From positions 1 to 37,103 of IMG/VR virus record IMGVR_UViG_3300042516_000552: DNA of 37,103 bases; one strand, written 5' to 3'. Positions 1 through 37,103 of this stretch are shown one piece after another. Every line of letters starts with the position of its first letter. Position 1 is the first letter of the stretch. The notes under the pieces were generated by a model. The model saw only the letters and a program-made list of their open reading frames with translations. It did no database searches and was not told where the DNA came from. The position numbers and the translations under genes were made by a program. The DNA comes from a virus.

Positions 1-115
1 AGTTCAAAACGAGTCTATCGACGGGCCGACCTCATTCGTCTCAAGATGACAGACCCGGCAAGGTACGAAACACTGAGTGATGAAATCATGCAGGCGTACT
101 CTGAAGGGCGTGTTC
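1..115. repeat. Terminal direct repeat, left copy (circular join)
   Basis: These 115 bases are identical to the last 115 bases of the window (36989-37103). The repeat lies inside one continuous reading frame and has no repeat-like internal structure. It is best read as the overlap left when a circular or circularly permuted genome was assembled as a line, not as a real long terminal repeat of the virion DNA. Confidence 0.93.
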
Positions 116-120
116 GATAA
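1..120 (+). CDS. Scaffolding protein, C-terminal end (continues from the right end)
   Basis: This is the last 39 codons and TAA stop of the frame that begins at 36368. The reading frame at base 1 (AGT TCA AAA CGA) is the same as at 36989, so joining the ends gives one protein of 246 residues. The tail is basic and helical (RVYRRADLIRLKM, then TDPARYETL). That fits internal scaffolding proteins, whose basic C-terminal helix-turn-helix contacts the coat protein. The stop lies 21 bases before the capsid start, the usual order scaffold then coat. Confidence 0.8.
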   Translation, partial: SSKRVYRRADLIRLKMTDPARYETLSDEIMQAYSEGRVR

Positions 121-141
121 TTTAACTTTGGAGCTTTTACT

Positions 142-1116
142 ATGGCAAACGCAGCTTTTTCCCCCACTAATTCGGTAACCACCACCTCCGCAGCTAACTT
201 CATTCCAGAAATTTGGAGTGATGAAATTGTTGCTTCTTACAAGAAGAACCTCGTCTTGGCCAACTTGGTCAAGAAGATGTCTTTCAAAGGCAAGAAGGGT
301 GACACCGTCAACATCCCTAGCCCAGCCCGTGGCAACGCCTCGGCCAAAGCCGCTACTGATGCCGTGACTCTGATTGCAGAGAGCGACACCATGATTCAAG
401 TGTTGATTAACCAACACTATGAATACAGCCGCTTGATCGAAGACATCGTTGAAGTGCAAGCCCTGACATCGCTGCGTTCCTTCTACACAGAGGACGCCGG
501 TTATGCCTTGGCCCGTCGCATCGACACCAGCTTGGTCCAGTTGGGCCGTGCCTTCAACGGCGCGACCGTCGGCACCGACGACTACGCAACCAGCGCCAGC
601 TCCACAAAGGCTTATGTTGGTTCCGATGGCACTACTGCCTACAACAGCTCGACTTCCAACGCTGCTGCTTTGACTGATGCTGCTATCCGCCGCACCATCC
701 AGCGCCTGGACGACAACGACGTTCCTATGGACGGCCGTTTCTTCCTGATCCCTCCTTCGAGCCGCAACACCCTGATGGGTCTGGCCCGTTACACCGAGCA
801 AGCGTTCATCGGCAACGGCGACGCTATCCGCAACGGTGAAATCGGTCAGTTGTACGGTATGGCTGTGTTCGCTTCTTCCAACGCTGACACCGGCGCTGGT
901 AACGGTGGCGCTGACCGTATCTGCTTGATGGGCCACAAGGACTCGATGGTGTTGGTTGAGCAGTTGGGCATCCGTTCGCAGACTCAGTACAAGCAGGAAT
1001 ACCTCGGTACCCTGTTCACTGCTGACACTCTGTACGGCGTGAAGGCTCTGCGTACCGCCGCGTCTTCATCGGCTGCTAACGCATCCGGCGCTTACGCTTT
1101 GGCTGTACCAGCCTAA
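142..1116 (+). CDS. Major capsid protein (HK97-fold type)
   Basis: A 324-residue protein that would form the icosahedral shell. It begins MANAAFSPTNSV and carries the pattern common in podovirus coat proteins: an N-terminal segment with FIPEIWSDEIVASYKK, a KKGDTVNIP stretch (about residues 50-58) matching the E-loop region, then a long helix with alternating charged residues (YSRLIEDIVEVQAL). The C-terminal part has YGMAVFASSN and a LYGVKALR strand. It follows the scaffold gene by 21 bases and has GGAG ahead of the ATG. A strong terminator follows directly, as expected for the most abundant virion protein. Identity rests on sequence pattern and position; the exact family is not assigned. Confidence 0.88.
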   Translation: MANAAFSPTNSVTTTSAANFIPEIWSDEIVASYKKNLVLANLVKKMSFKGKKGDTVNIPSPARGNASAKAATDAVTLIAESDTMIQVLINQHYEYSRLIEDIVEVQALTSLRSFYTEDAGYALARRIDTSLVQLGRAFNGATVGTDDYATSASSTKAYVGSDGTTAYNSSTSNAAALTDAAIRRTIQRLDDNDVPMDGRFFLIPPSSRNTLMGLARYTEQAFIGNGDAIRNGEIGQLYGMAVFASSNADTGAGNGGADRICLMGHKDSMVLVEQLGIRSQTQYKQEYLGTLFTADTLYGVKALRTAASSSAANASGAYALAVPA

Positions 1117-1122
1117 TGAATA

Positions 1123-1153
1123 GCCCCCGGTCATAAGCCGGGGGCATCTTTTT
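1123..1153 (+). terminator. Rho-independent terminator after the capsid gene
   Basis: An 8-bp GC stem, GCCCCCGG (1123-1130) and CCGGGGGC (1138-1145), closes a 7-base loop and is followed by ATCTTTTT. It sits 6 bases after the capsid stop and only 12 bases before the next start. It may therefore be leaky and reduce, not end, late transcription into the tail genes. Confidence 0.85.
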
Positions 1154-1165
1154 AAGGAGATTCAA

Positions 1166-1489
1166 ATGGCTGCTGCATCCGCAATCACTTCCCGTCGCGG
1201 GAATGACCAATTCCGAGGTATCTTTTCTGACACCTGGGCTATTACTTGCACTTTGGACACTGCTGAAATTGCAGACCAAGCTGCGGCGACTGACACCGTG
1301 GCTGTCCCTGGCGTTGCCTTGGGCGATATGGTGATCGGCATGTCGGCTGGTGTGAGCGAGGCTGGCGTTGTTCGCCGCGCCTACGTTTCCGCTGCTGGCG
1401 TTGTGACTATTGCCACAACCAACACAACTGGCGCTGCCGTTAACTTGGCGTCTACGACTGTTAAGTTGGTCATTGGCCGCATGGTCTAA
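1166..1489 (+). CDS. Putative capsid-associated (decoration-like) structural protein
   Basis: A 107-residue protein, low in charge and rich in Ala, Val, Thr and Gly. Its alternating hydrophobic strands (VAVPGVALGDMVIGMSAG, then GVVTIATTNTTGAAVNL) predict an all-beta fold. It begins MAAASAITSRRGNDQFRG, with AAGGAG ahead of the ATG. Small beta proteins placed directly after the coat gene between two hairpins often decorate the capsid or bind at the head-tail connection. The role is inferred from position and composition; I do not recognise a named family. Confidence 0.6.
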   Translation: MAAASAITSRRGNDQFRGIFSDTWAITCTLDTAEIADQAAATDTVAVPGVALGDMVIGMSAGVSEAGVVRRAYVSAAGVVTIATTNTTGAAVNLASTTVKLVIGRMV

Positions 1490-1494
1490 ACGAC

Positions 1495-1513
1495 AGGGGG
1501 CCTAGTGCCCCCT
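1495..1513 (+). terminator. Hairpin terminator, probably partial
   Basis: AGGGGGC (1495-1501) and GCCCCCT (1507-1513) form a 7-bp stem around CTAGT, followed by TTCTA. The T-run is short, so termination is likely incomplete. It is the second such hairpin within 400 bases and lies in the gap between two late genes. Confidence 0.6.
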
Positions 1514-1531
1514 TTCTACAGAAAGAAAATC

Positions 1532-1747
1532 ATGGCTACATATCGTTGTTTGGCAAGTGGTAATACGGTGACGTTCACTTTGCAACACGACATTGACTCG
1601 ATGCGCGGCCACGGCGGCTACGTTCTGGTCGATGAGCAAGGCGAGCAAGTGCCGGTCCAAGAGGCCAGCAAAGAGTTACCAATGACGGCCCCAACGCCGG
1701 TAAAGCGCATGGGTCGCCCTCGTAAGGCAGTTGAAGCAATCATCTAA
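1532..1747 (+). CDS. Small hypothetical protein with AT-hook-like tail
   Basis: A 71-residue protein starting MATYRCLASGN. I chose the ATG at 1532 because the in-frame GTG upstream (1505) lies within the terminator hairpin. The N-terminal half looks like a small beta unit (TVTFTLQHDI). Near the C-terminus is KRMGRPRKA, an AT-hook-like GRP core flanked by basic residues. It precedes three very basic small proteins, so a role in binding packaged DNA or in head completion is possible but unproven. No family recognised. Confidence 0.6.
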   Translation: MATYRCLASGNTVTFTLQHDIDSMRGHGGYVLVDEQGEQVPVQEASKELPMTAPTPVKRMGRPRKAVEAII

Positions 1748-1757
1748 GGAGCACATC

Positions 1758-1907
1758 ATGCCAATGGTCGGAACAAAGAAGTTTGCCTACACACCCAAGG
1801 GCAAAAAAGAAGCCAAAGAGATGTCGATGAAGTCGGGCAAGCCCGTCAAGTCCATGCCTGTTCGCGGCTCTCGCACCGCAACCAACAAAGCCAAAAAAGG
1901 CTACTGA
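1758..1907 (+). CDS. Small Lys-rich basic protein (49 aa)
   Basis: A 49-residue protein, MPMVGTKKFAYTPKGKKEA onward, with about one third Lys/Arg and no predicted globular core. AAGGAG lies ahead of the ATG at 1758. Its TGA stop overlaps the next ATG (TGATG). Similar short basic proteins follow the coat gene in other environmental podoviruses, where they are thought to be virion-associated. A nucleic-acid-binding or capsid-lining role is inferred from charge only. Confidence 0.65.
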   Translation: MPMVGTKKFAYTPKGKKEAKEMSMKSGKPVKSMPVRGSRTATNKAKKGY

Positions 1908-2053
1908 TGAAGCCCGGCTTGTACAGCAACATCGCAGCCAAGAAAGAACGCATCAAAGCCGGTTCTGGCGAGAAGATGCGCAAGCCCGGCACCAAGGGTG
2001 CTCCAACAGCCGCTGCCTTCAAGGCTGCGGCTAAGACGGCTAAAAAGAAATGA
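1907..2053 (+). CDS. Small Lys/Ala-rich basic protein (48 aa)
   Basis: A 48-residue protein beginning MKPGLYSNIAAKKERI and ending with AAAKTAKKK, a histone-H1-like Ala/Lys tail. Its ATG overlaps the stop of the gene before it and its stop overlaps the ATG of the gene after it. It is therefore translated as part of a tightly coupled run of three basic proteins. No family recognised; DNA condensation or virion association is the most natural guess. Confidence 0.65.
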   Translation: MKPGLYSNIAAKKERIKAGSGEKMRKPGTKGAPTAAAFKAAAKTAKKK

Positions 2054-2343
2054 AAACCCCAGCCTGGCAACGCAAAGAAGGACAATCCAAGACCGGAGGC
2101 TTGAACGCCAAGGGCCGGGCGTCTTATAATGCGTCAACCGGGGGCGATCTCAAAGCCCCCGTGAAGTCGGGCGACAACCCTCGTAGGGCCTCCTTCTTAG
2201 CACGCATGGGCAATATGCCTGGGCCTGAGATGAAAGACGGTAAGCCTACCCGGCTACTCTTGTCTCTGAAGGCTTGGGGCGCATCGTCCAAGGAAGACGC
2301 CAAGGCGAAAGCCAAGGCCATCTCAGCCAGGAACAAGAAATGA
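2050..2343 (+). CDS. DUF6321-like basic phage protein
   Basis: A 97-residue basic protein with the run TPAWQRKEG, GGLNAKGRASYN, APVKSGDNPRRASFLARMG, a short PGPEMKDGKPTRL link and LKAWGASSKEDAKAKAKAI. From memory this matches the DUF6321 family found in aquatic phages and plasmid-like elements; function unknown. It overlaps both neighbours by 4 bases (ATGA). The even spread of Arg/Lys and the conserved Trp and Gly residues suggest a nucleic-acid-binding structural protein. The family name is recalled and was not checked by a search. Confidence 0.7.
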   Translation: MKTPAWQRKEGQSKTGGLNAKGRASYNASTGGDLKAPVKSGDNPRRASFLARMGNMPGPEMKDGKPTRLLLSLKAWGASSKEDAKAKAKAISARNKK

Positions 2344-2672
2344 GACCCATATCCGTCGGCATCAACCCCACTGCTGGGACGACCACCACGGTCTACACCG
2401 TGCCGACGGGGTATTACGCGCTGTTCAATCTGCTGTACGTCCACAACACCGGGGCCAACAACAAGTTTCTGACCGTGCAGTGGTTCGACGCCAGCGCAAA
2501 CACCAGCATCGACATCTTGACGCAAGTGCCGTACACAGCCAAGCAGTACACGCAGTTCAGCAACGCCTATATCGTCTTTGAAGAAGGCGACCAGCTACGC
2601 GTTACGCCAGAGTCCACCAGCGCGTTTGCGATCATTGCCACCTTTGAACAAATCGGATTGACACGCCAATGA
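2340..2672 (+). CDS. Hypothetical structural protein (small beta domain)
   Basis: A 110-residue protein starting MRPISVGINPTAGTTTTVY at an ATG that overlaps the previous stop. It is rich in beta strands (TVYTVPTGYYALFNLLYVHNTG and FLTVQWFDASANTSID), with no charged helices, and looks like a compact beta-sandwich. It lies between the basic head proteins and the tail adaptor, so a head-completion or collar role is likely. An upstream in-frame start at 2274 would read through the preceding gene and is rejected. No family recognised. Confidence 0.6.
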   Translation: MRPISVGINPTAGTTTTVYTVPTGYYALFNLLYVHNTGANNKFLTVQWFDASANTSIDILTQVPYTAKQYTQFSNAYIVFEEGDQLRVTPESTSAFAIIATFEQIGLTRQ

Positions 2673-3316
2673 CCTACCTTCAACTTATCAATGATGTGCT
2701 GGTCCGACTGCGCGAGACGCAGGTGTCGTCCAGCAACGAAACGGCTTACTCAACACTGATCGGGCGGTTTGTCAACGACGCCAAGCGCCAGATTGAGGAC
2801 GCGTTCAGTTGGAACGTGCTGGGCCAGACGGTGACAATCACCACCACGCCTGGCACCTATGTCTACTCGCTGACTGGCTCTGGCCAGAAGTTCCAAGTCA
2901 TGGACGCGCTGAACACGACCGCCAACGTCGGTCTGCAAAACATCAGCTTCGTGCAGATGAACCGCTTTCAGAACTTGGTGCCTGCGATCAGCGGTATCCC
3001 CGAATACTACAGTTTTGACGGCGTGGACGGCAACGGCGACACCAAGGTGGTGCTGTACGCCCGCCCAGATAACGTCTACACCATCCCTTTCGCGCTGACT
3101 ATTCCTCAAGCGCCTTTGGCCTCTGACAACACGCTGGTGCTGGTGTCTGACGCGCTGGTCGTGCAAAACGCCTACGCTCGGGCGTTGGTCGAGCGCGGTG
3201 AAGACGGCGGCTTAAACTCATCTGAGGCGTACAACTTGTACCGTGGGATGTTGGCCGATCAGATTGCGCTGGAGGGCACCCGCTATCCAGAGAACCAAGA
3301 GTTTGTTGCCATATGA
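2669..3316 (+). CDS. Tail adaptor (P22 gp4 / T7 gp11-like)
   Basis: A 215-residue protein with an N-terminal helix and ring-adaptor pattern, MTYLQLINDVLVRLRE, then GRFVNDAKRQIEDAFSWNVL. A beta insert (VTITTTPGTYVYSLTG) and a long C-terminal helix (NAYARALVERGEDGG) follow. This helix-Trp-beta-insert layout is typical of the first connector ring bound to the portal in podoviruses. It overlaps the next gene by 4 bases, and that gene is gp10-like, which gives the classic adaptor-then-nozzle order. Confident on role, less so on exact family. Confidence 0.75.
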   Translation: MTYLQLINDVLVRLRETQVSSSNETAYSTLIGRFVNDAKRQIEDAFSWNVLGQTVTITTTPGTYVYSLTGSGQKFQVMDALNTTANVGLQNISFVQMNRFQNLVPAISGIPEYYSFDGVDGNGDTKVVLYARPDNVYTIPFALTIPQAPLASDNTLVLVSDALVVQNAYARALVERGEDGGLNSSEAYNLYRGMLADQIALEGTRYPENQEFVAI

Positions 3317-4857
3317 GCCAAGCCCTCCAGACCGCAAGCATCTCAGCGCCAGGCTTTTTTGGCCTGAATACGCAAGACTCGCCACTGGACTTGGCGGCTG
3401 GCTTTGCCTTGGTCGCAACGAATTGCATCATCGACCAGTACGGTCGCATCGGCTCGCGTAAGGGCTGGGCGCGAGTCAACTCGTCGTCCGGCGCTCTTGG
3501 GGCAAACGATGTGGGCGTCATCCACGAGCTGGTGCAGGCTGACGGTACGCTGACGATCCTGTTTGCGGGCAACAACAAGCTGTTCAAGCTGGACGGCTCC
3601 AACGCCGTGTCTGAGTTGACCTACGGGGGCGGGGGTGTAGCACCCACGATCACGGCCAGCAACTGGTCGGTGGCTTCCCTTAACGGCATCACCTACTTCT
3701 TCCAGACTGGCCACGACCCGCTGATCTTCGATCCAGCCGTTAGCACGACGACCTACCGCCGCGTCAGCGAAAAGTCAGGCTACGTCGGCACGGTCCCTGC
3801 GGGCAACATCGTGATCTCGGCCTTTGGTCGCCTGTGGGTTGCAGACACCGCAAGCGACAACGTGACGGTGTTCTTTTCTGACTTGTTGGCGGGCCATGTG
3901 TGGAGTACGGGGACATCTGGCTCACTGAACATCGACCGCGTGTGGCCAAACGGCTCAGATGAGGTGACTGGCCTAGCAGCCCACAACGGCTTTCTGATCA
4001 TCTTTGGCAAGCGCCAGATTCTGGTCTACGCCAACGCCACGACACCGGCCACGATGAGCCTGAGCGACACGGTGGGTGGCATTGGCTGCATCGCCCGCGA
4101 CTCCATTCAGAGCACCGGCAAGGACATCTTATTCTTGTCCAACTCGGGCATCCGGTCGTTCGCCAGAACTATCGTCGAGAAGTCAGCTCCTCTTGGCGAC
4201 TTGTCCAAGAACGTGCGCAGCGACTTTATGTCGATTGTGGCTGGCGAGACGTTGGCCAACATCAAGTCGGTGTACTCAGAAGCAGAGGCGTTCTATCTGC
4301 TGACGCTGCCGTCGGTCAAAGAGGTTTATTGCTTTGATACCCGCGTGCAGTTGCAAGACGGCTCGTTCAGGATCACAGTCTGGAACTTGATTGAGCCAAC
4401 GGCACTGCTCTCTCGCCGCAACGGCGACGTGTTGATCGGCAAGAACGGCTACGTCGGCAAGTACAGCACCTACCAAGACCACACCACGGCCTACCGGATG
4501 CAGTACTACACCAACCACGCCGACTTGGGCAACCAGAACGTCACGTCGCTGCTCAAGCGCTTGAAGGTGGTGGTGATCGGCGGCACAAACCAGTTTGTGA
4601 CCATGAAGTGGGCTTTTGACTTCAGCACCAACTACCTGTCGTCCAACGCGCTGATCCCAACGCAAGGCGTGTCCGAATACGGCATTGGTGAGTACGACAT
4701 CGCTCAGTATTCAGATGGCGTGGCCTTGCAAACTTTAAGCGTGCAAGCCTCTGGCAGCGGTAAAATCGTGCAAACCGGATACGAGTCCAACATCAGCGGC
4801 GCCCCGCTGTCGATTCAGCGGATTGAGATTCAGTCTAAAGACGGGAAAATGTCATGA
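3313..4857 (+). CDS. Tail nozzle / DNA-stabilisation protein (P22 gp10-like)
   Basis: A 514-residue, almost entirely beta-strand protein. It starts SAPGFFGLNTQDSPLDLAAGFALVATNCIIDQYGRIGSRKGW. That is the hallmark N-terminus of gp10-type nozzle and stabilisation proteins (GLNTQ.SP, then N...D..G....R.GW). The middle holds blade-like repeats (LAAHNGFLIIFGKRQILVY, then DILFLSNSGIRSF) consistent with a beta-propeller. It would extend the tail tube below the adaptor and plug DNA in the filled head. It overlaps both neighbours by 4 bases, so production is coupled to adaptor and fibre. Confidence 0.78.
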   Translation: MSQALQTASISAPGFFGLNTQDSPLDLAAGFALVATNCIIDQYGRIGSRKGWARVNSSSGALGANDVGVIHELVQADGTLTILFAGNNKLFKLDGSNAVSELTYGGGGVAPTITASNWSVASLNGITYFFQTGHDPLIFDPAVSTTTYRRVSEKSGYVGTVPAGNIVISAFGRLWVADTASDNVTVFFSDLLAGHVWSTGTSGSLNIDRVWPNGSDEVTGLAAHNGFLIIFGKRQILVYANATTPATMSLSDTVGGIGCIARDSIQSTGKDILFLSNSGIRSFARTIVEKSAPLGDLSKNVRSDFMSIVAGETLANIKSVYSEAEAFYLLTLPSVKEVYCFDTRVQLQDGSFRITVWNLIEPTALLSRRNGDVLIGKNGYVGKYSTYQDHTTAYRMQYYTNHADLGNQNVTSLLKRLKVVVIGGTNQFVTMKWAFDFSTNYLSSNALIPTQGVSEYGIGEYDIAQYSDGVALQTLSVQASGSGKIVQTGYESNISGAPLSIQRIEIQSKDGKMS

Positions 4858-5921
4858 GTAATTACGTTCAAAGTACCAATTTCGCCACCAAGGACGCTCT
4901 GCCGTCTGGTGATCCGCTAAAGATCGTCAAGGGCACCGAGATCAACACGGAGTTCAACAACATCGCTGTTGCCGTGGCGACTAAGGCTGACCTCAACTCG
5001 CCGACATTGGTAACCCCCGCGCTTGGCACACCTTCAAGCGGCGTAATGACCAACGTAACGGGTCTGCCATTGTCCACTGGTGTGACAGGCACTTTGCCTG
5101 TGGCCAACGGTGGTACTGGTGTCACCGCCTCAACTGGCACAGGCAGTGTTGTTCTGTCCAACAGCCCTACTTTGGTGACGCCTGCTTTGGGTACGCCTTC
5201 AAGCGGAACGCTGACCAACGCAACGGGTTTGCCGATTGACGGCGGTACTACCGGCACGCTGCCAGTGGCCAGAGGTGGTACAGGTGTCACAACATCCACG
5301 GGTTCGGGCAACAACGTGCTGTCTAACAGCCCTACTTTGGTGACCCCTGCTTTGGGAACCCCATCGTCGGGCAACCTGGCCAACTGCACATTTCCTACGT
5401 TGAACCAAAACACAACCGGGACTGCGGCTAACGTCACTGGCACTGTTGCGGTTGCAAACGGCGGTACAGGCGCAACGTCTTTCACCTCTGGCGCTTTGCT
5501 CAAAGGCAATGGAACTAGCGCAGTCGCTGTCGCCTCGGCTGCTGATATCGTAGGCCAAATCGGTGCAACGGCTGTTCAAAACGCAACCACAGCAGCCAAC
5601 GGCGGCGTAACTAGTGTTAACGGCAGCGCAGGCGCTGTGACCGTAAACGTACTTGGTAATGGACAGACTTGGCAAGATGTCAGTGGCTCTCGTGTCAACG
5701 GTACGTCTTACCAGAACACCACAGGGCGCTCTATTATGGTGTCTTTGGGTAATAGTTTAAATAGTGATGTACAAGTGTCGACAGACGGCAGCACGTGGAT
5801 ACAAGTGGGCCGAGAAGTTGCGGGGCAAACTTATCCAAACCAATTTATTGTGCCAAACAATCACTATTACAGAACAAGCAGTGCTGGCGGCACGCGGTTC
5901 TGGTGGTCTGAATTAAGATAA
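4854..5921 (+). CDS. Tail fibre / appendage protein with 55-residue repeats
   Basis: A 355-residue protein. After an N-terminal anchor of about 45 residues it has three copies of a 55-residue unit containing SPTLVTPALGTPSSG, TNVTGLPL and GTLPVANGGTGVT. A Gly/Ala/Val stalk follows, then a C-terminal beta domain (QVSTDGSTWIQVGREVAGQ, ending RFWWSELR) that may be the receptor-facing tip. Such PALGTPSSG/NGGTG repeats are common in trimeric fibres of proteobacterial phages. It follows the nozzle gene directly (ATGA), as expected of a tail-tip appendage. The repeat number is probably variable. Confidence 0.75.
   Translation: MSNYVQSTNFATKDALPSGDPLKIVKGTEINTEFNNIAVAVATKADLNSPTLVTPALGTPSSGVMTNVTGLPLSTGVTGTLPVANGGTGVTASTGTGSVVLSNSPTLVTPALGTPSSGTLTNATGLPIDGGTTGTLPVARGGTGVTTSTGSGNNVLSNSPTLVTPALGTPSSGNLANCTFPTLNQNTTGTAANVTGTVAVANGGTGATSFTSGALLKGNGTSAVAVASAADIVGQIGATAVQNATTAANGGVTSVNGSAGAVTVNVLGNGQTWQDVSGSRVNGTSYQNTTGRSIMVSLGNSLNSDVQVSTDGSTWIQVGREVAGQTYPNQFIVPNNHYYRTSSAGGTRFWWSELR
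4993..5450 (+). repeat. Three 165-bp in-frame tandem repeats in the tail fibre gene
   Basis: The anchor sequence coding for SPTLVTPALGTPSSG recurs with its CC(G/T)AC(A/T)TTGG core at 5001, 5166 and 5331, exactly 165 bases (55 codons) apart. Copies two and three are the closest at DNA level, so slippage or recombination could change repeat number without shifting frame. Confidence 0.85.
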
Positions 5922-5952
5922 TAAAAAAGACTTTTATGAAATTAGAGTTTGC

Positions 5953-6246
5953 ATGATCTCACACCACTTCAGCGATGGTTTGTACGCCAAAGAGATGCGG
6001 TTTACCGCAGGCGAAGCCATTCTGAAGCACACGCATGAGTTCAGTCACCTGTCGATCTTGGCCGCTGGCAAGGTGGCGGTGATGAAGGGCGAAGAGATAG
6101 AAGTCATTGAAGCGCCAGCTTGCATTGAAATCAAGGCTGGTTTGACGCACGGCGTCAAGGCGATCACGGATTGCGTTTGGTTTTGTATTCACGCCACCGA
6201 CGAGAAAGACCCGTCAAAGGTGGACGACGTTTTGATTGGAGTTTGA
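5953..6246 (+). CDS. Small cupin-fold protein
   Basis: A 97-residue single cupin domain. KHTHEFSHLSILAAGKVAVM (about residues 25-44) fits cupin motif 1 (two His, then a Gly), and AGLTHGVKAITDCVWFCIHA fits motif 2 (Gly...His). It could bind a metal through His26, His28 and the later His. Its location between the tail fibre and the internal virion proteins is unusual. It may be a virion component or a small enzyme acting on a surface sugar (inference). The ATG lacks a strong ribosome site and overlaps the stop of a six-codon leader frame at 5936. Confidence 0.7.
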   Translation: MISHHFSDGLYAKEMRFTAGEAILKHTHEFSHLSILAAGKVAVMKGEEIEVIEAPACIEIKAGLTHGVKAITDCVWFCIHATDEKDPSKVDDVLIGV

Positions 6247-6247
6247 T

Positions 6248-7708
6248 ATGCCTATTACAGCAGCCTTAATCGGTGGCGGCGCTTCCTTATTGGGGGGCCT
6301 GTTTGGCGGCAGCTCCGCCCGTAGAGCAGCGCAGACACAAGCCGCAGCGCAAGAACGCGCCGCGCAGCTAGCCGCTGAAGAAGCTAGGTTTCGTCCGGTG
6401 GGCGTCACGACGCGCTTTGGTTCGTCGCAGTTCCAGACCGACCCCCAAGGCCGCGTGTCCGGTGCCAGCTACACGCTAGACCCACAGCTCAGGGGTATGC
6501 AAGACCGCTTCTTGGGTCTGGCAGGTGGTGGACTATCGCAAGCCGAGACGGCGCAGCAGCAGTTTGCGCCCTTGCAAGGTGCAGCGCAGGGTCTGTTCGG
6601 CCTTGGCCAGCAGTACCTTAGCCAGCCCGCAGACCAGCGCCTTGGCGGCATCGCAAGCCAGTACCTGGGCGCTCAACCTGACTTCGGCGTGGGTCAGATC
6701 GGGCAGCGATTGCTTGGGCAAGGTCAAGATCAGCAGATCACAGACATCGCCCGCCAGCAGTTTGCCCCGTCGGCAGGCGCTCAGGCGTTGACCTCTCTCG
6801 GTCAGCAGTACGTGGCGCAGTCACCTCAAGAGGCCGCGCAGCAGTTTATGGCTAGCCAACAAAACCTCTTGGCCCCTAGCCGAGAGCGTCAGTTTGCGCA
6901 GCTCCAGAACCAGTTGTTCCAGACTGGCCGTGGCGGTCTGTCTGTCGGGGCCACAGGCGCACGCCCAAGCGGTGCTGCGGGCCTTGGTGCTGCCAGTCCT
7001 GAGATGGAGGCGTACTACAACGCTCTGGCCCAACAAGACGCTGGTTTGGCTGCGCAGGCCCAACAAGCCGGGCAGCAGCAAACAGCGTTTGGCGCTGGTC
7101 TGCTCGGCCAAGGCCAAGCCTTGGGTCAAGGCCAGATCGGTTTCGGGGCGGGGTTGCTCGGCCAACAGCAGGCGCAAGAAGCGCAGCGCTTGGGTCTCGG
7201 CTCGGCGTTCACGGCGCAGCAGCAAGCACTGGAGCAAGGCCGCTACGGCTTTGGTGCCGACTTGCTGGGTCGTCAAAACCAAATGGAACAGCAACGCGCA
7301 TCGTTTGGTGCCGGTCTGTTCGGCACAGGCGGCAACCTGCTCACACAAGGCTACGGCGGTCAGGCTGCGGCTTTGGGCCCGTATCAAGCGTATCTGCAAG
7401 GCGCAACTGGTTTGGAAGCCCTCGGTCAGCAGCCGCTGGAGATGGGTTCTGCTTTGGGCGGGCGTGTGGCCAACCCGACTGGCGCAAACGCGCTGTTCCA
7501 AGGCGGCAACGCGGCGGCGCAGAGCCAGTTTGCAGCGAACGCTTACAACCCGTTCGCAACAGCGCTGATCGGACTGTCGCAGAACCCTACGCTTACAAAC
7601 GCGGTTGCACGGCAATTCAGCGGCGGTTTTGCTCAACCAAACGCGGGCAATCTTGCCGGGTCGTCTTTCGCCTACGATACGGCAGGCAACGCCGTTCCTA
7701 TTATCTAA
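6248..7708 (+). CDS. Internal virion / DNA-ejection protein, Gln-Gly-Ala-rich
   Basis: A 486-residue protein. I chose the ATG at 6248 (GGAG six bases upstream) over a TTG four codons earlier. It opens with a glycine-rich hydrophobic segment (ITAALIGGGASLLGGLFGG) followed by AARRAAQTQ-like helix. It then has many repeats of FGAGLLGQ, LGQQYLSQ and QQFA spaced along a very Gln/Ala/Gly-rich body. The membrane-active start and repeated amphipathic segments fit proteins stored in podovirus heads and ejected to make a channel. It is the first of three large proteins in that place. No enzyme motif seen. Confidence 0.7.
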   Translation: MPITAALIGGGASLLGGLFGGSSARRAAQTQAAAQERAAQLAAEEARFRPVGVTTRFGSSQFQTDPQGRVSGASYTLDPQLRGMQDRFLGLAGGGLSQAETAQQQFAPLQGAAQGLFGLGQQYLSQPADQRLGGIASQYLGAQPDFGVGQIGQRLLGQGQDQQITDIARQQFAPSAGAQALTSLGQQYVAQSPQEAAQQFMASQQNLLAPSRERQFAQLQNQLFQTGRGGLSVGATGARPSGAAGLGAASPEMEAYYNALAQQDAGLAAQAQQAGQQQTAFGAGLLGQGQALGQGQIGFGAGLLGQQQAQEAQRLGLGSAFTAQQQALEQGRYGFGADLLGRQNQMEQQRASFGAGLFGTGGNLLTQGYGGQAAALGPYQAYLQGATGLEALGQQPLEMGSALGGRVANPTGANALFQGGNAAAQSQFAANAYNPFATALIGLSQNPTLTNAVARQFSGGFAQPNAGNLAGSSFAYDTAGNAVPII

Positions 7709-7718
7709 GGAGTAAGAC

Positions 7719-8969
7719 ATGGCAGAAATCGTCCAATCCCTATTCGGCGTCTCGCCGGAGATGTACCAGCAGAACCAGCAGGCAATGGCTGACCGCCAAG
7801 CACTGCAACTGGCGCAACTGACGCCTTTCCAGCAAGCGAACTTCGCCATTGGCCGTGGGGCTAACATGCTGGGCGGCGCTATCGGCGGCGCTCTTGGTGG
7901 TCAAGACCCTGAGTTGCAGCGCGTCACAGCGCGTCAGCAGATCGCACGTCAGATCGACCTGACTAACCCTGAGTCCATTCAAGAAGGTATGGCCATGCTG
8001 CAACAGGCAGGCGATACCGTGGGCTTGCAGCAGTTGGCGCAGATATTCCGTCAGCAGCAGGAAAGCGGCGCTTTGATCGCGCAGCGCACGGCTGCGGCTG
8101 CTGCTTCGACAGCGGCTGCCGGGCGTGAGCGAGCACCGCCTACAACCAACGAACTGACCAACGCCCGCGCCATCGCCGCAGCGGCAGGGCCTGAAGGCTC
8201 GCCAGCGTACAACGCTGCGTTCACCAGCGAGTACCAGCGTTTGACTGCGCCTAAAGAGGCCAAAGGTCCAGCGTTTGGTGCGGATGCTGAACGCGCTTCC
8301 AAGGCCCTATACGACAAACCTTTTGCTGATTTGACACCTACGCAAGCCGCCGTTGTAAACAAGCAACTGGAAGACCAAGGTCTTGGCCGAGCTAGGGCGG
8401 CAGCGCCGTCGTTCACACTGCCCGGTCAAAAGGCCCTGGTTGACGTCCCAGGCTTTCGCGCCAAGGTGCAGAGCACCATCGAACCGCAGTCCAAAGCGGT
8501 GTTCTCTGCCGACAATGCGCTGGCGAACATCGGCGACGCCATTACTTCCGGCAACCCGTCGTCCTACCGGGCTGCACAAGTGCAGTTCGCCAAAGCGATT
8601 GCTGGCGCTGGCGACCTGAGCCAGAAAGAATTGCGTGCTGCGGGTGCAGACCCCAGCTTGCTGGGCGGCGCTGCCGATTACTTGTCTACGCTGGCAACCT
8701 CTACGCCGACCAAAGACACAATGGAGAAGATGCGTAAGGCATTGGAAACCATCAAGCGCGTGAACACCAAAAAGGCCACCGACGAAATCACACGCCAGCG
8801 CAAGATCGCAGAGCGCAGCGGTGGTTACGATCCCGTCGCCTTGGATTTGGCATTGGACTTCCCTGAGTTCCAAACCGCGCCTGTTGCACCCCAATACGCC
8901 ACCAATCCCCAGACCAAAGAACGTATCATGTCTACTGACGGCGGCAAAACATGGACCCCAGTGAGGTAA
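7719..8969 (+). CDS. Internal virion protein (416 aa)
   Basis: A 416-residue, mainly helical protein starting MAEIVQSLFGVSPEMYQQNQQAMADRQ, with AAGGAG upstream. A short hydrophobic Gly-rich patch (GRGANMLGGAIGGALGG, about residues 48-64) is followed by Ala/Gln-rich coiled segments and a charged C-terminal half. Such a head-stored protein may be ejected with the DNA, working with its two neighbours. No catalytic motif (for example, a transglycosylase Glu motif) could be found. Role inferred from position, composition and size. Confidence 0.62.
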   Translation: MAEIVQSLFGVSPEMYQQNQQAMADRQALQLAQLTPFQQANFAIGRGANMLGGAIGGALGGQDPELQRVTARQQIARQIDLTNPESIQEGMAMLQQAGDTVGLQQLAQIFRQQQESGALIAQRTAAAAASTAAAGRERAPPTTNELTNARAIAAAAGPEGSPAYNAAFTSEYQRLTAPKEAKGPAFGADAERASKALYDKPFADLTPTQAAVVNKQLEDQGLGRARAAAPSFTLPGQKALVDVPGFRAKVQSTIEPQSKAVFSADNALANIGDAITSGNPSSYRAAQVQFAKAIAGAGDLSQKELRAAGADPSLLGGAADYLSTLATSTPTKDTMEKMRKALETIKRVNTKKATDEITRQRKIAERSGGYDPVALDLALDFPEFQTAPVAPQYATNPQTKERIMSTDGGKTWTPVR

Positions 8970-8973
8970 CAGC

Positions 8974-11613
8974 ATGGCACTACCAGCAGGATTTGTTTTA
9001 GACCCAGAATCGGCGCTGCCTTCTGGCTTTGTTCTGGACCAAGAGCCAACAGCACCAGCACCAAGCACCGGTGCAATCGCAGCAGAAGCCGCCCGTAAAG
9101 GTTTGGCAGGCAGCGCAGGCATGGTGTCGGGCACAGCCAACGTCTTATTTGACACGCTGAGTCGTCTGGGCATCAACCCCTTGGAAATGGGTATGCGTGC
9201 GGCTGGAGCGCCCGCGCAAGCCCCCGCAGCAGGCGTGGTTGACGCTTACCGTACAGGCCGCGAGGCTGTGCGCCAGCCAACCATGCAGGCGCTGGGCAGC
9301 ACAGGCGCTGCCCCTACAACTGGCGGGCAGCGAATCCTGGCCGCTGGCATTGAAGCGGCAGCGTCGCCAGAAAACTACTTGTTCCCCGCGCTGGCAGCAA
9401 CTCGCCGCATGGGGATGTTTGGCCAAGCGGTCATGCGCCCTGCCGAGCAGGTCGCCATTGGCGCTGGCGCTGAAGCTGGCGGTCAAGCTGGCGGCGCAAT
9501 TGGCGGTAAACTCGGCGGCGAAACAGGCGCAACAGTCGGTCAGATTACCGGCGGCTTGCTGGGCGGCGCTGGCTCGGCCTACGGCTTGGGCACTGCTCTG
9601 AAGGGTGCTCCGCTGGCAGGCAAAGGTTTTGATGTCGTCAAGGGCCAATGGGACAAGGTGCGCGGTACAGTCCCAGAGGACGAGCTGCTCAAGGATGTGG
9701 ACAACCGCATCAGCAACATCTTCATCGCAGCAGGCGCTGCCGACCCCAACTTCATGAAGACGCTGACCGACGCTGCCAAAGCGCAGCAAGGCGTGTCTCT
9801 CAAGGCGCCTGGTGGCGCTGCGGTGCAGATGCCCGTGTCTGCCCTGCTGGCCGACAACCCGGTCATCAACAACTTCATCCAGAACCTGTCGTCGCGTGAT
9901 CCAGTATTCCGCGCTCAGTACGGCAACCAGTACGAGGCCGCTAAGACCGCGCTGCTGCAAAACCAGATTCGCTTGTTTGGCGACCCAACCAAGGCTGTCG
10001 TCACGGCGACTGGCCCTGACTTGGCCAAGGCGCAAGCCCGCCGCGTTCGCTCGCTGGACGAGCAGATCGCCGACGCTTACAAGAGCCAGTCGGTTGACCC
10101 TACCGCGTTCGGTCAGCGCGTGTCTAATCTGGTTGCGAAAAAGGAACAAGCGGCCTACGCAGAGGTCAAGCCGCTGTACACCGAGGCGTTCAACATCGCC
10201 AAAACCAAGAATGTGGAACTGCCCGCCGGATCGGTGGACGACATCTATAACTTTGTGGCTGGCGAGCGTGCGTCTGACGTGTTCAAGACGTTCCCGTCCA
10301 TCTACAGCCGGGTGCAAGCGCGGTTCCGTCCTACAACTACCGAGCCAAGCGCCATCTTGACCGCCGAAGGCGCTCCGATGACGCCAGGCGGCAGAGAGTT
10401 CAGCGCGGCCACGATTGAGGATTTGGACTCGCTCAAGCGCGAGATCAACCGTCAGTTGAGCAAGACTGACGTGCCGACGGACATTCGACTGCTGTCTGAG
10501 CTGAAGCAGCGCGTCGGCGGTCACATCGACAGCCTGGACCCTGAGTTTGTCACCGCCTATCGCAACGCTGACAAGGCGTATCTGCAAAAGGTCGGCCTGC
10601 CTTTCGATACAGCTACTTTGGCGGCTGTGGACCGTAAGAAGTTTGTGGAGCAGATCGCCCCCGCGATCATCGGCAACAAGTCCAACGTCACCGAGTTCAT
10701 CAACGCCGTCGGGCCAGAGGGTACACAACTGGTGCGCTCGGCCTTCTTGGACAGCTTCACCAACGCCGCGCTCAAGAACGACGTTTTGGACCCCAAGGCA
10801 GCAGCCAAGTGGCTAAAGAAGAACGAAGGTGGCGTGTCGCTGGTGCCTGGCCTGCGTGATGAGTTGCAAGCCGCAACGCAAGATGTGCAGCAGTTGATTG
10901 CCCAGCGCACCCGCCTGAACACCGAGTTCCAGCGCGTGGCTGGCGACCAGATCATCAGCGCCGAGGGAATGGGCAGCGCTCAGGACTTGGTCAGCAAGAT
11001 GTACGGCGACGTCAAGTTCACCAACAAGTTCATGCAGCAGTACGGCGCGAACAAGGACTCCGTCAACGCTGTGCGGTCGTTCATGCTGGACGACTTGATC
11101 AACGCAAAAGACCCTGTCGCTGCGCTGACCGACCGCAACAACGCCGCCGTGTTCAACCGCGTCTTTGGCCCGACCTACGCTCAGAAGGTGCAGGATTTTG
11201 TGACCGTGTCAGAGCGTCTGAACAGGGACATCACCAACGTGCCGTTCAGGGGCGAGACAGTACCGAAAACGCCTATCGAGCAACTGACTGGCGTGCCGCC
11301 TGAGCAAATTCTGTCGCGCATCTACAACCCTGTGTCTGGCGCAACTTACGCCATCACATCGCTGTTCAGCAAGTTTTGGGCGAAGAAGGCGTCGGAGGCC
11401 ACCGAAGCGCGTCTCAAAGAGCTGCTGCTCAACCCAACCGACGCCGTCAAGGTCTTCCAGGCTGTCCAGCCCCGCGCCGCAGGGTTTGACCAGAAGAAGA
11501 TCCAAGACGCCATCGACGTGGGCCGCAAGTACGGCATCCAGTGGGTCGCTGACGCTGTGCAAGACCTGACAACAGGCGCTGCTCGCGGCGCTGTGCAAGA
11601 GCCGCAAGAATAA
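8974..11613 (+). CDS. Large internal virion protein (879 aa)
   Basis: The longest protein of the genome. It opens with a twice-repeated LPAGFVLDPESALPSGFVLDQE motif, a short linear repeat common at the start of phage ejection proteins. Next come a helical hydrophobic region and a Gly/Ala stretch (about residues 160-200, GAGAEAGGQAGGAIGGKLGGE) that could insert into a membrane, then some 600 residues of charged helices. It is the last gene of the forward late block and ends 3 bases before the convergent minus-strand genes. Role in DNA delivery inferred; no enzyme domain recognised. Confidence 0.65.
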   Translation: MALPAGFVLDPESALPSGFVLDQEPTAPAPSTGAIAAEAARKGLAGSAGMVSGTANVLFDTLSRLGINPLEMGMRAAGAPAQAPAAGVVDAYRTGREAVRQPTMQALGSTGAAPTTGGQRILAAGIEAAASPENYLFPALAATRRMGMFGQAVMRPAEQVAIGAGAEAGGQAGGAIGGKLGGETGATVGQITGGLLGGAGSAYGLGTALKGAPLAGKGFDVVKGQWDKVRGTVPEDELLKDVDNRISNIFIAAGAADPNFMKTLTDAAKAQQGVSLKAPGGAAVQMPVSALLADNPVINNFIQNLSSRDPVFRAQYGNQYEAAKTALLQNQIRLFGDPTKAVVTATGPDLAKAQARRVRSLDEQIADAYKSQSVDPTAFGQRVSNLVAKKEQAAYAEVKPLYTEAFNIAKTKNVELPAGSVDDIYNFVAGERASDVFKTFPSIYSRVQARFRPTTTEPSAILTAEGAPMTPGGREFSAATIEDLDSLKREINRQLSKTDVPTDIRLLSELKQRVGGHIDSLDPEFVTAYRNADKAYLQKVGLPFDTATLAAVDRKKFVEQIAPAIIGNKSNVTEFINAVGPEGTQLVRSAFLDSFTNAALKNDVLDPKAAAKWLKKNEGGVSLVPGLRDELQAATQDVQQLIAQRTRLNTEFQRVAGDQIISAEGMGSAQDLVSKMYGDVKFTNKFMQQYGANKDSVNAVRSFMLDDLINAKDPVAALTDRNNAAVFNRVFGPTYAQKVQDFVTVSERLNRDITNVPFRGETVPKTPIEQLTGVPPEQILSRIYNPVSGATYAITSLFSKFWAKKASEATEARLKELLLNPTDAVKVFQAVQPRAAGFDQKKIQDAIDVGRKYGIQWVADAVQDLTTGAARGAVQEPQE

Positions 11614-11650
11614 GCGTCAGAGCCGTCCCTTGGGCACTTCGTGCTTATTC
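11608..11650. terminator. Possible bidirectional terminator at convergent junction
   Basis: GAATAAGC (11608-11615) and GCTTATTC (11643-11650) are perfect inverted repeats that enclose a smaller GCAC-TTC-GTGC hairpin. The dyad covers the stop codons of both converging genes. There is no long T-run, so this is a weak call based on position and symmetry. Confidence 0.35.
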
Positions 11651-11796
11651 AGGAACGGCTTGACGCTGGGCTTGGCCCGGCTGTAGATGCCAAAGGCTCG
11701 GTAGTCGGTCGTGACCACCACGCCTTTGGCTCTAAACGCAGGGTCCAGCAAGAAGATGCTAGGGCGAGGGTCTTTTTTCCATTCAAACGGGTTCAT
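11617..11796 (-). CDS. Small hypothetical protein (59 aa)
   Basis: A 59-residue protein starting MNPFEWKKDPRPSIFLLDPA and ending KHEVPKGRL. Its ATG overlaps the stop of the upstream minus-strand gene in the ATGA pattern used throughout this operon, which is the main evidence that it is real. It is the last gene of the minus-strand early block. No family recognised; mixed basic and hydrophobic with no membrane segment. Confidence 0.65.
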   Translation of the reverse strand: MNPFEWKKDPRPSIFLLDPAFRAKGVVVTTDYRAFGIYSRAKPSVKPFLNKHEVPKGRL

Positions 11797-12293
11797 ACAG
11801 TCTCCACAATAGGCCGCGCTTTCTTAAGGCGCACGGTTTCATTTACAAAATTCAACGCCGCTTCCAACTGTTTGACCGTGACGGTCTCCAGTTGGGCGTC
11901 GTGAATCTCCATTGCCAGGTTCAGGGCTGTCAGCTCTTCACCGCGCACAACAAAGCGGCTTGTCAGCCCCCGCTTGGCGAGCGTATAGAGCGCGTCTTGC
12001 GCTGCCCTTAGCTCGGGCATCCAGTCGCTGCCAACGCCCTGCTGGGCCAGCGCCTCGGTTACGTTCAAGGCGTTGATCAGGACGTCGATCTCAGCTCGCG
12101 TCGCAGTGCCCAGCCGTAACGTGTTCATTGCGTCGTGGTTCCTGATCTTGATCGTGGCGCTCTCGCTGACCTCATCAACCCGCTTGAGGCCCGACTGCAC
12201 CCACGCCATGTTGTCTAGGCGCACGCCTTTGGGTTTGTATTTACTACGCTTTCTCACGCGCTTGTTCCTTAAGCGTGGTCCATGCCACTTCAT
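11793..12293 (-). CDS. Hypothetical helical protein (166 aa)
   Basis: A 166-residue protein with a very basic start (RLRNKRVRKRSKYKPKGVRLD), then an all-helical body. This includes ATRAEIDVLINALNVTEALAQQG and a C-terminal QLEAALNFVNETVRLKKA. The start at 12293 overlaps the 42-residue gene by 50 bases; the next ATG (residue 29, base 12209) would avoid this but would remove the basic arm. The basic arm suggests nucleic-acid contact. Proteins of this type occur in other Burkholderiales-type phages by my recollection; function unknown. Confidence 0.7.
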   Translation of the reverse strand: MKWHGPRLRNKRVRKRSKYKPKGVRLDNMAWVQSGLKRVDEVSESATIKIRNHDAMNTLRLGTATRAEIDVLINALNVTEALAQQGVGSDWMPELRAAQDALYTLAKRGLTSRFVVRGEELTALNLAMEIHDAQLETVTVKQLEAALNFVNETVRLKKARPIVETV

Positions 12294-12372
12294 TGCACTT
12301 AGCGCATTGGTAGTGGTACTGGGTGCGGTGTGGCGATGGGGTCAACAGCCAGCGGTGTTTGCATTCAGTCAT
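12244..12372 (-). CDS. Very small zinc-ribbon-like protein (42 aa)
   Basis: A 42-residue protein, MTECKHRWLLTPSPHRTQYHY then QCAKCNEVAWTTLKEQ. Cys4/His6 and Cys23/Cys26 could bind one zinc ion. The ATG overlaps the stop of the preceding gene (ATGA). Its 3' end overlaps the start of the 166-residue gene in another frame, so one of the two starts may need revision. Function unknown; possibly a small transcription- or host-modulating protein. Confidence 0.55.
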   Translation of the reverse strand: MTECKHRWLLTPSPHRTQYHYQCAKCNEVAWTTLKEQAREKA

Positions 12373-12659
12373 TTGTCTTTCCTTGCTGGACAGTTGCGTC
12401 CTTGGTCACAGTCTTCATTGCATGGTGGGCATGATCTGGCTCGGATAGCGGCAGCGCATTCTTTTGGGCCGCTGTTGTCGCCCATATGCCAAGTCCAGTG
12501 CAATTCATCACACACCTTTGCACACGCCTCACGCTCATCAGCACGGACAAGGGCTTCAAAGGCTTTGAGTGCATCAATGAAAGTAGTCACACCTTCTCGC
12601 AACCCATTGCCGTATTTGGCAAGGTTCGCCTCACGGGCCATGTCTATCGTGTCTCTCAT
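12369..12659 (-). CDS. Ea22-like small accessory protein (96 aa)
   Basis: A 96-residue protein with AREANLAKYGNGL, then DEREACAKVCDELHWTW and ECAAAIRAR. The motif (D/E)REACAKVCD...CAAAIR is very common in short proteins of proteobacterial phages and prophages, often labelled ea22-like or hypothetical. A C-terminal PPCNEDCDQGRNCPARK segment adds five Cys residues that may bind metal; a similar CxxxCRQGRDCPIRK segment occurs in the 52-residue protein at 13545-13703. Start and stop both overlap neighbours by 4 bases. No known function. Confidence 0.7.
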   Translation of the reverse strand: MRDTIDMAREANLAKYGNGLREGVTTFIDALKAFEALVRADEREACAKVCDELHWTWHMGDNSGPKECAAAIRARSCPPCNEDCDQGRNCPARKDK

Positions 12660-12868
12660 GTGTTCTTTTCCTTGAGTTTGGCTTTCGGCTCATGCGCACA
12701 GGCTTCTTCGTAATCCAGCACATCCTGAATGCGATAGCGGATCAAACCGCCTAGCTTGAGATAGCGACAGCCCTGCTTGAGTGATCTGTCGCGCTCCAAG
12801 GTAGCCTCGCTAATCTTCCAACGGAAGGCGAGTTCTTCTTGCGTCATCAGTTGCTCTGGTGTGGTCAT
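12656..12868 (-). CDS. Excisionase/MerR-like helix-turn-helix protein (70 aa)
   Basis: A 70-residue protein. The ATG at 12868 gives MTTPEQLMTQEELAFRWKISEATLERDRSL, matching the helix-turn-helix of excisionase-type (HTH_17-like) domains: a TQEEL helix, a turn, then the recognition helix. CRYLKLGGLIRYRIQDVLDYE follows as the wing and final helix. It would bind DNA and could regulate the early operon. There is no integrase in the genome, so a transcription role is favoured over excision. A longer upstream frame is rejected because it runs through the neighbouring gene. Confidence 0.75.
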   Translation of the reverse strand: MTTPEQLMTQEELAFRWKISEATLERDRSLKQGCRYLKLGGLIRYRIQDVLDYEEACAHEPKAKLKEKNT

Positions 12869-13548
12869 TGCGGCCCCTTGTGAACAATCACAGACGCGCC
12901 TGTCTCTGGGTCTGTGTAGCTGGTTTCTGGGTCGCACCAACAAAGAGAGCCATCTGTCACGTGCTGCCGCTGTGCTGCGGGTTGGGTGGTGTACATGTCT
13001 TGAATTTCTTTGGCGATAGCGACGGCAAGCTGAACGTCCATCGGCTTCTGTGCGTTTTCTGGATGCGTCCAGCCACGGGCAATAGCCCCAAGCACATCCT
13101 CCCACGCCGCAGGCTCCTGCACAGCTTTCAACCGTGCAACCTCCCGCCGTGACTCAGCCAGCGCATCACTCAGGATTTCCACCTGCCTGTTGGTGGCATC
13201 AAGTTCGGCTTGCAGGTCAGGTGCTGCGGGTGGGGTGGTGTGTAACCAATGCTGTCCTGCTCCGACTTTGTAGTCTGAACATTGCATTTCAAGCGTGACG
13301 GTGTTTTGCTCAAAATCAGCTTCGGCAATCACACAGGGCCACGCATCAGTTTGAACTGGTTCTGGCTCCATCACGCACTCAACGCAAGAACAATAGCCCG
13401 TGCCACAGTTAGGTGGGCGTTTCTGCACAGGTGCTGCAAGGGCTTGCTTTATGGCGGTGATGGCTTTTTCACGCTGTTTATCTAAGTCAGCGGGTACATA
13501 GGCGGCGTTAAGAATCTCCAGCGCCAGCTTCAATGCTTCGTCTTTCAT
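12865..13548 (-). CDS. Hypothetical protein, Cys-rich with coiled-coil (227 aa)
   Basis: A 227-residue protein, with the ATG at 13548 overlapping the stop of the upstream membrane protein. It begins MKDEALKLALEILNAAY, a start shared by many phage accessory proteins. Then come a Cys-rich patch (CGTGYCSCVECVM), a coiled-coil (about residues 110-140, LQAELDATNRQVEILSDALAE) and a C-terminal CWCDPETSYTDPETG segment. The mosaic look suggests several joined small modules. Function unknown. Confidence 0.68.
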   Translation of the reverse strand: MKDEALKLALEILNAAYVPADLDKQREKAITAIKQALAAPVQKRPPNCGTGYCSCVECVMEPEPVQTDAWPCVIAEADFEQNTVTLEMQCSDYKVGAGQHWLHTTPPAAPDLQAELDATNRQVEILSDALAESRREVARLKAVQEPAAWEDVLGAIARGWTHPENAQKPMDVQLAVAIAKEIQDMYTTQPAAQRQHVTDGSLCWCDPETSYTDPETGASVIVHKGPQ

Positions 13549-13703
13549 ACAGCCCCCGCCAGCCACCAAAGGCCACAGATGAACAACATCGCCAAGACGC
13601 CCGCAGTGGCAGCAAGGCCACGAATCTCTCGCTTGACACGCGATTTTCTAATAGGGCAGTCGCGGCCCTGACGGCAGTTGCCGTAGTCGTCACAGCAGTT
13701 CAT
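13545..13703 (-). CDS. Small single-pass membrane protein (52 aa)
   Basis: A 52-residue protein. The ATG at 13703 has GGAG upstream and overlaps the stop of the previous gene. The N-terminal half has MNCCDDYGNCRQGRDCPIRK with five Cys residues. The C-terminal half (LAATAGVLAMLFICGLWWLAG) is one membrane helix. A Cys-rich cytoplasmic head with a membrane anchor is compatible with a host-membrane-directed early protein. No family recognised. Confidence 0.65.
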   Translation of the reverse strand: MNCCDDYGNCRQGRDCPIRKSRVKREIRGLAATAGVLAMLFICGLWWLAGAV

Positions 13704-13846
13704 TGCAGTCTCTCCACAGGTGGGGGAACCATCTTCTCGCTGGGTGGTGTCCAACCGTACTTGCGCCACAGGGCCTGAACATCAGCCCCGCTGCTCCACT
13801 TGAAGTCTGGGTGGCCTACTGGAATCCACGGTGTAGTTTTGGTCAT
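13700..13846 (-). CDS. Small hypothetical protein (48 aa)
   Basis: A 48-residue protein, MTKTTPWIPVGHPDFKWSSG then ADVQALWRKYGWTPPSEKM. Support comes from an AAGGAG ribosome site six bases before the ATG and a stop that overlaps the next ATG (CAATGA). It has four Trp residues in conserved-looking positions. Its first 65 bases overlap the end of the 74-residue gene in another frame. Similar short Trp-rich proteins occur in other phages by recollection; function unknown. Confidence 0.6.
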   Translation of the reverse strand: MTKTTPWIPVGHPDFKWSSGADVQALWRKYGWTPPSEKMVPPPVERLQ

Positions 13847-14006
13847 GATTTGCTCCTTCGATTACTAAGTGCCGATAGGCACGGATTGCTGTCTTCAAGT
13901 CCGCTTGCAGACTCTCGATCAGCTCTTCTTGCTCAGACAACCGCACAGCAGCGTCTTGGGCAAACTTTGCCAGGTTGCGCGACTCCCACGCCTCAAACCG
14001 GTTCAT
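13782..14006 (-). CDS. Small coiled-coil protein (74 aa)
   Basis: A 74-residue protein, MNRFEAWESRNLAKFAQDAA then VRLSEQEELIESLQADLKTA. The central heptad-like pattern predicts a coiled-coil. The ATG overlaps the preceding stop (ATGA). Its last 22 codons overlap the following 48-residue gene and look less protein-like, so the functional part may end near EGANHDQ. No known family. Confidence 0.55.
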   Translation of the reverse strand: MNRFEAWESRNLAKFAQDAAVRLSEQEELIESLQADLKTAIRAYRHLVIEGANHDQNYTVDSSRPPRLQVEQRG

Positions 14007-14194
14007 GCTTTGGTGGCCAGCGCCAGCAGCTCGGCCCTCTCTCTGGCCACACGCAGCGTGTTGTAGCGCTGGTGCAGGCGCTCGATCACCTTGACGCGGC
14101 GAGGGCCAGCCATCTCAGTGTCCAGCAGCGCCTTGACGTCGGTCTCTGGCAGCAGTGCCAGCACCTCGTTAAGTTTTCGCCATGTGTAGCTCAA
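14003..14194 (-). CDS. Small hypothetical helical protein (63 aa)
   Basis: A 63-residue protein, MSYTWRKLNEVLALLPETDV then KALLDTEMAGPRRVKVIERL, all helical with a basic C-terminal half. MSYTWRKLNEVL resembles small helical phage proteins with a Trp-basic start. It overlaps the preceding 53-residue gene by 26 bases and the following gene by 4 (ATGA). Function unknown. Confidence 0.6.
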   Translation of the reverse strand: MSYTWRKLNEVLALLPETDVKALLDTEMAGPRRVKVIERLHQRYNTLRVARERAELLALATKA

Positions 14195-14330
14195 TTTTCT
14201 TCTCCAGTTGTTCGATCAGTTTGGTCGTGCGGTCGTGCGTGCGCTGCGCTGCGTTGAGCTGGCGCGTCTTGTGCCGCAGCTCAGACTTAGCCGCCCGCAG
14301 TTTGGCTTTCCATTGGTCGATTCGTTTCAT
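14169..14330 (-). CDS. Small basic coiled-coil protein (53 aa)
   Basis: A 53-residue protein, MKRIDQWKAKLRAAKSELRH then KTRQLNAAQRTHDRTTKLIE, ending QLEKKIELHMAKT. It is one continuous charged helix. The ATG overlaps the helicase stop (ATGA), so it would be translated with the helicase and might be a partner of it. Evidence is the overlap pattern and composition only. Confidence 0.6.
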   Translation of the reverse strand: MKRIDQWKAKLRAAKSELRHKTRQLNAAQRTHDRTTKLIEQLEKKIELHMAKT

Positions 14331-15607
14331 TTCAGGGCCTCCAAGGCGATTTGAGAAAGGGATAGCTTGTCGTGCAGCGAGCGCCAGATTTTATGATCGA
14401 CAGTTGCGTCGGTCAGAAATACGTAGCACCACACGTCATGCCGCTGGCCGCTACGATGCAAGCGCCCGACGGTCTGCTCGTACAGTTCAAGCGACCAGGG
14501 CAGGGACAAGAAGACGATATGGTGTCCTCCGTGCTGGAGGTTGAGGCCGTGGCCAGCAGACTTGGGATGGACCGCGAGGAGCGCAACCTCACCCCGGTTC
14601 CAGCGCTCGATGGCGTTGTCATCGTCAAGGGTCGTAAGGTGTTTAAACCGTCGCTTGAGTTCGGCAAGTTCTTCTTGGTATTGGTAAACAAGGAGGGTAT
14701 TCGCATGTTGATTCTCATCAAGCAGTTCTTCAAGGCGATCAAACTTGTGTGACGACAGCCAGATCGGGCCGTTGTCGGAGTACAGGAAACCAGACGACAT
14801 CTGCTGCAACTTCTGCGTGACGACAGCAGCGTTGACCGCCACCACGTCCTCCAGCACGAAGTCCTTCTTCATCTTGTTGTAGTCAGCCATGTCCATCTTG
14901 CAGCTCACTTCAACCGTGTGCAGCGGCGGCAGCTTGTCTTTGTATTCGCCGGGCTCCAGCACGAACGTCGCGGGCTTGATGCGGTGCATGACCAACTCCA
15001 GCGAGCCAGGGCGCGGCTTCCAGTCGCCGAAGTCTTTGTTGACCAGCGTGAAGTACTGCTGCATGAACGCGCCTTTGGCGCGGCCTAACAATGTCTGATC
15101 GACGATCTTGCACTGTCCGAAGACGTCCTCAAGACCGTTGCTCGTGAACGAGCCGGTCAAGCCCCATCGTATTTCGATCTCACCGATGACCTTGTTCAGC
15201 GCCTTAAAACGTGCGCCGGACGGGTTTTTCAGTTTGGTCAGCTCATCAAACACGATGGCGTTAATGTGCGCTAGGTTCTGCTCGGCGAGCCACTGGATGT
15301 TGTCGTAGTTGCTGACGATGATCTGAGCGCCCGAATTGAGCGCCGCCAGTCGCTCTTTGGGTGTGCCCACGGCTATGGCCAGCGAAGCCATAGGCGCCCA
15401 CTTGGGCTGCTCGACTGGCCACACGTCGGTGCACACACGCTTAGGCGCGAGCACCAAGAAGCGCTTGACGTGCTCGTCGCGCAGCATCTCCCACATGGCC
15501 GTCAGCGTGATGGCTGTCTTGCCAGCACCAACCGGGGCCAAGATCATGGCGCGGTCGTGCTCGTACAAGAAGTCAGCAGCCGTCTCTTGATAGTCACGCA
15601 GTTTCAC
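14327..15607 (-). CDS. SNF2-type DNA helicase/translocase
   Basis: A 426-residue superfamily 2 ATPase. From the GTG start at 15607 the motifs are Walker A APVGAGKT (24-31), motif II DELT (121-124), motif III LTGSFTSN (150-157), motif V SAGHGLNLQHG (350-360) and motif VI GRLHRSGQ (381-388), the last two typical of SNF2 enzymes. An ATG at 15649 would add 14 residues but overlap the nuclease gene by 56 bases; the GTG with GGTGG upstream is preferred. It lies directly after a VRR-NUC gene, as in many phage replication modules, and probably remodels or unwinds DNA at forks or recombination intermediates. Confidence 0.88.
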   Translation of the reverse strand: MKLRDYQETAADFLYEHDRAMILAPVGAGKTAITLTAMWEMLRDEHVKRFLVLAPKRVCTDVWPVEQPKWAPMASLAIAVGTPKERLAALNSGAQIIVSNYDNIQWLAEQNLAHINAIVFDELTKLKNPSGARFKALNKVIGEIEIRWGLTGSFTSNGLEDVFGQCKIVDQTLLGRAKGAFMQQYFTLVNKDFGDWKPRPGSLELVMHRIKPATFVLEPGEYKDKLPPLHTVEVSCKMDMADYNKMKKDFVLEDVVAVNAAVVTQKLQQMSSGFLYSDNGPIWLSSHKFDRLEELLDENQHANTLLVYQYQEELAELKRRFKHLTTLDDDNAIERWNRGEVALLAVHPKSAGHGLNLQHGGHHIVFLSLPWSLELYEQTVGRLHRSGQRHDVWCYVFLTDATVDHKIWRSLHDKLSLSQIALEALK

Positions 15608-15869
15608 GCAGCCACCCGTCGATTTGTTCTTTGTTCCATAGACACACATACCTTTGGTTCATCTTGGCCATGTCACTGGCGAAGACCTTCTGCAACTCCG
15701 ACAGCCTGCCGCCCTCGGTCTTGACCTCAACAAACCATGTCTGGCCGTTGGGCAGACACACGATCCGGTCGGCCACGCCGCGATGCGCAGGGCTGGTGAA
15801 CTTGTATGCCCGACCGCCCAGCTCTTTGACGCGCTTGACGAGGTGGGCTTCGACTTGCTTCTCAAGCAC
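15594..15869 (-). CDS. VRR-NUC domain nuclease
   Basis: A 91-residue stand-alone VRR-NUC protein of the PD-(D/E)XK nuclease superfamily. Visible motifs are HRGVADRIV with Asp34, FVEVKTEGG with Glu48 and Lys50, and Gln60 in the following helix; together these form the metal-binding site. It starts at a GTG (15869) that overlaps the previous gene by 8 bases. Stand-alone phage VRR-NUC proteins are thought to cut branched DNA, and the gene pairs with the adjoining SNF2 helicase. Length is normal for the phage family. Confidence 0.88.
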   Translation of the reverse strand: MLEKQVEAHLVKRVKELGGRAYKFTSPAHRGVADRIVCLPNGQTWFVEVKTEGGRLSELQKVFASDMAKMNQRYVCLWNKEQIDGWLRETA

Positions 15870-16041
15870 GATGCTTAAACTCGTCTGCGGTCACAAGGCC
15901 GTTAGGCTCCAGTTCGACCACGATTGTTTTCGCATAGCTAACGACGACCACTTGGCTTGGGTTGTGCCCATGCTGCAAGCAGTATTCGCGCAAGGCGTTT
16001 TGCAGTTCTGCGAGTGTAATTTCGACGGTGTGTGTTTTCAT
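15862..16041 (-). CDS. Small hypothetical protein, first gene of minus early operon
   Basis: A 59-residue protein starting MKTHTVEITLAELQNALREY, with alternating strand and helix (QVVVVSYAKTIVVELEPNG). I place the start at 16041, not at an upstream ATG (16101), because a good -10 box (TATTAT, 16054-16049) ends only seven bases before it. The mRNA would then begin at or beside the ATG, so this gene may be leaderless. No family recognised. Confidence 0.7.
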   Translation of the reverse strand: MKTHTVEITLAELQNALREYCLQHGHNPSQVVVVSYAKTIVVELEPNGLVTADEFKHRA

Positions 16042-16048
16042 AGCCCGA

Positions 16049-16076
16049 ATAATACATGAAAAAAAGATTTGCACAA
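16049..16076 (-). promoter_or_regulatory. Promoter for minus-strand early operon
   Basis: On the minus strand TTGTGC (16076-16071) and TATTAT (16054-16049) are separated by 16 bases. The expected start point lies at 16041-16042, on the first base of the start codon, so the transcript would have no leader. Its -35 hexamer overlaps that of the divergent forward promoter. Confidence 0.65.
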
Positions 16077-16098
16077 CAAATATTTTCTGTGTTAAGAT
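16069..16098 (+). promoter_or_regulatory. Promoter for forward replication operon
   Basis: TTGCAC (16069-16074) and TAAGAT (16093-16098) are 18 bases apart. TGT precedes the -10, giving an extended -10 element. The predicted start near 16105 leaves about 23 bases of leader with AGGA at 16117-16120 before the ATG at 16128. Confidence 0.65.
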
Positions 16099-16127
16099 CA
16101 AGACCTCATCAACTACAGGACAGTCAA

Positions 16128-16310
16128 ATGGAATATCACATCCGTGGTGCTGATACCAGCAACGTCAACATCACCCGCTTTGAAGACGGCGTCTGGATCA
16201 GCGTCAACCGCCATTGCGGCTATACCTCAACCCGACTCACACGCGAGCAGGCCGAACAACTGCGTGACGCCTTGATCGCTCTGACGGAGACAGAAGATGC
16301 AGCACAGTAA
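16128..16310 (+). CDS. Small hypothetical protein (60 aa)
   Basis: A 60-residue protein, MEYHIRGADTSNVNITRFED then GVWISVNRHCGYTSTRLTRE, ending in an amphipathic helix. AGGA lies seven bases before the ATG; an upstream in-frame start at 16056 falls inside the promoter and is rejected. The beta-then-helix layout with LTREQAEQLRDALIAL resembles small regulators or single-strand-binding helpers, but I recognise no family. It is the first gene of the replication operon and overlaps the next by 14 bases. Confidence 0.65.
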   Translation: MEYHIRGADTSNVNITRFEDGVWISVNRHCGYTSTRLTREQAEQLRDALIALTETEDAAQ

Positions 16311-17424
16311 CATCGTCGGCGGTAGCACCGCCAAGCGCGTCATCAACTGCCCTGGCAGTGTGGCGCTGGTGCAGAAGATGCCACCCAAGCCCAGCAGCAA
16401 GTACGCTGACGAGGGCACGCTGCTGCACGACATCATTGCCGAGCACTTGGCAACGCTCAAACCCTTGGAGTCTTTCCTTGGCAGGAAGTACCAAGACCAA
16501 GTGCTCACGCAAGAGCTGATCGACGACAAGCTGGTGCCAGCACTGGCGCTGCTCGACGAGATCGACCCCAAGCAAGAGATGAGCTACGAAGTTGAGACGC
16601 GAGTCGGCTTTGGCGATCTGCTGCCGGGCGTGTTCGGCTCGACCGACTTCGTGGGTCGCATAGGTGACCGTGCTGTCGTGCTCGACTGGAAGTTCGGCGA
16701 CGGTGTGCCCGTCTCGGCTGAAGAGAATGAGCAGCTCATGTTCTACGCCGCTGCTGCGATGCGCACAGAAGCCTTGCAGTGGGCCTTCGAGGGCGCAACA
16801 GAGATCGAGTGCGTGATCGTGCAGCCGCCTATGATTCGCCGCTGGACGACAACGCCCGAGCGCATTGCTCAGTTCGAGCACCAACTCGTCAAAGCCGTCA
16901 AAGCAGCCGAGCAGCCCGACGCTGGTCTTAAAGCTGGCGACCACTGCCGCTGGTGCGCAGCCAAGCCCGTCTGCCCTCAGATGACGGGTGAGGTCGAGCG
17001 TGCGGCGTTGGTGCAGTTGAAAGAGATCGACGCCGCTACGCTGGGCCAGTATCTGGCCAAGGCCGACGTCTTAGAGGGCTGGATCACAGACCTCAGAGCG
17101 CTGGCGTTTCAGTTGCTTGAGAAGAACATCCCCGTGCCTGGATATAAGATTGTCCAGAAGCAAGCGCGTCGCCAGTGGGCCGACGAGACTAAAGCAATCG
17201 CTGCGCTGCACGACATGGGCGTGCCCCGTGGCGAGCTATTCAGCCCAGAAGAAATTCGCAGCCCTGCTCAGATTGAGAAGGTGCTGAAAAAGCGCAAGTT
17301 GGCACTGCCTGACGATCTCGTCAAGTCGGTGTCATCAGGCACAACACTGGCAAGCGAGGATGACTCCCGCCCAGCCGTGTTGCAACTCGGCGACCTTCGG
17401 GCCGCCATTTCTAAACTCCAGTGA
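16297..17424 (+). CDS. PD-(D/E)XK nuclease-like protein (DUF2800 type)
   Basis: A 375-residue protein with RecB/Cas4-like nuclease features: EGTLLH with His44, GSTDF with Asp117, VVLDWKFG with Asp130 and Lys132, and QLMFY with Gln146 and Tyr150. A Cys group, CRWCAAKPVC (Cys217, Cys220, Cys226), resembles the iron-sulphur-binding cysteines of this superfamily. The start SNIVGGSTAKRVINCPGS is the DUF2800 signature (remembered, not searched). DUF2800 proteins sit in phage replication modules beside a ssDNA-binding-type gene, as here, and may process DNA ends. Confidence 0.8.
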   Translation: MQHSNIVGGSTAKRVINCPGSVALVQKMPPKPSSKYADEGTLLHDIIAEHLATLKPLESFLGRKYQDQVLTQELIDDKLVPALALLDEIDPKQEMSYEVETRVGFGDLLPGVFGSTDFVGRIGDRAVVLDWKFGDGVPVSAEENEQLMFYAAAAMRTEALQWAFEGATEIECVIVQPPMIRRWTTTPERIAQFEHQLVKAVKAAEQPDAGLKAGDHCRWCAAKPVCPQMTGEVERAALVQLKEIDAATLGQYLAKADVLEGWITDLRALAFQLLEKNIPVPGYKIVQKQARRQWADETKAIAALHDMGVPRGELFSPEEIRSPAQIEKVLKKRKLALPDDLVKSVSSGTTLASEDDSRPAVLQLGDLRAAISKLQ

Positions 17425-17433
17425 AAGTAAGAT

Positions 17434-18048
17434 ATGCAACTCGCAACATTCTCCAAAGCAAACCTCCCAGCCCTGACCAGCGCCCTGCGTAACCTCCAAC
17501 CTGTTGGTGGCGACGTTGGCGTGGCCATCATCAAGATGGACAAAGGTGGTCATTGGGTCTTCGGTGCAGAGCAGACCGAGATCGAAGAAGGCTCCACTTG
17601 GGCCGTCAATCCTTTGTCGTTCGTCCACGGCTTCATCGCCTGGGGTGACGGCGAGGTGTTGGCCGAAAAGATGGTGAGCATTGCCAACCCGCTGCCCGAT
17701 CTCGACGAAGCGCCTCCCGGTGCCAAGAAGGGCTGGGAGTCGCAAGTCGGTATGTCGCTTAAGTGCGTCTCCGGCGAAGACAAGGGCTTGGAAGCCCGCT
17801 ACACCGTGACGTCAGTCGGCGGTAAGCGTGCTGTTCAAACCTTGGCTGTGGCCTTGGCTGATCAGGTCGAGAAGGACCAGAGCAAGCCAGTGGCCATCGT
17901 GCGTCTGAAGAAGGACTCGTATCAGCACAAGTCGTACGGCAAAATCTACACCCCGGTCTTTGAGATCGTGGAGTGGATGAGCATGGACGGCGAAGCGCCA
18001 GAAGTGGCCGCTGAAGAAGCGCCGGCCCGCCGCCGCCGCGCAGCGTAA
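17434..18048 (+). CDS. Probable ssDNA-binding-type replication protein
   Basis: A 204-residue protein. The N-terminal half includes TSALRNLQPVGGDVGVAIIK and WVFGAEQTEIEEGSTWAVNP. Next is a beta-rich core (GWESQVGMSLKCVSGEDKG, then ARYTVTSVGGKRAVQTL) and a low-complexity acidic then basic tail (EAPEVAAEEAPARRRRAA). In many phages the gene next to DUF2800 is DUF2815, an ssDNA-binding-like protein; this one holds that place and has a similar size and flexible charged tail, so I infer the same role. No direct motif proves it. Confidence 0.55.
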   Translation: MQLATFSKANLPALTSALRNLQPVGGDVGVAIIKMDKGGHWVFGAEQTEIEEGSTWAVNPLSFVHGFIAWGDGEVLAEKMVSIANPLPDLDEAPPGAKKGWESQVGMSLKCVSGEDKGLEARYTVTSVGGKRAVQTLAVALADQVEKDQSKPVAIVRLKKDSYQHKSYGKIYTPVFEIVEWMSMDGEAPEVAAEEAPARRRRAA

Positions 18049-18095
18049 CCTTTTCTGATGCCCTGTGACAGAGGGCATTGGAAAAGGAACCCGAC

Positions 18096-18959
18096 ATGAA
18101 AACCAAACTGCATATTTCATTTTCAGGTGGACGCACCAGCGCCTACATGACCAAGCTGATGTTGGACAACTGGTCAGACCGTTACGAGTTCATCGTGACG
18201 TTTGCCAACACCGGCTTAGAGCACCCCAAGACGCTAGACTTCATCCACAACTGCGACAAGCATTTCGGTTTCAATACGGTGTGGCTTGAGTCAGTCGTGC
18301 ATCACGACCAGCGGTCAGCGCCTACGCACAAGATCGTCGATTACGCCAGCGCATCGCGCAGCGGAGCGCCGTTCGAGGAAGTGATTAAGAAGTATGGCAT
18401 CCCAAACCAAAAGTTTCCGGGTTGCACTCGCGATCTGAAGTTGTCGCCGATCAAAAGCTATCTGAAATCGTTGGGCATCAATGAGCATGAGATTCCAACA
18501 GCTATTGGCATCCGCACCGATGAGCTGCGGCGCGTCAACCCAAAAACAGCTGCTGCCCGCACGCTGATCTACCCTTTGATCAACGATTGGCCAAGCGACA
18601 AGCAGGATGTGCTTGACTGGTGGGAAGAGCAGGCGTTTGACCTTGGCATCGATGAGTTTGAGGGTAACTGCCTCGGGTGCTGGAAGAAGTCGCTGAAAAA
18701 GCACTTCATGCAGATTGAGCGCGACCCGTCAGTCTATGATTTTCACAAGCGTATGGACGCCGAGCACAAATTCACAGGGCCGCAAGAAGGCCACCGGCAT
18801 TTCTTTCGCGGTGACGTAAGCACTGCCCGGCTGTTTGAAATGTATGAAGAAAACAAAAATTCAGGAAAGCGTTTGGTAACGTCTGCGTATGAAGATGGTG
18901 GCTGCTCTGAATCTTGCGAACTGTTTGAGACTATCGTAAATGACCAAACTCTGGATTGA
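18096..18959 (+). CDS. PAPS-reductase/PP-loop family protein
   Basis: A 287-residue protein of the phosphoadenosine-phosphosulphate reductase family. It has the PP-loop SGGRTS (10-15), FANTGLEHP (37-44), a Cys110 segment (FPGCTRDLKLSP), GIRTDE (138-143), and two Cys pairs, NCLGC (192, 195) and CSESC (270, 274), that could bind iron-sulphur or zinc. I chose the ATG at 18096 (AAAGGAA upstream) over a TTG at 18078. The PP-loop family includes enzymes that activate nucleotides, thiolate tRNA, and insert DNA phosphorothioate (DndC). In phages the substrate is unknown; DNA modification is possible. It overlaps the polymerase gene by 20 bases. Confidence 0.82.
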   Translation: MKTKLHISFSGGRTSAYMTKLMLDNWSDRYEFIVTFANTGLEHPKTLDFIHNCDKHFGFNTVWLESVVHHDQRSAPTHKIVDYASASRSGAPFEEVIKKYGIPNQKFPGCTRDLKLSPIKSYLKSLGINEHEIPTAIGIRTDELRRVNPKTAAARTLIYPLINDWPSDKQDVLDWWEEQAFDLGIDEFEGNCLGCWKKSLKKHFMQIERDPSVYDFHKRMDAEHKFTGPQEGHRHFFRGDVSTARLFEMYEENKNSGKRLVTSAYEDGGCSESCELFETIVNDQTLD

Positions 18960-20874
18960 CTTTGAAACGCGCAGCCGCTGTGACCTGAAGGCCAAGGGCG
19001 TCTACAACTACGCGCAAGATGCGAGCACCGACGTGCTGTGCATGTCCTACGCCTTCGACGATGGTGATGTGCAGACGTGGGTGCCCCATGACGAATTCCC
19101 AGCCGCTGTCCGCAATCATAAAGGATTGATCTACGCTCACAACGCAGCGTTTGAACGCCTGATCTTTTGGTATGTCTTGCAAATAAACTTCAAGCTGGAG
19201 CAGTTCGTCTGCACCGCAGCTCAGGCCCGTGCCAACTGTGCGCCCGGCTCGCTGGAGGACGTGGGCCGCTTCGCTGGCGCTGACATGCGCAAGGACCATC
19301 GTGGCAGTCAACTGATCCGGCTGCTGTCTGTGCCGCAGCCCAACGGCCAGTTCCGTGAGGACGCTGCGCTCATGGAGGAGATGGTCCGCTATTGCGAACA
19401 GGACGTCCGCGTGATGCGCGTCGTCAGTAAGGCGCTGCGGCCACTGTCCGATGACGAACTCAAGGACTATCACGTCAACGAGCAGATCAACGACCGTGGC
19501 GTGCTGGTGGACGTGCCGCTGTGCCAAGCCGCGATCAAGTACGCCGCCGATGAGACGGTGGAGATTCAGCAGATCGTGTCCGAGGTGACCGACGGCGAGA
19601 TCACCAGCGTGCGCAGTCCCAAGATGCGCGAGTGGGTGTTGGCGCGTGTCGGTCCAGAGGCCAAGAAGCTGATGTGGACGGGCGAGAAGTATTCGATTGA
19701 CAAGACCGTGCGGGCCAACCTGCTCGCAATGGAGGACCCCGATGAGATTCCGGCCCATGTTGCAGACGTTATCCAATGCGCAGACGACCTCTGGGCGTCT
19801 TCGGTTGCGAAGTTTGCGCGTCTCTCGAACCTCGCCGATGAAGAAGATCACCGAGTCCGAGGCGCTTTCGTTTTTGCTGGAGGCGCTGCCACCGGACGAG
19901 CGTCGAGCTATGGCGCTCAGGTTCACAACTTTACCCGCAAATGCGCCAAAGAGCCTGATGAAGTACGCCACGCTATGGTGCGTGGGCACGCAATCACACC
20001 AAGATTTGGTCGCCGCATTACAGATGTGCTCAAGGGGATGCTCAGGCCTGCGCTGATCGCCAAGCCCGGCCACGTCCTGATCGCCTACGACTGGTCGGCC
20101 ATCGAGGGCCGTGTGCATCCGTGGCTGTCCAACTGCCCGGCAGGCGAAGGTAAGCTGGACGTGTTTCGCTCGGGCCTTGACCCATACAAGGTCAACGCAG
20201 CCGCGACGTTCGGTGTGGCCTACGCCGATGTCACCTCGGACCAACGCCAGGTCGGCAAGGTGCAGGAGCTGGCCCTTGGATTCTTAGGCGGCGCGGGCGC
20301 GTTCGAGGTGTTCGGCAGGGCCTACGGCATCCGTCTGTCTGTGGCCGAGGTGAATAAGGCCGTAGAGGGCTGGCGCCGGGCGAATCCTTGGGCGCAGGCC
20401 CACGGCCAGCAGCTAGAAGCCGCCTATCTTCGGGCGATGCGAAACAAAGGTTTTGAGTTTGCCGCAGGGCGTACTGTGTACTTGTTTGACGGTCAAACGC
20501 TCTGGTACAGTCTGCCCTCTGGCCGGGTTCTGTGCTACCCCAACGCCAAATTTGACGCCGAAGGCAACGTGACATACACCAAAGCTGCTTGGAAACCCGC
20601 CGCTGACGCTAAGGAGTGGCCCCGCGCCCGTCTGTGGCGCGGTCTGGCTTGCGAGAATGTCACGCAGGCGACAGCTCACGACATTTTGCGTCACTCATTG
20701 CGTCAGTTAGATGGCGTCGTTTTGCACGTTCACGACGAGATCGTTGTCGAGTGCCCGGCTCAAGAGGCCGAGGCAGTCGCCGCACATATGCACCAGATCA
20801 TGTGCACACCGCCTGCTTGGGCCGAGGGCTTGCCCTTGGCCGCCGAGGGCGTCACCACCACCCGTTACTCGTAG
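18940..20874 (+). CDS. Family A DNA polymerase with 3'-5' exonuclease
   Basis: A 644-residue replicative polymerase. Exonuclease motifs are WIDFETRS (Asp7, Glu9), AHNAAFE (about 69) and YCEQDVRVM (about 152). Polymerase motif A is YDWSAIEGR (about 383) with the metal Asp and the following Glu, motif B is KVQELALGFLGG (about 440), and motif C is VHDEIVVE (about 597). There is no 5'-3' exonuclease domain, and the length is close to T7-type enzymes. All catalytic residues look intact. It is preceded by the PP-loop gene and followed by primase-helicase, forming the core of phage DNA replication. Confidence 0.93.
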   Translation: MTKLWIDFETRSRCDLKAKGVYNYAQDASTDVLCMSYAFDDGDVQTWVPHDEFPAAVRNHKGLIYAHNAAFERLIFWYVLQINFKLEQFVCTAAQARANCAPGSLEDVGRFAGADMRKDHRGSQLIRLLSVPQPNGQFREDAALMEEMVRYCEQDVRVMRVVSKALRPLSDDELKDYHVNEQINDRGVLVDVPLCQAAIKYAADETVEIQQIVSEVTDGEITSVRSPKMREWVLARVGPEAKKLMWTGEKYSIDKTVRANLLAMEDPDEIPAHVADVIQCADDLWASSVAKFARLSNLADEEDHRVRGAFVFAGGAATGRASSYGAQVHNFTRKCAKEPDEVRHAMVRGHAITPRFGRRITDVLKGMLRPALIAKPGHVLIAYDWSAIEGRVHPWLSNCPAGEGKLDVFRSGLDPYKVNAAATFGVAYADVTSDQRQVGKVQELALGFLGGAGAFEVFGRAYGIRLSVAEVNKAVEGWRRANPWAQAHGQQLEAAYLRAMRNKGFEFAAGRTVYLFDGQTLWYSLPSGRVLCYPNAKFDAEGNVTYTKAAWKPAADAKEWPRARLWRGLACENVTQATAHDILRHSLRQLDGVVLHVHDEIVVECPAQEAEAVAAHMHQIMCTPPAWAEGLPLAAEGVTTTRYS

Positions 20875-20883
20875 AAAAGAAAA

Positions 20884-20903
20884 CGCCCGGTGGGAGCCGG
20901 GCG
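20884..20903. promoter_or_regulatory. Hairpin before the primase-helicase gene
   Basis: CGCCCGG (20884-20890) and CCGGGCG (20897-20903) form a perfect 7-bp stem around TGGGAG, just ahead of the AAGGA ribosome site. No T-run follows on the forward strand, but TTTTCTTTTC follows on the minus strand. It may be an mRNA structure between polymerase and primase or a terminator for minus-strand transcription. Confidence 0.55.
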
Positions 20904-20920
20904 CTAAAAGGAAAACCATC

Positions 20921-23182
20921 ATGAAAACGCTCTTGGATTATATCTGTTCGCTGGCCGCAGAGGGCGAGACTGCGCTGATCGTGCGGCAAAAGCCCATCGG
21001 CAACACATTGCAGTTCCACGCCGACGGTGCGATCAAGGCCACCTGGCCAGCGATGCTGCCCACGGCCAAGATCAAACCCGGCTGGGCCGTTTACGGCAAC
21101 ACCGCGTCGTTCATCGTTGACCGCTTCAAGGACGGTCACGTCAGCGCCAGCGCAGCAAACTGCGAATACGTGCTGGTGATGGTGCTGGATGACGTGGGTA
21201 CGGCCAAAGTGCCGAACACTTGCCCGCTGCCCCCGACTTGGATCATGGAGACCTCGCCCGGCTCGTTTCAATGGGGCTACGCCTTCAGCGAACAGCCGCG
21301 CAAGGGTGAGTTCGCCGCCGCGATCAAGGCCATTGCCGAGGCTGGTTTCACTGACAAAGGCGCGATCAACGCCGTGCGCAATTTCCGTTTGCCAGGCTCG
21401 ATCAACATGAAACCCGGCAACAACAACTTCGCCGCCCGTCTGGTGGAGTTCAACGCTGGCCGTGAGTACACCCTCGAAGAGCTGTGCAAGGCGATGAACG
21501 TCACGCCCGGCCCGGTCGAGTCGGTCTACGCCCCGGTGCGGGTGCAGGACGACGGCGGTGATGACGTGATGGCGTGGCTCTCGGATAACGGGCTGGTGCT
21601 CTCAAACATGAACCAAGAGGGCTGGCTGGGCGTGCATTGCCCGAACGCCGCCGAGCACACAGATGGCAACCCCGAGGGCCGCTACATGCCTGCAAACCGG
21701 GCGTACTGCTGCCTGCACTCGCACTGCCTGGAGCTGGATTCGTCTGTGTTCCTCAAGTGGGTGGCCGACAGTGGCGGCCCCGTCCACTCGCCCGGCCTGC
21801 GTGACGAGCTGCTGGTCAGCGCGATGGAGTCAGCCTTAAGTAAGCTACAGCCCACGCCAGAGTTCCCCAACGTGGCCGCCGCAGTGGTGGCCGAAACTGA
21901 GCGCAAGGAAATGGCGCGGGTCGAGAAGGCCGACTGGTGGGACCGTTTCGCGTATCTGCAAGACGACGACGCTTACTTCGATATGCAAGACCGCCGCGAG
22001 ATCAGTCGCAGTACGTTTAACGCCATGTTCCGGCACATCGGCTGCAAGTCCATTCACAATGGCCGCAAGGTCGAGGCGTCTTACTCGTTTGACGAACAGC
22101 GCCAGGACAAGGGCGCACAGTCGTTGGTCAGCGTGACGTACGCCGCAGGCGCAGGGACGATTGTCAACCGCGATGGCTTAACCTACGGCAACCGATGGGT
22201 CAACAGCCGCCCCCAACCAGCGCCCGGTGACGTCTCGCCGTGGCTGCGCCATGTCGAGCGACTGATCCCCGAGGAGTTCGAGCGCGAGCACCTCTTAAAC
22301 GCGCTGGCGCATAAGGTGCAGTTCCCCGGCCATAAGATCAATCACGCGATCTTGATGGGCGGCACGCACGGCTCAGGCAAAGATACGATGTTCGCACCGT
22401 TCTTTTGGGCTATTGGCGGCGATGCGAAGCGTAACTGTTCGTTGGTCAAAAACGAGGACCTGACCTCACAGTGGGGTTACGCCCTAGAGTGTGAAGTGAT
22501 GGAAATCGCTGAACTGCGCCAGGCTGACGCCAAGGACCGCCGAGCGCTGGAGAACACCCTCAAGCCCATCATCGCCGCCCCGCCTGAACTGTTGACCATC
22601 AACCGCAAGGGCTTGCACCCGTACTACGCCCTGAACCGGGTCTTCGTGGTGGCTTTTTCAAACGAGCGTGTCGCGATCAGCTTGCCCTCAGAGGACCGCC
22701 GTTGGTTTGTCCTTTGGTCAGAAGCCCCCCGCCTAACTGAGCGTGAGGCACTGGCGCTGTGGAATTGGTACAAAAACCAAAACGGGTTCCAAGCAGTCGC
22801 CCATTACCTGCACACCCGTGACGTGTCAGCGTGGAACCCAAGCGCACCCCCGCCCGTAACTGAGGCCAAGCAGATCATGATCGAACACGGCATGAGCACC
22901 GCCGAGGCGTTCATTGTGGACATGCTGCGCCGCCGTACGGGTGAATTTTCGCGGGGCGTGATTGGTTCGCCCTTCCATGCGCTGTGCGACCGTTTGCAGG
23001 GTCTCGCGCCGCAAGGCGTGAAGGTCGTTCAGGGCGCGCTATTGCACGCGCTCAAGGAGGCTGGCTGGATAGACTGTGGCCGGATTGCCGCGCATGGATA
23101 CCCGAACAAAAAGCACATCTTCCGAGCGCCTGACGTTGACCTGAGCAAGTCAGAGTTAAGGCGACTGGTCGAAAACACATAA
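20921..23182 (+). CDS. Primase-helicase (RepB-type primase plus DUF5906-like helicase)
   Basis: A 753-residue protein. The ATG at 20921 with AAAAGGA upstream is chosen over an earlier in-frame start within the polymerase gene. The N-terminal part has YVLVMVLDDVG and NFRLPGSINMKPG, typical of phage primases of the RepB/archaeo-eukaryotic type. Cys/His residues follow in HCPNAAEH and AYCCLHSHC (about 240-275), a zinc-finger arrangement. The C-terminal part has Walker A GGTHGSGKDT (480-489) and ends with helix-wing segments, as in D5/DUF5906 helicases. It would prime synthesis and unwind DNA for the polymerase just upstream. Confidence 0.85.
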   Translation: MKTLLDYICSLAAEGETALIVRQKPIGNTLQFHADGAIKATWPAMLPTAKIKPGWAVYGNTASFIVDRFKDGHVSASAANCEYVLVMVLDDVGTAKVPNTCPLPPTWIMETSPGSFQWGYAFSEQPRKGEFAAAIKAIAEAGFTDKGAINAVRNFRLPGSINMKPGNNNFAARLVEFNAGREYTLEELCKAMNVTPGPVESVYAPVRVQDDGGDDVMAWLSDNGLVLSNMNQEGWLGVHCPNAAEHTDGNPEGRYMPANRAYCCLHSHCLELDSSVFLKWVADSGGPVHSPGLRDELLVSAMESALSKLQPTPEFPNVAAAVVAETERKEMARVEKADWWDRFAYLQDDDAYFDMQDRREISRSTFNAMFRHIGCKSIHNGRKVEASYSFDEQRQDKGAQSLVSVTYAAGAGTIVNRDGLTYGNRWVNSRPQPAPGDVSPWLRHVERLIPEEFEREHLLNALAHKVQFPGHKINHAILMGGTHGSGKDTMFAPFFWAIGGDAKRNCSLVKNEDLTSQWGYALECEVMEIAELRQADAKDRRALENTLKPIIAAPPELLTINRKGLHPYYALNRVFVVAFSNERVAISLPSEDRRWFVLWSEAPRLTEREALALWNWYKNQNGFQAVAHYLHTRDVSAWNPSAPPPVTEAKQIMIEHGMSTAEAFIVDMLRRRTGEFSRGVIGSPFHALCDRLQGLAPQGVKVVQGALLHALKEAGWIDCGRIAAHGYPNKKHIFRAPDVDLSKSELRRLVENT

Positions 23183-23183
23183 A

Positions 23184-23205
23184 AAAGGGGCCGTTTGGCC
23201 CCTTT
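23184..23205. terminator. Bidirectional Rho-independent terminator
   Basis: AAAGGGGCC (23184-23192) and GGCCCCTTT (23197-23205) form a 9-bp stem with a GTTT loop. On the minus strand the stem is followed by TTTTTTAT, a strong termination signal; on the forward strand by TTTATCGTTT. It separates the converging replication operon and the minus-strand small-gene operon. Confidence 0.85.
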
Positions 23206-23254
23206 ATCGTTTGGTCAGGATGCGTAGGATCAACGCCAGGCACGCATAAATCAT
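23204..23254 (-). CDS. Hydrophobic micro-peptide (16 aa), tentative
   Basis: A 16-residue frame, MIYACLALILRILTKR, whose ATG overlaps the stop of the preceding gene (ATGA), as for most genes of this phage. It is one short hydrophobic stretch with a basic end, like tiny membrane peptides. Its TAA stop lies inside the terminator stem. Too short to support strongly; listed because the overlap pattern is exact. Confidence 0.35.
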   Translation of the reverse strand: MIYACLALILRILTKR

Positions 23255-23685
23255 CTGATCGCCTCATTGAGGATACATTGCGCCGTGTCCGTGTCGCCTT
23301 GCTTGAGGGATTCGAGGGCTTGCACAATCGCGGCTTTTAAACTGGCGACTGTCTGCTTTTTGGCCTTTGTGGGCGTGTAGATGTAATCCGGGTCGAGTTC
23401 CTCCAGCACTTCAGGCTGTGCAGCGTCCAGCATGGGCGCGGCGCGATCGGCAAACGTGAACCCTTCGCCTTTGAGCAACAAACGAGAATTCAGGCTTGCA
23501 TACTGGCTCACATAGTCGGCGGTCGTCATTCCCGCATAGAACTGCGGGTAGTCGCGGCGCGTTGCATCGTGGTTACGGTCAACCTTGCGCTTGATTTTCG
23601 GAGGGTTCGCGGCTTGTTTTCGGTATTCCTGAGCGTTCTCAGGCTTGACTGTGTAACGTGTAGTGGCGTGTGTAAATTCGATCAT
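23251..23685 (-). CDS. Hypothetical protein (144 aa)
   Basis: A 144-residue protein starting MIEFTHATTRYTVKPENAQE, with AAGGAG ten bases before the ATG. It has a basic middle (PPKIKRKVDRNHDATRRDYP), a segment with YAGMTTADYVSQYASLNSRL and a C-terminal helix pair. No family recognised. It is the last sizeable gene of the short minus-strand operon, so an early, host-directed or regulatory role is plausible. Confidence 0.68.
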   Translation of the reverse strand: MIEFTHATTRYTVKPENAQEYRKQAANPPKIKRKVDRNHDATRRDYPQFYAGMTTADYVSQYASLNSRLLLKGEGFTFADRAAPMLDAAQPEVLEELDPDYIYTPTKAKKQTVASLKAAIVQALESLKQGDTDTAQCILNEAIR

Positions 23686-23697
23686 GGTTGATTCTCC

Positions 23698-24060
23698 TTA
23701 ACGTGCTGATGGGCCATAGAACTGGGCGAGGTCTTCGCCGGTTTCGAGTTCCTCCTCGGGTGCGCAGGACGCGCAGCGGCCATCGTGGGTCTGCGCATAG
23801 TCGGACATCTCCTCGAAGGTGTCGAAGTCGTGCTCCTCGCCGCACTCAGGGCATGAGTAGGACCATTGGACATCAAACCCAATGGAGCAGTAAACGCAGC
23901 CGGGCCAGTCCTCAGACCAGACCCAGACATTACCGCTGCCCTGATTGACACCGGCTTGGGTGTACTTATCGACAGACAGACCAGCGGCCCTGATGGCGCT
24001 CAAGCAGTCGGTCAAGCGGTCGAGGTCCGCGCCTTGGAATTGTTCAAAGAGTGAAGTCAT
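23698..24060 (-). CDS. Zinc-ribbon-like hypothetical protein (120 aa)
   Basis: A 120-residue acidic protein starting MTSLFEQFQGADLDRLTDCL; the ATG at 24060 (GGAGC upstream) is chosen over an upstream in-frame start. Cys pairs CVYC, CPECGEEH and CASC (about 56-98) would fit zinc binding. The first part (LSAIRAAGLSVDKYTQAGVNQGSGNVWVW) resembles a small alpha/beta domain. Acidic zinc-ribbon proteins in early phage operons sometimes act on host transcription; here that is only a guess. Confidence 0.65.
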   Translation of the reverse strand: MTSLFEQFQGADLDRLTDCLSAIRAAGLSVDKYTQAGVNQGSGNVWVWSEDWPGCVYCSIGFDVQWSYSCPECGEEHDFDTFEEMSDYAQTHDGRCASCAPEEELETGEDLAQFYGPSAR

Positions 24061-24062
24061 AG

Positions 24063-24152
24063 TTAAGCTCCATAGAAGTAAAAGAACATGGCGAACGGCG
24101 TGCCGATGCACGCGGCGAATAGCAGCGCGTCGATGATTTCGGGTAGTTTCAT
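24063..24152 (-). CDS. Small single-pass membrane peptide (29 aa)
   Basis: A 29-residue frame, MKLPEIIDALLFAACIGTPF then AMFFYFYGA, nearly all one membrane helix. The ATG overlaps the stop of the preceding 45-residue gene and is preceded by AAGAGG. Its stop lies 2 bases before the next ATG, and its last codons carry that gene's ribosome site. The exact packing supports a real gene; function unknown. Confidence 0.5.
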   Translation of the reverse strand: MKLPEIIDALLFAACIGTPFAMFFYFYGA

Positions 24153-24286
24153 TTTTGGGCCTCTTTCAGTTGTTGTTCAAGTTTTGCAACGGCGGCTTTG
24201 CAGCGTTCGATCTGTTTTGGATCGCGGCTTTGTGCGATCACTTGCTTTTGCCAGTAGATGCTGTTTTGGATTGTTTCGGGTTTCAT
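24149..24286 (-). CDS. Small helical protein (45 aa)
   Basis: A 45-residue protein, MKPETIQNSIYWQKQVIAQS then RDPKQIERCKAAVAKLEQQL, predicted as two helices forming a small coiled hairpin. It starts inside an ATGA overlap with the preceding gene and ends in one with the next. No family recognised. Confidence 0.58.
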   Translation of the reverse strand: MKPETIQNSIYWQKQVIAQSRDPKQIERCKAAVAKLEQQLKEAQK

Positions 24287-24510
24287 GGTGTCACTCCTTC
24301 AATGGCGCGGGCTTGAACTTGTTTATTAGCGAGATCGTGCATCGTCCAGCAGTCGCGATCACCCCAATAAGCCGCTTCACGATCATCACAGACGATCTTT
24401 TGCACCTCACGGGTAATGAGCACGTTACGCACAATGTCAGCGTTGCGCGGGAACTGGTAATGCAACCAGTTGGCAAAAAAGTTCAGATATTCAGCGCGGG
24501 TAGATTTCAT
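24283..24510 (-). CDS. Hypothetical protein, first gene of short minus operon (75 aa)
   Basis: A 75-residue protein, MKSTRAEYLNFFANWLHYQF then PRNADIVRNVLITREVQKIV, with a strong AAGGAG seven bases before the ATG. It appears mainly helical with several Trp residues (DREAAYWGDRDCWTMHDLA). It directly follows the promoter and operators at 24539-24572, so it is likely made early and is under their control. No family recognised. Confidence 0.68.
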   Translation of the reverse strand: MKSTRAEYLNFFANWLHYQFPRNADIVRNVLITREVQKIVCDDREAAYWGDRDCWTMHDLANKQVQARAIEGVTP

Positions 24511-24538
24511 GGCTTAACTCCTTTGGTTGATGTGAGCC

Positions 24539-24572
24539 TACAGTGTAAAGGATATTTTTACAGATGTAAAGG
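24539..24572. promoter_or_regulatory. Two tandem dyad operators over the minus promoter
   Basis: TACA-G-TGTAAAGG starts at 24539 and TACA-GA-TGTAAAGG at 24559; each is a TACA/TGTA dyad and they lie 20 bases (two helix turns) apart. The second extends to the palindrome TTTACA-GA-TGTAAA (24557-24570). They cover the -10 and -35 of the minus promoter, so a dimeric repressor binding both would shut it. Confidence 0.6.
24542..24570 (-). promoter_or_regulatory. Promoter for short minus-strand operon
   Basis: On the minus strand TTTACA (24570-24565) and TACACT (24547-24542) are exactly 17 bases apart. The predicted start near 24535 gives a 25-base leader with AAGGAG before the ATG at 24510. Confidence 0.65.
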
Positions 24573-24607
24573 TTTTTTGTCGCGTTGGTGACAGCGTGGG
24601 CTGTTTT

Positions 24608-24659
24608 ATGGGTCATCTAGGTCACGTATGGGTCAAGTTTTTTTGGCGACTTGACCCAT
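24608..24659. repeat. TTGACCCAT-type short repeats, first cluster
   Basis: ATGGGTCA occurs at 24608, and ATGGGTCAAG (24628-24637) with CTTGACCCAT (24650-24659) makes a perfect 10-bp inverted repeat around a 12-base spacer. Further copies of ATGGGTCAA/TTGACCCAT lie at 24695 and 24833 within the same intergenic region. Confidence 0.75.
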
Positions 24660-24697
24660 GCGGAAGCTAGCGTTCATGCGGGTTTGCGGGGTGTATG

Positions 24698-24829
24698 GGT
24701 CAAATTGTCATGTTACTTTAGATGTTATAGAAAGATGTATATATATATAGGTAAACGGGCCAAGAATGGGAGCACGCCAAAAACACGCCGCGTAGGTTTG
24801 GCTAACAAAAACAGGATGACAATTTGACC
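24698..24829. repeat. 14-bp inverted repeat flanking an AT-rich core
   Basis: GGTCAAATTGTCAT (24698-24711) is the exact reverse complement of ATGACAATTTGACC (24816-24829). Between them lie 104 bases with a TA-repeat run at 24738-24749. Both arms adjoin TTGACC-type boxes. Confidence 0.8.
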
Positions 24830-24830
24830 T

Positions 24831-24846
24831 ATTTGACCCATACAAT
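24831..24846 (+). promoter_or_regulatory. TTGACC box with -10 (TACAAT) for the small regulator gene
   Basis: TTGACCCA is directly followed by TACAAT (24841-24846), six bases before the ATG at 24853. There is no clear -35, so an activator may be needed. A start point at the ATG itself would make this gene leaderless. A near copy lies at 25326-25339 before the terminase genes. Confidence 0.45.
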
Positions 24847-24852
24847 GCGGCC

Positions 24853-25074
24853 ATGGCCAGACCTTGCAAATTAGACACCGTTGAATTCCAGCGCAAATTG
24901 ACAGACCAAGACCGCGCTGTTTTGTTGACCGCCGGTCAAGGTGACTTGACACGCGGCTTCAAAGAATTGCTGTCAATTTATACAGTCTTGCACAATGCGG
25001 GTTTTCGCCCTGGCGATAACTTGGAATCGATGCTGTTTTCTGATAATGAGAATGCAATATCATTAGCAGATTGA
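24853..25074 (+). CDS. Small ribbon-helix-helix-like regulator (73 aa)
   Basis: A 73-residue protein. VEFQRKLTDQDRAVLLTAGQ then GDLTRGFKELLSIYTVLHNAG follows the pattern of small ribbon-helix-helix repressors: a beta strand, a helix, a Gly-rich turn (GQGDLTRG) and a second helix. The C-terminus is acidic. There is no visible ribosome site, and the -10 box ends six bases before the ATG. It is surrounded by repeated sites, so I infer it binds them and controls its own gene and neighbours. The fold is judged by eye; confidence moderate. Confidence 0.6.
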   Translation: MARPCKLDTVEFQRKLTDQDRAVLLTAGQGDLTRGFKELLSIYTVLHNAGFRPGDNLESMLFSDNENAISLAD

Positions 25075-25365
25075 TAGCGGCCAAGTACCCGCCAGGTACC
25101 CGCTAAAAGGACCCACAGCCTCTCTCCCTCCGCGCACGATGCTTCAAGCCTCAAGCAGTTTGGCCGCGATAGCTTTGAGCTATCGGCTCGCGTGGCCAGT
25201 TGGCTTTTGCTATGGGGGGGAGGGGTCTGGCTGTTAGACAAAAAGTTACAGGTGCCCCCAACCCTCTGAAAAAGGGAATTCGAGACTTCAGGCTCGAACG
25301 ACTCCCGGCTAGAAAAAAAATAACTATTTGACCTACAATCGCGCGACTAACTCCGAAAGGGCAAA
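25075..25365. other. Structured non-coding region before the terminase genes
   Basis: A 291-base stretch with no gene. It has a direct repeat GTACCCGC (25085-25092 and 25096-25103), a hairpin CGATAGCT/AGCTATCG (25167-25185) enclosed by TGGCC/GGCCA (25161-25165, 25194-25198), a G-run (GGGGGGGAGGGG near 25216), and TTCGAG/CTCGAA (25279-25298). The position upstream of the small terminase is where pac or cos sites often lie; a small structured RNA is an alternative. Confidence 0.5.
25326..25339 (+). promoter_or_regulatory. TTGACC-TACAAT box upstream of the late operon
   Basis: TATTTGACC runs directly into TACAAT (25334-25339), 26 bases before the GTG of the small terminase. It is nearly the same as the box at 24831-24846. 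It may be the late promoter -10 with an adjoining activator or repressor site. Confidence 0.4.
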
Positions 25366-25707
25366 GTGGAACCAAAGAAACGCGGGCGACCGCTCAAAAT
25401 GACGATCCAGAGGTACGCAGAGAACCCGCCTGCGGTGCTACCGAAGACGGATCACCAACGCATCAAGGAACTGAAAGAGCTGATGATCCGGTCTGGCGGC
25501 AAGGACGTCGCGGAGAAAGTGATCCAGATTGCGCTCAATGACGACCATCCAGGTCAGATGGCGGCGCTGAAGATGTGCATGGACAGGACGCTGCCAATAG
25601 GTATGTTCGAGAAGGACAAGTCCCAGCGCAGCGCCATCACGATCAACATCACGGGTCTGGGCGAGACGCCTAAGATAATCGAGCCAGAGGACATAAGCGA
25701 TGTCTGA
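25366..25707 (+). CDS. terS: Probable small terminase subunit
   Basis: A 113-residue protein with a GTG start and GAAAGG five bases upstream. It begins EPKKRGRPLKM, an AT-hook-like basic arm, then a helical DNA-binding-type section (TDHQRIKELKELMIRSGGKDVAEKVIQIAL) and helix GQMAALKMCMDRTL, ending in a beta hairpin (ITINITGLG). It overlaps the large terminase by 8 bases and heads the late operon, which is the main reason for the call. Small terminases choose the packaging start on the phage DNA; here that may be in the adjoining non-coding region. Confidence 0.7.
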   Translation: MEPKKRGRPLKMTIQRYAENPPAVLPKTDHQRIKELKELMIRSGGKDVAEKVIQIALNDDHPGQMAALKMCMDRTLPIGMFEKDKSQRSAITINITGLGETPKIIEPEDISDV

Positions 25708-26959
25708 TCTCAACTTCTCTCTACTGCCATGGCAGCAGCAGGTCTACGCTGACGACCATCGGTTCAAAGTGATCGCTGCCGGGCGACGCTGTGGCAAGAG
25801 CAGATTGGCGGCGACGACGCTGATCATCGAAGCGCTCAAGTGCCCACCGGGCAGTGCGGTCCTGTACGTCAGCCCGACGATGGGGCAGTCGAGGCAAATC
25901 ATCTGGGACCTGCTGCTCGACCTCGGACGGGAGGTGATCCAGTCGAGCCACGTGAACAACCTGGACATCACGATGGTTAACGGAGCGCGTATCTACGTCA
26001 GGGGCGCAGACCGTCCGGACACACTGCGAGGTGTATCTCTGACGTATGCGGTGCTGGACGAGGTGGCCGACATCAAGCCAGAGGCGTGGGAGCAGGTTAT
26101 CCGGGCGTCTCTGTCAGACAGGAAGGGCCGAGGGATGTTCATCGGCACGCCAAAGGGTAGAAATTGGTTTCACGACCTGTGGAAGCTGGGGCAAGATGAT
26201 CAGGACAGCGACTGGAAGAGTTGGCACTTCACGACGCAAGACAATCCGCTGATCGACCCGACGGAGATCGAGTCGGCGAAGAAGACGCTGTCCAGCTTCG
26301 CGTTCAAACAGGAATATCTTGCATCTTTTTCAAATGCGGGCGCGGATGTCTTCAAAGAGGAGTGGCTGAAATACGGCGAAGAGCCGGATTACGGCAGCTA
26401 CTTCGTGGCGGTGGACTTGGCTGGGTTTGAAGAAGTGGCCAAGCAGGCGGCCAACAGCAAGAAAAGGCTGGATGAGTCGGCGATTGCGGTGGTCAAGGTA
26501 ACGGACGACGGCAAGTGGTTCGTCAAAGAGATCGAGCACGGACGTTGGGATATCCGTGAGACCGCCGCCAAGATACTGATGAAGATGCGGGACTATCGGC
26601 CTCTATCCATTGGAATCGAAAGAGGCGCGTTAAAAAACGCAGTTCTGCCGTATTTGTCGGATTTGATGAGAAAAAACAACGTCTACAGCCACATCGTGGA
26701 CCTGACGCACGGCAACCGGAAGAAGACAGACCGGGTGATTTGGTCGTTGCAGGGGCGGTTCGAGCACGGTAGAATCGTGCTGAACAGCGAAGAAGACTGG
26801 TCTACGTTCGTGGACCAACTGCTTTTGTTTCCATCGCAAGGCGTTCACGACGATTTGCCGGATGCGCTGTCCTACATCGACCAGTTGGCTGTCACCAGCT
26901 ACTTTGAAGACGCTGATGACAGCGATTGGCAACCCCTCGATATAATCGCGGGTGTATAG
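25700..26959 (+). CDS. terL: Terminase large subunit
   Basis: A 419-residue DNA-packaging motor. ATPase motifs are Walker A AGRRCGKS (27-34), Walker B YAVLDEVAD with Asp120 and Glu121, and coupling motif GTPKGR (149-154). The nuclease domain has VAVDLAG (Asp239), SIGIERG (Glu307) and DDLPDALSY (Asp384-Asp388), the usual RNase-H-like metal sites. All look intact. A short extra segment with EEVAKQAANSKKRLDE (about 244-259) follows the first Asp. It is preceded by the small subunit and followed by the portal. It would pump and cut DNA at the head vertex. Confidence 0.93.
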   Translation: MSDLNFSLLPWQQQVYADDHRFKVIAAGRRCGKSRLAATTLIIEALKCPPGSAVLYVSPTMGQSRQIIWDLLLDLGREVIQSSHVNNLDITMVNGARIYVRGADRPDTLRGVSLTYAVLDEVADIKPEAWEQVIRASLSDRKGRGMFIGTPKGRNWFHDLWKLGQDDQDSDWKSWHFTTQDNPLIDPTEIESAKKTLSSFAFKQEYLASFSNAGADVFKEEWLKYGEEPDYGSYFVAVDLAGFEEVAKQAANSKKRLDESAIAVVKVTDDGKWFVKEIEHGRWDIRETAAKILMKMRDYRPLSIGIERGALKNAVLPYLSDLMRKNNVYSHIVDLTHGNRKKTDRVIWSLQGRFEHGRIVLNSEEDWSTFVDQLLLFPSQGVHDDLPDALSYIDQLAVTSYFEDADDSDWQPLDIIAGV

Positions 26960-26979
26960 CCACCGACATAGGGGTCAAA

Positions 26980-28988
26980 ATGGATCAGAACGAATTCGAT
27001 CAGCCGACAGAAAACGACAAGGAACTGACGGCGTTTGTCGTTGACCATTGCCAGCGTTGGAGAGACTGGCGCGACACCAACTATCTTGATGATTATCTTG
27101 AGTATGAGCGCATTTTCCGTGGCGAATGGGCCGCAGAAGACAAGACCCGCGACTCGGAGCGCTCAAGGATCGTCACACCCTCGACTCAGCAGGCCGTAGA
27201 GACTAGGCACGCAGAAATTATTGAAGCTGTGTTTGGTCAAGGCGACTTTTTCGACATCGAAGACGACCTGCGGGACGTAAACCAGAACCCGATCGACGTT
27301 GAGCAGCTCAAAGCGCAGCTCATGGAAGACTTCAAGCAGGACAAGATCAGAAAATCCATCGATCAGATCGAGCTGATGGCCGAAATATACGGCACTGGCA
27401 TCGGCGAGATCATCGTCAAGACAGAGAAAATCTTCGAGCCATCAACTCAGGCCATTCCTGGTCAGCCGGGCCAAGCGGCCATCGGTGTGGTCGAGAAAAG
27501 CCGCATTGCGGTCAAGATCAACCCCATCAACCCCAAGAATTTCTTGTTCGACCCCAACGGCACGTCTGTGGACGACTGCATGGGCGTGGCGATTGAGTCG
27601 TATGTGGGCATCCACAAGATCGTCGAAGGCATCGAAAAGGGTATCTACCGTAAGGTGAACATCCAGCCAGCCGCTGAGGACACCGATCTGGAGCCAACTC
27701 AAGAGCTGAGTCAGTACCGCGACGAAAAAGTGCTGCTGTTGAAGTACTACGGCCTGGTGCCACGCGAGTATCTGACAGAGAACGACGATGAAGTTGAGGA
27801 CTTGTTCCCCGACGACTCGGCGGCTGAGGACTATTCGGACATGGTGGAGGCGATTGTCGTCATCGCCAACGGCGGTCTGCTGCTCAAAGCCGAAGAGAAC
27901 CCCTACATGATGAAGGACCGCCCGGTCCTGAGCTACCAAGACGACACTGTGCCCAACCGTTTGCTCGGTCGCGGTACGGTGGAGAAGTCTTACAACATGC
28001 AAAAGGCGATCGACGCCCAAGTGCGCAGCCATCTGGACTCACTGGCGCTGACAACCTCACCTATGATGGGCATGGACGCCACTCGCCTGCCACGCGGCGC
28101 ACGGTTCGAGGTCAAGCCAGGCAAAGCGTTCATGGTCAACGGCAACCCAGCCGAGATTTTGTACCCGTTCAAGTTCGGCGAGACGAGTCTGAACAACCTG
28201 AACACGGCCAAAGAGTTCGAGCGTATGCTGCTGCAAGCCACTGGCACGCTGGACAGCCAAGGCATGGTCAGCCAAGTCAGCCGAGACGGTGCGGGCATGA
28301 GCATGGCGGTGGCCACGATCATCAAGAAGTACAAGCGCACGCTGGTCAACTTCCAAGAGGACTTCCTGATCCCGTTCATCCAAAAGGCGGCGTTCAGGTA
28401 CATGCAGTTCGACCCCGAGCGCTATCCAAGCGTGGACATGAAGTTTGTGCCGACAGCCACTCTGGGCATCATCGCCCGCGAGTACGAGCAGCAGCAGTTT
28501 ATTGGTCTCTTGCAGACACTGGGGCCAAACACTCCAGTGCTGCCGCTGATCTTGAAGGGCATCTTGGGCAACTCCAGCCTGAGCAACCGCTACGAGCTGA
28601 TGGCAGCGCTCGATCAGATGAGCCAGCCAGACCCACAGGCCCAGCAGATGCAGGAAGTGCAGCAGCAGTTGGCACTGCAAGCGGCTCAGGCTCAGATTGC
28701 GGTCAACACGACGCAGGCCGAGCAGAACCGGGCAGAGGCGCAGAAGCTGCTGACCGAAGCGCAGCTCATGCCGCAAGAAGTGCAGGCCAAGGTGATCTCG
28801 GCAACAACGAAAAATTTGCCTACAGGCAACGAGTCGGCTGAGTTCGACAAACGGGTGAAGATTGCTGAGTTGATGCTCAAAGAGGAAGACATCAAGAACA
28901 AAGGCAAGATCGTCGAGATGCAGATGGCTGACAAGGCCAATCAGAGCAAAAAAGACGAGGATTTCCTTAAAAGCATCATAGGCGACTG

Positions 28989-28989
<1 letters not shown>
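26980..28989 (+). CDS. Portal protein (P22-like)
   Basis: A 669-residue protein. The ATG at 26980 with GGGG upstream is preferred to a TTG inside the end of the terminase gene. It has the P22-type portal layout: an acidic N-terminus, [14 protein letters not shown] and [19 protein letters not shown] (about 40-70), a wing region, then a crown/stem part with [19 protein letters not shown]. It ends in a long Gln/Ala-rich helix ([19 protein letters not shown]), like the barrel of long portals. It forms the dodecameric DNA gate. Its stop overlaps the next ATG by one base. Confidence 0.85.
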
Positions 28990-32254
<3,265 letters not shown>

Positions 32255-32261
32255 GGTTGAT

Positions 32262-32486
32262 ATGCCAAAACAATTCCTACTCAATCCCGATGGCAGTGTT
32301 CCTGCCAATGCAAATGTTGAACTGCTCACAGCCGCTGGTATCCCACTGGTGATGCCAACACCGATGCCCCGTGAGGGCGGCATGGTAGCTGTTGAGCAAG
32401 AGCCTCAGCAAGATGCCGATGGTGTATGGCGACAAGTGTGGGTGTTGCAGCTTGCGCCCGAGCCGGAACCTGAAGAGACAGAATGA
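32262..32486 (+). CDS. Small fibre-associated hypothetical protein (74 aa)
   Basis: A 74-residue acidic protein, MPKQFLLNPDGSVPANANVE then a Pro-rich middle and QDADGVWRQVWVLQLAPEPE. GAGG lies before the ATG, and the stop overlaps the glycosyltransferase start. Small proteins directly after fibre genes often help fibre folding or attachment, and the FLLNPDGSVP start is met in several such proteins. The role is inferred from position. Confidence 0.6.
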   Translation: MPKQFLLNPDGSVPANANVELLTAAGIPLVMPTPMPREGGMVAVEQEPQQDADGVWRQVWVLQLAPEPEPEETE

Positions 32487-33529
32487 AAATAGCTGTCTAC
32501 GCCATCAGCAAAAATGAAGCGCATTTCGTCAAACGATTCTGTGCTTCAGCTAAAGATGCTGACCTGATTGTCATTGCCGACACAGGCTCAACTGACGATA
32601 CGATTCAGTTGGCAATGAACGCTGGCGCCAGAGTCTTTGAGATATGCGTAAAGCCTTGGCGGTTTGACAAAGCCAGAGATGCTGCCCTTGCCTTGCTGCC
32701 ACCTGACATTGACATCTGCATCTCGCTCGACTTAGACGAAGTGCTAGAACCGGGATGGCGAAAAGAGATTGAGCGTGTATGGGCAACAGACACAACCCGT
32801 CTGCGCTACAAGTTTGATTGGAGCAATGGGGTTGTGTTCTACAGCGAGAAGATTCACCATCGCTACGGCTACCACTGGCATCACCCAATCCATGAGTACA
32901 TCCGGGCTGACAACAGAATTCCCGAAGTGTACGCACATACAGATATGCTGCTTGTCAGTCACCATCCTGACGAAACAAAGTCACGTAGCCAATACCTGCC
33001 ATTGCTTGAGTTGGCAGTAAAAGAAGACCCGTATTGCCACCGAAATGCTTTCTACTACGCCAGAGAATTGACGTTCTATTCTCAGTGGAAAGAGGCCATC
33101 CCTGCGCTTAAGAAGTACCTGACAATGCCACAAGCAAGCTGGAGCCATGAGCGATGCTATGCCATGAGGTTGTTGGGTAAGTCACACGAAAGCCTAGGCG
33201 AGATCAAAGAGGCTGAGAAGTGGTATCAGGGTGCTTGCCTTGAAGAACCAAACACCCGTGAGCCTTGGGTAGATTACGCCATGTTCTGCTACAACACCCA
33301 TGATTGGGAGACTTGTTACTTTGCGGCAAACAGGGCGCTGAAGATCAAAGAAAAGCTGGAGGTCTACACAATGGACCCTGCTGCATGGTCTGACAAGCCA
33401 CACGACCTGTGCAGCATTGCAGCGTGGCATCTAGGCCATAAGGAAAAGGCAAGACAAGAACTGGACGAGGCTTTAAAATTCAAGCCCAACGATCCCAGAC
33501 TACTTGCCAATAAGGAATGGATGAAATGA
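32483..33529 (+). CDS. Family 2 glycosyltransferase with TPR-like C-terminus
   Basis: A 348-residue protein. The N-terminal GT-A domain begins MKIAVYAISKNEAHFVKRF with the nucleotide-sugar segment IADTGSTDDT (31-40) and the metal-binding D-x-D in SLDLDE (Asp83, Asp85). His residues in YGYHWHHPIHEYI (about 130-142) lie near the acceptor side. Residues 170-345 are helical pairs like TPR repeats (SHESLGEIKEAEKWYQGA, then KEKARQELDEALKFKPNDP), a fold used in protein-glycosylating enzymes to grip the substrate. It sits in the same operon as two Gly-Pro-Thr fibres, which I infer are its substrates. Confidence 0.82.
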   Translation: MKIAVYAISKNEAHFVKRFCASAKDADLIVIADTGSTDDTIQLAMNAGARVFEICVKPWRFDKARDAALALLPPDIDICISLDLDEVLEPGWRKEIERVWATDTTRLRYKFDWSNGVVFYSEKIHHRYGYHWHHPIHEYIRADNRIPEVYAHTDMLLVSHHPDETKSRSQYLPLLELAVKEDPYCHRNAFYYARELTFYSQWKEAIPALKKYLTMPQASWSHERCYAMRLLGKSHESLGEIKEAEKWYQGACLEEPNTREPWVDYAMFCYNTHDWETCYFAANRALKIKEKLEVYTMDPAAWSDKPHDLCSIAAWHLGHKEKARQELDEALKFKPNDPRLLANKEWMK

Positions 33530-33705
33530 GCACGATTAACGCCACTGAGGCAAGACTGTCAACACACGAAGAAGTCTGTGCTATCCGTTACGAACAAATC
33601 AACGCTAGGCTTAAGCGCATCGAGGGTATCATGATGAAGACTGCTGGGCTGATGATCGTGTCAATGGCCGGGACGATCTTCTCGGCTGTGTGGATACTGA
33701 AATGA
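33526..33705 (+). CDS. Small membrane protein, XhlA/holin-accessory-like (59 aa)
   Basis: A 59-residue protein. The ATG at 33526 overlaps the glycosyltransferase stop (ATGA). The first 35 residues form a charged helix (STHEEVCAIRYEQINARLKR) and the last 20 (TAGLMIVSMAGTIFSAVWIL) one membrane helix. This resembles haemolysin XhlA-type proteins that aid phage lysis. It begins a run of membrane genes that leads to holin and lysozyme. Family match is by layout only. Confidence 0.6.
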   Translation: MSTINATEARLSTHEEVCAIRYEQINARLKRIEGIMMKTAGLMIVSMAGTIFSAVWILK

Positions 33706-33794
33706 GAGACTTTGCCGAGGCTTTTGTCGCGGCTGTTTTTCTTGTTGGTATTGTCATTTGGACCGTCAAAGTAATCATTGAGGTGCTGAGATGA
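33702..33794 (+). CDS. Tiny membrane peptide (30 aa)
   Basis: A 30-residue frame, MRDFAEAFVAAVFLVGIVIW then TVKVIIEVLR, made of one membrane helix with charged ends. The ATG overlaps the preceding stop and its stop overlaps the next ATG, both in the usual ATGA pattern, so it is very likely translated. It may assist the lysis holin. No family recognised. Confidence 0.58.
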   Translation: MRDFAEAFVAAVFLVGIVIWTVKVIIEVLR

Positions 33795-34237
33795 TCGCGG
33801 AAATTGCTGCTGCCAATGCGGCCTTTGCTGTAATAAAAGGTGCTTTGGCTAACGGCAAAGAGCTTCATCAACTTGGGTCACGAGTCTTTGATTACTTTGA
33901 CAACAAGGCCAAGATTCAGGAGAACATCACCAAGAAAGGTGGCGGCTCCGACCTTGAGGAATTCATGGCGCTGGAGCGTCTTAGGCAACAAGAGGAAGAG
34001 CTGCGGGAGCGTATGGTTTACGCTGGCCGTCCGGGTATGTGGGGTGATTGGCAAAAATTTCAAGCCCAAGCTGCTCGTCAACGCAGAGAGGCTAAAGAAG
34101 CCGCAGCGCGTGAAGCAAAAAGACGAGAAGAACAGCTTGCCCAACTTGTTGAGTACATCGCCATCGGCATTGCTGGCGTCATATTGGCCGCGCTCATAAC
34201 CTACGGCATCATCTTGTATATGTTGCACTTAAGATGA
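33791..34237 (+). CDS. Membrane-anchored coiled-coil protein (148 aa)
   Basis: A 148-residue protein with an N-terminal Ala-rich helix (IAAANAAFAVIKGALANGK). A long charged coiled-coil follows (about 55-115, LRQQEEELRERM, then RQRREAKEAAAREAKRREE) and a C-terminal membrane helix (IAIGIAGVILAALITYGII). The shape, a rod with a membrane end, is like a spanin or a baseplate-tether, but no lipobox or signal peptide is present. It sits inside the lysis cluster. Function uncertain. Confidence 0.6.
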   Translation: MIAEIAAANAAFAVIKGALANGKELHQLGSRVFDYFDNKAKIQENITKKGGGSDLEEFMALERLRQQEEELRERMVYAGRPGMWGDWQKFQAQAARQRREAKEAAAREAKRREEQLAQLVEYIAIGIAGVILAALITYGIILYMLHLR

Positions 34238-34851
34238 GTGACGAGAAGCTAAACGCCAACACAACCTTAGACAAAGTACTCGGGTATGTGGATTCGCCGT
34301 TTAAGCTGTTTGCCATACTTGTAATGGGTGTTGTTGCTTTCGCTGGATACTTCCTTTGGCAGAATCAAGAGTTCATGTTTGATGCCTACAAGGAATCTAA
34401 GAAGCTGCCAGAGATAAACACATCACGGGCAGATGACGCTAGTTCCATGTTGCTCAAGAAAACTGGCGCTAGTGTTGTTGCCGTGTTTAAGGTCAACCCA
34501 TTGTTTAACAGTCGTGTGCTTTACAGGGCATACACTAAAGATGGCAGAGACAAAACCATTGAAGACATTGACGTTGGCCTGTTCAGTCAGAACTCATCCA
34601 ACAATTCTGACGTTGTGCGATTGATGACCAACGAGATACCCTGCGGAGAATATCGTTACGCGCAGTCTGAGGTAGGGCTGTGGTACTTGGAGAAGGGTGT
34701 GGTGTACACCTGCCGGGTGAGCGTCCCACCAGACAGCCACAGGTTTGTGGGCCAGATCACAGTCGGCTGGACTGAGCCCCCGCAGGACATCCAACAAGTA
34801 AAATTCATGCTGGAAATTGCCAGCGCCATGCTAACCAAAAGGGGTAACTGA
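34234..34851 (+). CDS. Membrane-anchored hypothetical protein (205 aa)
   Basis: A 205-residue protein with one membrane helix (about 24-42, LFAILVMGVVAFAGYFLW) followed by a soluble beta/alpha part of 160 residues. The soluble part has VVAVFKVNPLFNSRVLYRAY and Cys residues in EIPCGEYRY and VYTCRVS. The likely topology places the C-terminal part in the periplasm. Such proteins are seen near lysis genes in aquatic phages by recollection; function unknown. Confidence 0.62.
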   Translation: MSDEKLNANTTLDKVLGYVDSPFKLFAILVMGVVAFAGYFLWQNQEFMFDAYKESKKLPEINTSRADDASSMLLKKTGASVVAVFKVNPLFNSRVLYRAYTKDGRDKTIEDIDVGLFSQNSSNNSDVVRLMTNEIPCGEYRYAQSEVGLWYLEKGVVYTCRVSVPPDSHRFVGQITVGWTEPPQDIQQVKFMLEIASAMLTKRGN

Positions 34852-35354
34852 TGCTCTCACTATTCTCAACTCTTGGGGGTCTGCTGATCTCCGGCCTGCC
34901 AAAGCTGCTGGAATACTTCCAGAACAAAGCTGACCAAAAGCATGAACTGGCTCTGGCGGCTGTGCAAACAGAGCGCGAACTGGCTTTGGCCGCTGCTGGC
35001 TTTGCCGCGCAGGCCAAGATTGAGGAAATCCGCACTGAACAGGTGGCAATGGAGACCGACGCCAAGATGACTGAGGCAGCTCTGGCGCACGATGCCAAGG
35101 TGCTTGAGAAGGCTGCTTCGTGGGTCTCCAGCTACGTTGGCACTGTGCGCCCTACTGTGACCTACATCTTCGTGCTGGAGTTGGTGGCCATCAACGCCTT
35201 CATGGCGTGGTACTTGTGGAACCATCCGGGCTTAATCAACAGCATCGACGATGTGATCCGCTACTCGGACATCATCTTCAGCTCTGACGAGATGGCGATG
35301 CTGGGTGGAATTATTGGATTTTGGTTTGGCTCTCGCGGCTGGAGCAAGAAGTGA
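34851..35354 (+). CDS. Holin (3-TM family type)
   Basis: A 167-residue protein with a hydrophobic start (LSLFSTLGGLLISGLPKLLEYF) and a central charged coiled-coil (about 25-88). Two clear membrane segments follow: about 101-121 (PTVTYIFVLELVAINAFMAW) and about 148-163 (MAMLGGIIGFWFGSRGW). The order helix, coil, VRPTVTY, then GFWFGSR matches the Holin_3TMs family as I recall it. It would form membrane lesions that let the lysozyme out. Its stop overlaps the lysozyme GTG (GTGA), so the pair is translated together. Confidence 0.78.
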   Translation: MLSLFSTLGGLLISGLPKLLEYFQNKADQKHELALAAVQTERELALAAAGFAAQAKIEEIRTEQVAMETDAKMTEAALAHDAKVLEKAASWVSSYVGTVRPTVTYIFVLELVAINAFMAWYLWNHPGLINSIDDVIRYSDIIFSSDEMAMLGGIIGFWFGSRGWSKK

Positions 35355-35857
35355 AACTGAGCAAAGCCGGGGAAGACTTGATGCACAAGTACGAGGGCTT
35401 TCGCTCTCGGCCCTACCTCTGCCCTGCGCACATTCACACGATTGGATACGGCCACGTGCTGTATCAAGAGCAGATCAGACTGCCTGTGGTGCGGGTGGAG
35501 GGCAAAGAAACACCCATGATCCGCAAAGAAATGCCATTAAAGCCGGAGGACAACCGTGTCTGGTCCAAAGAGGAAATCAACAAACTATTCTCTGATGACA
35601 TCGCGTCTTTTGAACGCGGTGTTTTACGACTTGTTCCCGGCTGTGTTGGCCGTCAAGGCAGCTTTGACGCTCTTGTCTCTATTTCCTACAATTTTGGACT
35701 AGGCAACCTCCAACGCTCGACTATCCGGATGAAGGCCAACCGGGGGGATTGGGAGGGCGCTGCGGAGGCGTTCAGGGCTTGGACCAAGGGTGGTGGTAAA
35801 GTCCTGCCCGGCCTGGTCAAGCGCCGGGAAGCCGAAATTGCCTTATTTTTATCGTGA
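35351..35857 (+). CDS. Endolysin, phage lysozyme (GH24)
   Basis: A 168-residue muramidase. The GTG at 35351 with GGAGC upstream overlaps the holin stop; an upstream in-frame ATG at 35321 lies within the holin gene and is rejected. The catalytic pattern is Glu15 (KYEGF), eight residues, Cys24, five residues, Thr30 (THTIGYG-like TIGYGH): the E-8-D/C-5-T arrangement, with Cys replacing Asp. The body has VSISYNFGLGNLQRST and GLVKRREAEIALF, typical of the family. It should degrade peptidoglycan after the holin opens the membrane. No signal-anchor is visible. Confidence 0.9.
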   Translation: MKLSKAGEDLMHKYEGFRSRPYLCPAHIHTIGYGHVLYQEQIRLPVVRVEGKETPMIRKEMPLKPEDNRVWSKEEINKLFSDDIASFERGVLRLVPGCVGRQGSFDALVSISYNFGLGNLQRSTIRMKANRGDWEGAAEAFRAWTKGGGKVLPGLVKRREAEIALFLS

Positions 35858-35865
35858 GACAACAC

Positions 35866-36105
35866 ATGAGCCCTGACCTTCAAAAGTACTATGAAGACCG
35901 CTTCGATCTGTTCTCCCAGCAAGGCTGGCTTGACCTGATGGAAGATGTAGAAGTAATGTTGGAGGCAACAAACAATGTCTCTACCATTGCGGATGAAAAA
36001 AGTCTACAATTTCGCAAAGGCGAGATTTCTATCCTGACTTGGCTGAAAACCCTGAAAGGGGTCAGCGAACGAGCATACGAGGATTTGAATGAAAAGAATG
36101 TATGA
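35866..36105 (+). CDS. Small hypothetical protein (79 aa)
   Basis: A 79-residue acidic helical protein, MSPDLQKYYEDRFDLFSQQG then WLDLMEDVEVMLEATNNVST. The ATG at 35866 is used; a GTG at 35854 that overlaps the lysozyme stop is a real alternative giving four more residues. No good ribosome site is seen for either. Comparable short proteins (KYYE.RFD.F...GW) occur before the scaffold and capsid genes of related phages by recollection. Function unknown. Confidence 0.65.
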   Translation: MSPDLQKYYEDRFDLFSQQGWLDLMEDVEVMLEATNNVSTIADEKSLQFRKGEISILTWLKTLKGVSERAYEDLNEKNV

Positions 36106-36316
36106 ATTTGCCTGCGATTGCGGGCAGCGCACAGAGGCTTTGGTGGGTTATGAGACCGCCCAAGTGCTGTGTGGATGCGGGGGGTTCGCCCACCGCGTCA
36201 TAAGCGCCCCGGCGTTTAATTTGGAAGGCTGGTCCGGTCATTTCCCCACTGCCCACGGGCAGTTTGGCCGACGCCATACCGAAAAGTTGAACGCCGAGCG
36301 CAAAGCCAACTCATAA
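36089..36316 (+). CDS. FmdB-like zinc-ribbon protein (75 aa)
   Basis: A 75-residue protein, MKRMYEFACDCGQRTEALVG then LCGCGGFAHRVISAPAFN. The two Cys pairs CDCG and CGCG, about 18 residues apart, form the zinc ribbon of FmdB-type putative regulators; the pattern MYEFxCDCG...A.RVISAP supports this. GAGG lies six bases before the ATG. Genes of this type occur just ahead of scaffold/capsid in several environmental phages. It overlaps the gene before it by 17 bases. Confidence 0.72.
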   Translation: MKRMYEFACDCGQRTEALVGYETAQVLCGCGGFAHRVISAPAFNLEGWSGHFPTAHGQFGRRHTEKLNAERKANS

Positions 36317-36367
36317 GCGCCCAGCGCCGAGTTGATTATCCTACAACCATTTTGGCAGGAACCCAAT

Positions 36368-37103
36368 ATGTTGATTGACAATGAATCTGAGCCGCTAGGC
36401 GAACTCGAAATTGAAGAAGCAAAGACACCGGCGCAAGAACTTCCTGAGAAATACAGGGCCAAAAGTCTTGAAGAAGTCGTGCGGATGCACCAAGAGGCTG
36501 AAAAGCTGATTGGCAAGCAGGCCCAAGAGGTCGGCGAGGTCCGTAAATTGGCTGACGAGTTGCTCAAGCAGAACCTCAATTCTAAACAACAGCGTATTCA
36601 GGAGGAAGAACCTGAAGTTGACTTTTTTGAGAACCCTCAAAAAGCAGTTCAAGCGACGATTGATAAACATCCCGACGTCCTCGCGGCCCGCCAAGCGAGC
36701 CAAGATTTCAAACGGATGCAGATTCAGCAAAAGCTGGCGCAGGATCACCCCGACTTTTCCGAAGTCGTCAATGATTCTGAGTTCCAAAGCTGGGTGAAGT
36801 CTTCACCTGTGCGTTTGGGCCTCTATGCAAAAGCCGATGGTGATTTTGACTATGATTCGGCCAATGAACTGTTGTCCACCTTCAAGCAGCTTCGTGGCGT
36901 CAAGGCTAAGGAATCCGATCAGGCGAGTACCGCTGCACGGACCAAAAGCATGAAAGCCGCGCAAGTCGATGTTGGTGGTTCAGGTGAGAGTTCAAAACGA
37001 GTCTATCGACGGGCCGACCTCATTCGTCTCAAGATGACAGACCCGGCAAGGTACGAAACACTGAGTGATGAAATCATGCAGGCGTACTCTGAAGGGCGTG
37101 TTC
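36368..37103 (+). CDS. Scaffolding protein (runs off the right end, finishes at 1-120)
   Basis: The open frame begins at the ATG (AGGA upstream), MLIDNESEPLGELEIEEAK. It contains a long acidic coiled region (EEVVRMHQEAEKLIGKQAQE), a middle with VDFFENPQKAVQATIDKHPD, DHPDFSEVVNDSEFQSWV and YDSANELLSTFKQL, and a basic end. It has no stop before the window ends; joined with bases 1-120 it makes 246 residues. Charged helical scaffolds with an ENP.KAV...I..HPD section occur before coat genes in podoviruses. It would guide capsid assembly and then leave. Confidence 0.8.
   Translation, partial: MLIDNESEPLGELEIEEAKTPAQELPEKYRAKSLEEVVRMHQEAEKLIGKQAQEVGEVRKLADELLKQNLNSKQQRIQEEEPEVDFFENPQKAVQATIDKHPDVLAARQASQDFKRMQIQQKLAQDHPDFSEVVNDSEFQSWVKSSPVRLGLYAKADGDFDYDSANELLSTFKQLRGVKAKESDQASTAARTKSMKAAQVDVGGSGESSKRVYRRADLIRLKMTDPARYETLSDEIMQAYSEGRV
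36989..37103. repeat. Terminal direct repeat, right copy (circular join)
   Basis: These bases are identical to 1-115. See the left copy; removing one gives a circle of 36,988 bp with the scaffold gene intact. Confidence 0.93.

Follow-up and report, generated by a model that had tools for sequence, protein, structure and literature searches.

Iterons facing an AT-rich core form a probable replication origin in a freshwater phage family and covary with a loop of the phage primase-helicase

Self-loading helicases that recognize an iteron origin with their C-terminal domain have been described before. In geminiviruses and iteron plasmids, the repeat sequence and a short protein segment co-vary and define compatibility. 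In SaPI Rep and Cch2 it is the C-terminal domain that binds the origin iterons (PMC7581432), and PMC4234260, with reference to Ziegelin & Lanka 1995 and Yeo et al. 2002, describes phage P4 alpha as binding origin repeats via a winged helix. The NrS-1 polymerase primes at 5'-TTTGGTTA-3' and 5'-GTGG-3' (PMC8718748); the NrS-1 genome contains two copies of an 8-nt priming site, with no iteron array described there (PMC7102993). Here we analyzed a repeat cluster in an uncultured phage genome, and conclude that it is very probably a replication origin which the phage's own primase-helicase binds and opens in the manner of P4 alpha or SaPI Rep.

The stretch of DNA analyzed, referred to as the window, is an IMG/VR virus record of 37,103 bp, classified as linear. 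It comes from a tailed phage and encodes a large terminase, major head protein, family-A DNA polymerase, DNA helicase and primase, and a DNA search of named phages with the cluster region gave no match. In the structural gene block, two long ORFs (28989-32254) contain collagen-like GPTGPTG repeats, and in the replication gene block a protein encoded at 18078-18959 has weak similarity, far below cut-off, to NCBIfam PRK08557 and PRK13795, both PAPS-reductase-like models. The cluster is intergenic, as the first-pass annotation had maintained: the first ORF of a leftward block starts at 24510, a rightward block begins with a 73-aa ORF at 24853, and nothing supports as genes the two short minus-strand ORFs that overlap it. 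A predicted leftward promoter, for which a similar sequence is found at the same place in relatives, overlaps the dyad TGTAAA-N7-TTTACA (24544-24562).

Between 24607 and 24842 the window carries four copies of TATGGGTCA, plus variants, in both orientations (Table 1). The five motif occurrences originally counted hold for ATGGGTCA; exact ATGGGTCAA/TTGACCCAT is present only four times (24628 and 24695 on the plus strand, 24651 and 24833 on the minus strand), the fifth copy being ATGGGTCAT. Over the whole window, exact TATGGGTCA has five occurrences against 0.12 expected, a number reached in 0 of 100 shuffles; four of these lie in the cluster and the remaining one (20178) is within the DNA polymerase gene. 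With up to one mismatch, ATGGGTCAA is only mildly overrepresented over the whole window (12 versus 7.0 expected, equaled by 4 of 100 shuffles), and the signal is therefore the clustering: the densest 342-bp stretch for GGGTCA in the window is the cluster itself. The variant CTAGGTCA is the main repeat in relative L195 and is present in L317 as well.

A hairpin first described as 10 bp proved slightly longer, with 11 perfectly paired positions (24628-24638/24649-24659). The 14-bp inverted repeat at 24698-24711/24816-24829 is indeed perfect and brackets TATATATATATA; extended to a 17-mer (24695-24711/24816-24832) it matches at 94%, and 24692-24705/24831-24844 form another perfect 14-bp pair. TATATATATATA, previously noted as a TA-rich core (24738-24749), is the longest pure A/T run in the window, and it falls within 24694-24753, the most AT-rich 60-bp stretch of the 37-kb record. 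Separately, a CATGCGGGTTTGCGGG-like sequence (24676-24690) separates the outer cluster from the inner arm. Similar sequences surround the iterons in most near relatives, are retained despite changes of word, and are repeated on the other side in L013, L021 and L022; a second protein site or a hairpin is possible.

Table 1. Coordinates of the repeat cluster, the proposed initiator and neighboring features in the window.
Feature	Coordinates	Strand	Remarks
Primase-helicase, proposed initiator	20921..23182	+	start inferred as ATG 20921; longest ORF from 20711
C-terminal proposed origin-binding domain, residues 712-823	22844..23179	+	model pLDDT 89.6
Loop residues 793-799 (AAHGYPN), proposed specificity element	23087..23107	+	beta-hairpin tip
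Sigma-70-like leftward promoter, TTTACA-17-TACACT (predicted)	24542..24570	-	similar sequence, same place, in relatives
Iteron TATGGGTCA, outer left cluster	24607..24615	+	copy at 24608 reads ATGGGTCAT
Variant iteron CTAGGTCA	24617..24624	+	
Iteron TATGGGTCAA	24627..24636	+	24628-24638 is the left hairpin arm
Inverted iteron ACTTGACCCAT, right hairpin arm	24649..24659	-	
Inner left arm, iteron pair TATGGGTCA-AATTGTCAT	24694..24711	+	faces core
AT core TATATATATATA, proposed duplex-unwinding element	24738..24749	.	kept in near relatives
Right arm ATGACAAT-TTGACCTAT-TTGACCCATA	24816..24842	-	mirrors left arm
73-aa ORF downstream of cluster	24853..25074	+	not the specificity partner
ORF before large terminase, putative small terminase by position	25366..25707	+	no family match

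The proposed initiator combines an AEP/RepB-type primase region, a DUF5906/SF3 helicase and a C-terminal winged-helix-like domain. DUF5906 scores above cut-off, RepB_primase PF16793 is marginal (25.1 bits versus a cut-off of 24.3), and phage primase families match too. AlphaFold models (mean pLDDT 84.8 and 89.6), for which 51-52 sequences of the family were used, show the helicase core followed by a small domain composed of a strand, two helices and a beta-hairpin, with residues 793-799 at the hairpin tip. This strand-helix-helix-hairpin topology (pLDDT ~95) fits a winged helix, and the label rests on topology because a fold search with the C-terminal domain alone returned nothing significant (best E 0.32); the P4 domain was not among the matches listed. 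Foldseek matches to the helicase region include the NrS-1 helicase region (E 7e-13), pox D5/E5 and SaPI5 PriRep1 with dsDNA.

Relatives were collected by two routes. A search anchored on the 73-aa protein covered near relatives only and gave 17 contigs with a relative of that protein, and several hundred more were reached via the large terminase and primase. Seven relatives are also found in metagenome-assembled bacterial genomes (Rhodoferax and others) and are probably phage contigs binned with their hosts. The relatives share a plan consisting of an outer cluster, an iteron pair facing an AT-rich core and a mirrored pair behind it. Tandem 8-9-bp iterons facing the core are the common layout, but the letters differ: whole repeat sets are switched to TGTTAGTCA/TGTAGTCA, TGTGGACAA, TGTTGGCTA or other words, with one word family common to most copies inside any one genome. 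L013, L017, L020 and L021 have TGTTAGTCATGTAGTCAT ... ATGACTACATGACTAACA in place of the window's TATGGGTCAAATTGTCAT ... ATGACAATTTGACC, other relatives carry TGTGGTCCATGTGGACCAT, TGTGGACAATGTGGACAAT or TGTTGGCTATGTTGGCTAT, and counterparts of the inner left arm read, for example, TGTTAGTCATGTAGTCAT or TGTGGACAATGTGGACAAT. The first-pass annotation had expected the motifs themselves to be conserved among relatives. It is the layout that is kept and not the letters, and this loss is informative because the letters change in concert with the primase.

Two further repeat families were encountered in these loci. A second conserved element, approximately TTAGTGAGCACTCACTAA/AAGTTAGT, lies downstream of the primase in L130, L131, L135, L142, L160, L252 and others; it is often multi-copy, does not track the primase loop, and is possibly a packaging or regulatory site. 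Six terminase relatives (L024, L026, L065, L080, L081, L094) have up to 8 copies of AGGGTCA(A) upstream of a distant 73-aa-like ORF, some of them along with TGTGGATAA-like sequences. The window's primase was not detected within these six loci, and the repeat set is possibly the origin of a different replication module.

For analysis of covariation, repeat words were taken by a script, blind to the protein, from inverted repeats around the AT core downstream of the primase; the finder chose TTAGTGAGCACTCACTAA in several relatives, and such arms were removed by an explicit pattern. Mutual information, computed with no preselection for all 160 columns that vary within the last 260 residues, linked iteron base 2 to H795 (0.61) and base 4 to P798 and A793. 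When full-length proteins were scanned against word class (56 sequences, 488 variable columns), A793 (0.78) and P798 (0.73) led, the next column reached 0.46, and the median was 0.15; N-terminal columns were all at or below 0.46. Loops were then sorted into five classes (residue 3 not Arg; [KR]xR; AxR; MxR; NxR), both loop and word classes being defined on the discovery set. Loop class equaled word class in 73 of 76 non-redundant discovery loci, and the other three, two ties and one mis-picked repeat, include no clean contradiction. When the loop was left out of tree building, loop class still had to change at least 18 times on the resulting tree; concordance among independent pairs was complete in four classes (8/8, 5/5, 6/6 and 3/3), with none opposed.

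Since these classes were drawn from the data, the rules were frozen and new loci were fetched. Among the new loci with Arg-type loops, the rules held for 42 of 43, compared with 34 in the best of 20,000 shuffles, which ignore relatedness. For non-Arg loops the word pattern fixed in advance proved too narrow, matching 1 of 14 held-out loci. A post hoc replacement, GTCA(A/T)ATTGTCA, was present in 14/14 non-Arg and 0/43 other loci of this held-out set, from which it had itself been derived, and in 15/18 of the first set with one false positive; it is present in the window as well. Another 33 held-out loci had no confident inverted repeat. The correspondence extends to L029, which has a loop of the L017 type and in which TAGTCA words were found afterwards, and L401, from a metagenome-assembled genome, pairs the loop ASRDHTT with TGTAAGC words. 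L399 has the loop ASREFQT with clustered TGTTGG/TGTAGG words. ASRE loops in L369 and L228 are accompanied by TGTGG words, and because of these exceptions the loop-word code is not strict. Based on these comparisons, it appears that word and loop are each largely predictable from the other in more than 100 related phages.

The window and L017 offer a natural experiment. Their primases differ at 10 of 714 residues before position 785, at 17 of 39 after it, and at 7 of 7 between 793 and 799; with this swapped loop in a near-identical primase, the word is swapped to TGTTAGTCA/TGTAGTCA. The word tracks the primase-helicase loop, and neither the putative small terminase nor the 73-aa protein. Somewhat more tentatively, we favor a reading in which the beta-hairpin tip would be an exchangeable specificity cassette with an amino-acid-to-base code, and phages would switch origin compatibility by changing the loop together with all iterons. 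The code belongs to the same proposal: Arg as third loop residue would correspond to G at iteron base 2 (TGT...), other third residues to A, C or T at that base, and loop residues one and six (K..D, A, M, N) to bases 4-6. If true, phages that are otherwise almost identical would fall into many replication groups incompatible with one another.

The site had initially been proposed to be either an origin or a master operator, with binding tests suggested for the 73-residue protein and the primase. The origin half of this proposal is upheld by the conserved layout and by a word that changes with the primase-helicase loop; the operator half, with the 73-residue protein as binder, is not supported. 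A cooperative operator of divergent promoters, to which the 73-residue protein or some other regulator of the phage would bind, would suit a cluster that sits between divergent gene blocks, has a leftward sigma-70-like site next to it (24542-24570) and ends its final iteron ~10 bp before the 73-aa start codon. We nevertheless regard it as very unlikely. The 73-aa protein is 90% identical in L013, where the word is TAGTCA, and 96-97% identical in L007-L012, where it is TCTGGGTCAA; it matches no DNA-binding family, and a copy was found near just 60 of 197 primases (some loci being truncated), leaving many primases that have such repeats with none detected nearby. An operator of this protein was therefore rejected as the main explanation, as the word does not follow it. 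Initiators often repress nearby promoters as well, so some regulation may coexist at the cluster.

Less probable still is that the covariation arises with no recognition involved, just from common descent or from linked DNA being transferred together. Loop codons and repeats are 1.5 kb apart in the window, and window-L017 DNA identity, which falls at 23051-23200, drops over both. Identical loop-word pairs nevertheless recur in separate clades, as with the MSR/MCR loops that pair with TAGTCA in L017, L252 and L259; independent pairs are never opposed, and the signal peaks at single columns within the hairpin tip.

We see hardly any chance that the cluster is a packaging site (pac or cosB) bound by a small terminase encoded just downstream. 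Residues 2-104 of the small-terminase-like ORF are unchanged (100% identity) in L017 and L021 while the word differs, the primase loop did change together with the word, and an AT-rich core between facing iterons is origin-like. The putative gene does lie ~0.5 kb beyond the cluster, and lambda cosB likewise has repeated terminase sites, but packaging was rejected as the main explanation because the word does not follow the putative small terminase. Equally slim is the prospect of single-strand priming sites read by the N-terminal primase-polymerase domain instead of duplex sites for the C-terminal domain: the NrS-1 polymerase sites TTTGGTTA and GTGG resemble some words (PMC8718748), but words differ between L017 and the window despite only 10/714 differences before residue 785, no N-terminal column exceeds 0.46 versus 0.78 for A793, and priming alone was rejected as the main explanation.

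We return, then, to an origin served by the primase-helicase. The features of an iteron origin found here are clustered short non-coding repeats, an adjacent AT-rich element and a candidate initiator from the same replicon, designated by covariation. In the mechanism we propose, the C-terminal winged-helix-like domain would bind the 8-9-bp iterons of both arms in a sequence-specific manner, as the covariation suggests, with the tip of the beta-hairpin ('wing'), residues 793-799, reading the variable iteron bases. Two sets of subunits, facing across TATATATATATA, would form SF3 helicase rings that melt the core, load onto single strands and prime, and the phage family-A DNA polymerase would extend the primers, so that replication would start at the cluster. 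The steps from binding to priming are proposed by analogy with SaPI Rep, Cch2 and P4 alpha.

GC skew, suggested by the first-pass annotation as a check, gave no change at the site and lends the origin no support: there was no turning point at the cluster in the window or in nine relatives. The cumulative skew minimum of the window is near 17.5 kb, ~7 kb from the cluster, and several other family records have a detrended minimum ~6-8 kb before the primase end. A turning point is usual for origins without defining them, and short strand-biased phage genomes are poor cases. On balance, skew in the window is negative over 0-16 kb, though ORFs 142-11613 run rightward, and positive afterwards.

Initiator-iteron origins are usually known from few cases, while here more than 100 natural loop-word pairs link a few residues to particular bases, including close relatives that differ mainly in loop and word. 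Within the open-access literature searched, and as far as those searches show, the freshwater phage family, an origin distant from the primase gene and a loop-to-word relation across more than 100 pairs are new; no report of a loop-to-word code for SaPI Rep/Cch2 was found there. These pairs would give a natural code for a replication starter recognizing its own origin. They make it testable how a protein and its many site copies change together and whether replication specificity sets the compatibility of co-infecting phages, and would allow origins to be located from sequence alone in hundreds of uncultured phage genomes.

Among named phages, Caudoviricetes sp. ctNMl277 (MW202483.1, Manatee Spring) has the most similar primase (50% identity); its record is circular, 38.8 kb long, and contains ATGTAAAC 8 times within ~260 bp at a comparable place. 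It differs in having another word and another loop (FAPELSTKRH), and no origin is annotated in the stretch examined. The initiators of geminiviruses and iteron plasmids are unrelated rolling-circle Rep or plasmid proteins and do not have an SF3 primase-helicase wing. NrS-1 primase-polymerase (6k9c, 6lrb, 6k9e), a phage replication protein like that of the window, is the best match to the helicase region by sequence (E 0.04) and by fold (E 7e-13), with 16% identity. P4 alpha with its ori/crr resembles the system proposed here in joining a primase, an SF3-type helicase and a C-terminal origin-binding domain in one protein that acts with origin repeats (PMC4234260). Its primase is of the bacterial Toprim type, whereas the window protein has an archaeo-eukaryotic/RepB-type region; P4 has both ori and crr, a second crr-like cluster was not seen in the window, and the words are unrelated. 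SaPI Rep (SaPIbov1, SaPI5 PriRep1) and SCCmec Cch2 are likewise self-loading helicases whose C-terminal domain recognizes iterons downstream of the gene (PMC7581432), and SaPI5 PriRep1 with dsDNA (7pds) is a fold match to the window's helicase region. The SaPI and SCCmec elements are staphylococcal satellites and cassettes with the origin directly downstream of rep, whereas the window is a full tailed phage of freshwater bacteria, and in this family the proposed origin lies 1.4-3 kb downstream of the primase, in the window beyond a leftward gene cluster.
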